From Isoetes taiwanensis (Eukaryota > Streptophyta > Lycopodiopsida > Isoetales > Isoetaceae), in NCBI GenBank assembly GCA_021234155.1, contig JAJEKV010000035.1:11780407-11844406 (forward strand): 64,000 bases of DNA. Reading direction: 5' to 3'. Below the pieces are notes generated by a model that worked only from the letters and a program-made list of their open reading frames with translations, did not search any database and was not told where the DNA came from. Positions within the stretch are counted from its first letter, which is position 1, and each line of letters starts with the position of its first letter. Of this stretch, positions 1 through 64,000 are shown in pieces. A program made the position numbers and the translations under genes.

Positions 1-1103
1 TTGATAAGATTCCTTTGGCTCTTTGGCCCCAACAGGTTCAGTGTCTACAACACCTGTATGCGGCCGTTTGAACAGATCCTGGAGCAAGTCCCATTGGTTT
101 CTCCCAAAAATCACTCACCTCTTTCATAAATAACCTTGCGGCCACGTTGAGCATTAATAGCTTCCGTGAGAGCCAGACCTTCCTCTTCTACTTTCTCTGC
201 CATCTTACAGAGCTCGCCAAAACAAAGATTGGCAACTTGCAGATCGAGTTTCGCCCTTACACAACGATGAACCCCACCCACGAGTTTTTTGGACTTCTCA
301 GTATCATTTTTACTAAGCTAAAGTCCTTTCTTTAAAACTTGTGCGGCGAAGGCTTGAACAGTTTCCACGTTTTGTTGGGTCAACTTATTCCATTCAGCGA
401 TAAGATCTCACTCCCAATTATGACCCAAAAAACGATTTTTAATTTGCTTTCCAAATTCCGCAAAGGTAGCAATGGGTTGATTGACTGGCTAGTTCTTCTG
501 GATATCCAGCCACCAGTCCTTTGCAACCCCGTCTAGACGACGCTCAGCAAAATATAACTGAGTGTCTTCGTCATCCTTAGTTTTAGCAAAATATGAATTC
601 AACCTGTAGCCATGTGAAAAGCTCATCCGCATCACTAGTAGCAGCCGAATAGGTTTTGAATTCAATTTTGACATTGGCACCCATTGTGATGCCACTACGC
701 GGATGCCTTGCAGCTTGCTGCAACTGTGCCACCTGCACTCGCAGAGAATCCAATTCTGCAGTTCAGCAATTCGAGCCTCGACAACTGCAAGTTTTTCTCT
801 CATGAGCGAATTATCATGCTCTAACTCAAAAGGTTTTTCCTTGAGTTCCTCATCTTCAAAGTTAACATTGGCAGGAGAACCGGCCATCGAAACTTGTTGC
901 TCTGATACCACTAAAATGGACTCTTGACGTGGCACATATCTCACCACCCAACCACGAGCCCTCAGCCAAGACACAGCTGCCCCAGAACTCTCCCCCGACT
1001 TTGGTCCCCCTTTGGACCAAAACCTCCTTTGGACAAAAGCCCAAATGTCCAAAGGCTCACATGGCCCAAAAATGCCTAAAGCCTTTTGCCACGTCCTTGG
1101 CAT
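1..1103 (-). pseudogene. Ty3/gypsy gag relic
   Basis: This is a decayed capsid (gag) gene of a Ty3/gypsy LTR retrotransposon; gag packages the element RNA in cytoplasmic particles. Read on the minus strand, one frame runs from about 1103 to a TGA at 111-113. It is broken by TAG at 489-491, TGA at 408-410 and TAG at 318-320. Before the first stop comes a coiled-coil-like acidic stretch, then the typical core ending LDGVAKDWWLDIQ. After the stops the frame continues with ATFAEFGKQIKNRF and LIAEWNKLTQ, as expected of a retrotransposon gag domain. Two upstream in-frame methionines give no clear start. The rest of the element would lie beyond the left edge of the window. The assignment rests on motif recognition without a search. 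Confidence 0.7.
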
Positions 1104-2529
1104 ATATCAAGACCACTAGATCCGCAACAACGGGTTGGACTCTAATCAGAGGGTGGGGGGCTTTCATCCCACCTCTCTTCAGAGGATCTCTTTCCAAGGC
1201 AAGAATACGAGGTTAGAAAAAATTTAAAATGAAGCCCTCGCAAATCTGCAGTGCATTCTTCATAAGAAAATGGGATAGCCCTTTCCGCCTGATTTACATC
1301 AGGGCTTGGATTTACAACAGAGCTTTGCCAATTCAGAGGAAGAACTCGCTGAGTCTTCCTATTGTGTACTAATCGAGAAGCCTGACTCCACCCTCTTCAT
1401 TCCCATTTATCGTTGCCCTATATTTTCCATCTACCCTCTTCTTTCATCTCTTCCTTACTCTGCATTTCATTGCTGGTTTTTTGTATTCCAACCCTGTTTT
1501 ATTTTCCGCAACTGGAGCAGAGATGGGGGGGGGACAATAGCAGCAACCAGAGCAGAAACTGGCCCATTCAGGCCAAGTTTACAGCCATGGCCAGTGGTTT
1601 TGGCTATGACTATGGTTGTTTTGAAAAAAAAAAAACTATTTTTTGTAGTGTGGTTGTTTAATGGTTGTCACCAATGCCTTTTTGCTTTTTTATTTGTTTT
1701 TTAAAGCAAAAGACAGATTACACTTTTCGTGGCATCTTGAATGGGAAGTAAATGCCAGATGGAGGAATAGTTTTTTCGCAACCACATATGCATGTCATCT
1801 TTGTTTAGGATATATATAACCGAGGGAGCAATGCATTTGGTTTTCCTTAACAATTGTGCAAATCATGCTTGCAAGATTGATTTGATGGCATAGCCATGCC
1901 ATGATCTTGGATCTATATGTGAATTCCCAAGATAAACATGGGTAGCCATGGAACTAGAAATTGATGTGCAAGAAGCTATTGAAGCCAATTATAACTAGAA
2001 GAGGTTCATCAATGTCCATCCAGAACATAGGCATGCATGTATCCTCTATCATCGACTTTTTCTTTTAGGTGCAAATCTGAGTATGAAATGAATCTTCCAT
2101 AAAGGAAAAGTTGCATGGATAAAACTATAGAAATTCGAAAATTCCAAAGATGGTTGTCTAAAAACAGACACCTATGTTGTAAGTTTGAGCCGATGCATGG
2201 GTGGGACCAAGAGTGGCAATCTAGGAGTGCATGTTACTATGTATATGTGATTCAAGGTATTTACGTTTCGTACCCATGATTTATGGTGGCAATCGGAAAT
2301 CCTTTTTGCTTAATTTCATTCAAGTGACATCAATTTAGCAAAATTATTGCGTTATTAAAGTAAAACAACTGCTTTCCAACTTCTTTATGCATGTAAAAAT
2401 GGCTTATGATATAAGTTTAGGCCGATGGCAAGTTGGGACATTGTAAAGGAAGCTAGCATTAAAAGGATTAACAAAGCAGAAAAGAAAAAGAAGATTGAGA
2501 TTCTCATGGTCTCTGAAATTTTCCCTTGC
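1104..2529. other. Non-coding stretch, no recognisable gene
   Basis: I see no supported gene here. The part next to the gag relic may be leader or LTR sequence of that element. Short homopolymers occur near 1629 (A) and 1690 (T). The open frames present are short and show no family motif. Confidence 0.4.
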
Positions 2530-2880
2530 ATGCCACCTCCGAATTGAGTTGGGGACATGGATTGGGGAGCCGCATTAGGACAGACTTTGTCAACTTGCCA
2601 AGTTGGAGTAGTGGAAGGCGAATGCCACATCATTCAAAGATGTCCAACGTATGATTAAATCCAGGTATGCTACGTTGAATTGGTCAGGCCCAGCCAGCTG
2701 CTATCGCCTCGGTATAGATGTTGGGATCATACCTTCAAGAGGTCATGGATCGACAAATCAGCTATGTCCTTGCGCACTCGCCTGACGTATATATATTTTC
2801 TCATGATGTATGTTTGTATAGTTTTGAGCACTCTTATTTCTGTCACGGGTTTTCTACCGAATATATTGTCTGATGCTAAA
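2530..2880 (+). pseudogene. Old LINE 3'-terminal coding relic
   Basis: This is a diverged copy of the LINE 3' fragments at 7424 and 42080. Shared blocks include CGAATTGAG near 2540, GGATTGG(T/G)GAGCC, the TTGGTCAGGCC block near 2680, TGGGATCATACCTTCA near 2722 and ATCAGCTATGTCCT near 2757. The encoded C-terminal Cys/His region typical of non-LTR retrotransposons is frameshifted. The conserved 3' hairpin and microsatellite tail are not preserved. Confidence 0.55.
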
Positions 2881-3686
2881 TGACTCTGTTAAAATAGTTA
2901 GAATCCTGAAAAATACTTTATTAAATCCAATTGCTCTATCGCTTCTAATTCACTTTAGAGATCCACAGGGGCATGTACCATTGAACCAGGTAACATTTAT
3001 AGCCTATCATTAGAAACCCACTATATCAGATTCCATACAATGACTTTAAAACATAAATTTCTGATAAACCAACTTCGAAGCAGCTACAAAAATGGCAATA
3101 TCCCCATATTAAAAATAGAGGATTGGATACTTGTTGATAACAGTCTTTTTAACTATGGAACTCGAGCTCTGGAATCATTTGCATGAAGAAGAAATTGCCT
3201 TGATTTGCAACTATTACCTGTGCCTAAGATATTATAGTGCTACAATAACATATGGCTGTATAGTAGTTCCTCAAGCTCCTGCTAATTTTTTACGGAGTTA
3301 TATGTATACATGCAGCCACTGACGGACCATGTCTAGCCACTGCCATGGCAACAATATGTGCAATATTTCGAAAAAGCAATATTGAAACTACAACATCTAT
3401 CGTACCCTTTGCATTCCCTGAAACCTATCATATTCATCAACTTCTAGAATGCTAGTAATATTCTTGATTGAGTGCAACAATGAGGCTTTAAAAACACATT
3501 TAAAAGTACCATTGCAACATCACACTCAGGCATTGAAGAGTATTTAGAAGTTTAAAATAACTTGCTCAATCACTTCCGACAATGTCTAGTAAGATTTGCT
3601 AGTCTTAAATCAAACTTGCATATAACATAAGAGTCACTGTATTTTCACAATCTTCAACAACATGAACTAATAGAAAACCCACAATT
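2881..3686. other. AT-rich stretch, nothing recognised
   Basis: No gene, RNA or repeat boundary was recognised between the LINE relic and the copia LTR. The frame at 3131-3322 has no recognisable motif. Confidence 0.4.
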
Positions 3687-4172
3687 TGGTCACTAATTTT
3701 CTATAGTTCATTCATGTCATTTGTCAATATAACCATTGAATCAATTCAAATTCATTGTACCAAAACTACTGTAGTTCAGGTATTGACCCAAACACTGTAG
3801 TTAGCATTGACCGGCTCATCTGCACACGAATTTCATCGTCTTCACTTCTCAATCGACCTATAATGCATTCGTCTAGCTTTGTTAAACAAATTCGTCTATA
3901 TATCTTGGGACGGCCGGCGGATTCGTGACCAGATAAGATTTCCACTTTGAGCTTTTATTATCTTCCATTTATCCCACAGATGTTAAGCCATCTCCAGTTA
4001 TTCGAACCATTGTCAACCTTTAATGATATTTCAATCAATATCCAATGCTTGTGTAACCAACATCCCAATATACTCATGAATATAATTTAAGTCCTTACAC
4101 ACTTGCTCAATAACTTATAGGTTTGCCTTCAAATATAGATCCTCACATGACTTATATGCTGATAATCCTTCA
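3687..4172 (-). repeat. Ty1/copia 3' LTR
   Basis: This 486-bp LTR starts TGAAGGATTATCAGC on the minus strand and ends in CA at 3687-3688. It is nearly identical to 5769-6311 apart from scattered substitutions and the 57-bp insert there. The first bases of the LTR supply the TGA that ends the polyprotein at 4170-4172. Confidence 0.85.
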
Positions 4173-5767
4173 CTCCTCCTTCAGCTTATAAGTCTGTACC
4201 TCTGCAACATTCAGTTCCCTTCTGAATTTTGTAAATTTAGTCTCTGGCAGGGCTTTGGTGAACACATCAGCTACCTGATCATTTGTATCAACATATGTCA
4301 TATGTATGAGTTTTTTCTCAGCTAAGTCTCGTATAAAATGCATGTTTAGCTCAATGTGCTTGGTTCTATCATGATATACCAGATTCTTAACGATTGCTAT
4401 ACAACTCTGACTGTCAGTCCAGATTTCTGTAGGTTCTTGTTGAGCACATCCTAATTCATTCAGTAACCTTCTCAACCACACTAATTCTTTGGCAACTAGA
4501 GAGGATGTAGCATATTCAGCTTCAGCTGAGCTCATTGCTACTGCTACTTGCTTTTTGCATCTCCAGGTTACCACACCTCCTCCTAAGAATATTGCTTAGC
4601 CAGAAGTTGATCTTCTAGTGTGCAGATCTCCTCCCCAATCTGCATCACTATAACACATCATAGTTAGATTTTCTGAGTCAAAGCAAATACCATGATTTTG
4701 AGTCCCCTTTAGATATTTAAGAACTCGTTTAGCTGCCTCCCAATGTTCTTTGGTAGCATCATGATTTCTTCTGCTCAAAATGTTGACTGCATAGGCTATG
4801 TCAGGTCGAGTACTGTTTGCCAAAAATAATAGACAACCAACCAGGTCTCTGTAAGGGACATTTTGCATTTCAGTAACCTCATCATTAGTAACATCATGTA
4901 CTTCTGTCAGTCTATGTCCAGCTATTATAGGAATCTTTGATGGTTTGGCTTCAGTTGCTTGAACCTTTTCAGCATATTTTTTACATGTGTGTACTTTGAT
5001 GTAACTTTATCCATTTCAACTCTCTGTTTCTGACAACCTCATTCCCAAGAAACTTCTTGAGCTCACCTACGTCTGACATTTGGAACCTGGATTTTAAAAT
5101 ACCTTTGCATATGTTCAAAATTTTCAAAGAGCTTGCAACCATGATACAATCATCTACATAAAGTGCAATAATGCAATATTCTCCATTTTGCTCAAACCTA
5201 TAAAGATTCCCATCATTTTGCAATTTTTCAAATCCTGTTCTTGCAAGAAATAATTCATACATAAGTACCATTCTCTTTGTGAGTATTTTAGCCCATATAC
5301 AGCCCTGTTAAGCTTCCAGACCATATCCTTACCATGTGAATGTCCTGGAGCCTGTTTCATATAAGCCTCCTCCTCAAGAGTAGCATTTAAAAATGCAGTT
5401 TTTACGTCCATATGGTGTAGCTCTAAATTCATAGCATTGGCCATAGCTAGCAAAACTCTAATGCTTGTAAGTTTGACTATAGGGAAGTAGGTTTCATCAT
5501 AATCTCTTCTTTTTTTCTGTGTATATCCTTGAGCAACCAATCTTGATTTAAACTTCTTACTTCCATCAGGGTTTAATTTAATTTTATACAGCCATTTACT
5601 TCCAATTATGTTCTGCTTACCATCAGACTTAACTAGCTCATACGTTTTGGTCTCTTCAAAAGATTTAAGCTCATCATTCATGGCAGCTATCCACTTATCC
5701 TTAATTACTTTGTTGAACTTCCTCAAAACTTTGGGGAATAACTTCATCCTCCAAAATAGCCATAATT
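4170..5767 (-). pseudogene. Copia pol relic: reverse transcriptase and RNase H
   Basis: These are the remains of the copia polyprotein, the reverse transcriptase and RNase H that copy element RNA into DNA. Order on the minus strand: EDEVIPQSFEE near 5745; WIAAMNDELKSFEETKTYEL and GSKWLYKIK in the fingers region; MDVKTAFLNATLEEE; the active site YVDDCIMVAS near 5140; then NSTRPDIAYAVNILSRR, SDADWGGD and MSSAEAEYAT of RNase H, ending KLKEE. There are frameshifts near 5720, 5160-5270 and 4870-4980. A stop at about 4594-4596 interrupts TSGYAIFL, where TAA replaces the Tyr codon. The pol stop codon is the first TGA of the 3' LTR. Confidence 0.85.
4173..4185 (-). promoter_or_regulatory. Polypurine tract of the copia element
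   Basis: The minus strand reads GCTGAAGGAGGAG directly in front of the LTR start. That is the position and composition of the polypurine primer for plus-strand DNA synthesis. It lies within the last codons of pol. Confidence 0.7.
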
Positions 5768-5768
5768 T

Positions 5769-6311
5769 TGGTCACTAATTTTCTATAGTTCATTCATGTC
5801 ATTTGTCAATATAACCATTGAATCAATTCAAATTCACTGTATCAAAACTACTGTAGTTCAGGTATTGACCCAAACACTGTAGCTAGCATTGACCGACTCA
5901 TCTGCACACGAATTTCATCGTCTTCACTTCTCAATCAACCTGTAATGCATTCGTTTAGCTTTGTTAAACAAATTCGTCTATATATCTTGGGACGGCCGGC
6001 GGTTTCGTGACCAGATAAGATTTCCACTTTGAGCTTTTCTTATCTTCCATTTATCCCACAGATGTTAAGCCATCTCCAGTTATTCGAACCATTGTCAAAC
6101 TTTAATGATATTTCAATCAATATCCAATGCTTGTGTAACCAACATCCCAACGTACTCATGAATATAATTTAAGTCCTTACACACTTGCTCAACAACTTAT
6201 AGGTTTGCCCATAGACCGATTGGTCTCCGTGGACGATAAAAGTACCTTCCTTCCTTCCTTCCTTCCTTCAAATATAGATCCTCACATGACTTATATGCTG
6301 ATAATCCTTCA
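5769..6311 (-). repeat. Ty1/copia 5' LTR carrying a 57-bp insertion
   Basis: This is the counterpart of 3687-4172. Its length of 543 bp is exactly 486 plus the 57-bp insert at 6210-6266, so no other net indel separates the two LTRs. A TATATA-containing segment near 5975-5985 may be promoter. It abuts pol sequence directly because of the internal deletion. Confidence 0.85.
6210..6266 (+). mobile_element. 57-bp LINE 3'-tail insertion
   Basis: The LTR copy at 4121-4140 reads GGTTTGCC then TTCAAATATAG without interruption. The copy here has 57 extra bases between those blocks. The insert holds CATAGACCGATTGGTCTCCG, then TGGACGATAAAAGTAC, then repeated CTTC. This is the terminal signature of the LINE fragments at 7881-7936 and 42538-42605, so it is an extremely 5'-truncated LINE insertion. 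Boundaries are ambiguous by a few bases because the target itself contains CCTTC. Confidence 0.8.
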
Positions 6312-6815
6312 GGCATAACATTTAGTGTCAACTTTAATTTAACTTTTTGAAGCAGCAAGGAGCATCAGAAATTTTGGAGTATGAAGGTATTCCGATACTA
6401 TCTTCAATTGCACATAAACATGGCCATAACATAGGATAAGCCACAAGAGCATTCCTGCAACATGCGACATACATAAGGTATGTGATAGAAAACCCAGCCC
6501 ACTGGATCATGGATACAAATGCAACTTGTGCAAGGACAAGGCATATAATATAGATGGGATGGAAAAACCATCTATATTTCTGCAAGTTAGTGAAAATTTT
6601 GAATCAATATAAAATAGCAGAATACTTTTACAATTCCTGCCAATTATGTTGACTTCTTTAATACTGCTAGTAGGCAATGCTAATAAACATATCACACGAT
6701 GCGTCATGCACTTGAAACATCAAAAAGCAGCAACTTCATCCATGAAAACATCATGGGAGAGCAAAGAACACTGCTTCCTCTATAACAACAATAATGAGTG
6801 AATTAAAGATATAAA
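6312..6815. other. Stretch without a recognised feature
   Basis: No gene or repeat boundary was recognised between the copia LTR and the hexanucleotide tract. Short minus-strand frames show no family motif. Confidence 0.35.
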
Positions 6816-6883
6816 GTAGCAATAGCAATAGCAATAGCAATAGCAATAGCAATAGCAATAGCAATAGCAATAGCAATAGCAAT
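6816..6883. repeat. (TAGCAA)n microsatellite
   Basis: About eleven perfect hexanucleotide units. It abuts the dispersed repeat starting near 6884, whose terminal bases (TATGTAGC) resemble the unit. On the minus strand it could therefore be the expanded 3' tail of that repeat. Confidence 0.85.
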
Positions 6884-7335
6884 ATGTAGCGCAATAACAG
6901 GGGGTTCCGGAGAGATTTGATATGGATGTAAAAATAACAATTCTTGAAACCATAGACCAGATCCCTGAAAGAATTGAATGGGTTGTTACAAAAAAAAACA
7001 TAGATCTAACATAAAAAAATAATCACGTTAGCTCACGGTTATATTGGTCAAAGTAGTCTTATTAGAACATTAAATTATTTTGGTAGAGGTTCGAGCCCCT
7101 GTATTTCATATTCTAAAACCTTAGGAAAAGTCGTATAGAGGCTCGATATTACATCAAAACCTTAGGCGAACTCGTATTTCATACTTCAAAATCATAAGAG
7201 CCCCCAATCATAAATGACCATAAGCAAAACAAGAGACACCCAAAGCTTCCAACATACGATCTGAGTCGTATGATCGACGGATCCGACGATTATGGTAGTC
7301 CAAGGTGCACCTCGTTGAATATGTAGATAAACATC
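6884..7335. repeat. Dispersed repeat family Rpt1, copy 1
   Basis: About 450 bp matching 44860-45320 and, for its first part, 45306-45455. Shared blocks include AATAACAGGGGGTT, TTTGATATGGATGTAAAAAT, GGTAGAGGTTCGAGCCCC and ATCGACG near 7272. The plus strand has GTTAGCTCACGG near 7029 and AGGTTCGAGCCCC near 7088, which resemble RNA polymerase III A and B boxes, so a tRNA-derived SINE is possible. No coding potential was seen. Confidence 0.65.
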
Positions 7336-7423
7336 AATATGCTTCAAACTGCAAATGTACAAAATGAAGAACAAGTGAAACAGAAATCATTTCTTCTCAA
7401 CAATTGAAGTTCTCAAACTTCTT

Positions 7424-7744
7424 TTGCCCATGAAAAGGCGCAGACTCATTGCCTCCATTCGCACAGGGGCACATCATCTTCGAATTGAGACGGGCAGATG
7501 GATTGGTGAGCCACGCCAGGACAGGCTTTGTCAATGCTGCCAAATGGAAGTCATTGAGGATGAATCTCATACCCTTCAAAGTTGCCCAGCATATGATCAA
7601 ATTCGGACGCGCTATGCTGAGTTGGTCAGGCCTGGCCAACCATTACATGTGACATTGAGCACAGCATCCGTACGGGTGCTGGGATCATACCTTCAGGAGG
7701 TTATGGACATGCGAGATCAGCTATGTCCTCGGGCACACACTTGA
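7424..7744 (+). pseudogene. LINE ORF2 C-terminus (Cys/His knuckle)
   Basis: The frame encodes LRIETGRWIGEPRQDRLCQC followed by a CxxC-x8-H-x4-C pattern, with DESHTLQSCPAYDQIR at its end. This pattern occurs after the reverse transcriptase in many LINE proteins and is thought to bind nucleic acid. The reverse transcriptase and endonuclease are absent, so it cannot act alone. The apparent start Met is internal to the original protein. Confidence 0.7.
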
Positions 7745-7795
7745 CATGTATATATACATTGATGTATACTTGTACAGTTTAACAGCATTCTTATT

Positions 7796-7858
7796 ACTGC
7801 CACGGTTTTTCCCTCGAAAACCCTTCGGGGCGGGGGTTTTTTAACCCGGACAGTAATA
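7796..7858 (+). repeat. LINE 3'-UTR hairpin
   Basis: CTTATTACTG near 7791 pairs with CAGTAATAAG at 7851-7860. Inside, CCCTCGAAAACCC and GGGGCGGGGG form further stem. The same arrangement recurs at 8783-8860, at 42455-42515 and, inverted, at 10845-10905. It was probably a recognition or termination structure in the LINE RNA. Confidence 0.6.
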
Positions 7859-7936
7859 AGTTTGCTGCGCTCCTTGTGGGTCCCATAGGCCGATTGGCCT
7901 CAGTGGACGATAAAACATCATTCTCATTCTCATTCT

Positions 7937-8262
7937 TTTGTGATAAAGATCATGCAATGTATTATATTTTCTATTAAAGCTCATTAGCATGTTCCAATGC
8001 TACCTGAAGAAGTCAAAAAATAGATGCACAAATAACAAGAGATAAAACCCTTGGTTCATGCAAACAGTTGTCTTTTAGTGTTCCATCTTCATAAACAAGC
8101 TTGCATATTAAATGGCAGTGTTGCAACACTCCCGTTTGAAGATTCTCTTCTAACGGCCATTTGTGGGTTTCGTCCACAAACTCGTGGTGATTACAACTTA
8201 ATACGTGCTCTTTTAGCCCCCATTTTTTTTTTTTTACTGCTGGGTCAACATATCAAACACTC
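7937..8262. other. No feature recognised
   Basis: AT-rich sequence between the LINE tail and a tandem duplication. Nothing was recognised. Confidence 0.35.
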
Positions 8263-8380
8263 GAAATGACAATTTTAGGGATTCAATTCAAAACATTAAG
8301 GTATGATCCCATCGATCTGAAATGACAATTTTAGGGATTAAGTTCAAAACATTAAGGTGATTATGATCCCATCGATCTGA
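8263..8380. repeat. Tandem duplication, about 56-60 bp, two copies
   Basis: GAAATGACAATTTTAGGGAT recurs at 8263 and 8319. Both copies continue through CAAAACATTAAGG to ATGATCCCATCGATCTGA. Confidence 0.85.
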
Positions 8381-8559
8381 GCCATCGGATCAGCATTCTC
8401 GAATGGGCGAGCATGCATATCTTGCATGCATTTTCTGATCGCTATTTCTTGCAGCTTCTTCATCGACTTCTCATTGGCGTTTTCTCCTCTCTCAGCAGTT
8501 CCCTTGACTCCCACCCTCCCTCCCTTAATGTGTATATTATTGTAAATGTTGTTTTTGTT

Positions 8560-8652
8560 GCGTGGCATGCATGACCAGCCCCTCACTTTTCGAGGTTGTT
8601 TTTTGTCGCGTGGCACGCGTGACCAGCCCCTCGCTTTTCGAGGTTGTTGTTT
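8560..8652. repeat. Tandem duplication, 48-bp period, two copies
   Basis: GCGTGGCA then GACCAGCCCCTC then TTTTCGAGGTTGTT occurs twice in a row with a few substitutions. Confidence 0.85.
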
Positions 8653-8689
8653 TCTTATATTTGTGTTCTAGTTTGTTGATGTGCAGGTA

Positions 8690-8870
8690 TAGTGGGATGC
8701 ACGACTCCGTCTTCTTCAGGCTTCGGGGGTTTCTTTGTGGGCGCGTTTGTTTTTGCAGCCTTACGTTGTGTCCAAGCCCCTTGCAGAGGGCTTATCACTA
8801 GGGTTTTTCCTCGAAAACCCAAAAGGGCGAGGTTTTTTAATCCCGGTAATAAGCTCTCTGCAGGTACACT
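8690..8870 (+). mobile_element. LINE 3'-UTR relic with the conserved hairpin
   Basis: The 8783-8860 part reads GGGTTTTTCCTCGAAAACCC, then GGGCGAGGTTTTTTAATCCC and GGTAATAAG. This parallels the hairpin in the 7.8-kb and 42.5-kb LINE fragments. The terminal GTGGACG block and microsatellite are missing, so this is a partial copy of a related LINE. Confidence 0.5.
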
Positions 8871-9296
8871 TAACCGACATCTGTAGAATTTTTTTGAAGT
8901 CCAGATGATATAACTGGATATCCCCTGTGTTTTTTCATTGTGGGTAGCTTGCAAATATGCAGCTACCCACTGTTGAGATGAATGAAAAGCCTAGCTAGTC
9001 GGAGCTTTTGTCTGTTTTCATGCGAGCCCTTCGAGAATTTATTATATGCTATTTCAACTACATTTATATTTTTTCCCACCGGGTTGTTGTGAACTCACGA
9101 GAAAAAAGAGGTTTAATTTGTAGTGAATCATAGGTTGAATTTCGAACATTAAACAAAAAGTGCAAGATGTGGTCAAATTACGAACATTAAACAGAAAGTG
9201 CAAAGTGTGAAAACGAAGTAATAAAGCTTTGTGGTGTGGTGAAGAAGTAAATCACCAGCACATGTCAAATCTATCTAGGGAGGTTGCCCGTGCACT
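8871..9296. other. No gene; short diverged duplication
   Basis: CGAACATTAAACA with AAAGTGCAA appears twice between 9137 and 9203. Nothing else was recognised. Confidence 0.4.
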
Positions 9297-9575
9297 CTTA
9301 TGTTTATGTTTTTCTAGAATAGAACCTTGCGCACTCTTATGCTATTGCGGAATAGAACGTTGCTTAGTGTATTCCGGAATACAAATGTGCACTCTTATTA
9401 TATTCCGGAATATAAACTTGCACGCTTATGGCATTCCGGAATACAAATCCCTTGCACTTTTACCGTATTTCGGAATACAAATCAAAAGCCATATTTTACT
9501 AAGCTATTTCGGAATAGGACCTTGCATTCTTACCCTTTTCTGGAATACAAATCAAAAGCCATATTTTTTAAAGTA
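9297..9575. repeat. Irregular tandem array of ATTCCGGAATAC units
   Basis: At least seven units of about 35-50 bp. Each contains a palindromic core such as TATTCCGGAATAC followed by AAAT or CTTGCACTCTTA. It is related to the arrays at 11195-11336 and 25124-25310. Two open frames run through it only because the unit lacks stops; they are not genes. Confidence 0.75.
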
Positions 9576-9579
9576 GCTG

Positions 9580-10175
9580 CCTAAAGTTTCTTACGTTTGG
9601 CTAAACTATAGTTCAAAGTATTAAAATCTTCAGTCACTTGGCTATTTTGCCGGAATCCAAGACCCAAAATTAAAACAAGAAATCTAGTAGGACCAAAGAT
9701 ATGACCATTCAACGCTTGCTGCTTTATACTTGCATGGTTCTCAGTGTGCCAATAAAAAATCAAAAGGGACTAACGACATGCAATTATCAAAGGTCTCAAG
9801 ATACTTTATTTGGAAGCTAAATTTTTTAATCAAAGGCAAAGCTCTGAATCTTGCATGCTAAACGTGCTCTCTGCAAATCAAAACAGGATGTGAGGATAAT
9901 CGGATCTACTAGCCCTGACAAAATAGCTTATGCTTTCTTGCATTTTGATCAGCCCAGCCACTTGTTAAAACGACCTGGTCCAAAATGGATTTGTGCATTT
10001 TTCCTGTTATAACACAACAACACAACTTGACGCAACATTTATAAGTTTGCTATAAGTTTTTTTTGGTTATATGCATCTGCCCATCAAAATAACACAGAAC
10101 CTACATGCAAAATTTAAGAAGTAGAAGGGGCCAATATATGGACGAAAATAATTTGCTCAATTTGCTTCCTTCGGT
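9580..10175. other. No gene recognised
   Basis: AT-rich DNA. It might hold introns of the Armadillo-like gene fragment on the minus strand, but no exon could be supported. Confidence 0.35.
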
Positions 10176-10513
10176 CTAATCGAGCAATATCTTACATCCT
10201 GAAGGAGCTTCCTTATCTAGGATCTTGCCTAGGCTATGGCGGAGCAGATTTTCCTTATTTATAGAACTCAGAATAAGCGCATACAGCACAGATATGGTAG
10301 AAATTTCTTGGTTATTCGTATTTAAAAGCTCCACAATGGAATGAACCCCTCCGGAATCCGTGAGCAAAATTTTTCTATTCCTTTCAATAATAATGGACTC
10401 GCCAATGCTGTTGCAGCAGTTTCCCAACTTACAATGTATTCGAAGATCAAAAAGCAATTGGGCGATGCAAGGTGCATGCCCCATTTGATAAAATTGCTTG
10501 AATCAAAACCCAA
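10176..10513 (-). pseudogene. Armadillo-repeat-like gene fragment
   Basis: The minus strand encodes about two Armadillo-like helical repeats in two overlapping frames. One frame gives VSWETAATALASPLL. The other gives ERNRKILLTDSGGVHSIVEL, then LLNTNNQEISTISVLYALIL and INKENL. The 'GG-hydrophobic-LL' spacing and the ENL turn are typical of ARM repeats, which form protein-binding solenoids. The frame change near 10390-10410 and the lack of a clear start or end indicate a broken gene or a mis-bounded exon. The family is inferred from pattern only. Confidence 0.35.
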
Positions 10514-10712
10514 TTAGTATTTGCCCTGTTGGTAGAAATATTTTATGCAGAATCCGATTTTCAAGCTGTGGTAACAGGTGCAGATATAGATAGGATAAAT
10601 GGATCAAAGAGCAACCAAGTAAGTTATTTGATGCAAATGTGGGAAATCTGTTGGAAACTAAAAAAAATGGAGGAGATAGATCTTAGTATTGACAACACAA
10701 ATCAGCAGAATA

Positions 10713-11010
10713 GGAAGGAAGGAAGGAAGGAAGGAAGTTTATTTTAACGTCCACGGAGGCCAGAGGCCTATGAGACGGCACAGAACAGGCAAAAAAGCCA
10801 AAAACCCCAACACCAAAAACAAACAATGTAACTGTACAGTAGAACCCTACTACCGGGATGAAAAAACCCCCACTTGGGAGGAAAAACCCTAACAGTAGGC
10901 TCTCAAATACCATGCCCCAGAAGAGCAAGGACATGCCCCGAATCGTCATGTCCCAAATAGGGCTCGGGACCACACGCTTCTCTGCAGATTGAAGAACTCG
11001 GAATAACAAG
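10713..11010 (-). mobile_element. LINE 3' end with (CTTC)n tail, minus strand
   Basis: On the minus strand the sequence ends CTCATAGGCCTCTGGCCTCC, then GTGGACGTTAAAATAAA, then repeated CTTC. Upstream is the 3'-UTR hairpin (10845-10905). The terminal block matches that of the LINEs at 7.9 and 42.5 kb, but the body and the microsatellite unit differ, so it is a different subfamily with the same kind of end. Confidence 0.75.
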
Positions 11011-11194
11011 AATGGAGGAAGAGGTTATCTATATAATACCGGATGCTTCCTTATATAGTATCTCGAGTGCAAAAAGTTCAGTACTCCACAAAACTAAATT
11101 CACAAGGTCATAAAATTCATGTAAATGCCTAGTTCAAGGAAATTCAAACAAGAACCCGCAATGCCTAGTTCAACCCATGAGTTTGTTTTTTTTT

Positions 11195-11336
11195 CATTTT
11201 GCAATTCTGGATAAAGAAATGTATTTTAAAATACACAAAGGTTTGCTTTTTTTTTTTTTCCCTCTCGCTATTCCGAAATACGAAGTGTATTCCAGAATAC
11301 ACAAAGGGTTTGATTTTTTTTGTCCCTTTAGCTATT
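11195..11336. repeat. Left half of a tandem array interrupted by T1
   Basis: About 67-bp units carrying GCTATTCCGAAATACGAAG, then TGTATTCCAGAATACACAAA, GGGTTTG and a T/C tract. It continues at 25124 on the far side of T1. Joining the two flanks through TATT restores a normal unit. Confidence 0.8.
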
Positions 11337-11366
11337 CGGTGTAAATATAGTAATGCTACCAAAAAA
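11337..11366 (+). repeat. T1 left terminal inverted repeat
   Basis: It reads CGGTGTAAATATAGTAATGC then TACCAAAAAA. The first base has apparently mutated from G. It matches the T2 end at 59054 and the inverted right end of T1 with a few mismatches. The following 100 bp also matches T2, including GACCTCGGGGGGTTGTTACT near 11430. Confidence 0.75.
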
Positions 11367-11461
11367 GCACCGTCCGCATAAGTGCTTTAGGTGCTCTAGG
11401 TGGTGCGCACTCGACGAACTTTCACTCAACGACCTCGGGGGGTTGTTACTCCAGAAATAGT

Positions 11462-14400
11462 ATGCATGTCTTCCCCCCCCCTCCCCCCCGGGCAAACTGT
11501 GAGAGTAATTCTCATGTTTGGCGGGATCTCTGGATGGCGGGATTCTGGAGAAAAAATTTCTTTCTTGGATTGTCATTCTTCTCAAGCTCCATTGTCGTGG
11601 CTGAGAATTCAGTGGCAATTGTCAATTCCAATTCTAACCCCAATCCCAATTCCAATTCTCCATTGTACCTTCATTTTACGGGCAATTCCGAAAGCACTGA
11701 TGATCACAATAGAAGAATTTACCTGGAATTCGAAGCCAGGAGAAAAAGAGAGTCGAGAAAGAGAATGAAACAAAGGGAGAAAGAAAACATTCTATTAAAT
11801 GAGAAGAAGAGAAGACAATAGCTCAGTGAAAGGAGATTGCATGAACTCTCAAAAGGGCTAGATTATTCTTTTAATCAAATTGTCAGGAATGTTTCTGAGG
11901 ATTTGGATAAAGGGAGAGTTCTTCAAAGACTTTTTAAGAAAAACAAACATTTGCCAATGCAAGCAGATGTACCAGATCCCAGAGGTATTGTTGTAATGAA
12001 AAGCATGATTGTGAATGTTAGAGAGACAATGCAAGCACCAAAAATGCAAAGAACAACTGATGTTCTGCAAGCAAGAAAGAGCACCCTTGAAATGGTAGCA
12101 TCTTCGACAGGAGGGATTAATCAATCTGCAATTTCAAGGGTTCTATCTGTTCCAAGAAAAACTATTGCCATGGCATTTAGAAGACGTATATTTCCAGAGT
12201 CTGAAGCCGGGCCTTGGTCAATATTTGGAAGGAAGAAAAGAAGTGATGCATTCTTACCTGAAGAAATAGCCACTGTGAGGAAGTTTTGGGATGAAAATAC
12301 TAGAGTTTCAACTTACAAGAAGTATGTGAGGAAGCATTTGACTGAAAATGGTGAGAAAATTGATTATCCTATTCATCTGCTAGAGATCACACAGGAAATA
12401 GTTTCAACCAAAAAATTACAAAGCTGTACACTAGTTCTTTACTTTGTGAGCTAACAACTACATTTGTGATTATCATTGTGTTCAGGTTCAATTGTACCTT
12501 GCTTTCAAAAAAGAACATCCTAATATAAAGATGTCTCAGCAGGCTTTTGAGAAACTGAAGCCAAGTTACGTAAGAAAACTTCAAGAAAGGGAGACTTATT
12601 GTTGCCAATAACACTTGCACCTAGAATTCGCAAGGCAGGCCATCAACAATGTCCTCATGGTGTTCATAGGGATTGTAACTGTAAGTGCAAAAGTTTGTGG
12701 ACCACGTCCAATCTGCATGGCTAAGGAGAGCACCATTAAATAAACAAGTGATTACTAGAGAATGGTAGTCTACCAAAAGGATGAGAGTGACAAGTGGTAT
12801 AAGCATCTTTGTCTGATGCAGACTTGTACAAAGCGTAGTATAAAGAAGTGAGTACATGGTTCCTTTATTTCAAATTTGATATTTTTCTTTCTATTTGATA
12901 CATTTGTTGTAATGTATATGGCAGATTGCCAACATGTCCTAAAGAGAGGAATAAGAAGAATACTTACAATGTGAATTGGAAAGTATTTGAAAAGGTAATG
13001 ATTTTTAAATTATATTGCAAAGTGCATTTAGTAACTTCAATAGGTATGTTTCTGAAATATGACTTACATATGATGAGCTGATCAATTGACCTAAACATGG
13101 CAGCAAGAAGTTCAAAGAAAGAATACATTGAAGCTATGTAAGAAACCTGCAAATGTTACAAGTCAGGTAGTCCTTATGAGTTTAACGAGCATGCTACAAA
13201 GACTAGAAAGCGTTTGTGCCACATAATTATAGAGCTCATTGGCAAGCCAAGGAATTTAGGAAATGCTTGGCAACACTTCAAGATAATACCATTATTTCTG
13301 TTATAGATTTTGCTGAAAATTATGCATTTAAGATCCAACAGGAAGCTCAATCCTGTCATTGGCATACTGACCAGGTGTCAATTTTAGTGCATGTAACTTA
13401 TAGGAGGATAAAGAAAGAAGAAGAAAGAAAAAAGAAAGAGGAAGAGAGCATCTGCAAGAAGAAAAAGGACTCAGCCAAAGAGAAAAGGAAACAAACTCTC
13501 AAAGGTATTGTAAAGAAAACATATTTCTATATTAGTGATGACAATTGCATGCTGATTGACTTCAAAGTATTGGAGTTGAATATGAAAAACATGTATTTTG
13601 GAGTGATGGATGTTTTGCACAATTCAAGTCTTCTAGACCAGGGATAGGTTCTATACGTACAAAATTAAAATTCCTGACGTATAAAGTCAAAAAATACGTA
13701 TTTTTTAATAAAATACGTATTTAACGTATAAAAACCTCGCCGGCCGGAAAAATTTCACAGACGCCAAAGCTTCGTGAAAAGCGACGCCGAAATTTTTTTT
13801 CACGCCGGCAAAGAAAAAAAGGCACGCCGAAAAAATTTTTTTTTTTTTTTTTTTTTGTCTGTAAACCTTCCGCTTAGCCGTCGCTGAAAAAAACTTTCAC
13901 AGACGCCAAATGTAAGGTTTCACAGACGCTTAAATTTGAATTTAAAAAATATATATATATATTATATATATATATATATTATATATATATATATTTTTTT
14001 TTTTTTGAAGCCAACAGACGCCGAACCTTCCGCTTTTTACGACGCTGAAAAACCTTTCGCGACGCTGAAACAAGGTTTTCGCAGACGCCGAATTTGAATT
14101 TCAAAAAATATATATATATATTTTTTCGCAGACGCTGATTTTCAATCTGCTTTCACGCTGGGCTAAAAACTTCGACAGACTGGATTAGAAGGTTTCACAG
14201 ACGCCGAAAATCTTCCGACGCCGAAATTTTTTTGCAGTATTTTTTTACGCTTTATACCAAGAAATATGTGCCGTATCATACAATTCATAATGTGATTCGT
14301 GATAAAAGCGTCTGCCAGTATTGAACCTATCCCTGTTCTAGACCGTTCCACTTTCCTGGGAGGTTTTATGGGAAAATGGGAAAGGATCTTCTATGGAATT

Positions 14401-15346
14401 GTTTTTGCTAGTTCACATGGCAAAGGTGAGCATGATGATGCTGGAGCAATTATAAAGAGGATACTAACTCAAGAGCAAATGAAGTATAATGGTTGGAAAC
14501 TGCATGCGCAAAGGAGGTGGTTGCTTTTCTCCAATGGTACTTTGAAAATCATCCATCTGACAATAACATCAAAAGGTAACTCTGCAGTTTTCTTGCCTGT
14601 GCTGAATTTAGGTTAAAGCACTTAAAGCTCTTAAAGCACTTACATTTCATACTGTTACAGGTATTTCTGGGAGGTAAAGTCTTCAAAGATAGATAGATCG
14701 GAGAGAATTGAATGTCATACTTTAAAGGGAACAACAAAAATCCAATGCATAAGGCCATGTGACAAGGAGAACTCTTTGAAGGTAGCTTACAGAACTTTGT
14801 CTTGCTTTTGCAACTACTGCATTCAATTTAAGTGGGATAAATGCATCAGTATGAGTCGAATTGATGGTTGGAAAAATAGTAAATTGAGGTTGAAGGATCC
14901 TAAGATTGCAGGTATTAGCAATGATTTGCAAGAAGATGTCGAGTTTGATGGTGAGGAAGAAGAAGCGGAGGAACATCATCTAATGACTTCTATGATAGAA
15001 GTGGGTGACAATTTTGATGTAAATGCTGAAAGAAGGGAATGAAGAAGGGGTATACTTTTATGTACTCAAATGCACTGAAGCAAAAAATACTTTGTTGGAA
15101 AACTATAAAGATGGATGGGAAAATGTTTTCGGAGTCGAAGAAGTTATTTTGACAGGACATTATTACAAACAAATTGATGGTGGTCTAAGATTTCAACTAT
15201 TGCAGAACAAACCAGTGGCCAGTGTACATAGCCATCTTGTTAGACTTTCTAAATTTGGCATGATTGCAGATGCAGATGGCTCAAACTTGTATATCATGGC
15301 AGAAGACACTTGCCAGCAGATCATTAGTCTTCCACCTGCTTCATAG
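11462..15346 (+). pseudogene. T1 gene A: DDD/E-type transposase-like protein, broken
   Basis: This is probably the transposase that cuts and joins T1 ends in the nucleus. Segments in order: a basic charged N-terminus (near 11700-11821); KGLDYSFNQIVRNVSEDL and a stretch ending IHLLEITQ; LYLAFKKEHPNIKMS and FEKLKPSYVRKLQERETYCC; YRAHWQAKEF then VIDFAENY (13310); YFYISDDN (13530); WSDGCFAQFKSSR (13600-13638); SSHGKGEHDDAGAIIKR (14410-14460); RTLSCFCNYC (14795); and a C-terminal segment ending 15346. The Asp in DFAENY, the Asp in SDGC and the acidic residues of HGKGEHD are candidate catalytic residues. I know this motif set from uncharacterised proteins in plants and animals. Damage: TAG at 11819-11821, several frameshifts, a lost splice donor near 12397 and a hAT MITE at 13639. 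A clean intron lies at 14576-14660. The start is uncertain. Confidence 0.65.
13639..14335. mobile_element. Non-autonomous hAT element (MITE), 697 bp
   Basis: Perfect 13-bp terminal inverted repeats CAGGGATAGGTTC / GAACCTATCCCTG are flanked by the 8-bp duplication TTCTAGAC (13631-13638 and 14336-14343). A CAGGG start and 8-bp duplication are hallmarks of hAT elements. The interior has no coding capacity. It holds repeated ACGTAT motifs near one end, many CAGACGCCGAA-like motifs that may be subterminal transposase sites, and (AT)n at 13950-13995. It splits the SDGC motif region of gene A from the HGKGEHD region. Confidence 0.9.
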
Positions 15347-16001
15347 AAGGTAATTGTACAACAATCTGTTTAAAAGAGTAAGACACACAAAATTGAACAT
15401 CCCACATATCTGCTATCTTGCAATGAACTCAATATGGAAATCTCAATATGTTTTAACTCAATATATTGGCAGCTGCGATATATTCTAAGTATCTGACAAA
15501 CTTGAAGCTAGAAAGTGCACATTCTGCAATACACATATCTGCAATGTTTAAAAGAGCAAGACACACAAACTTGAGCATCCCATATATCTTTATCTTGAGA
15601 CCTGCAATGTCTTTAAAGTATTGGACAAAGTTGAAGCAAGAAATAACAAAATAACAAGATAATAAGAGAACAAAATTGAGGTATATCTGCACTCGTATAT
15701 AAAAAGTTTCACAAAATTGAGCTCTCAGCATCTATTCAAAGTTTTCACAAAATTGAGGTCTTAGCCCCTATGTCAAAGTTTTCACAAAATTGAGGCCTCA
15801 GGCTCTGTGCCAAATTTTTCACAAAATTGAGGTCTCAGCCTCTATGTCAGATTTTGCCTCAATCCAAAATCAAGGCATATACATGTATGTACAAGAAGTA
15901 TTCTTCTAGGCAATAGTCAGATATTTCTTCATCTGCTCCAACTAATCAACACTGAAATGTTTACCAAAACCATCCACTAACCATTTAATTTGACCCTTGC
16001 A
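15347..16001. repeat. Convergent intergenic region of T1 with tandem repeats
   Basis: This lies between the 3' ends of genes A and B. Four imperfect copies of a roughly 44-bp unit containing TTTTCACAAAATTGAGG and a CTCAGCCTCTATG-like block lie at about 15705-15855. A weaker duplication lies at 15440-15640. No gene was seen. The region could carry the two poly(A) sites. Confidence 0.65.
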
Positions 16002-18837
16002 TTAGGCTTTGACTAATATTTTTTTCTCCTCACCAATTTGATGCTGGAAAAGTGCATCCAGAACACCTAGGGATGTTCTTGTAAAAGCCTCTACCCTAGA
16101 ATTTCTCTTCAAGATACCAAAAAGGTCTTCAACCTATGCAACTTGTCTAATTATTGGAAGCAAGTAAGAATTCAGAATGTCATCAGTAGGATCACTCATA
16201 AAAGTAGGCACCATGATGGATGTGAATGATGGGGACATGTAAGTCTTGTACACTTCATCAGCTGCAAGAACCATATTGTTTCCATACTGTGGAAAAGCTT
16301 CATACACCTTATGAAGTGGCTTCATGAATACTAGATTTGCAGATTCCAGTGGCCATTTGAAAGGCATCTTTTCGCAATACTTCTGGTCCCAAACGAAGAC
16401 AAGATTACCTTTGGTAATAGGACAGACAACATCAAGAACTTCTGCAACATTGAATGCATTCATGGAGGACCAAATTGCAAGGTCGAAGGTTCTGGAGGCT
16501 TCCTAGAAAAATGTGTGAACACCTGGCGTCAACACAACCAATGTGTTAGTGGTTGATGATCTCAATAATTGAGTGCTAAGCCGTCTTAGGTCTTCTCTAT
16601 ATTGATTGGTTCTTCTATAACTCTTTACCAGCACGATATTGAGATCTAGTATCAACAACTTCTTTTTCATAGGTAAAACTTGTATATCAGAACACCTAAT
16701 AAGTTAAATAACATACAATTCAGTGAATAATTCAAGAAAAGAGTACAATTGAAATATAGGAGTAATAATCTCGAAGTTACATTGCTGAGTTGCAAATCAG
16801 TTACAATTGTACTTTGTAACTCGGTAGACTTTATGTTCAGACAATTAATTAAGTGAATACAGGATCAAAGGTCCACAGAAACTTTAATTCAAATTAAACC
16901 TGGAAGTTAAATTAAAAACAGTTAAGTCCTCATCAAATGGGACTACTTTGTCAATCCTTGAACATTAAAATATCATTTATGAATTAGTGCTCACAAAGAA
17001 ATGTTTGAATTTCCTCTACGAGCTTCCATAATTTCAGCAAAATTACTATTTGTACCTTCATTGTGTACAGATTTTGCTGCAGCATTATCCTCTTGTTCAA
17101 AACCTGTATCTGCACCACTGGGATCTATATTTGCAATATCTTCAAGGGTGGACCTTATATTCTCCATAATAGTCTTCTCAATACCCTCTTCTTCCCCTTC
17201 TTCGTTCAGATCTATGTGCACTTTCCTTCTCAATGGATACTTTCTAGTTTCTCCAAAAAAAATTCTTGTTCTGTTCCTTTTTTTTTTTTCTAGTCACAAC
17301 TTCTTTCACTTTGGTCTTGCTACTGCCCTTCGCTTTCTTCTTCTCAACTAAATCTTCCTTCTTTGGCATATCCTGCTTTTGTTTCTTCCTGTTTGGAGTG
17401 TCCAAGACACATTCAACCTTACTCTCATTAAGACCTGTCTCTGAAACATTTGCCTTCTCATCCCCAATTTTACCAGTGCCTTGGGCTAAACATCTTAGAT
17501 TGATCACCTAACTCTGCAAGATCTGACTCAAAATCAGCATCATCCGTTCCATGTCTGAGCCTCCTCTTTCTGCTAGTAGAAGGGGGACTCAACTGCTCAA
17601 ACAGAACATCTATTGGCTCAACATCAGATCAAGCTATCTTTGATCCCAAATCAGGCCAAATCAGATCGAGCTATCTTTTATCCCACATCAGGCCGAGCTG
17701 TCTTTGATTCCACATCAGATTTCTTATTAGTTAATTTAGGATCAAAAGAAGCAATCTCCTCTATTCCTGTTGGAGTACTCATACCAAGTTCAACATAAAG
17801 GTCTTCAGGAATATGACAGTCACATTTCAAACATCTCCCTTCCTTCAACAATGCAGCACACATCACATGATGATATTCATGTTCACAATCAAGAAGTATG
17901 GACATCTTGTATTTATCATGAAAACTTAAACCACAAGCACTTTGCAAAAAACCTGGTAGCCTTCTTTTGATGTTGTTGATGCAGAAAGGAGAGTTGATCA
18001 CCTGCCTCAGAGTTTCAAGGTGGCTCACATGTTCTTTTGCTGCATTTATCTTAGAATCATTTTCATTTATTTGAGCTTCCAATGACTTTTTCTTCACAAC
18101 CATAAGTGGATCTCTAGGTTTGCAACTCCAAAGGTTCACATGCATACTCTTCAAACATCAATTGTTTTTTTAAGTCTGTGATTTCTAACTCCAATTCCTT
18201 TATACTGATCAAAGCTCTCTTCTCGACAATACTAGACTTTAGCTTTTCCATATTACTTCTTTTTTCAGACAACCTTTTGAAAAGCTTATCATTTGATAAA
18301 TCTTCAGCAGCCAGGCTAACAACAATATCTTGCATTTCCTTTCCCATCTCTGCCTTTTTTTTTATCTCAAGCTTCTTTAAGTTTTCTGTCACTAAATCCA
18401 GATTATGCTTCAAATTGGTCTGATCTAGAATAGGCTTAGGAATTTCTTTTGCAGAAATATCTGGTTTGGTATCAATTTCAGCTTTTGTTTTTTGTTCCTT
18501 TTTTCTCGGCCTGCATTTCTTGTACATCATAACCTGTGCGCCAAATGAAGCCCAATTTATCTTATGACCTTCGAGATCGAGAAATTTTTCAGGGTAATTT
18601 TTCCAAACAAAGACATAAGCAACCTGTTTTCTTACTTCATTGTTACAAACGCCATCTGGGTAAAACACTCTCAATAAGCTTTCCAATTTTTTTTTTTGAA
18701 GAACTGTGTCAGCAATATATTAAAAGAATGATAATGTTACAAAGCAAGTGAGGAGGAAGGAGAACTGCCCCAAAGAGAGACAAAGGATACCTCGACACTC
18801 CACAACAATCGCAACTCTATCATTGCATAAACCGCCA

Positions 18838-21800
18838 TCACCATCTACCACACCCAAGAAGTCCCGCCAAATGGAAAACTTCCGCTCTACTAATCCCGAA
18901 CACCAAAAAGCTTTGAAATAGCTTGTACCGAAGTCGAGGAATCGAGAGAGGCAGCAGTCTTTCAATCCCCCGAAGATCCACAACCGCCGCTTCCAAATCA
19001 ACCACACCAACCAAGCCACGCACAGATGCAAGGCTTGTCTGCCGCACGAGCGGCCAAGCACCGTGATATACATGAAGCGAAGAATTGTTGGCTATTCAAT
19101 CTCACCTCGAAACAGAGCCCCCGACCCAATCCCGTGCAACCCGCAAGTGAGGGCATAAAACCGCATAATGCTCCACGCCTCAATGGCGATGAAGGCCACA
19201 ACAAGGGCAAAGAGGGCTCACACCCCGCCTAAACTCCACTCACAAGGACATTCACCCTCGACATACCCGGTGCACCACCGGCCACGTATAACCGAACCCT
19301 TCGGTGGGGAAGTGAGCTCCATGTCCACGCCCAAACCGAGCGCCATCGAGAACCCTGAAGCCGCAGAGACCACTTGCCTGGGGGCGAGTGTCATGAATAG
19401 CCAACACCCCAGAACAAGACCGCACAAAACAAGAAGATACAACATCCGGATGAACCTTCCAAACCTCGCACCACCACATCACCCCGAGGGACTATAGGTA
19501 TGTGTAGCTTAATACTCCCCGCCACTTGTTCCCGTGATAGCCCTGGGCCATCGCCCTTCAGCGAAAGCGAGCTCGAAGAACTCCCACGGCTAGCTGACCA
19601 TCCCAATACCAATCCTCCAAGGTGAGCACAGCAGGGCTTCCAACGGGCCGCAAGGCCCGAGCATGCACAAGGCGCAGCCTAAGGGCAAGTACGCAGGGGT
19701 AGAGGAACCCACAGAAAAGGAGAAGAGTGGTGATAAACCGAGGCATAATCTAGCCGAAAGAGCACACGACGCGATCCCAAGCCCGCAACACCCCCCCGTG
19801 GAGAAAAGGGGATGCATGTGGGAAAGGCCGGAGACCATACAACAAAGCCTGTGGCAACTCTACATGCAATGCATTTACTTTCCAAATGCCACACAATGGC
19901 GAAGAGATTGCCACAATAGTGCCGCACTGTGAGAAGATGCTCCATCCTGCGTAATGCTCCAAATAAACTTAGAGACCAACACCTTACTATGCAGTGCCAA
20001 ATCCAGAATGGCCAAGCCCCCATCCTCCCGGGGGCGGAGACACTTCCACCAAGCCACTTTAACAACCGCCCCTTCATCATCCCCCCCCCCACACAAAATT
20101 TCAACAATCTTATCCAAAGCCCGATCTTACCCTCGAGCTAACATCGCAGATGTCAGATACACATGAGTGCTACAAAGTACTGACTTGGCAATAGTGATCC
20201 TACCTGCCATGGACAACTTGCTACCCTTCCACCAATTGAGGTGTTTCTGCAACCCCTGCAAAATCTCATCCCACACCCTCCCCATGGAAACATCCCCTCC
20301 AAAGGGAATACCCAAATGCCTTAGTACACACATTACCCGAAGCACCTTCCAAGGGAATAGAGCCAAACAAGGGGAGGCGGAGTCAATCGGGCCCATAATG
20401 CGGAGCATTTGCCCCAATTCGAAAGAATGCCCGAGGCCAAGGAGAAAGTATCCAAAGAAACCCTTCACATTCCGCAAAATTCCTCTTCTTCTCGCCACCA
20501 AGAAGAGAAAAGTGTCATCGGGCGAATCGGTTAATAATCACGACTACCATCCCCGCATCCGCCCATCCACCACCCCTCCTCCACCGCAGCCAAAAACAAT
20601 CGAGACAAAGGCCTCCGCCACAATCAGAACAAAATGGTGCCAAAGGGCACCCCCGACGCACTCTCCTCGCCTAAGGACAAAAAGGCGAGGGTTCACCTCG
20701 CACACCACCGTAGTCTGCGGCCGACCTATGCAGCTTCATGATCGTTTCTCAGAAAGCGTGGACCACAGCCCAACGCTAACATCATGGCGCATAAGAACTC
20801 CCAACGGACACTATCATAAGCTTTGGCAAAGTCAAGCTTAAGATAGGCAATGCCTTGACTGCTCTCTCCGGCCCAATAAAGGCCCTCATAAGTCATGCAA
20901 CATTAGTCAAAATGTTCCTCCCAGAACAAACCCAGATCGCACCTTACTAATGGAAGAAGTCAACACCGGCTTCAACTTCTACCGTGGCTTTTAGCAAATA
21001 ATCTTGTACACAGAGGACAACAAGGATATAGGCCTCCAATCATTAATAGTAGAAGGTCGCTTAACCTTAGGAATCAAGGAAATGCATGCGGTATTCAAGA
21101 TCCTATCCATGTGAGAAGACTGCAAAGAACTCAAGATACACCTGGTACACGACTCACCAGCCCACTCCCAATAAGTCCGAAAGAACTCCACAGGATGCCA
21201 TCCAGCCCAGACATTTATCCTTGGCCATGCACATACATGCCTCCGCTTAAATCCTCTCGAGAGCTCCTCGCCCAAGCTCTCACGCTTGGTGAGGTAAAAA
21301 TAGATGGCTTAATGTACCCCCAAAACAAGCTCCCGATCTCCTGCTCATAGGGAAGAGTGCGCGCTAAAAAACCCTCGAAAATGAGCATGCACATACCTCT
21401 CGCAACTCAGCGGATCCTCCAAAGTCCGCCATCGTGCAAAGCAAGGGACGCCATAGATGTCGTGATATCGCCACGCTTCCTAGGCTGCTCAAGAACACCG
21501 ACGAACTTGTATCCCCCTCCTTCAACCAGGTAAGGGCTGCCTTCACACGCCGCCATGCACTTTAACCTGCTCCAAAGCAACAATACGCCGCAACACCGCA
21601 TTCTCCCCCTAATGCCATCGAAGGTCATACCAATCATCTCCAACTCCCCGATAAAGACTATGCAACCTCGCCGCCTCCTCGCCGCACACGCCGCCTACCA
21701 AAGACCTTAGCAAAACGCTTCACCCTCGCCAACGCAGCCACCATACCGCATATACCCTTCGTGAGATGAAAAGGTATCAAGCCACAACTCCCCGCACCGG

Positions 21801-22480
21801 GCGAGAAATCCGATCGCCTGTGGCCGGGTGTTCAAACGGAACACCGGCCGAGAAGGCCGAGAGGCAACCGCACTCGACCGACAAAACCGAGGGTAATGAT
21901 CAGAAATGGAGGTAGACAGAATGTTACTCCGGGCGCGAAAGAGGGCACACCATCCAATGCGCGATGGGGAAGCATAGCACCGGCCATGCCTAGCATACGC
22001 CTACCACTAAACCGCCCATTACAATAGGTGAAAGACAAGTCCCCTGTGGACCTCAACCAAGGCCAAATCCTCGCAACAAACGACCACCGGTCCCTCTCAA
22101 ATCCCTCGCACAAGCCGGGTGCGCAACTGTGAGCGATCTTCTACTCGCCTACCATATTGAAATCCCCTAACAACAACCAAGCAACCTCGCAACCCACCAA
22201 GGGCTCGCAGAACTTATTCCGGATCAGGCCCACAAAGCACCCCCTGAGAGAAGGTCGATTAGGGCATAAACATTAACAATCCCCCACTCTTGCCCGCCCT
22301 CCAACCACTTAATTATTGCCCACCGACCAAACCTGTCTGCTGCAGAGTATGTGACCTGCACATCCATCTTCCAAGCAATAAGAGTACCCCCACTAGTCCG
22401 CCCAGAAGAAGAAGCAATAAAGCCAAACTGCCTACCAACCATATTCATGAGCTCGGACATATCACCCTATGACACTTATG
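18838..22480 (-). pseudogene. LINE1 ORF2 relic: endonuclease and reverse transcriptase
   Basis: This is the polyprotein that nicks target DNA and reverse-transcribes LINE RNA at the nick. Pieces on the minus strand: an endonuclease with SGRTSGGTLIAWKMDV and WGIVNVYA (22440-22280) and LLLGDFNMV near 22160; reverse transcriptase with LIPKVKRPSTINDWRPISLL (21080) and SSVYKII; DTFLFLVARRRGILRN where YADD is expected (20510); SMAGRITIAKSVLCSTHVYL (20220); and a Trp-rich C-terminus (about 18840-19250). Numerous stops and frameshifts are present. LINE2 lets the order be checked. Confidence 0.8.
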
Positions 22481-22599
22481 CTCCCCGAATGCAAATAATA
22501 TCGACGCGAAATCGCCAAGTGCTAAAGAAATACGGCCCTCTTACTACTAGAGGACCGCACTTCCCATTATTCCAACCGAGGATCGACCTATTCATCCTG

Positions 22600-24580
22600 T
22601 GAGGAGAAGTGTCCAGCCCCACATGCCTACCCACTGTGCCATCAGCCCACTCCACGAGTCAGATCTAGAGCCAGAGGATTAATCACAGCAATGTGACCCA
22701 CAGCCGCTCTACGTGATATTCCACTTCCAACACGTGTTGGAAGTCCCCCAGGCACCTCCACAGAGTCATGGGCCACAACTCGTGATATTCCACTTCCAAC
22801 ACGTGTTGGAAGTCCCCCAGGCACCTCCATAGAGTCATGGGCCACACTAGTCTCTACCTCCAACCGGGTTGCGCCAGCCACCTCATGCTCAGCACATACC
22901 GCTATTTTGGGACATCCCCAAAGCAGATCACCACCCCCACAACCCCTGTCCCTCGTGATCTAGCCACAACCAAATCATCCGAGCCCCCCCTCGAGCCACC
23001 ACGCCCCTAGCCCCGCCATCAGCATGGCCCAAAGAAGCCCGCCTCGGCCCCACACCACCTCTCCCAACCACACCACCTCATCCAACGCCACTTCATCGCA
23101 CCACACGGAGTCCTCGCCTGTGACCTCGTGAACCGAGGAATCCCGCCCCTCGATCAACACCGCAACCCCTACCACATCACAAGCACCAAATAGGACTAGC
23201 AGGATCATCAACAGTGGTCAAATGGTAGCACAATAGATGGAAACATCCGCCGGATCTCGTGAGCCATTTAAAAGCTTCAATCGAAAAGAAAAATGCCAGG
23301 GACCACTACGCGACTGAAGAGAAGTAGGCACAGCCGCAGCAGCAGTAGAGCAACACAGATCTTGGGGACCCGCATACAATAGAATGAGCCAAATATACAC
23401 CCAGCCATTGGCCATAGAAACCAAGAAATCAGTGCACCATCAGTCGAGGAAGATCCTCAACTGAACCAACACGGATTTTAACCACTGCCAAAGAACTGGT
23501 GGACATTGCTGGAGTATAATACTCGATACAACACATATGAATCACCCAACGATCCACCCCCGACTAACCAATTGCCGCATTTAAGACTCAGCCTCAAACA
23601 TGATTAGGGAAGAAATTATTTGGTAAGAATTTCGTAGACCGACACCGGCAAACCAATCCGCCTCGATGTCCAAAGAAGCCAAGAGCTAAACCTCCTCGTG
23701 GTCCAATACGAACCCGTGAAATAGCCCAACACCGCAAAATGAAACTAGATTCTCAATGGTCCGAACATGCCCGGTATGATCAATATCTATCCATGGAGTC
23801 TCCGGAAGAGCCGCCGCAAGTCAACAGAGTGATGATCCTCCACAAACTTCGTGGCTTTTGAACACGGCAGCTTCTACACTCGAGCCTTGCGCTTTAATCC
23901 AATCTGAAAACCCCGCCGAAAGTGATGCGAGCAACAAAGTGTCATTGTTCCGCCAGTGCCGGGCGCAGATTTTAGGGCTGCCGCCTGCACCCCCCGAGAG
24001 GTATCCAGAGGCACCCCAGAGACACATCAGCTACATGCACCCTAGAAGAGGGCGATCACCGAAAGTGATCCCTTCCCAAGCACAAAGGGCAGGGCATCAC
24101 GCATCCGGGGCCTCCAAAGGGGCATGCTTGATGGAATCAAGACCGAGTCTCCAAAACACAATCTACTTGGGTCTCAGAATTATATTGAGAGGAAGAGCAA
24201 TCCACATACCTCTCAACCGGAGGGGATTCCAAGAGCTCCCTCATCTCCTACCAATTGCATGCCACTTCCCTACAGCCCGCGCCTCTTCATGCATGCCGAG
24301 ACCAGCCCCTTCCCCTTTACTTGGAGGATTCTTTCTCCTCGCCATCTCCCTTGGCTTCAGCCCCAAGCCATGAGGCTCAATCGAGCCCCCATCACTGTCT
24401 GGCAGGGGAGCCATGTCATCCGGACCAGTCCGGAAATCAGCTGTTTGCAGCAACAAATCACATGCAAAACAGCTGATGCTATACACCGCTGGAAAGAGCT
24501 CAGAGCAAGCTTTCCAACGAGCCCAAGCACGCCAAAATCCGACACCAGATCCTTTTCCTAGTTTTTTGAGGCAGACCAGA
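22600..24580 (-). pseudogene. LINE1 ORF1 relic
   Basis: This is the probable RNA-binding ORF1 region, broken into short frames. Recognisable pieces are MAPLPDSDGGSIEPHGLGLK near 24410 and a Gly/Val/Pro-rich C-terminal part with a duplicated 23-residue unit. I could not place a DUF4283 core with confidence, so the ORF1 role comes from position 5' of the endonuclease. GC content is much higher than in flanking T1 sequence. Confidence 0.5.
22712..22849. repeat. 69-bp in-frame tandem duplication with 20-bp palindrome
   Basis: Two adjacent 69-bp copies start at 22712 and 22781. Each holds the perfect palindrome CTTCCAACACGTGTTGGAAG (22724-22743 and 22793-22812). On the minus strand the unit encodes 23 residues with EVPGGLPTRVGSGISR, so the repeat keeps the reading frame. 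Confidence 0.9.
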
Positions 24581-24597
24581 TTGATCCAACTTTAGGC

Positions 24598-24651
24598 GAT
24601 CTTGAGCTCAAGACATAATTATTCTAGGGCTAGTGCGTTACCACTGAGCCA
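24598..24651 (-). promoter_or_regulatory. tRNA-like A and B boxes at the 5' end of LINE1
   Basis: The minus strand reads TGGCTCAGTGG (24641-24651) and, 32 bases further on, AGCTCAAGATC (24598-24608). These resemble the A and B boxes of a polymerase III promoter and sit at the very first bases of the element. The spacing and intervening sequence resemble the head of the SINE at 49596-49648. The tRNA-like character is inferred by eye. Confidence 0.5.
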
Positions 24652-25093
24652 AATTTCCAATTTTTCCCTCAAATGTGGTTGAACAAAATGAACTATGATT
24701 GCAAACTTTGAGTTGAAAGGTTCCTGGCAAATGGAGTCCCATTGTTCCTTTGTAACTTGACTTGCTAGCCAATTGTACTTCAAATGGGGTTGCAGACCCT
24801 CGTTTGACAAACCATGCATCTCAACAAAATCCTCCACTGTTACTGCCTCTTCTACCATTTTTGCTTGATTGAAGAATATCAGTTCTGGATAAACGATCTA
24901 TATTGTGGGCAGGCAAAGGTTTTAGGAATTGGGATACTCTGCTATAGAAAAGTAGATAAAATTTGGGATGTTGAATGATTGAGGAGAAGCTCTACGTGGG
25001 GGAACCGAGGTCGAGATAGTACGATGAATTAATTATGGGTGGTCATGTTTTTGCTCGACCACAAGTGCTTAAGGTGCTGAGTGCTTTCGCGCT

Positions 25094-25123
25094 ATTTTGA
25101 GTAGCATTGCCATATTTACACCC
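25094..25123 (-). repeat. T1 right terminal inverted repeat
   Basis: The minus strand reads GGGTGTAAATATGGCAATGC then TACTCAAAAT, followed inward by GCGAAAGCACTCAGCACC. It aligns with the right end of T2 (60739-60768, minus strand). Confidence 0.75.
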
Positions 25124-25310
25124 TATTCCAGAATAGGAAGTGTATTCTGGAATACGCAAAGGGTTTGCTTCTTTTTTTTCCCCTTTTGCTATTCCGAAAT
25201 ACGAAGTGTATTCCAGAATACACAAAGGGTTTGCTTTTTTTTTTTTCCCTTTCGCTATTCCGAAATACGAAGTATATTCCAAAATACAAAAAGAATTTCA
25301 TTTGTTCGAG
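25124..25310. repeat. Right half of the tandem array interrupted by T1
   Basis: This is the continuation of the array at 11195-11336: TATTCCAGAATAGGAAG, then units ATTCCGAAATACGAAGTGTA separated by GGGTTTGCTT and T-rich tracts. The 197-residue plus-strand frame across this stretch is mainly repeat-encoded and is not supported as a gene. Confidence 0.8.
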
Positions 25311-27811
25311 AACGGTATCCCTTTTTGGCTACTATCTCCACATTTTAAACAAGAGAAATTTGCTAGTTTTCTAAGACACATGGAAAAGCACATATTTTTG
25401 GGGCATTTTGGATCAAAGAACTTAAAACGTTGTTTTTGTTCATCCTTTCACTACTCTGGAGTAGAAAATGTATTCAAGGATATAAAAGGGGTTCTATTAC
25501 GCAAATCTAGTATCTGCTTTTTACCAGTATCTTTTCATGTTCTGGAAAGCAAAGATGTTGTCAAGGTCAAGAGTAAAGATGACAATAACGACGTTTTGAA
25601 AGGTGGTAGCAAAAGAATTGAAGGTGATGAAGATGGAATAAACGAGGAAGAAGATGTGATTGATCCCTCGCTCAACACTCCAAAACTTGAAGATTTTATC
25701 TTCAATATTCACATCCAAAATATCAATTTTTGAGGGGTCAAAATTTTTGAGCCATCCTCTGAAAATAGTTGTTCTCTACACAACACAATTGAGGCAAATT
25801 TTAATTGTCTTTGGAAATGTATATTTTTGCTGTAGCAACTACTCTCTTCGCGAAAAAAACTGACCATTTTTTGGGTGGGTCAAAATACAACAACATCTCT
25901 TAATTTTGAATTTTACCTCATTTTAGCCGTTTTTTTGTGACAAAAAAAGGAATCTCTGGAAAATATTCCTTTTGCTCCCATCTAGATGATTTGCTCTCGT
26001 TTAATATGCAACCTTGTTCATAGACATCATGCATGTTAGCTTCTCTGGGTAGATGTTTTATACAATTTGTTTTACACAATTTCTCTCCTCATCATGTTAT
26101 AACAGCCTTTCTAACATATATGGCCCATGCAAAAGAATAGGTTTGAATGGTACTCCTCAAATATCCTTATTCCAGCTTAAGGATCACCAAATAAATTGAG
26201 GTGGTCATCAATCTATTGATGCCTAGAGAATCTGCACATAACATGCAAAATAGCTTCTAAGCCTAAACAATAAAAGACAGGCCACTAGAATGGCTGTGAT
26301 GACTGGGAGATGCCCTGAGAATATTTTGTTAAAACTAACACAAAGCCTCACAAATCTGACAACAAGCTTACAATACTGGCAAAAAAACTCAAGCCATTCA
26401 TCCCCATCTAGCAAGAGACCATGTGCATTTAATAATTAATGCCATTCCCGTGTAATCAGGTCATTTTACACTTTCAATCAAGGAGTAATGGGTCATGATC
26501 TTAAAAACTGCTATAGTACATCTCTTTCACCAATTAGAAAGTAATAGCATCTGCTAGTATGGTAATTTTCTAACTTGAGAGAGCATGTCTTGTAGAGTTG
26601 CTAACAAGGAAAACCCAATGAGAATTCCACATATTTTGAATTTTCAGCATTATCAGCTCTTTGCTCTAACTCAGATAATTGTATTTCTTCAATCAAACTT
26701 CTACCTAATGCAAATATAATAAGCATACTAGAGCCCATTGTACGCATTCCATGCTATAATGCCAAACTATATTAGTAATCTGATTCTTCTGCAATGGCTG
26801 CTGGAAGCCATTTGCAAGCTTCTACATTCTAGACCAAATATACTCCCAAAGATTAGAAGGAAAACACTTAGTAGCATACTTTTTCATAGGCCTACACAAG
26901 CTTGCATACAACATACAACAATGATGTATGCTGATTCATTTAATAAATTACACTCTAGTCAACCATGCAGTGATAGTGCTTCTAGATAATATGCAAGAGC
27001 AACTCTGTTATTTGTCTATGCTAAATGCAAGAGGACATTCAGTAGTGCATAAGTTATAGTCTGTTTGTCTAAGTGAAAGGATCTTAAATTATGTGGATTG
27101 TTGAGCTTCAAGAAGAGCAGCATGCTAAACTCAAAGAGGACATCCAGGTTTGGCTACAGTGTATCCTTATACAACATTTCCTTAGGGGCTTAAAGACCTA
27201 GATGAGGAGAGCAAGAAACATATGTATTCTGATCGAGAGTAGTTGTAGACAAGCTTTGATTGTATGGTTCTCATGACCAGACTTTGTCTAGCTTGAGCCG
27301 AAAGCATCTGACATGCTGCTGCAAGGATAGGATAGACGTCCGGTAACTACAAAGACCAAGGACCAAATTTATGAGCCATATTCAACAGTTTTCAAACCCC
27401 AAATTGTACATCAAGTGCAAGCAAATAAAGAATTACCAGAAGTGCATTGAAAAATGCTATTCCAGATTTCGCACATCTCCTTGCAATGCAAGGATCAATT
27501 CCCTACAGCAGTAGAACAAATTCAATAGAATCTAGGAAATTTTAAAAAACTATTTTGTCATCAATGTGATTCAAGTTTGCTAAGTACCTTCTACCTCCAA
27601 AAAATAAAAGCAAATCCAATGTATGACCAGGGTGAGTGTCGAGCACAAATGGTGTCCCATGCAACTGTGCCATCATTATCCACTATTTCCATCTCATCCA
27701 ATATGGTCATGAGCCTGAACCCGAGTCACCTCGGAATCTTTAAAACTGTGTTATTGGCATATCTTGAATAGTTTCAGATAGTCGGAAAGCATTTAGCATA
27801 AAGAGTGGTCC
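25311..27811. other. AT-rich intergenic stretch
   Basis: No gene was supported. The acidic frame ending at 25733 (DDNNDVLKGG, DEDGINEEEDV) is low-complexity and has no recognised homologue. No inverted-repeat ends were seen. Confidence 0.35.
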
Positions 27812-28111
27812 TCATGAATGCTGCACAGTAACACGTCCTTTATGCACACAATAACGAACATTGTCCTCAAAGAGGCTAACTAAATGAGCCTCTGCTACCT
27901 CTTATAGTATATCCAAGGCCTCTGCTTGGATTCTATTCACCTCCTCCTCCACCGGCAGAACATCATCCGGAGTTTTCTCCTGTCTCCTCTTTCTTGTTTC
28001 TTTTCTCTTCTCATAAAAATCTTGCATCTCGTACATCATCATTCTAGCAAAGGCGAGCTTGGGAATCAGAGGCTAGGTGCGTGCATGCCAATACCTAATC
28101 TCTCATAAAGC
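27812..28111 (-). pseudogene. Histone H3 / CENH3-like fragment with long loop 1
   Basis: A single minus-strand frame matches the histone-fold part of H3. It has AL-EIRYWHART (helix N, with TGA for Arg), PLIPKLAFARMMMYEMQDF (helix 1), an extra charged segment of about 25 residues with EKRKETRKRRQ and LPVEEEVN where loop 1 should be short, then QAEALDIL, a TAA in place of Gln, EVAEAHLVSLFEDNVRYCVH and KGRVTV (helix 2 and loop 2). It ends at TGA 27812-27814 without helix 3. 'EAL' in place of 'SAV' and the longer loop are features of centromeric H3. Three in-frame stops (28105-28107, TAG near 28073, TAA near 27903) show that it is not translated whole. Confidence 0.6.
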
Positions 28112-28908
28112 TTGAACGCATATTCAATTGAACTACGATTAGCAACTATTGGGAGATCGGCATCTTTTCTTTTTCCATATCTCTGGCCATCAAAAAAGCA
28201 TATTCATTACATATTCCAGCCTAAGCACGTATCTCAGCCACACATTACGGATATTCAAGGGATCATCGTTCCTTACCACCATGCCTAGGGATTGCCCTTC
28301 GGAAAACCCAAAAAGTAAAAATATGGTTATGGCATATTGCTGTTTATCATTTTCTATCATATTTCAAATAAAGGATAATCACTTCGTGCAAGATCTTCTA
28401 TTTTCTAGATGAGCTTGGAAATGCAGCATCTAAGTAGCCTACTAAGAAAGGCAACAACAAAAATTCCACCTATGCATATGTTTGCAAAAAAAAAAAAATT
28501 AAAAAAAAATCATACATTAAGATTCTAAAGAGTACAGCATACATAGAACCCATGCAAGATTGTTCAAGATTCCAATAATTGGTGTCAAAGCGACGACAGT
28601 TGTCTTGAAGGCTATGAATTGTCTTACTATGTACTATAACTTGGAACTCCACATGATCATTATCTTCTTAGAATTTGCAAAGCAACAATTTTTTCTAGGT
28701 GGAGGCAGAATATGAAAATGCTTATAGGAAAAGCATGAAATTTGGAGTAAGGCTTCCTTGAGTTTTAAATGTTCATTCTGATTGCAACTCATTTAGTTAG
28801 ATTTGCATTTGGCATGCTCATGGCATTCCCTTATGCTTATGCATATGGGCTTGAAATTTCAAAACGATTTTAGGATGAGTGCCATAGAAAAGTGAACATC
28901 TATATCTA
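28112..28908. other. No gene recognised; possible 5' remains of the H3-like gene
   Basis: The frame leading into helix N contains several stops and no recognisable H3 tail. A-rich tracts lie at 28488-28510. Confidence 0.35.
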
Positions 28909-29032
28909 TCTATATATAATAATAAAGGCGTTTTGTGATAGTCTGTGCGCAATCTTGATCTTTCATTTTGTTTTTTTCATAATTTCATTCTGGGCCGTTT
29001 AATAATAATAGTTAGTTATTATGGAAGTAGTA

Positions 29033-29120
29033 ATTTTCGTGAGCAGAAAATTTCGCGAAGAAATTTTCTGGCGGCCGCCAGAAATTTCAAGCGAAATTTT
29101 CCTGCTCACGAAAATTCTAC
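29033..29120. repeat. Near-perfect inverted repeat centred on CGGCCG
   Basis: AATTTTCGTGAGCAG and AAAATTTCGC on the left pair with GCGAAATTTT and CTGCTCACGAAAATT on the right, with arms of about 43 bases around TGGCGGCCGCCA. It could fold as a long hairpin or be a small foldback element. Confidence 0.85.
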
Positions 29121-30229
29121 AACGAAAAAAAAGGGGGCTTGAAATTTGCCCCCATTTTTCTCTTTCCGGCAGTTTTCCGGTAGACTCTGCTGGTGGCGCC
29201 GCTGAACCTGGGACGGCTGCTCAGATGCTCCGCTTAACCTGAGACGGCAGATCAGGCGTTGCAATCAGGTGGAGATCAAGTGAAATTTTCGGTTTGAAAG
29301 AACAGGGTGTTTTGGGGCGAAATTTCAAGGCCCCTTTTTTTTCTTTACCCGAAATGACCGTGAACAATTTTGCCCAAAACGAAGAAAATCATGAGCTATT
29401 TTTTGCTCTTACGTTTCTTATAAACGGTGGAGTGCCGGTGCTTGGATGCTCCAATGCTTGAATTTCAAGGGAAAACTTAGCCATGGAGCATTAAAAGGCT
29501 TAGGTTATGCAACTTTTTTTTTTGTCCCCCTTTTTTTTTCATGTTCTGTTTTTGGTGCTCCTTGCCGATTATGCTAGAGATCGGCCGATATCCAGGCCTG
29601 GAAGAAGCCAATCTGTTCAATCCAGATCATTTCCTGTTCCGTGCTTTTCAAAGCTCTCTAAGTCTGGCAACTTGGCTTGCTTGTGTTATTGTTATTTTAA
29701 ATACTTAATGTGTCTGGCTTACTTGCACCAGGCTCTCGACTATGGATTCGAGAAGCTACGGAACAACAACAATCATGGGGTAAGTTTTCATCCAGTTTTA
29801 GTAGTCTTGATGATGGTTCATTGATTGTTTGAAAGTAGATAATCACGAAATCGTTATCGTGTATTAATGTCTAAAACTGGACATGGAGCAGGAGAAAAAT
29901 AGACAATAACGATAATTATCAGGTTAAGAATCTCTCTTTGCCAGAGGTGGAAGCTTAGCTGCAGCAGGAATATATCAAAATATGTGATGGATGCCAGCTA
30001 TGCAATCTTTGCACACCGGCAGGGCATCTTAGAATAGTTGGGCTTGTCCATTCTTGATTTACCTGTTGTTCCAGGTAGTTCCTACTACCTCTTTCAGTTT
30101 TAAGAACCGTCCATGATTGCTTTCTGGCATGCAGAGCAGTTCCAGGCAAAATTGGTTGCTCCTAAAGGGGCTCTCCATTTGGCCAGGTACTGCTTGCATG
30201 AGAACACTGAGAACTCTCCATTTTGCCAG

Positions 30230-30461
30230 GTATTCTTAACACTGAGAACATGAGTATCCTTGGTTGAATAGATTATGGTCCATTTAGTTTTTTGGATGCC
30301 TTTGATCCCAAGTATATGCCAAATACGACAGATTTGTCTGGTCAAAGGTACTCCTTTGCTAACAAGCCAGATATTGGGATGTGGAACATTATGCAGCTGG
30401 CTAATTTATTGCTTTCTGTGGAGCTCATTTCCGAAGATGAAGCACACTTTGCACTTGGAAG
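30230..30461 (+). pseudogene. Exon of a SelO-type protein AMPylase
   Basis: SelO proteins (UPF0061) are pseudokinases that transfer AMP to proteins in mitochondria and bacteria. The exon encodes ILNTENMSILG, a TGA, then IDYGPFSFLDAFDPKYMPNT and TDLSGQRYSFANKPDIGMWN up to HFALGR. These are the conserved SelO segments around DYGPF.FLDAFDP. It is bounded by an AG acceptor at 228-229 and a GT donor at 462-463 (last three digits of position). The TGA lies where SelO reads L-T, with three bases lost, so it is disabled. No neighbouring SelO exons were found, which fits capture by the Helitron. Confidence 0.75.
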
Positions 30462-31249
30462 GTACATGCCAATCAAATTAACTTGCAACTAATAATTCAT
30501 GCAGGCAAATAGACTTATAGTCCCTGCTTACAGATATACAGACAATTTCGTGGACGTTTTGGCTTCTTCAGATGTCTTGGCAATGGTGTTGCTGCTTTTG
30601 ACAGTGCAAGCCCATTTGCAAAAGAGCAGTGTTTCACTACTTGTTCGGAACAACGATGTTGGAACCCACAGAATCAACACCTTGAAGAATGTGTTGAAAC
30701 CATTTTTAGCCTTACCTGATGCTTGTGTTCTTTCATTTATTGAAATGGGCATTTTAGGAATGTTGATCTCTCCAAACGGTGTTGCAGGCAATTAACTGTA
30801 GATTCTTGACTCCTCTTGCCTTGTTGGGGTCTTTAGCGGGATCCTTGCTATGCTCCTTCGAGGTAAATTGGAATTCATTTGGAATTCATTTTCAGGTGTC
30901 ACATTATGTGGGAACGAATCTTAATCAAATATCATGGGAATATCTTGAAGGGGAGCCTATAATTATGAAATCATTTGTGGAATATTTTCATGGAGTTTTT
31001 CGTGGGCTTCATGTCTGGCTATAACATTACAGATTTGAAACAAAATATTTTGGATGTGGCTATTAATGCTGATCATCTGCTGAATCCATTTGTAAGTTCT
31101 GCACAAGTGATGTTTGTGGACATGTTTTCTCTACTTTAGCCCTTCCAGTTCTCTAGCATACATACCATTTTCTCAGTCCTGCAAAATTATGTAAATGTCT
31201 TTGTCATACATTTAGGAGTTAGAGCATTTAGCAGGAGTTCAGGTTAGAG

Positions 31250-31377
31250 CAGGTTGTTCAGGTCCACGAAGCATTAGTGTCCTACTCTTCATGTCCAACT
31301 ATGAAGGTGGTTGCAGGTTGTTCAGGTCCACGAAGCATTAGTGTCCTACTCTTCATGTCCAACTATGAAGGTGGTTG
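31250..31377. repeat. Exact 64-bp tandem duplication
   Basis: Two consecutive identical copies beginning CAGGTTGTTCAGGTCCACGA at 31250 and 31314. Confidence 0.95.
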
Positions 31378-31690
31378 CATTTTTCGTATGTCATGTTTCC
31401 TCTTAAGAATCTTGGTACGTGAATGTAGTGCTCCCAGAATGCTTCTGTTTTGTATTTTGAAGGTTTTTCCTTTTGCATGTGTAGATGTTCCAGCGTTCTT
31501 GGCACCCCGTTGCAGCAGTGTATACATGACATGGCTTTGCTTACACAGATGGATCTTCCTGTCTTTGTAAGATAAGGGATGCTCAGCTGAGAGTACTTTA
31601 GATTGATGTCTTTATATTTCCTTGACAACAGGGGGAGCTATGGTCGGGAAGATTCCGTATGGTATGTTTTAGAATTGCTGGCTTACTACA

Positions 31691-31933
31691 TTGTGCTTAG
31701 TGTGGCAGAAGGGATGTTGTTCGGTGGTGGGTGATAAGCAAGGGTCGATAGTGGAGGAAGCTAGCCTGAAAGAAGAGCTGGTAGCTCATGAGCAGAAGAA
31801 AATTCAAAATTACATGGAAAAGAGTGGCATGTCCTGGCTTCTAAACGAAAAGATGCTCTCTCATGCGCATTATGAAGCCCTCAAAGGGCAAAACATGGCC
31901 CCTCCTATTTTGGCTTTAAAGGATGACAATTGA
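31691..31933 (+). other. Open frame of unknown origin inside the Helitron
   Basis: An 80-residue frame with VVGDKQGSIVEEASLKEELV and charged helix-like sequence. An AG precedes it at about 31709. It could be a captured exon. I do not recognise a family. Confidence 0.25.
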
Positions 31934-32726
31934 CTACAGATCCTATTTATATGCACTCATTGCAAAGGACTATTTCTCTAAAGTCTTCAAAGATGTCCCA
32001 AGATCTGCTCATGAGTTGGTTAGGGTTGGGAAGCATATGAAGCCGAACAATATCTCATCACAACATTGAATGCACGTTTTACTTCATTTGCTTTAGCTGA
32101 GGATAAGCTAATTCACATGTATTGTACAAGTATGCAAGTTTAGAAGTTGCATTGCAAGTATTTTACATATGCAAGAAGAAAATGTTGTAACATGTATATG
32201 ATATTATTAATCATATCAACAAGAAGAATTAGATAACATGAACAAGTTTTAAGCAATTGACAACATATATTAACTGAAACATAGATTGTAGCAGCAAACC
32301 ATACAAACATGTGACAATTTATCCTAGATGTTTTGTATTAGAAAGCGTTTTTCGTTAGATGACAATAATGACAAACCTTTTGCCACGAGTTGAGTTGTAG
32401 TATGTCTTTGCTATGTGCATGCTGAGATATACGTACATTAGTGTTTACTTCATGCAAGTTCTTGACTGTCTAATAATAATCCTTAGCTAATAAGGATTAT
32501 AAATTGTCCCTAGCTAATGAGGATTATAAGAATTGTGCCATGCATTGTGATGCTCTAATTTGCAATTATGTGATAGATTTATCATGATTCTATGGTTGTT
32601 TCCTAATGCAACGTTTGTGCAATCTAAAAATAACATGATTGAACTAAAACCCAAGGAAACCATTGCTTGAGGTACATAATACCCAATGTTGTCAACCTTT
32701 TTTTATCTTAATTTTTTAGTTTAATC

Positions 32727-32763
32727 CCGACAAAAGCGCAGCAACGCTGGGCACTTTTTCTAG
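32727..32763 (+). terminator. Helitron 3' hairpin and CTAG end
   Basis: CCCGACAAAAGCG, a short loop, CGCTGGGC, then ACTTTTTCTAG. In Helitrons this hairpin near the end signals termination of rolling-circle replication. Confidence 0.55.
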
Positions 32764-32840
32764 TGTATATATAATTTATTGTGAAAGGCACATCCAAAGA
32801 TATAACGCACACTGCGTTTTAGGTATTGTCTAAACAAAGC

Positions 32841-33356
32841 TCAATGCCTAGGAGGCCCTGGCTGGTAAATAGTAGCAGAGACATGAGCAGTAAGAGACAG
32901 CTTCAAGAATGTGGTATATGTGAAGTTGGCATAGCCGGAAGCAAATCGGAAAGACCCGGTTCCACCAGAAATAGCTAGTTCGCTAACTCCACCAGTTCCA
33001 ATGGTATCTCTGCCCACAAAAATCAGCTGCCCTTTCAGACCCTTATGCTGGTACAAAACGGTGAAATAGTAAGTGGCACTTGTAGTGGCCACATCTGTCA
33101 CTGCCACAATCCCTTGTGCTCTGCCCAGAATTTTGGAAGTCTGATTGTTGGGGCCGTTTGTGATCTTGTCATCAAACACAAAGATTGTGCCAAACTGAGC
33201 CTTGCTCACATCGTTCTTTGGCCCTGCTACAATCTCATTCGAGGTATTGGGCGCTCCACCCATGAAATAAAATTCAAGATGTGTAAACTTAGCATGGCAT
33301 CCTAATGCCATCACAGCAAGAAAAACGAAGCAGATTCCATATTTGAAACTTGCCAT
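32841..33356 (-). CDS. Dirigent protein
   Basis: This is a secreted apoplastic protein that guides stereoselective coupling of phenylpropanoid radicals in lignan or related synthesis; its own substrate is unknown. From the chosen start MASFKYGICFVFLAVMALGC the first 22 residues form a signal peptide (cleavage probably after CHA). The mature protein follows the family pattern: THLEFYFMGGAPNT, FGTIFVFDDKITNG, ILGRAQGIVAVTD, YYFTVLYQHKGLKGQLIFVG, VSELAISGGTGSFRFASGYA and HVSATIY. At 171 residues it is slightly shorter than usual, is intronless and has no stops. An upstream in-frame Met at 33378-33380 adds eight residues but would leave almost no leader after the TATA box. Its stop lies 77 bp from the Helitron end. 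It is the only gene here that looks functional. Confidence 0.9.
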   Translation of the reverse strand: MASFKYGICFVFLAVMALGCHAKFTHLEFYFMGGAPNTSNEIVAGPKNDVSKAQFGTIFVFDDKITNGPNNQTSKILGRAQGIVAVTDVATTSATYYFTVLYQHKGLKGQLIFVGRDTIGTGGVSELAISGGTGSFRFASGYANFTYTTFLKLSLTAHVSATIYQPGPPRH

Positions 33357-33418
33357 TTTCTTCGACAATTTGAAGAGCAAGCTGGTGATTTGGTGAGATA
33401 CACAAGGCTGGTTGTGAG

Positions 33419-33427
33419 CTTATATAG
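33419..33427 (-). promoter_or_regulatory. TATA box of the dirigent gene
   Basis: The minus strand reads CTATATAAG about 63 bases before the chosen ATG. Transcription would start near 33390, leaving a leader of about 35 bases. Confidence 0.65.
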
Positions 33428-33689
33428 TGTTGATAAGTGGTCGTATTTCAAAAGACGTTTCAAATTGAAATTGTTCAGAGGCAAATCAACTCAGAATTGG
33501 TTTCCACATTTGTCATTTCTTTTTTATGATATCTAAATATAGTATAGTCCTTTTACTTAAAATCCTGGCCAGATCCCTTGTTTGTGCACGTCTGCTGCTT
33601 CTCGTGATTTAGAATTTTGAACTCTTCCATCACCATTTGGCTTGACTTTGGCAAGCAAGTGTAGGCCCTGTTGTAAAGTAGGGCTGAAG
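33428..33689. other. Upstream region of the dirigent gene
   Basis: AT-rich, no further element assigned. TGCTTCTCGTGATTTAGAAT near 33593 recurs at about 35635, an unexplained short dispersed repeat. Confidence 0.35.
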
Positions 33690-33960
33690 CTAAACATAAA
33701 AATATTCAAAGACCATATATCAAATCCGAGTTTTGGCTGCATGCAAATGGTGCACGCAAAATTCTGACACTCTATAGAATGCCTATACAAGAATGCCTAT
33801 AGAATGCTTAACGTTGTATCTATATTTCATGCTGAAAACAACGCCAAGGGTGGTGGTCTATTTCTTTAACTTACGTTTGGTTTGGTGGAAGCTTAATATC
33901 ATAAAGTCAGAGAAACGTCTAGTTTTCAAAGACCACTTTGCTTTTTCTTTTTGTTAGGTT
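33690..33960 (+). repeat. Dispersed repeat R, uninterrupted copy
   Basis: It matches the minus strand of 63506-63710 and, beyond the hAT insertion, 49660-49700. Shared blocks are AACATAAAAATATTCAAAGA, GAGTTTTGGCTGCAT, AAAACAACGCCAA and TTTGGTTTGGTGGAAGCT. Its continuation near 33905-33955 corresponds to the far flank of the hAT element. The nature of the repeat is unknown. Confidence 0.7.
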
Positions 33961-36900
33961 CGTAACCTTTAAAGCATTAGGAACTCCATGCATTGTCCTT
34001 TTATGAACTGACAATCATTCATCTCAGGTACATGCACAAATGACAAAAACAATGTAACTTTTATATAATGCAAGAGAATCTGCCAATACCGTATGAGCAT
34101 TTTTTGTTATTATTATTATTAATCATTTTATCTTTTAACCTCTATCCTTGATGTCTGCAGCAGAGAGGGGAGAGATAATTCCCCCTTCACTATCTATTTT
34201 CTTTTCTTCACTCTGTTTGTGCTTGGGACAAGGAAAATGCAGAATACTATTGCTCCTTCTCCATACGGTAACATATCTGGATTTTGGTTACTTATCTTCT
34301 AGGAAACCCTTTGAATCAGGTCTGCTAATATTGTGAAATTGTTTCAGAATCTTTATAAGTACTTATTTCAGGCACTTAAAATGGCAACATGAATTTGCTC
34401 CTAGACCTGGGCCTGGCCTTCTGCTTCTGTCAAGGTACACATTTTGTTTCTATTCTTCTTAAGGTTCAGTCTACCCGCATGCTTTAGGCATGGTTAGGAT
34501 TATGATTTTTTAGTTGATAGAAGAAGTGTTTTGCTGGCAATTGCAAAAGAAGAGAGCAGGATCCTAGTTTTTAAGACCAAGCCTACTCCTTGGGACTTCC
34601 TTTACTATGAGAATGCCTTATTAGGTAGGTGCCACAAAACGGAGAAAGGCATTCAACCAAATATTATAATAATCTGGAGAACAGCAATGATAGAACCGTT
34701 CTAATTATGGTTGCTTTCTCTCCATTCCGAGCACTCAGCTTGGTTAACTCAGTTCTTTTACAAATTGAATAATGGAATATAGATATTATGCCAGGCTGGT
34801 TTAAATTCATAGTCTTGTGTGGAAATGCATTTCCTGGAAAGCAAACACCTCTATATCTATTGGAAATAAGATTTGTGCAAGTTGTACAATTTATCGTCGA
34901 AGATCCCATGGCTGGAGCTATCATTCATCTTACTGCTCATTTGCTACTCAAGCTTGCCATCATGTATTTAACTTCGAATTTGAATCAGGCACTCTGGCAT
35001 GATGTGAATATTATGCAGACATGTTTATCTGTCACTAAGATGCAAATTGATTAATACTTCCTTTCCAACTTTATATTTTACAGTGGCATAAGCACTGGTG
35101 ATTGCTGCAAAGAAAACGTCACACTTTGGAGCTTTTATGTACTTGACTAATATTTCACCAACAATGGATGAGACAAAACCTCCAAATAACTTTTGTACAA
35201 CCAGTTGTTTCATACGATTACTGCAAGATTTACTGCTTTGAAGTATAATGCAGTTGCAGCAGGCAAACGTTTGCTAGATGTAAGCCCATTCTGCATTTTA
35301 GGAACTACATGGAAAAGCCGTGGTGCCATTTGGAAGATAATATTTTCATATCTGAATCATGTATTTTAGGATTGTTAAAGGACTTTGCTCTTCAAGTCAA
35401 TAGGGTAGGAACCCAGATGGAGGCCTCTTAGGTATGTGCTGCCTGCATGTGTTTATGCATGCTAAAATCATTATGCGAATAATAACAGGTATGGCCTATG
35501 TCTGTTACTTTACTTGACCTCTTATTTTCGTATTGTAGAATGAATATTTTGCTTCTTGATTCTAAGTATATTTAGTTCCTTTGCAAGCCTGATGGTTTGT
35601 TAAGATGGAGTGCGTCAATATCTATAGTCCTTTAGTGCTTCTCGTGATTTAGAATTTTGAACTTGTCGAGGACGGAGGTGAGACAATTTGGCCATACACA
35701 AAATGGCCCGAATTTTTTTTTGCATAATACCCGCGGGATCAGTGTGTTATCCGCCTTAAAAACGTGACCCATGCATTTATCTCAGATCCGGCGAAGAATG
35801 CAGGCTCTGCAGCAACTGCGTCTCTTGTTTCCGCCACAACAGCTTGGCGATGGCATAATATCCTAGGTTCTTATGCATTCAATGCATAACTTTTGGGCCA
35901 CAATGTGTTATAGCTGATAACAGACTTTGATCCAGCGGCTGAGATTTGATCTCAGCCTATAAACGCGAGGATCACGTTGTTAAGGAACAAGATATTTTAA
36001 TTGTTCAATGTGGCGCTTTTTCATAAAAATCACCTATTTAATCTCACGGCGTATGCCTACTTTTGGTGTTTGCTCTAACTAGGTGTTAAGGATGAAAACT
36101 ACATCGTTTCTATGTATTATTGTGGTTGTGTTATATCCGACCTGCATCTAGAAGTATTGGCCGCCGCTAACATTTCTCCTTACCAACCTGGTGTCTGTTC
36201 TAAACCCGAGTATCATGGAGGACATTTCAGAATAAAAAAATTCAATTCAAATTGTAACAAAAAAAAAGGTTGGACTTGTCCCATTGTTTCATAAAAAAAA
36301 ACAACATTACTTGCACTGCGCTCTAAAGAATAGTAAAGCGAGTTAAGAACAAAGTTTCTCTCTTGCCTCAAACTGCAATGCGCCAGGGTGCTCTATTAGC
36401 GTCATTTTGGATGGAAAAGGATAAATATATATACATACCCAAAATTTTGTAGACCTTATTGTGATCATTGACATGCATTGGGCTTAATATGATGTGAAAA
36501 TGTGGGTGTCAATATTGAAAAGGAAGTGGTTGTATTTCATGTAGCCTAATTGTGTGGTTCACCAACATTGCCATTCTAGGGGAATCGTGGAGATTGTTTT
36601 GCACATGTGGTTATTTCTTTACGTCACCTAATTGCTTTAGATATACAAGAAATTTATCGCGGCGGCCTCCAAGATTTGATAGTGATTCTTTGCTTGATAA
36701 TGAATTAGTATCAATTGAAACAATATGAAATATGTTCCTAAACATGCTAGATTGAACCCAAGATTTTTCACAAAAATGTTTTTACATTGAAGCACTACGA
36801 TCTTGTTTTAAATGTGTTTAGCAACTTTGTTCATATGTTGCAACTTAGCAATAGGGCGAAACCACAATGAAAATTATTGCCTATGTTAGAGGAGAGAATT

Positions 36901-38421
36901 TCTACATGATAAATATCTAGCAACTATATTAGAAAATGGGGAACAACAGGCGGTTTGAACTTGAGCTGGCATAAAAGTTACAATGCTTGCTAATGTGTTT
37001 GGACATCCCTACTAACATGCAATGACCTCGAAGCAGTAATGCAGTAGCAAAACATGGAAGCAGTAATGTAGCAGCAACACTTGTTGACATCGCCCTCAGA
37101 TGTTCAGCAGGTTTACTTTCAGCTCTAATTCTCCTAATAAGAAGTTCAAGCTTTTACCTTGCATGCATTAGCAAACTTAACAAAAATCTGAAAAAACTTC
37201 AGATTTATTTTGGGCCGCCCCGCTACCACATCCGCTCAATCCGATTCTTCCTGGTTTAGTGAAGCGACTTCGTCACTCTCGTGTACCCATCATTCATGGA
37301 CATCCCTGGTAACATGCAATGACACGGAATGCGATGTCAATGCAAGAAAAACACAAGCGATAATGTAGCAAAGAACACTTGTTGACATCGCCCTCAGATG
37401 TTCAGCAGGTTTACTTTCAGCTCTAATTGCATGTTACAAACTCCTAATAAGAAGTTCAAGCTTTTATATTGCATGCATTAGCAAACTTACAAAAATCTGA
37501 AGATTTATTTTGAGGATCACCAAGATAAGCATGGACCCTTGTTAGCTTCCAGATCTCTGTATATTGGATAGGAAACGTTGTGGCTGCTTAACTATGGCTA
37601 TGGTGCCAATGGGATTTGAACCCACCAATCAAACCAAAACAACAAATCCCAAATTGAATAATACTGTTCTTGCAAAAATTTGAAGCATACTTACTTTCTA
37701 ATCTAGTGGAATTAAAATGAAGGCCAAAGTACAAAGCTACAGAATAACAAATGATCAAAACCCTATACCTTTTAGGACAGCAGCTGGAGCTTTTACCCCT
37801 AAAGAAACTATTTAGAGATACTTCTTTGAATTTCAACCGTACTGCACAATGTAACAATTCCAAAGCAAACTCTAACTGATGTAAGCTTGCCTTGTCCTGC
37901 CATACATACATCTGGATCTCTTCATTTGCATCTCCAAGCAAAAAGAAAAGAAGGAAATTGTAAGAGAAGACCTGCTCTGTCAGTCCTTTTGAGTATGCTT
38001 TGGAAGACCTGCTTCAGGAGAGCATATGAAGAAAGCAGATCGATTGCAGGGCATTTGGTCTTGGTAAATCGGACTTGACAAATCATCACCTTCCCTGCAT
38101 ACTGCATCTACCTGCAGAAGTCTCATACTCAATTTCGAGCTCACCTTGCAAACCACAAAGCAAATAGCGATAAGAGTCCTGCAAGCCACAATTTCGAGCT
38201 TACCTTGCAAGCAGTAAGCAATAGCGATAAGAAACCTGCAAGCTTCTTTCTCATGTTTCCAGTCATTTCCCAGCCCTTTTGAAGGCCTTGCTGTTATCTC
38301 TCGTTGACGCCGTAGCCATTGCTGCTTCGAAAGCTCGCCCTCATCACATCACAGATATGGCAAGAGTAAATACCAAAGTTCCTCCTCATATTACATCACA
38401 TCGCCATACCTGTTTGCCGCA
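33961..38421. other. Long non-coding stretch with local duplications
   Basis: No gene was supported. About 200 bp at 37000-37212 is repeated at 37296-37512 (shared ACACTTGTTGACATCGCCCT). A 59-bp duplication lies at 38131-38244. The minus strand near 37602-37625 reads GTGGGTTCAAATCCCA, like a tRNA T-arm, but no 5' half is present. A small Cys-rich frame near 34817-35002 has no recognised family. Confidence 0.45.
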
Positions 38422-38604
38422 CGAGCGCCGTAAATGTCGGACACTGACATGTTATACCCACGGGCATATCCGTGGTATATCCGTGTGTTTGACATGTTAT
38501 AGCCACGCCGAAAAAAAAATACACGGCGTTTTTGTGGACTTAGCCAATTTTTTGCCATTTAAGGCTGGGTATAACATGTCAGTGTCCGACATTTACGGCG
38601 CTCG
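38422..38604. mobile_element. Mutator-like MITE with perfect 39-bp TIRs
   Basis: The 39-bp ends, CGAGCGCCGTAAATGTCGGA and onward (38422-38460) and its exact complement (38566-38604), enclose about 105 bp. The 9-bp duplication TTTGCCGCA flanks it at 38413-38421 and 38605-38613. Long inverted repeats and a 9-bp duplication fit Mutator-like elements. Identical TIRs suggest a recent insertion. Confidence 0.85.
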
Positions 38605-41512
38605 TTTGCCGCAGTGAGACCGCCGTAGAGTTGCCCTAGTTTTTTTTCATTCTGATGCAAAAAGGAAAAAGTCCGGGAAAAACATTCGTTAAGCTTTAGA
38701 GCTTAGCATTTTCGGCCACGTGGACGTCCCTATCGGACATTATCGATTATATATGTCTTGATAAGGCAATTTTTCTTTCTGAGAAAGTGTGAGCACTCTA
38801 AATATGAGGGCACGACACGTTGTAAGGCCAGTATGAAGATTTGGAGGCTAGCTTCTTTTCATTTTACCCACCCTAGCAATCTTCAATTTTTATATATCCC
38901 AAACTTTCTCAACAATTCCTTATTTTTGAATTTTTCTCTCTCCGTATCTTTATTCATAGCGCATTACAGATTTACATTATGAACTTTATGTGCTCTGTAG
39001 ACACTATCTTGAAAAAGGTCTTAAAAGTTTTGATTAATTTTAATTCAAGAGAGAGGAGGAATTTAAATTTTGAGACAAAGCTCATAAATTGTTTTTGGAG
39101 CTATGTTCAAAGGTGTAAAGGAAAAGTTACAAAAATCTGCTAAATGCTTCATTGAAGTAAATTAGGGGTCAATATATCTCCATGTCTATACTCACAACTG
39201 ATTTTATAGGAGAAGTGCCATTCATAGGGTGATCGTCTCATGCTGATAAACAACTTAGTGTATCGTCATTTAAGCCCTCGCAATTGAGTATCTAATTTGA
39301 GTTGCTATTATCCATCTTTGAATATACCCTCATATTGCAAATTTATGTAGCCCTTATCCATCTTTAAATACACCCTCAGATTGGAAATCTATGTTTGAAA
39401 GCAAAAAAATAGAAAAATATTGAGAATCATTAAATGTTGAAACAAATATTGAGCAAATATTGGATATGATATATTGTGTCCTCGACAATGACGTTTTTGA
39501 AAAGATAAGCATAAGACATGTTGGAATGTTGAAAATCCAGAAACGATAAGAGCCTTATAGGACCCCTTTGTGACAAAGGGTATTCACAGTTTAGATGTGT
39601 CTAAGTCAATTGCCGTCAATGCTTTAGCAACACTTTGTATATCAAGCGCAATAACATCCTCTAAGCATGCCTTAAGTTAACACACATTGAATGCCAAATT
39701 GATTGTTATACACCCGGCTCATGGACACAGTAAAAATGATATTTTGAAAACAATTATGCACTAAGTATCGCCATTCTTTCATTTATGCAAGCTATTGCGT
39801 CATTCGCAATATGCAGCAAGACAAAGCCATGATGTTAAGAATGGCTTCAATGTATGCAACGGGACCTTTTCAAGGTAAACTTTAACAACTTTACCAAGAA
39901 AGGTTTGCATCCATAAAAAATATAATATACATGAAAGATAACTTACATATAATGTTATTCTATTTGTATGACAATGCTTTATAACAGTAACACGGATATG
40001 ATGTTTATGCTAGTAAGAAATAAGCAGATTTCATGGTATTTTTTTCAATAAGACCATCCAACCTATATAAGAGATCTCTATATATATCATTTCTCAAATT
40101 TTAAACCATTTTAAAGGCATATTTGGGGAAAAGTAGTGTCTCTTTCTATGAACCAAAGAAGCATATATGAAATGTTATGTGGTCTCTTTATATATATTGC
40201 CATGGCTAAACTTCACAACATCCACTTGAATTCATCAATAAACATCACTAGCTTAATCCTTGTGGAGTTTTGGACCTATAATTATGGAGTTGACCCAACT
40301 TCTTATGCTCTAATGTGTTAATCCGGCTGTTGTACATCATGTTTGAATTCCAAAAATTGCATGGTTACACCATAGTTATAATATATGTAAGTTGATAAAA
40401 GTTATGTTCTATGTAGATATAAATAGAACGCATCATTTATTGCCCACATGGCATTATGGATGGTTGTTATTGGAGCATTTTAACATATACTTTTGTCCAG
40501 AATTCTGTATAGTAGATTCTTTTAGTAAATATTAAGGTTAACATGACTTATTTAAACTCCAAAAAATCATAAAACTATAGGTCGTATAGTTAACAACTCA
40601 TGGCCACAAGAATCAAATCAAAACTTGTTATAATGAGAGAGTAACAATTCTTAAACCTCAAGCAGCTTTTTTGACCAAAATAGGGTTTGGCGGCTTCCAC
40701 CGATTTCAAATGATGGCAAGAAAATATGGGAACATAAAACTCAATGTATTCTATGATAAACAGGCAAATACCTCCAACTTTAGCAAGATTTACGTCACTT
40801 TATGCTAGAAATATCGAAGAAGGCAGTTCTGGACTGGTGCAGAAACTACCAAAATCTCCAATGTTTGAGCAATCACCACAAGGTATAGGTGACCCCATTG
40901 GTCTTGAAATTCTCAGAGGTTATTAAGAAATAAGTGAAGACTCAAATGACAGTGGTATATTATAAAATTGAAATTTCTTTCGTGAGTTACGTGGGTTTAA
41001 GTGGCAAAGGTCATGTCGGCCAGTTCTGGTCCATGGATCAGGAATGGTCCCAGGGACAGGTCTAGTGTTAATATAATTTTTCCTTTTCTCAACAACAATG
41101 AATCAGGAACTAGTTTGAAATTCGAGAATTGGGCTTAAATAAAATTAACGCAAAAAAAATCATTATCTATAGTTCTTCTTTTCAACCCAATATAGGATCC
41201 TTATTTGGCAGCCTAAAGATCTTACATTGATAGACTATAACCAATGCTGCACCCCGGATGTAAAAACCCTCTTCTGTAAGTGCAAGCATTAATGATGACA
41301 TGCACAGACAAAATAATTACCTCAAAAAGAGCTATCTACCTTTAAAAATTGGAGGCATTGTCTTACACAGCCTACTTGACCTTCATATTTTTGCTTGATC
41401 ATCACGAATTTTCACTTTGATTTTGCTTGATCCTTCACCTATGTAAAGCCCAAAATGCAAATTTCAGAGCCTGGTCTCTATTTTAGTGTTGATGTGCCAA
41501 ATCTAGAGAAAC
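38605..41512. other. AT-rich intergenic stretch
   Basis: No gene was supported. A diverged tandem duplication of about 51 bp lies near 39308-39395 (TTATCCATCTTT twice). Otherwise nothing was recognised. Confidence 0.35.
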
Positions 41513-41807
41513 TGTTAGGATTATAGAATCAAACAATAGTGTTCCCAAATGAACAGTATTTTAAGCAATATTAAATGAACAATGATCACCAACAAGATAA
41601 CACGAAAGTAGAACTGCAAATGATGATATTTTATTGACAAATCACAAGTTAAATACTCCTACAAAGCAAGGTCTATGCCTGAACTTAAGGCTTAACCTTC
41701 TCGATCCTGATATCATGGCAGTTCCTTAAATTAAGCTCCATAACTTAAGCAACAACTATTTAAGTAATAACCATAAATGTCTAAGGCTTGATTTAGAATG
41801 CCCAACA
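41513..41807 (-). repeat. 3' LTR of the second copia element
   Basis: A 295-bp LTR starting TGTTGGGCATTCTAAATC on the minus strand and ending CTAACA. It contains AATAAA about two-thirds of the way along as a likely poly(A) signal. The preceding ATTTGGGGAGGAG (41808-41820) is the polypurine tract. Confidence 0.75.
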
Positions 41808-41884
41808 CTCCTCCCCAAATCAAGCCCCTTTGTTACAAAAATAGCAAAAAGGATTCAAAAAAACTTTACAGACCTTTTTGTCAA

Positions 41885-44842
41885 ATTTAACTGAGTTCTT
41901 CAATCCCTATGAGTCCCATCATCTTTAAATTGGCCTCAAACTTTGGCTTTTCAAGAGCTTTTGTCATCATGTCTGCTGCCATTTCGTTGGACAGTACCTG
42001 AGAGTGAGTGATCCTTGTGATACAATGTGTCGAATAAAATGATATTTAACGAGGCCCGCAATGCTACCTGCGTACCCACTTGCCCATGAAAAGGCGCAGA
42101 CTCATTGCCTCCATTCGCACAGGGGCACATCATCTTCGAATTGAGACGGGCAGATGGATTGGTGAGCCACGCCAGGACAGGCTCTGTCAATGCTGCCAAA
42201 TGGGAGTCATTGAGGATTAATCTCATACCCTTCAAAGTTGCCCAGCATATGATCAAATTCGGACGCGCTATACTGAGTTGGTCAGGCCTGGCCAGCCATT
42301 ACATGTGACATTGAGCACAACATCCGTACGGGTGCTGGGATCATACCTTCAGGAGGTTATGGACATGCGAGATCAGCTATGTCCTCGGGCACACACTTGA
42401 CATGTATATATACATTGATGTATACTTGTACAGTTTGACAGCATTCTTATTACTGCCACGGTTTTTCCCTCGAAAACCCTTCGGGGCGGGGGTTCTTTAA
42501 CCTAGACAGTAATAAGTTTGCTGCGCTCCTTGTGGGTCCCATAGGCCGATTGGCCTCAGTGGACGATAAAAAATTATTCTCATTCTCATTCTCATTCTCA
42601 TTCTCTTATGATCACATGGACCATTGGCAATTTGGATTAAGTCAAAAAGATATTTTTCTTGATGCAAATATAGGGAGCCTAGGTCTTGATCATATTGAAT
42701 TGCAATGCCTAGAAAGTGGTGAATTGACCCAAGGTCTTTCATACGAAATTGCTGATGTAGCTGCAACTTAAGAGTGTTAAGATCAGATTCAGAGGTTGAG
42801 GCAATGACCAAATCATCAACATAGCATAGGATGAACAAAGGACTAGGATGTAAACGAAAATAAACACTAGGATCTAAAGCACTCGTTTAAAAATTCAGAG
42901 ATAAGAGAGTAGCGTTTAGTTTGGAGTACCGGGTTCGAGAGGCTTGGCATAATCCATACAAAGCTTTGTGTAATATGCACACTAGATTGATTCCCTCTTC
43001 AAAACCTGTAGGTTGTTGAAGATATAACTCTTCCTGCAGATCTCCATGCAAAAAAGCATTAGTGACATTCATTTGATGAATAAATTTTTTTTTCTGACAA
43101 GCATATGCCAGAAGTGTTTTGATTGAAGGCATCCCCACAACTGGTGCAAATGTTCTGTCGAAGTCAATTCCTAGCACCTGTGTAAAGTCTCTTGCTACAA
43201 GATAAGCTTTATATCTTCAATAGTTCCATTGCTCCTATACTTGACTTTGTATACCCACCTGGATCAAATAATAGTCCTGTCAACTAGCTTGGAACTAAAA
43301 TCCAAGTTCCTGCTTCTCGAATAAATCTCAATTCTGTGCGCATAGCTTCCTCCTAGTGTGGTTTGGCCAGGCAATTCATGGCTTCTTGATATGTATCAGG
43401 TTCAGTCCAGGAACATGTTCTTCAGCACGCATAACATAGTCTTGCAAATAGTAGGAAGTTTTCGAGTGCGTGTAGGTCGAGAGACAGCAATAGGTGTTTC
43501 AAAGGTGGAGGGATGAGGAAGATAAGGCTCGTGGTGATCTGAGGAGATTGATGAAAAGGTAACTAAATCAGAGATGGTATGATTTGCAATAAGAGAGGGA
43601 AGTGGAGATGGTATGGAAGTGGAAGGTGATAGCATATAAAGAGGAAGAGATGGTAAAGGATTTTCTTCAGGTAGGATTATAAAAGTGGAAATTTCAGTAG
43701 GTAATAAGGGAAAACAAGGTTCATATTCATTAAATTGTGCATGACAGATAATGATCAATTTATTGGTGTCCAAGTCAACAAATCTGAAGGCCTTTCTGTT
43801 GGAACAGTATCCAATGAACACACACTGATTGGTCAAAACTTCCATCTTTGGAATAGATTTTGGCATACGAACAAAAGCTTTGCATCTAAAGTTTTTTAAT
43901 TATTTTAAAAGAATAGCCTTACCTGTTCACAAAACTTTAGGGATCTGGAATTTGAGACTTGAATGTGGAGCTTGATTTATCAGGTAGCTGTAAGGATTGC
44001 TTCTCCCCAGAATTTAGCAGATACATGCATGGCTATAAGGAGACTCCTTGCCATTTCAATGGGTGTCTTGTTGACTCTCTCAGCCGAATCATTTTGCTCG
44101 GATGTTGCAGGTGCACTTAGTTGATGTTCAATGCCATGGTGCATGCAGAACCCTTCAAAAATACTTGAACAAAACTCCCCTCTATTATCCGACCTCAGAC
44201 TTAATATGTGATCTCCAGTAGACTTCTCAACAAAAGTTTTGAAATGTTGAAAATATTCAAAAGCCCGACCTTTGATTTTGAGCAGATAGACAAATAATTT
44301 CCTCGAGAAATCATCCAAGAAGACTAAGAAATACTGTGCACCTGCAGATGTTGGTGCCTTGATGGGACCACAAAAGGTCTGTATGAATCAAAGCAAGTCT
44401 CTTAGTGGCATGGGAATCAGATGCTCCAAAGTGTGCTCTAGTGGCCTAGGTTTGGAGACAAATATTGCATGGAGCATGTTGCTTTTTGGTTGCCTTGATA
44501 AATTTCCTGTCCATCAGAACATTGATCTTTTTGAAAGCATTATATCTCAGCCTATAATGCCACAGAGTGTTTGCATTAGGTGGTTCTGAAGCAAACTTTG
44601 GCATGCTCAAACTTGGCAATCCCTTGGATTCTATAAAGGTTTCCAACTCATATAGCACCAAAAAGATGATGATCATTCTTAACAATATTAAAAGCTCTAT
44701 TTGAAAACTTTACCTTCAAACCAGCATCTGTGAGTTTTGAAACAAAGATCAAATTCTTCGAAATGCCTGGAACATGCAATACCCCTGGAATAGCTTTGAT
44801 AGAATTCCTGATCATAATGCTGACTGTAACAAACACCACAGA
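41885..44842 (-). pseudogene. Copia polyprotein relic (integrase, RT, RNase H)
   Basis: Recognisable pieces on the minus strand: IPGVLHVPGISKNLIFVSKL; LWHYRLRYNAFKKINVL (pre-integrase); MDDFSRKLFVYLLK, LRSDNRGEFCSSIFEGFC and HQLSAPATSEQNDSAERVN (integrase D and E region); VFIGYCSNRKAFRFVD; MNVTNAFLHGDLQEELYLQQ, YVDDLVIAS and FRMKDLGSIHHFLGI (reverse transcriptase); and YHFIRHIVSQGSL then MTKALEKPKFEANLKMMGL at the RNase H end. About 190 residues expected between LFDLIQIAN and YHFIRHI are absent, and the LINE fragment occupies that place. Frameshifts are frequent. Confidence 0.85.
42080..42605 (+). mobile_element. LINE 3' fragment inside copia, (CATTCT)n tail
   Basis: It is nearly identical to 7424-7936: the same 5' start (TTGCCCATGAAAAGGCGCAG), the same broken C-terminal frame, the same hairpin (42455-42515) and terminal block CATAGGCCGATTGGCCTCAG, but a longer CATTCT tail (42575-42604). 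It lies antisense to the copia coding strand. Confidence 0.85.
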
Positions 44843-45455
44843 TGTTGAATATGGTCATCCCCCATTCTGAATATGTACAAAATAACAGGGGGTTTCAGTC
44901 GGATTTGATATGGATGTAAAAATAACAATTTCTGAAACCATAGACCATATATCCCTAAAATAGAATGGGTTGTTTTAAAGAAAAAACATAGATTCAAGAT
45001 AAAAAATAATCACATTAGCTTACTAGGTACATTGGTTAAAGTAGTTTTATTAGGATATTGAGTTATTTTAGTAGAGGTTCAAGCCCCCGTATTTCATATT
45101 CTAAAATCTTAGGAAAGGCTGTATAGAGGTTCGATATTCCCTCAAAACTTTAAGTGAAATCGTATGTCATATTTCAAAAGCATAGGCGCCTCCAATCATA
45201 AATGACTATAAGTGAAATGAGAGGTGCCCAGAGGCTCCAACATACAATTTGGGTCGTAGGATCGACGAATTCGACGACTGTGGTAGTCCAGGTGCACCTC
45301 GTTTAGAATATGTAGCAAAATAACAGGGGGGTTCCAGGGGGATTTGATATGGATGTAAAAATATCAATTCCTGAAACCATAGACCATACATCCCTAAAAC
45401 AATTGAATGGGTTGTTATAAAAAGAAATATGGATTCAAAATAAAAAATAGAAACT
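44843..45455. repeat. Dispersed repeat Rpt1, copies 2 and 3 in tandem
   Basis: 44860-45305 corresponds to 6884-7335. A second partial copy begins at 45306 with GCAAAATAACAGGGGGGTTC and runs to about 45455. In both loci a segment ending GGTTGTT plus an A-rich run precedes the segment with the box-B-like GAGGTTCAAGCCCC (45074). Confidence 0.65.
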
Positions 45456-45834
45456 TCTCGTTAATCTATTAAATCTTACCAGCCTGTAAAAAAGAAGTGT
45501 ACAGAAACGTCTCCTTCAAAGCTCTTTGCCAATGGAGAATATATCCAACATACTCATTTTTGCTTGACCGGTCAAGCTCATTTTCCATCCATCCATGCGA
45601 GCTCATTCTCTATCGAGATCCATTCATGCGAGCAACAACAAAAATGAAGGTTTTTTCTAATTAATTCCACTGTATGGTGATATCTGCAGGTAAAGATAAG
45701 GCCACCTCATTTTCTGCATGACTTGGCAAATACGTGGATAGGCTAGAATTGCAAGGATTGTTGTTTTGGGGGGAGGGAGGGCAGGGGGTTGGAGGGGGAG
45801 GGAGGCAAGCCTGCTAAATAAAGTGATAGAATTG
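45456..45834. other. No gene; G-rich tract
   Basis: GGGGGGAGGGAGGGCAGGGG lies near 45768-45787, followed by more G-rich sequence, and could form a G-quadruplex. Nothing else was recognised. Confidence 0.4.
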
Positions 45835-48560
45835 AATTAAATTGAATTGTCTTTTATCATTCATGGACACCAACTCCTCCAAATGGTTTTTGTAGTGTGA
45901 TGTCTTATTGAGCTCCAAAGCACTGCTATCTCAAAGCTTGCTTAGAAAGCATGTGTCCAAATATTGTTTCAAGTGATTGTGCTTCTCATTGTTATGCACT
46001 TGTATGCACCCTATTCCTACATCTATATAGAGAACCAGATGGCTCATCTCTCCTTCCAAAAGGTCTTAAGGCATCGTGGATCAATGGCGCGAGTCTCCCC
46101 ACTTTCTAATAGTATATCGTGTGACGTTTCAGAGTAGCTCTTTGAAGAGGTAGGAACCTGATCTCTTACAGAAGGATTTTATATGGAACATTGGATTTGA
46201 CTCCAAGTGAAGGCTTTCTGTACCCATTTCAAGTTTTTCGAGTGGAAAATGATATCACTGGCCTTCATACTTCCACTCCATATGGAAGCACACGTGCCAT
46301 CACCACCCTGGACAAATGCGATTGATGTGACCAGTCGTAAAGCTTTGCTCTGTGACAGTTGTTTTGCATGGCATAAAGAGCCTTCCAGCCTACCTCACTC
46401 ATTGCCTAATACAAGTATCCCAATACGTGGTAGTAATGAACTCCACTCTCGGGTATTTATATGCTTGCACTACTTCCACCTTTTGACCTTGGTATATGAA
46501 GCAGCGCTGCCTCTGTTGCCTTGAAGATGACACTAAGAGCACCTTGGTTTTTGTCAAATTAACGCACACTTTAGAGGCCTGACGGAAAGTACTCAATGCG
46601 TCTAGATGCTGCTATTGGCTAGAGTATAAGCTAAGAGGTCTATGTCATCTGCATATATATCAGCTGCCAGATGATTTGGTGAGCAAGCTTGGCCTCTCCA
46701 CCCCTGTGTTGTGTAAGCCAATTCTTGAGCTGATCAATGTACAATGTATCCAATTCTTGAGCTGATCAATGTACAATCCAAACAGTATAGAAGAGAATGG
46801 GAACCCTTGGCGGACTCCAATACTACTGTTGGTAACTCGTCCTGATGGTGGCATTCGAGCTGAACATGTTTCATAGAGTATGTATACTGCATTTTTTTAC
46901 TCTTGGGGAATTTCCAACCACATCAATCTTTTCCACATCTTCTTCCTAGAGATGGTGTCAAAGACTTTGGCAGAGCTTATAAAGCAACAATACAAATTTT
47001 TGTGTTTGTTTCTGATGTTCGCTATCAAGGTAGGCAATGTGAAAGTATGGTTTATATTGGTCAGTGTTTAGGTCTAAACCGTGCCTGTGCAAGTGCGTGT
47101 CCTCTGTTTCCTATGCCCATGCTACCAATTGCTGCTCAACAGTTTTTCCAACAATGAGCTGACCCAATGATTATGCGACAGTTGACTAGGCAGTGAGGAT
47201 CGCATGCCTTATATATTAGAACACTCTAATGACAATCCATTGTGAGGAAAAGCCTTCTAGGATGGGTTTCCGTCTGTGGTCCAATCTACTTTAACGGTTC
47301 TTCCTGCATGCCATCTAAATTTACATCTTTGTCCAATTGCGAGATGTTGCAAGCCTTTAGTGATATCTACCTCTGTTACAACTAATGCTAGGCCTGCTTA
47401 TGTTAGCACCTCACTACAGACCACGTTAGGTCGTAAAGATGCATCAAGTACTGCTCCCATTGTTCTAAAGAGATATCTCTAGTAGGTTGCATATCGCCTG
47501 CAACTTGAAGAGTGAGATCAATTACCAGCTCGAGTTAGCATTTAAGCTCCTTGCACTCAATAGCAAACCACATGTTTTGAGAAAAGCTTGTTGAAAACGA
47601 AGGCCTTCTTATGCATCTCCTTCCAAAACATCATTTTGTGGCATTCAAAAGGACTGTTACAGGCTTGTTAGTCTATTTCTCTAATGTAGGAAGCTGTAAA
47701 ATTCCCAATAACTCTTCTATTAACAACTGGGCATAAGACTCTATTGGTCGCATACCAAGGAGAGATCAGACATGTGGAGGTAGCTTAGTGGTGGAGCTGC
47801 ATAAGTTATCAGTCTAACTGAAAAAAGCAAGGTTGATCATCTAAATCCACCTTCTCATCTCTATTGTTTGTTCCTACCAGCAGATGCATGACAAGGTGCA
47901 AATCTTGCTCGGCCATAAGCACATAATGCTGGATCTGCCCCTCTAATTCTCCTGTCAATAAGTGTAGATGGAGGAGGATAGCCATTATAAACAACAAGTC
48001 AATGTAGTGCACATCTGAAGCAACTGTCTTTTCAAACGTGTGGTATAATGACCCCCATCAGTAGATGTGTGCAGCCAAAAGTGTTCTGTTGTCTAGAGCT
48101 GCAACATGTCCTTTGCTAGAGGGCTGAAATTTGTTAGTTGCTCTATACCTGTGCGTGCATTGAAATTTCCAACTAGCATCACATGTTCTAGCTATCTATC
48201 CTGCTGAATGTCATCATATAGATCAACATATGGGTCTAACATGTCTACATCTGAGTGCACATGATAAAGTTTGAGTCTGCATATGGGAAGTAACATGCGG
48301 CCACAAAAAGGGGATTTCCACACTGGCTCTGCACCCTTATTTATATGCAACAATTGTGTATGTCTATATTGTGTAAGAAAAATGATTAATCTTGTCATAT
48401 AGTAGCAGGCTATTTTGTCATGTTCCCACTCGCTTGTGTAATCATTGAACAAATAATGCTGATAGCTTGGCAGAAATATTATCCTTCTATAGCATGTTCC
48501 CATATTTCTGTAATCAAAATGAAATCCATATCCATGGCTATGAAGTTCAGCCCGTCCCCC
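45835..48560 (-). mobile_element. LINE4: decayed non-LTR retrotransposon
   Basis: On the minus strand it has an endonuclease region with DVDMLDPYVDLYDDIQQ and VMLVGNFNARTG (48300-48130), a reverse transcriptase region with GVRQGFPFSSILFGLYIDQL (46810-46750) and a C-terminal part with VEVVQAYKYP (46480) and VMARVLPYGVEV (46290). It ends GTCCATGAATGATAAAAGAC and an (AATTC)-like run at 45835-45855. The YADD region is frameshifted. A 30-bp segment ATTCTTGAGCTGATCAATGT occurs twice at 46720-46770. It appears to belong to the clade whose ends are simple-sequence tails. Confidence 0.65.
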
Positions 48561-49128
48561 TTATATCACGAAAGATAATGTAAGTTTATAGCGGATCATA
48601 AACGAGATAAGAAGCGAGATGTGCATTAGATATGTCAATGTTCTGGAGTAAAAAGATGCGTGGATCATGCATCTTATGTTTAAGATTTGATGAGCCATAA
48701 TAATTGCGAAGGAATACCTAGATGCAAAAGTCCAGAAATATTATAGCTAGGTAATGCATTTGGATCGGCCGTGCTGTGAACTTGCTCATAAATGGCATCA
48801 TAACGAACTTGCTTGAAACTAGTATTTGTCCAAACATATGGCTACAATTTGCCAAAGAAAAATGGACTGCTTTGGAGAGATGTTCTTGTCCCAAACCCTG
48901 GACCAAACAAATCGGTGATTGGCATTTGGAACTGAACATTGCCAGTGAGGTGAAGGAGGGCAGGCTACATAGTGAGATTCTTCTAGCAATTTTTGACAAA
49001 ATGCAAATATTCAATGTAAACTTCCATATGCATTCATTTGTTCATGTGCCTGGGATGAATGATGTATCAGTTCATAAAGGGATAATGCAATGAAGTGCTT
49101 GTTGTTTTGAAGTTCTATAGGTTTTAAC
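48561..49128. other. No gene recognised
   Basis: The frames at 48718-49093 on both strands lack family motifs. Confidence 0.35.
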
Positions 49129-49656
49129 CTAGGAAAGAAAGATAGATAGTTGTTTTAACGTCACGCCACTAGGCAACATCCAACTAGTCATGTAACCACA
49201 CACTACACTATTGCTCGGTTGGGCCTTGCCCCCAGCCACTTTAACATTGTATATGTGGAATTTGACTCCCCACCTACATCCAACGGGACATATGACCACA
49301 CACCACACTATAACATTCCACACTACATTCCCTGGCGAAACCACTTTACATTGCATCTTTGGGATGTGACGCCCCAACAACTTTTACATCCAACTGGACG
49401 CCACTTTACATTGCATCTTTGGGATGTGACGCCCCAACGACTTTTACATCCAACTGGACATGTGACGACACACCACACGACATTCCCTGCCCCCAACCAC
49501 TTTACGTTGCATCTTTGGGATTTGATGCTCAAGAGTTCAGAGTGCGATTCTGCGCAGTCTCGAGTTCATGCCCAACAGTTCAAAGTGTCTACGCCGTCTC
49601 GAACTCGAGACCTGTATTTGCTAGAACTAGTGTGTTACTAGTAGACCAAACACCCA
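49129..49656 (-). mobile_element. tRNA-headed SINE with LINE-like tail and internal tandem repeats
   Basis: The minus-strand head has TGGTCTACTAG (A-box-like, 49638-49648) and GAGTTCGAGAC (B-box-like, 49596-49606). The body contains three to four copies of a 50-60-bp unit (AAAGATGCAATGTAAAGTGG, CACATCCCAAAGATGCAA). It ends GTGGCGTGACGTTAAAACAA followed by TATC and TTTC repeats. The terminal block resembles the LINE ends GTGGACGTTAAAATAAA at 10.77 kb. No protein is encoded. Confidence 0.6.
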
Positions 49657-49917
49657 AACACTAGAAAAAGAAGATGGTCTTAAAACTAGACCTTTATGAT
49701 CAGGGTTCGAAATTTTATGGAAAATGAGGTAAACAAAAATCCTTTTAGTTTGAAAATAAATAGGACATCTGAAATTTCAGCAGGACATGTCCAATCCGAT
49801 ACAAAAGTAGTAGGACAAAGTCCAATTCCCTTAAAACAAAAAAAATCCTGGTAAAATAATGAGTTTTTATAAAGAACAAACACAATGTTTTGACGAAGTA
49901 AAAGCTCTCATAAACAT

Positions 49918-52566
49918 TTATACAAGATGGTCCTGCGTAGCATTATATATTTGCCGACTTGACATCTTTTTCCAAATTTCAACACTATCCCCGAAGTCAA
50001 AATCAGCACAATCGTCAGAACCATTTATAGTGACATTCAGCCGTGCATCCAACATTTTGCTTTCCATCCTGTTCGCAAACTTATCTTTTATAGCAGTTCG
50101 ATGACTAAACACAGTCTCGCATATGGCATTACTTGCACATTGAACAAGCGCAACCTGTATCAATTTCAGCACATTTTTATAAGAGTTAGCGTGTACCTCA
50201 TTACATGCAATAGCAGCTCCTAACTCTTCAAGCTTCATGTGTGGCCAATTTGCTTGAACATGCAATTTAAATTCAGCATACTCTCTTCTCAAAGCTTCTC
50301 CATCAACCAAAGCTGAAACAATTTCTTTACTCTTTCCTTTTCCAACTGTTTTTGATGTTCCATAGAATGATATTAAATCAGCCAACTCTTGCTCACCAAA
50401 CCTTTTGCAACTGTTAGCACTTTTAGGCATATGCAAAGGAGAAAAAATTCTGAAATTCTTAAGGATAGAGCTATCTTCAAACCTGGATTCCAAGCACTTG
50501 CAAATAGCTGATGCATAGGCCTTTTGCTTTTGAATGGCATCATCTAAATCAGCCCCATCTAGATCTCTTTCAATCTTAAAACCTTGATATTCATTTCCAT
50601 GAATACAACTCCTTAATCCTTCCATCTTGCCATTTGGAGGACCATAATCTGGAATTATAGGGAAGTGTCGGCTATCCTCTTGATATGCATTCAAGTATGG
50701 CCCTGGATCAGCAATATAATATTGCTTGATGGCACCTATTTGTGTTCTCACAATGCTTTCTACACATGTCACATCAACTGCTTTGGCTTGGAAAACTTTA
50801 CTCAATATAGAAAGGCCACCAAGAATATCACCAAGAAAATGTAATAGATAAATAAACTTAAAGTTTGTCACCTGCTTAAACACTTCATATGATTCAAGCT
50901 CCGTGTATCTTAGAACAAAGAAGAAAGTCTTCACATAGTTTACTCACCGGCATTATGCACCGCTTAACCATCTCGTGGCATTGATGTGTTCAAGACGTAA
51001 TACATTGCAAGCCATTTCTGGCGGTAACTCTTGAACTTCTCTAGCCTTTGGTCGCTACGAAAAAATGAGATGCAATGCCATTCACAAGAGCATCAATTTC
51101 TAGTGCCCAATCCATTCCATCATACTGTAGCATCCGAATCAAGTAAATTTGCTCTATGAGCAATACAATGTAAAGAAGTCGGGAATGGAAAACTCTTCTT
51201 CAACCGCGGCAGCCACACCATTTTTATGACCGTCATAACTAAGCACCATCCGATCCAAATCCCACCATCTTAGACATATCCAAATCAGCCCCGCATAGAT
51301 ATTCAACTATGGATTTATGCAAAGTGGGTCGCATCGAAGATCATGCACTCTTAACAACCCCAAGAAAGTGCGATGGCACTCACCATGCTCGATGTAGGAG
51401 ACCCATAACACAATATGTTGTTGAGTAGCAATGTCGATTGGACTCATCAACCGATATACCAAAGAAAGGACTTGCTTTGATCTTCTTCAATAAAGTTTGA
51501 TGTATACTCACATTGATACATAAAACAAATTCTCTACATGCGTGGTCATTCCGATACATGGTTTTGTAATAGATGGACACTCGACCACTTGAAGAAGTCC
51601 GATCGATAAGGAAAATCCAGCATTGACAAATTCCTTCGTGCTACTCATGTAAGCGCTTCTAAACAAGTTGAGAACAACGCCATCAATGTTTTGCCATGCA
51701 TCTTTTGAATAGCGCCACTATTTGCTTGTCCTTCTTAGCCACGTTTTCATGCCGCTCCATTGCTTTTTGTGGGTGGTCTGTCCGTGCTGCAAGCGAAAGC
51801 TTGAAGTCCTAAAATTGCAGGAACCTCCACTTGCAAATTGCCTATTACCTGTAATTAAATACAAGATTCAAAGCATTAATAATAAATTAAGTATTGGAAT
51901 GATTTAGATTATGATGGATAGTGTGTTACCTGAGAAAGAGAAATTTTCACACATTTTACAAAACACAAGATTTTTGTCTTCGTCATAACGCAACCACTTC
52001 CATGTTTTTTCCCATAAACGATTATAATAACGGTACCCATCACTTGGCTCTTCTTCATCTTTGTCAAATATTTGTTTTGAAGCAGCATTTACATCTTCTG
52101 TTTCTGGTCCTTTACTAGCTACCGATTCTGGTCCTTCACTAGCTATAGATTCAGTGACAGCAGTAGGTGTTCTTTTTGCAAAGAAATCCATGGGTCCAAA
52201 GAACTTGTCCTTTTTCCTCTTCATTTTGATGAAGATAATCTTATTTATAAACAAAATGCAAAGCAATCATTACCAAATTACCAAGAAAGGAAAAAGCAAT
52301 AGATTATAGATATAGATAAGGACGTTTACTTGAATTATTTTATTCAAAAGAACTTTAGGTAGGAGACTCACCTTTTAGAAGTGTAGCAAAGCAACGGATG
52401 CTTGAAATAATAAATTGGACAATGACATTTCACATTGTGCAAAGCATGCAACTATCCGGCCGGGTCCCATAGCTTTATAAATTTTTTTTTTTTTTTTTTT
52501 TTTTTTGAGGGTAAGAGTGTGTTTTTTGTTATTAATAAAAATAGTAAAGATACAAAGATTCCCCAA
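49918..52566 (-). pseudogene. hAT transposase (zinc-finger/hATC type), broken
   Basis: This is the transposase of the enclosing element, a nuclear DNA-cutting enzyme that dimerises through its C-terminus. Minus-strand parts: a possible short first exon (52566-52375) before GTGAGT; MDFFAKRTPTAV and an acidic linker; WKWLRYDEDKNLVFCKMC, the start of a BED/TTF-type zinc finger (52000-51930); SPFFGISVDESN (51450), the RNase H-like core beginning; NATRWLS (50970); then a 338-residue frame ending in the hATC region VQCASNAICETVFSHRTAIK, DKFANRMESKMLDARLNVTI and DSVEIWKKMS. The middle (51000-51900) is frameshifted with stops. It resembles the ZNF862/ZMYM-like branch. Confidence 0.75.
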
Positions 52567-52710
52567 TGGGACAAATAGGAAGCATTAGGGCTTTTATATG
52601 GGTTCTCTATGCATCATGATGTGCGTACTAAAGGAAGTCCTATTCCACAACAACATAATGGTAGAGAGACCCTATCTGGTCAGTTACTCAGATTACCTTC
52701 TCCACTGAAC

Positions 52711-55700
52711 TCAGATTGATCCACCATTAGACCTATCATGAAGTTCTAGGTCCTCAGAGCTCATCCAATGGCACTTGAAGTAGTTATAAAATCCTTCAAT
52801 CTTACCAATTCTGTCCAATCCCTTATTATAGCTCATCCCCATCTTCCTGTGGTGGGACAATGCCATTAAAGCAACTTCCTTATTAAAAAGACTTTTGAGT
52901 TTCTCAATAGAGATAGATTGCCCCCCCAAAGTGACATCGCACCGATGCAGAGCCAAACTAACTAGGGAGGCTTCAATACAATCTCTGTCTGAGACCATAA
53001 CAACATTCGGCCATCCAAGTTGATGCATATGCAGTCTTACAACAGGGCATACCCAATACCAGAACTCAATAATTCTTGGACAGAAGAAGAGATGTGAAAG
53101 AGATTCGCTAGTCTGGCACCCAAGAGGACATAAATCTGAAGACACAATTCCTCTATGGACCAGCTTCACTTTAGTGTTGAGACCTCCTTGGAGGGCCTCC
53201 CATCTAAAAAATTGTATTCTCCTAGAGCATAAGGTTTTCCAGGAGTTTGCCAAGAGGAGCTTAGCCACTGATCCACTCACTTGAAGCCTAGCCTCTGCTT
53301 TAAGAGGGGAGTCATCACAGAGGGCCCGATATATACTAGCAACATTGTATACCTCCTTACCTGCACAGGACCACTTTTCCTCAGGACCAGTAGACCCTGA
53401 GAGAAGCTTCACATTGCCTAGAATTTTCCGTAGTATCTTTCTATCACCCTCCCCTGCCCTTTGCACTTTGAGTCTGAATTCCATCCAAGAGATCCAGCTA
53501 TCGTTTTCCCAAAGATGATGTAATTTTAAGATCCCATGGTCTCGCCATTTCTTAAAGATGCGAGGATGAACTAATGCCAAGGGACGTCCATTCTCTTCCC
53601 ATACATGAGTATTCCAAATATACTGACTTTCCCACCTCTCGAGGTATAGTCATGGGGAGCATCTTGCTTGCACCTCCCTCCAAGCATGAAGAACACGCCT
53701 CATGACTCGGGAAGTGCCGGGGGCCACCTTAAAAGTTACAAAAAAAAAATGCTCCTAGTTCATCCCTAGAAGAGATGGTTTACCTTGAATCTTGCACGAT
53801 CAAACCCGATTAACTTAACAAATGCCGAGCAGGAGATGTATCCCCTTGTAAAACTCGCCCAGACAAATCTGCCGCCCGAGTTTGAGCCCGTGTGAAAGGG
53901 TCCTTACATCCAATCCCTCCATCCCTTTTATCCCTACATAGCTCGGACCAAACAGCAACGTTAGCCATACCCCCGGATGAACTTTTCTAATGATAACTTT
54001 TGTATTTGATTATATATTCCTTTCTCGGGCTACCAAAGACTTAATTCCAGGAATATATATGTGAGAGCTGGCCGTAACAAAGATTAGTAATCTACATTCT
54101 TCCCCGCTACTGAGATAATCCTTTTAGAGGACCATAACCCAACCTTTTTCTAAGTTTGTCTAAAATAGGAGCCCAGAGACCCTTCATATTATCTGAGACA
54201 GAAAGGGGCAAACCCAATAGCTTAACTGTTTCCCCTGCAGCCACGACTAGGAAGCCCAATCCATTAGCACGAGGATCAATATCACCCTCTAAAGCCCATA
54301 AAACGGTACATTTGGTGGCATTTAGCCCTATGCCTGATATAACCTCAAAAGCAATCAATATCTCACGAAAAGGAATGAAAGCAGCCACATCGTCATACCG
54401 AGGAACATAAAGGTGTCATCCGCATATTGCATAATTGTGAGTTTTTCGGCTTGATCCGGTAAAACCAGACCATTGATGCCCCCTTCCAATACTTTGAGAT
54501 TAACCATCCTTGTGAGAACGTTGGCCATAATTAAAAAAAGGTATGGGGCAAGCGGGTAGCCCTGCCTGATACCCTTCTTGAGGTCAAAGAGGCGGAAGAG
54601 GTTCTCCATTAACCAAGACAGATCAGAGGCAAATTTGTTCATACCCATTGAAATGTCGATGAACCGCTTATTGAATCCCATGTGGCTCATCACTTCTCGC
54701 AGGCCATCCCACCTGAGGGAATCATAGGCCTTTCTAAAATCCATCTTAACAAGTACACAATTTTGCCCTGCACCAATGCATACCTTCTCTAGCCGCTAAG
54801 TAATTGTCCAAAATATATCTACCAGGCAGAAAAGCTGATTGCTCTCTTCCAATAACTCTGTTCAAAATAGGCTTAAGACGGTTGGCGATGCCTTTCATGA
54901 TTACCTTATATAAAACATTTGTTAGTGCAATAGGACGCCACTCCCCAAGTGATTGAGGTCTAGAGACTTTTGGGACCATGGTGACGAATCCTGCCGCTAG
55001 GGATGGATGTAACGAGCAAGAGGACCAAGCCCCCCAAACAGCCTTCACAAAGTCTGGTCCAAGAGCGTCCCAAAACTCCACAAAGAATTCAGGAGGGAAG
55101 CCATCAGGGCCTGGGGACTTACCAGAGGCCAGAGAGCATAGTACTTTAAATATCTCCTCTTCACTCGGCTGACGCAGTAAAGTTTGATTGTCATCCGCAG
55201 TAATCTTGTGTGCCCAATCAATCTGGGCCAACCAAAGAGAGATTTGGGATTGATAAGAAGATGGGAGATTGTCTGCTTTGAATTGAGCCTGGAAGCTGTC
55301 CCGAATAAACGCCTTGATATCCCCGGGATCAGTAAGTATTTTTTGACAGTTATCTTTAATTGAAGTGATACTGTTCTCTGCTAATCTGGCCCCTGCCATT
55401 CTAAAGAAGCACTTAGAGTTTTCATGATCTGACTCCGCGTACCACTTTGTTTTAGAACGAACCGCAGCCCCCCTAGCTTCCTCCTCCTCAATAGCTTTAG
55501 CTTTTGTTTCCAGTTCCTCCTCTAAGGATTGTTTGTCGCTGTTATGGGGATCAAGTAACAGATCCTGCTTGACTGCCCTTAGAAGGTTATACACGACATT
55601 TTTTTCTTTCTTGAATTTCAAGCTCTTCTCCTTGCCCCATTTCTTGATCCACATCTTCATAAGGCTGATCTTTTTAACCCAAGCCTTCATGGAAGGGAGG

Positions 55701-56540
55701 CATTCCTTATTGGTTAGAGAAGCCAGGAAAGTCCTAAAGGGTCTGCAAAATGCCTCCTTCCCTAGTAGGGAGGTATTAAACTTGAAAGGCACATTCCCCC
55801 CTCTCCTTTTAGTAGGGATACTCTCCAACACTAGCTTTTGTGGCACATGGTCTGAATGCGAGAAAGCAAGCTCTCCTTCAACATAACATCACATCCCATG
55901 AAGGGGCCGTCCTATTAGCCATGTAGAACCTGCCTAGTAAGCAATTATACTACCATGCCCCCCCTCATTTATTAGACCAGGAAAATGCGCGTTAGATGGA
56001 GGAATTAGGGAGAAACCAACTGCCGTTTAAAAGAGAGTTCCACGTAACTTCTTCATCATGTAGCAAATTCACTGCGGCCCAATTTTTGATCCCATACATC
56101 TGTCATATTCAAATCCCCTCCAAGGATCCAGTTTTCAACTCCAAAACCATGATGAGTTATCCAGAGCTCAATCTCTCTCCACATAGCTGCCCTCTCTGCA
56201 GGTATATTAGAGGCATAAATGTTGATGAGCCCCACATACAGTTATTTGTTTCAAAATTACAACCCGCCATCTACCACTTCCGCACAGATATTGATACTTT
56301 TTGGACTTGTCCCTTCCATAGGATACAAGTGCCTCCTTTAGTTCCTTCCAGTAGCGACAACTAAAGGAGGAGTAGTTACCTCAATCCAAGCGCCAATAGA
56401 TCTCGCCTCAAAGTCCGGAAGTCTATGCTCTCAGAAGGATGACATCCGCCTTCATAGACCTGATAGTCTGCTAACACTGCCCACGCTTTAAGAACACCCT
56501 TGATGCCACGCAAATTCCATGAGACAATAATCATAAGTTG
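52711..56540 (-). pseudogene. LINE3 ORF2: endonuclease, reverse transcriptase, zf-RVT
   Basis: This LINE polyprotein performs target-primed reverse transcription. Order on the minus strand: VSWNLRGIKGVLKAW (start of the endonuclease, 56530); the endonuclease body is stop-ridden; a 366-residue frame (55846-54746) with AEEEIFKVLCSLASGK-like sequence, SPGPDGFPPEFFVEFWDALG, VPKVSRPQSLGEWRPIALTN and REQSAFLPGRYILDN; MDFRKAYDSLRWDGLREVM; GIRQGYPLAPYLFLIMANVL; QYADDTFMF (active site, 54430); ATKCTVLWALEG; and the 289-residue C-terminus with SRRIQFFRWEALQGGLNTKV and LCPLGCQTSESLSHLFFCPR (zf-RVT, 53150-53050). Frameshifts lie near 54745, 54390 and between 53580 and 54107. Confidence 0.85.
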
Positions 56541-56707
56541 AAAGTTGTGGGACGACCAACTATATCATTGGCATCAGTGAGTTGCTAAAGGAAGAGGTCG
56601 AGCTTTCTTCCTTTTCATCTCACCTAAGTTATCTGGACTCATATTTGCATCCAAAATTATTTTTTCTTACCTATTAAAAAGCAAATGGGTTCTCTAGCAT
56701 CTCCATG

Positions 56708-58951
56708 TCATCTCTTTGTATACATATCGATATCTGCCCGGTTAGAGTAGCCTTTATGATTTCCGGGGCGATTCAAGGAGCTTTGCTCCTGGGTGTATTC
56801 TTGGTTATCGTACTGCGAGAACCCCTTCTCGATGTGCGTAAACCTCGAGATATATTTAGACGTAGTGACATTGGTTGTGGGGAGTCTCGCACACTTTGAG
56901 TTCACCATATCATGAGAGCCTCTAGATTTCACGGCCAGGTTTCTAGCTCTTATACCATGTTTGGAGGCCACCACTTGCCATTGATTCTCCCCACCCAAGG
57001 TGTCCACTTTAGAGCTTGGCACACTTTCGGGGGTCAGCGTTTCCGTGCACACCGGACGAAGAAGGGGTAGCGGAAGCTTCCCGGAGCCGGGAGTAAATGG
57101 GGAGTGACCGCCTTTGGAGGGGAACATGTGTCCCTTGAGGGGCTTCTCTCTGTGTATCGTCTTCAATCACATGCACATGCTCTCTGTCATTACCCTCGGA
57201 GGCATTTTTATCGTTGACGTTTGCATGGCTTGGTTTGACTTTGATCACTTCTTCAAGTTCCACATTGGGGAACATCCTCCTTATTTCCCATCCATTTAAT
57301 AGCTTGAGTAGAAACTTAAAGCAACACATTCCACTTTTCACAGTCAATCCTTTGGGGATCTGCGTGTTGGCTGCGATAGCAACACAGATTCTAGGCCCTT
57401 TGGCAATGGAGTGAGATACATATGAGCCTAACGTGTTGGCAATAGATTTTAGGAACTCCGGGACTAATAAGTCTGGTGGAAGATACTCTATTTCAAACCA
57501 GCAAGGGATTTTGATAGCGGAAAGCTTATTAGGAGAAAGCCCGGGCGTGTAAAATTGGTACAAAATGAAGCCTCCCCGCAAATGGGTGCTGGCTTGCGGG
57601 CAACTAATCTATCCACAACCGCTTCAATCGTCAAACATGATGAGAAAAAGTTGTTACCCAAAGCCTTTAGCGATTGGTGTTGGGGCAAACCCTAACCTTC
57701 TTGGTGAGCCGATAGCCATGAGTTTAACCTCGCGCCAAGTCCGTGAAGCCCCCCCAAAAGAAGCCCACTTTTGGCGAGCGAGATCAAACTTTCGAGATAC
57801 CTCTTGTGCATCTCGTGATCAATTTCAGCCACTGGGAAATTATCTCCTGTCTCCACATTACTGCCATTGACCAATCCAGGCTCAATATTTGTAGTTACTG
57901 CCCCAGGGTTCTGAACGAGACCTTTCTGTAATGCTTGGAGAGCCTCCGAGACTCTTGTGCTTCTGTTAGTAGCATGGGTTTGCTTTTGAATCCACTCCGA
58001 GAATCTCGGCTTGTTCACTATATTCACCTTGAATCCCCGCCTTTCCAAGCTAAACCTTTTGGGAGAGTCCCCCTGTTTTGTGTAGAGTTCCCTAGGCTAG
58101 CAACATTCTCATCGTTATGATGCTCTGATCCAGCATTCTTTCCCTTGTTTACTAGCCTGCTTTCTAGAGATGAGTAGTCAACAGATTTATCTAGATTAAC
58201 TGTCTCATTGGGTGTTTGTTCCTTGGTGGACTTTTCTACATCATTTGGAGAGCCACTGGCTTCCTGATTTCCGGCCTTTGAGTTTAGCATTTTAGACAAT
58301 GAGCTATCCATCTCTAACGCTTTTGAGTTTTGCATTTTAGACATTGGACTATCCGAATGAACAAAGGGCTTACTTGTAGCGCTTATTTGTTGATCCTTAG
58401 GTGCTTTCCTTGTTGATTCCATTTGAATCTTGTTATGCTGTGCTAGTATTGAGTCTATTCTTGCAAAAGATTTACCCTCAAACCAACACTGTTTTCATCT
58501 AGATTTTTCCTTGGTTGCTGATCCCCCTCCTTATTATCTCCCTGCTTTGGTATAGCCTCCAAAGCATTAATGCATCGGTTTAGAGCCTTGTCTGCTCCTG
58601 CTGACGATTTACAAAGAACTTGGACCACCGCTAGCTCATCTCCACCTAAATCTACATCAGAAATTGGGGCTTCTGCCTCCAAACCCATCTCCGATCCAGA
58701 AATTAAGGGTGGGCGAAATTTCGTGGGAATACATGCCTGCCTCTGTGTCGGTTCCTTCTTCCGGCAAAGAGCGTAAATGCCAGAAAAAAGGGGCTTTTGC
58801 CTTGGGTACCAGAGTCGGCCCCTCCTGGACCCGACCAGCTAGTTTGGGGCCACCAGGAGCCCCGCCACGATCTAGTGCAGCTGCAATTGCTGCTTGTCTC
58901 CCGAAAGCAAAAGCCGCGGGCGGGCCGCCTCCTCCATGTATCCATCGTCAT
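56708..58951 (-). pseudogene. LINE3 ORF1 (DUF4283-type gag-like protein)
   Basis: This is the RNA-binding partner of ORF2. An N-terminal piece near 58930 (MEEAARPRLLLSGDKQ) is followed by MGLEAEAPISDVDLGGDELA (58688), Ser/Lys-rich repeats with SKMQNSKALEMDSSLSKMLN, RRGFKVNIVNKPRFSEWIQK (58045), then the DUF4283 core: GGFILYQFYTPGLSPNKLSA, IKIPCWFEIEYLPPDLLVPE and NTLGSYVSHSIAKGPRICVA (57580-57390). A Pro/Ser-rich tail without an obvious zinc knuckle follows. Frameshifts at about 57690, 58030 and 58440 break it. Confidence 0.7.
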
Positions 58952-59053
58952 CCATCAAATTCCCAATCGATGCATAAACCTTATAAAATATTGCAAGCAC
59001 GAGGGAATGTGTCATTGCTTGTCCTTTTCTTCTTTCCTATTGAAACATATAAA

Positions 59054-60768
59054 GGGTGTAAATATGGTAATGCTACCCAAAAAGCACTATCCGGACAAGT
59101 GCTTTAAGTGCTTTAGGTGCTTTACCCTCGAGTGCTTTTTCATTCAACGACCTCGGGGGTTGTTACTCCAGAAATAGGATGGATCATTCCGTGGAGGTAA
59201 GGATCGATGAGATGGATGATCCCGCGGTGGGAGATCTCCGAAATGGTAAGGATCGCTGACGAGGATCTTCAAGGGCGGGAACTCCATTGGCGGGAACTCC
59301 ATTGGCGGGACAAGATTGATGGAGTTTCTCTTTTTCAATGCAGTATAAGAACACAAATTAGAGTTCAAATCGGCATAGAAATCATAAGTGAATTAACAAT
59401 GTTTTATTGCAATTTGATTTAGATTGATAATTCAATCTACATGCATTGAGATTGAATTGTGGGCAGCTCTCTTGAAAGCATCCATTTAACCGGAAGAAGC
59501 TTTTTAGGATTCAAATCAAGTGAGAAGAGACAATCTGATTACTCTTTGTTTTTCTTAAGAGTATTTTTGTTCCATTCTTTCAATGTATTATGCATCTCTA
59601 ATGTTGTATCCTAGATCTACGTTATTTTTTTTTTCCCAAATGGGAAAATTGACGAGCACTCGGACATTGATATCTTGAGTTCTACCAATCTATTTGGAGC
59701 GATTTCATTTTGATCTAGAAGTATCTTGGTCTCTTTCTTTTTGCAATCAAAATCACACAAATCCGATCTCGAGGAGTGAGAAATAGCCTCTCAAACTTGG
59801 CTGATTTTCTGTTACACGGTGGGTGCAGAAATTGATGTCACAAGAATATACAAAATTCAGACTTTAATATCTTGAGTGGTGCTGATCGGTTTGAGTGATC
59901 TCACATGCATTTAAAACTAGACACTTAGCACTTTCTCTTGCAATTTAAATCACTCAAATCTGAGCTATGAGGAGTGAGAAACAGTCTCTCAAAGTTCTGA
60001 TTTTTTATTCTGAGGTTCTGATTTTTTGTCACAGAAATATACCAAAACTCAGAATTTGATATCTTGAGTTTTAATGAATAATTTTTGATGATTTTACCTG
60101 CATCTAAAAAATAGACACTATGGCCTTTCTCTTGCAGTTTAAATCAATTAAATCTGAGCTTGGATGCGGGAGAAATGACCTCTCAAAGTTGGTCAATTTT
60201 CACTAATAGTGGGTTAACATTGTCTTTTATATGATCATTGTTGTTCTATATTGTTGTGAGTAGTCTTGCGTGCATTCATATTTCGTCATTTACATTATTG
60301 ATCAAGCTTTGTTAATCAGAGTTTTGAGATCCTTTTGTATCAAAGCAATCTTAATACATTCTTGCAATTCCGTCTCTATATTAAAACAATCTTAATACTA
60401 TTCATGCAATTCCATTACTTCTTAGTTTTATCCTTGCAATTCCATTACTTCTTTTTGAACAGACAACCAGTCTTCTTTGTTTGTTATTTTCTCTCTAACT
60501 TTCTCCATACTCTATTGAAACCAATCCAACATCGAAACTGCCATGTAATGTATCTCAGCAAAAAAAAAAATTGACATTACATGGCATCAAAATGCAAAGA
60601 TTGGAGAGTATCAGAGGTGATAATTATTAATCTAACTTAGCCGAGAACAAAGTACAGGCAGGAAGCATTTACGGCATGACTTTTGGCCGTGCGCAGCCAA
60701 GTGCTTTAAGTGCTTTAAGTGCTAAGTGCTTTCGCGTTTTTTTGGGTAGCATTACCATATTTACACCC
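59054..60768. mobile_element. T2: non-autonomous relative of T1
   Basis: The 30-bp ends GGGTGTAAATATGGTAATGC plus TACCCAAAAA are identical at 59054-59083 and, inverted, 60739-60768. They are flanked by the 4-bp TAAA (59050-59053, 60769-60772). The first 130 bp match the left end of T1, including CAACGACCTCGGGG and GTTGTTACTCCAGAAATAG. AAGTGCTTT motifs follow the left end and AAAGCACTT the right end (read inward). The 1.7-kb interior encodes no protein. Confidence 0.85.
59665..60200. repeat. Three diverged tandem units of about 150-180 bp inside T2
   Basis: Each unit contains GATATCTTGAGTT-like, TAGACACT, CTTTCTCTTGCAATTTAAAT, CTGAGCT and CCTCTCAAAGTT-like blocks in the same order. Function is unknown. 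Confidence 0.7.
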
Positions 60769-60772
60769 TAAA

Positions 60773-60977
60773 CTCGAAAGCAAAAAAATTGGGAATGTTT
60801 TGTACCTTTGGGTTAGATTGTGTGGTGGCATGGCATGCCTTATCGGCTGGACGGAATGGAACGGAATAGAGTCCCCTTCTCTCTCTTCTCTGCTGTTCTG
60901 TTCTCTGCTCTTCCCGCCCACCGCCGCCCACGTAGAAACAGAGGTCGAATTTCGAAAAGGCAAAAAAGGGAAAATGC
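60773..60977. other. hAT internal segment between T2 and LINE2
   Basis: By the nesting this belongs to the hAT element. It has a pyrimidine-rich CTCTCTTCTCTGCTGTTCTG run and a GC-rich CCGCCCACCGCCGCCC tract. It may be the promoter side of the hAT transposase gene. Confidence 0.45.
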
Positions 60978-63155
60978 CCAGGAGAACAGGTCAAGGCATT
61001 GCCTATCTTAAGCTTGACTTTGCCAAAGCTTATGATAGTGTCCGTTGGGAGTTCTTGTGCCGCCATGATGTTAGCGTTGAGGCTGTGGTCCACGCTTTTA
61101 CGAGATCCATGAAGTCGCATAGGTCGGCCGCGGGCTATGGTGGTGTGCGGGTGAACCCCTCCCCTTTTTCTCCTTAGGCGTAGGGTGCGCCGGGGGTGCC
61201 CTTTGGCACCATTTTTGTTCGATTGTGGCGAGGCACCGCCCCGCTTGTTTTTGGCTGCAGTGGAGGAGGGGGTGGTGGATGGGCTTCGGATGCGGGATGG
61301 TCGCCGCCAGATTATTAACCGGTTCACCGATGACACTTTTCTCTTCTTGGTGGCGTAAGAGAGGAATTTTGGAATGTGAAGGGTTTGCTTTGGATACTTT
61401 CTCCTTGGCCTCGGGCATTCTTACAATTGGGGCAAATGTCCGCATTATGGGCCCGATTGACTCCGCCTCCCCCTTGTTTGGCTCTATTCCCTTGGAAGGT
61501 GCTTCCGTGTAATGTGTGTACTAAGTCGTTGGGTATTCCCTTTGAGGGGATGTTTCCATGGGGAGGGTGTGGGATGAGATTTTGGGGGTTGCGTAAACAC
61601 CTCAATTGGTGGAAGGGTAGCAAGTTGTCCATGGCGGGTAGGATCACTATTGCCAAGTCGGTGCTTTGTAGCACTCATGTGTATACAAAGATCTGCGATG
61701 TTAGCTCCTGAGGGTAAGATATAGGCTTTGGATAAGATTGTTCAAATTTTGTGTGGGGGCGGGGATGATGAAGGGGCGGTTGTTAAAGTGGCTTGGTGGA
61801 AGTGTCTCCCCCCGGGAGGATGGGGGCTTGGCCATTCGGATTTGGCACCGCATAGTAAGGTGTTGGTCTCTAAGTTTATTTGGAGCATTCGGGGATGGAG
61901 CATCTTCTCACAGTGCGGCACTATTGTGGCAATCTCTTAGCCATTGTGTGGCATTTGGAAAGTCGAATGCATGCATGTAGAGTTGCCACGGGCAATTTGT
62001 ATTGTATGGTCTCCGGCCTTTCCCACATGCATCCCCTTTTTCTCACGGGGGTGTTGCGGGCTTGGGATCACGTCGCGTGTGCTCTTCCAACTAGATTATG
62101 CCTCGGTTTATCACCACTCTTCTCCCTTTCACTCGTGGGTTCCTCTACCCCTAGCATTACTTGCCCTTGGTCGCCACCATGCTCTGACGCGGGCCGCTGG
62201 GCCCGTTGCCGCCGCTGCTGTGCTCACCTTGGAGGATTGGTATTGGGATGGTCGGCTAGCTTCGTGGGGAGTTCTTTCGAGCTCGCTTTCGCTGAAGGAC
62301 GATGGACAGGGCTATCTCACGGGAACAAGTGGCGGGGTATTCCGCTACACATACCTATAGTCCCTCGGGGTGATGTGGTGGTGCAGGTTTTGAAGGTTCA
62401 TCCGGATGTTGTATCTTCTTGTTTTGTGCGGTCTTGTTACCGGGTGTTGGCTATTCATGACACTGCCCCCGTGCAAGTGGTCTCGCGGCTTCTCGGGTTC
62501 TCGATGGCTTCGGTTTGGGCGTGGACATGGAGCTCACTTCCCCAATCGGTTCTGGTGCTTCGTGGCGGGTGGTGCAACCGGCTGATCGGGGTGAATGTCC
62601 TTGTGAGTCGGTTTTAGGCGGTGTGAGCCCTCTTTGCCCTTGTTGTGGCCTTCATCGTGGAGACCGTGGAGCATTGTCCGGTTTTATGCCCTCACTTGCG
62701 GGTTGCCCGGATTGGGTCGTGGCTCTGTTTCGGGTGAGATTGAATAGCCAACAATTGCCGCTTCATGTATATCCTCGGTGCTTGGCCGCCAGACGGGCAA
62801 AGAAGCCTTGCATCCGTGGCGTGGCTTGGTTGGTGTGGTTGATTTGGAAGCGGGCGGTTGTGGATCTTCGGGATTCAAAGACTGCAGCCTCTCCGATTCC
62901 TCGACTCGGTACAAGCTATTTCAAAGCTTTTGGTGTTCCCTGGATTAGTAGAGCGGAAGTTTTCCATTTGGCGGGACTTCTTGGGTGTGGTAGATGGTGA
63001 TGGCGGTTTATGCAATGATAGAGAGAGTTCTTTATTGTTGTGGAGTGTCGAGGTATCACCTTGTCTCTTTGGGCGATTCTCCTTCCTCCTCACTTGCTTT
63101 GTAACATTATCATTCTTTTAATATATTGCTGACACAGTTCTTCAAAAAAAAAAAA
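60978..63155 (+). mobile_element. LINE2: 5'-truncated copy of the LINE1 family
   Basis: A plus-strand L1-type fragment starting in the reverse transcriptase (IAYLKLDFAKAYDSVRWEFL) and ending CTGACACAGTTCTTC plus poly(A). The 16-bp duplication AAAAAAGGGAAAATGC lies at 60962-60977 and 63150-63165. It is collinear with LINE1 from 20890 to 18698 in reverse. It contains SMAGRITIAKSVLCSTHVY and a Trp-rich C-terminus and has several frameshifts. The YADD position reads FTDDTFLFLV. Confidence 0.9.
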
Positions 63156-63165
63156 GGGAAAATGC

Positions 63166-63505
63166 TCCAAAGTAAAAAAAAAAAAGTTGATTTTAATTAT
63201 TTTATGAAAAAGCAAAGGTAACTTAACGTTTTTTGTTTGGCTAATATTTAAAAAGGTTAATTTCTATGTATATTGAGATAAGAGATAAGTAACATGAGAT
63301 AAAATATACATAGTAAAAAAAATCCTCCTCCACTTAAAACGAGTAGGACAAAGTCCTCCTCCTCAGAAATAGGACAAAGTCCAATTCAACCCTTTTTTTT
63401 TTTTTAGGACAGCATGTCCTACTTATGTCAACAACATCTGGACATTCGCAAATTTTTTAGGACAAAACGTAAGGTTAACCTCACTTTTTTCGAACAATAT
63501 CATAA
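63166..63505. other. Terminal region of the hAT element
   Basis: AT-rich hAT end with AGGACAAAGTCC at 63346 and 63369 and AGGACAGCATGTCCT near 63407. These are palindromic motifs that could be transposase binding sites and are also present near 49765-49825. Confidence 0.55.
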
Positions 63506-63710
63506 TTTATGATATTGAGCTTCCACCAAACCAAATGTAAGGAAAAATAAAACATTGCCGTTGGCGTTGTTTTCGGCATGGAAAATAATAGAACTTTAAG
63601 CAATTTCTGGTCAGGAACGTCGTGGAATGGAATTGCACTGCAGCATTTGATGCAGCCAAAACTCGAATTTGATATACGATCTTTGAATATTTTTATGTTT
63701 AGTTAGTGTT
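63506..63710 (-). repeat. Dispersed repeat R, copy interrupted by the hAT element
   Basis: The minus strand matches 33690-33905 block by block. The other part of this copy lies left of the hAT element (about 49660-49700, with AAAACTAGAC). Confidence 0.7.
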
Positions 63711-64000
63711 ATCTGACCAAGCGGTGCAGTGGAAAACACGAAGGGCATCGGGGCCAGGCAGGGCGTCATTTTGGGATTTCCTTGGCAAAAGGATTGTAGA
63801 GTTTAATGAAATGATGCAGCATTGGTTTCAATATCTGTAAGTGTAAATCGCTTGCTTGAATTGGGTTGGTATTTCTTTTCAAAGCCAAACTCAGGTTATG
63901 AAGACAAATCCTCCGGCCTTACTTTGGGGAAATGGGCTCCTGAAGCTTCAATATCCATAGCTTATTCTTCTTTGGCTGTAATTTCACTGTGTTTTAGTCT
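63711..64000. other. No feature recognised
   Basis: No coding region or repeat was recognised up to the window edge. Confidence 0.35.

What the first reader, a model, noticed from the sequence alone, without database searches (positions are those of the whole stretch)
11337..25123. A 7-kb DNA transposon (T1) carrying a transposase-like gene and a convergent FCP1-phosphatase-like gene
Seen: related inverted ends at 11337 and 25123, a TATT duplication, a tandem array restored across the ends, and two convergent broken genes filling the interior once the nested hAT MITE and LINE are removed. Known: a 4-bp duplication with a DDD-type transposase is described for Sola elements. Inference: gene B travels as a second element gene. 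I know of no plant DNA transposon with a coiled-coil/RING-like/FCP1 partner.
Basis: partly seen in the sequence, partly recalled or inferred. Interest (0 to 1): 0.9.

Follow-up and report, generated by a model that had tools for sequence, protein, structure and literature searches.

The report
Two-gene plant transposon with phosphatase-like gene
In a quillwort-like plant genome, a large family of jumping DNA carries both its own cutting enzyme and a second gene that resembles phosphatases acting on RNA polymerase II, and both genes appear to have been kept working by selection while the family spread.

Summary
T1 spans 11337-25123 between TATT duplications; joining the flanks restores a 65-66-bp tandem array. 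A hAT-like MITE and a LINE are later insertions, leaving about 7.1 kb. The window's own 1.658-Gb assembly was searched (its size matches Isoetes taiwanensis).

Of 20 loci fetched by the left end alone, 8 have a recognisable right end. All 8 show a 4-bp duplication and carry gene A with gene B convergent to it. Genome-wide, 65 of 150 listed A hits have a listed B hit convergent and downstream within 15 kb, against 0.35 expected; of the 20 best A hits, 18 do.

A has a predicted RNase H fold with three invariant Asp (DDD) and no Pfam family. B ends in an FCP1/NIF domain (79.9 bits, cut-off 21.8). Both are under purifying selection between subfamilies (dN/dS 0.21-0.46; 0.55-3.36 in shifted frames). 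One copy pair is mosaic, with the break just after A's end.

So B is a real second element gene. What it does is inferred: its domain has Asn where these phosphatases usually have their second Asp. Sola membership could not be tested by sequence.

The parts
11333..11336 (.). left target-site duplication TATT
   Evidence: sequence; restored empty site
25124..25127 (.). right target-site duplication TATT
   Evidence: sequence; restored empty site
11337..11366 (+). left terminal inverted repeat (first base C here, G in the other copies read)
   Evidence: inverted repeat I7; 40 scored matches genome-wide; other copies
25094..25123 (-). right terminal inverted repeat
   Evidence: inverted repeat I7; other copies
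11597..15346 (+). gene A, broken DDD transposase gene with introns; catalytic exon from about 13207 to 14578, split by the MITE
   Evidence: exons by similarity to L019; family alignment and fold
15987..24858 (-). gene B, broken, convergent with A, interrupted by the LINE; N-terminal exon 24654-24858 and then 18691 downwards
   Evidence: similarity to L019 and L026 B exons; FCP1 hit with three stops
15987..16682 (-). FCP1/NIF-like domain of B (reads DLNI here, DLNG in L019)
   Evidence: PF03031; genome hit G000:C1040:11796393-11797088; fold
17822..17935 (-). Cys/His cluster of B, RING- or PHD-like by eye
   Evidence: pattern in the window and in L019 and L021; best Pfam match below its cut-off
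13639..14335 (.). nested hAT-like MITE with 8-bp duplications TTCTAGAC (not part of T1's original body)
18692..24653 (-). nested LINE with approximately 12-bp duplication (not part of T1's original body)

Best explanation
T1 is a dead copy of a two-gene DNA transposon family of a lycophyte genome. Gene A encodes a DDD transposase that acts on roughly 30-bp GGGTGTAAATATGG ends and leaves 4-bp duplications (ends, duplications, predicted fold and invariant Asp are shown; cut-and-paste catalysis is inferred). Gene B, convergent with A, encodes a coiled-coil-like and zinc-like protein ending in an FCP1/NIF domain. It has stayed beside A, under purifying selection, through deep divergence of the family, so it is a working part of the element and not a passenger. 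How B helps is inferred. Its domain belongs to a DLNG group in which the usual second catalytic Asp is Asn, so I think it more likely a phospho-protein-binding adaptor than an efficient phosphatase. It may tether or license the transposition complex through a phosphorylated host protein such as the RNA polymerase II tail, or shield the element's transcription. My odds for B's role: adaptor about 0.3, active phosphatase about 0.2, the rest open. The confidence given below is for the two-gene-element part.
For: 8 of 8 right-end-complete copies have 4-bp duplications and both genes. Linkage: 65 of 150 listed A hits, with B about 1.7 kb away at the median; random placement mean 0.35, maximum 2 in 500; 18 of the 20 best A hits. 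A deep branch with the A catalytic exon only 58% identical also has B. dN/dS: A 0.30 (0.22-0.38) in two pairs, B N-terminal part 0.27-0.39, B FCP1 domain 0.21-0.30, with shifted-frame controls mostly near 1 or above. DDD and RNase H fold. NIF domain.
Against: 85 of 150 listed A hits and 86 of 150 listed B hits have no partner in the cut-off lists, and 6 of 20 left-end loci show no B within about 10 kb. Between the closest copies dN/dS is up to 1.3 for A and about 0.4-0.6 for B, as expected of decaying copies. For L026-L028, A gives 0.46 against 0.55 and 0.89 in shifted frames, a weak contrast. No transcript, protein or transposition data. The DLNG motif argues against ordinary phosphatase catalysis, but the adaptor role has no direct evidence.
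Confidence: 0.9

Rival explanations
1. B is a passenger: a host FCP1-like gene or fragment captured by the transposon and amplified with it, as Pack-MULEs do with host genes.
For: Angiosperm host genes hold the same DLNG-type FCP1 domain. A non-autonomous element with the same ends and no A or B similarity exists in the window, so these ends can carry other DNA.
Against: Purifying selection on both halves of B; B beside A from the closest to deep subfamilies in one fixed arrangement; no database protein like B outside the FCP1 domain, and that at 26-35% identity only.
Confidence: 0.06
2. A and B belong to two unrelated mobile elements, one nested in the other and then spread together by chance or segmental duplication.
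For: In the pair L026-L028 the A half and B half have different histories.
Against: Copies sit at different sites with different duplications; the spacing of A and B is narrow, median 1668 bp, and convergent in 65 of 66 pairs.
Confidence: 0.03
3. B acts as a true phosphatase on a host protein, and the DLNG group is catalytically active.
For: The FCP1 domain is the most constrained part of B (0.21-0.30) and keeps the nucleophile Asp, the WSS motif and, in L019, the ADD motif.
Against: The second catalytic Asp is Asn in B and nearly all aligned relatives; in SCP1 this residue is needed (recalled; mutants of it appear among the structures listed).
Confidence: 0.2
4. B is mainly a DNA- or protein-binding accessory (end binding, anti-silencing, assembly) whose FCP1 domain is only a scaffold.
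For: The N-terminal part is also constrained, 0.27-0.39, and looks coiled-coil and zinc-rich; MuDR has a second convergent gene, mudrB, of unclear function (recalled).
Against: Stronger constraint on the FCP1 domain than on the rest.
Confidence: 0.3

Closest known systems
Sola superfamily of DNA transposons
   Same: 4-bp duplications, DDD transposase, size of several kb, short inverted ends (passages of PMC10741241)
   Different: No sequence link tested; duplications here are not the AT-rich AWWT type given for Sola2 elements; carries an FCP1 partner
Sola2-Fanzor1 chimeric elements of Dictyostelium and Polysphondylium (passages of PMC3627910)
   Same: Transposase half shared between elements whose other half differs; a second gene in the element
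   Different: Second gene is Fanzor1, not an FCP1-like gene; there the 3' halves of different families are unrelated, here they are homologous B genes
KolobokP composite-like transposons (abstract and outline of PMC9587614)
   Same: DDD/E transposase plus a second, enzyme-like protein in one element
   Different: His-Me nuclease and long terminal direct repeats instead of an FCP1 domain and short inverted ends
MuDR of maize (recalled)
   Same: Two convergent genes, the second of unclear function
   Different: Unrelated ends, duplication length and second protein
FCP1/SCP/NIF phosphatases (PF03031)
   Same: Domain and predicted fold
   Different: DLNG in place of DLD; fused to a coiled-coil-like and zinc-like N-terminal half; carried by a transposon

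Membership tests
Sola superfamily (gene A / the element) | 4-bp target-site duplications | tested here: met
   8 of 8 right-end-complete copies plus the window copy and the non-autonomous copy
Sola superfamily (gene A / the element) | DDD-type transposase | tested here: met
   D222, D305, D346 invariant in 38 aligned relatives of 71 found; RNase H-like order in the model
Sola superfamily (gene A / the element) | sequence similarity to Sola1, Sola2 or Sola3 transposases | not testable with these tools
   no reference Sola sequence held; the 2009 founding paper is not in the library
Sola2 group | AT-rich AWWT-like duplications (PMC3627910, passages) | tested here: not met
   ACAG, CAAA, AGTA, CTCA, CATG, TTTG among the 8 copies
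Retroviral-integrase / DDE RNase H fold (gene A) | RNase H core in the predicted structure | tested here: met
FCP1/NIF family PF03031 (gene B) | score above the curated cut-off | tested here: met
   79.9 bits against 21.8 for copy L019; the window's broken pieces alone reach 19.2 and 12.9
FCP1/NIF family PF03031 (gene B) | DxD catalytic motif of the active phosphatases | tested here: not met
   DLNG in L019 and L049, DLNI in the window
RING or PHD zinc finger (N-terminal half of B) | score above a curated zinc-finger cut-off | tested here: inconclusive
   best match Prok-RING_1, 17.4 bits, cut-off 29.1; one expected Cys is not seen by eye

The most novel reading that the evidence does not exclude
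A large, deeply branched transposon family that depends on its own FCP1-like phospho-protein reader or phosphatase, so that its movement is coupled to RNA polymerase II phosphorylation, with the transposase and FCP1 halves exchanged as modules between subfamilies but kept together.
Probability: 0.3. Interest if true: 0.85.

Novelty: new variant of a known kind. Interest (0 to 1): 0.62.

Why it matters
Second genes of DNA transposons are often of unknown use. Here selection shows that one is needed, and its domain points to a testable link between transposition and host protein phosphorylation, perhaps of RNA polymerase II. The searches made of the held open-access library (transposon, FCP1, phosphatase and accessory; DNA transposon and haloacid dehalogenase; FCP1 homology domain and transposon) listed no paper on such an element. 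In one search none of the 13 listed papers contains FCP1; none of the 15 listed of 458 contains haloacid dehalogenase; one search found one paper, on Trichomonas introns by its title. Subscription journals and Repbase could not be searched.

Tried and rejected
Passenger capture and chance nesting of A and B were tested and are disfavoured.

Apparent counter-example: five of the 20 A-selected loci (L031, L032, L045-L047) have sequence after A that does not align to the B-bearing copies. The first 951 bp read downstream of the L046 copy held no B. The next 900 bp showed B's C-terminal part, 64% identical and convergent, behind an extra stretch of about 1 kb. The later genome-wide list also places B beside L031, L045 and L046. 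L032 and L047 remain without a listed B.

Nothing found: A relatives in IMG/VR (27 pattern matches, none confirmed) and in phage records; Rfam families in the window at gathering scores; NCBIfam for two A pieces. Full-length B gave 9 proteins, matching over 14-20% of the query and each bearing the FCP1 domain. In the tree of A, the Isoetes row falls with Klebsormidium, Cryptomeria and unnamed rows (100/100), apart from the animal rows; it is midpoint-rooted with long branches. In the tree of the FCP1 domain, the two B rows (99/99) have weak placement outside the angiosperm clade. Foldseek against the PDB gave only weak matches for A.
Full report
Where it is. The window lies in a held assembly of 1,658,258,908 bases in 1110 contigs. 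The published Isoetes taiwanensis assembly is 1658.30 Mb in 204 scaffolds plus 909 contigs (PMC8566536; one section and passages read). The species name is my inference from this match.

Anatomy. T1 runs from 11337 to 25123. TATT stands on both sides, and joining the flanks restores a continuous tandem array of 65-66 bp units, 4.4 copies. The inverted arms are 28 nt at 86%. A hAT-like MITE with TTCTAGAC duplications and a LINE with an approximately 12-bp duplication sit inside. In the 8 right-end-complete copies the LINE is missing at its site, and so is the MITE in 7; L025 has lost that site. About 7.1 kb remain. A second element with the same ends, duplication TAAA and no A or B similarity inside lies at 59054-60768.

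Other copies. The first 100 bp gave 40 scored matches of 294 first-look candidates. The 20 best after the window itself were fetched as stretches of about 10 kb. The right end was recognisable (at most 7 mismatches in 33) in 8: L013, L018, L019, L021, L022, L025, L026, L028; in the other 12 the best was 14 or 15 mismatches. All 8 have a 4-bp duplication: CATG, ACAG, CAAA, AGTA, CTCA, TATA, TATT, TTTG (L013's was read from the print, and L025 lacks its last base). Their lengths are 4.6-7.4 kb. All 8 contain A and, in opposite orientation, B; L025 has lost most of A, and L018 the FCP1 exon. Of the other 12, six show parts of B (L010, L016, L017, L023, L024, L027; rearranged in L016) and six show none within the stretch (L009, L011, L012, L014, L015, L020). 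For L020 a 98% B hit lies about 1.6 kb beyond the stretch.

Genome-wide linkage. The window's A catalytic exon gave 150 scored hits of 6966 candidates, and the L019 FCP1 exon gave 150 of 5343; candidates are not copy counts. Of the 150 A hits, 66 have a listed B hit within 15 kb. In 65 B is downstream and convergent, 934-8903 bp away, median 1668; in 1 the arrangement differs. Random placement, with contig lengths only approximated, gave mean 0.35 and maximum 2 in 500 trials. Linked A hits by identity to the window's A: 31 of 41 at 80% or more, 18 of 41 at 70-79, 14 of 44 at 60-69, 2 of 24 at 50-59. Distinct B hits linked: 64 of 150, among them 16 of 47 at 40-49% identity. Of the 20 best A hits, window included, 18 have B. 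Both lists are cut off, so unlinked hits are expected: the place of L013 is unlinked in the list but carries B, and L049, a branch with the A catalytic exon 58% identical to L019, has KKLVILDLNGVLV and IWSSM of B convergent downstream (E 3e-9; best of 200 shuffles 0.027).

Gene B. B has an N-terminal half with coiled-coil-like stretches (by eye) and a Cys/His cluster that passes no Pfam cut-off. Its C-terminal part is an FCP1/NIF domain: PF03031 79.9 bits in L019, cut-off 21.8. The model of the window's domain, one broken exon read through (pLDDT 85.7), matches Scp1, CTDNEP1, UBLCP1, Tim50 and Fcp1 (best E 9.4e-12). Database relatives number 9 and 16 in two searches, at 26-35% identity, and each carries the FCP1 domain. 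The first motif is DLNG; Asn at that position is nearly invariant (90% or more) in the 22 aligned rows, with P0090 (DLDE) and P0088 (DLYG) as exceptions. That the second Asp matters in SCP1 is recalled. In a 23-row tree the two B rows stand on a long branch of weak placement outside the angiosperm clade.

Selection. From, pairs L019-L026, L019-L028 and L026-L028. A: 0.30 (95% bootstrap 0.22-0.38), 0.30 (0.22-0.38), 0.46 (0.31-0.75). B N-terminal part: 0.39 (0.29-0.54), 0.27 (0.19-0.38), 0.38 (0.25-0.55). B FCP1 domain: 0.25 (0.17-0.37), 0.30 (0.19-0.45), 0.21 (0.13-0.32). The same bases in shifted frames give 0.55-3.36, most near 1 or above; the weakest contrast is A of L026-L028. Across all pairs the closest copies give higher values: up to 1.32 for A within L018-L022, and 0.43-0.63 for B within L018-L025. 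The window against L013 gives A 0.56 and B 0.65, as decay after insertion would. So both proteins were needed while the lineages spread.

Modules. In 400-bp windows L026 and L028 are 91-98% identical over the first 3.2 kb and 69-83% beyond. In 50-bp windows identity falls from 90% to 48% at 3450, just after A's similarity ends at 3429. So the two halves can be exchanged between related elements. A pattern of like 5' and unlike 3' parts is reported for Sola2-Fanzor elements (passages of PMC3627910).

Mechanism. Shown: a mobile family with defined ends and duplications, and two linked, constrained genes with recognisable domains. Inferred: A cuts and pastes; B assists. The altered catalytic motif together with strong constraint on the domain favours a phospho-protein reader over an efficient phosphatase; the RNA polymerase II tail is a guess from the family's known substrates.

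Verdict. The Sola assignment is plausible but untested by sequence. This is a new variant of a known kind: a two-gene DNA transposon with a second gene of a sort that my searches did not find described.

Noticed in passing
window 59054-60768: A second element with the same ends, duplication TAAA, 1.7 kb, no A or B similarity, with internal diverged repeats around 59660-60190: a non-autonomous relative of T1.
   Followed up: partly
window 18680-20866 and 60982-63161: Two copies of the same LINE 3' part, 89% identical, in opposite orientation.
   Followed up: no
L050 and L051 (C919:7163150-7165000), before B: An extra stretch of about 1 kb between A and B in the L046 copy, with plus-strand open frames of 151 and 114 aa and no Pfam match; shared start with L032 and L047. 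Perhaps a third gene or another insert.
   Followed up: partly
P0001 residues about 495-600: The C-terminal part of A relatives holds a beta-rich domain (GDNFAV...VDFY...HLVRAxKF) that looked BAH-like by eye; not folded or searched alone.
   Followed up: no
L019 element coordinates about 4460-4800: Inside the intron region of B of L019, an open frame reads like an LTR-retrotransposon aspartic protease (DGGSAVNLI...), probably a later insert; judged by eye.
   Followed up: no
window 7424-7936 and 42080-42592; 3685-4127 and 5767-6209: Other nearly identical repeat pairs in the window, 97-98%.
   Followed up: no
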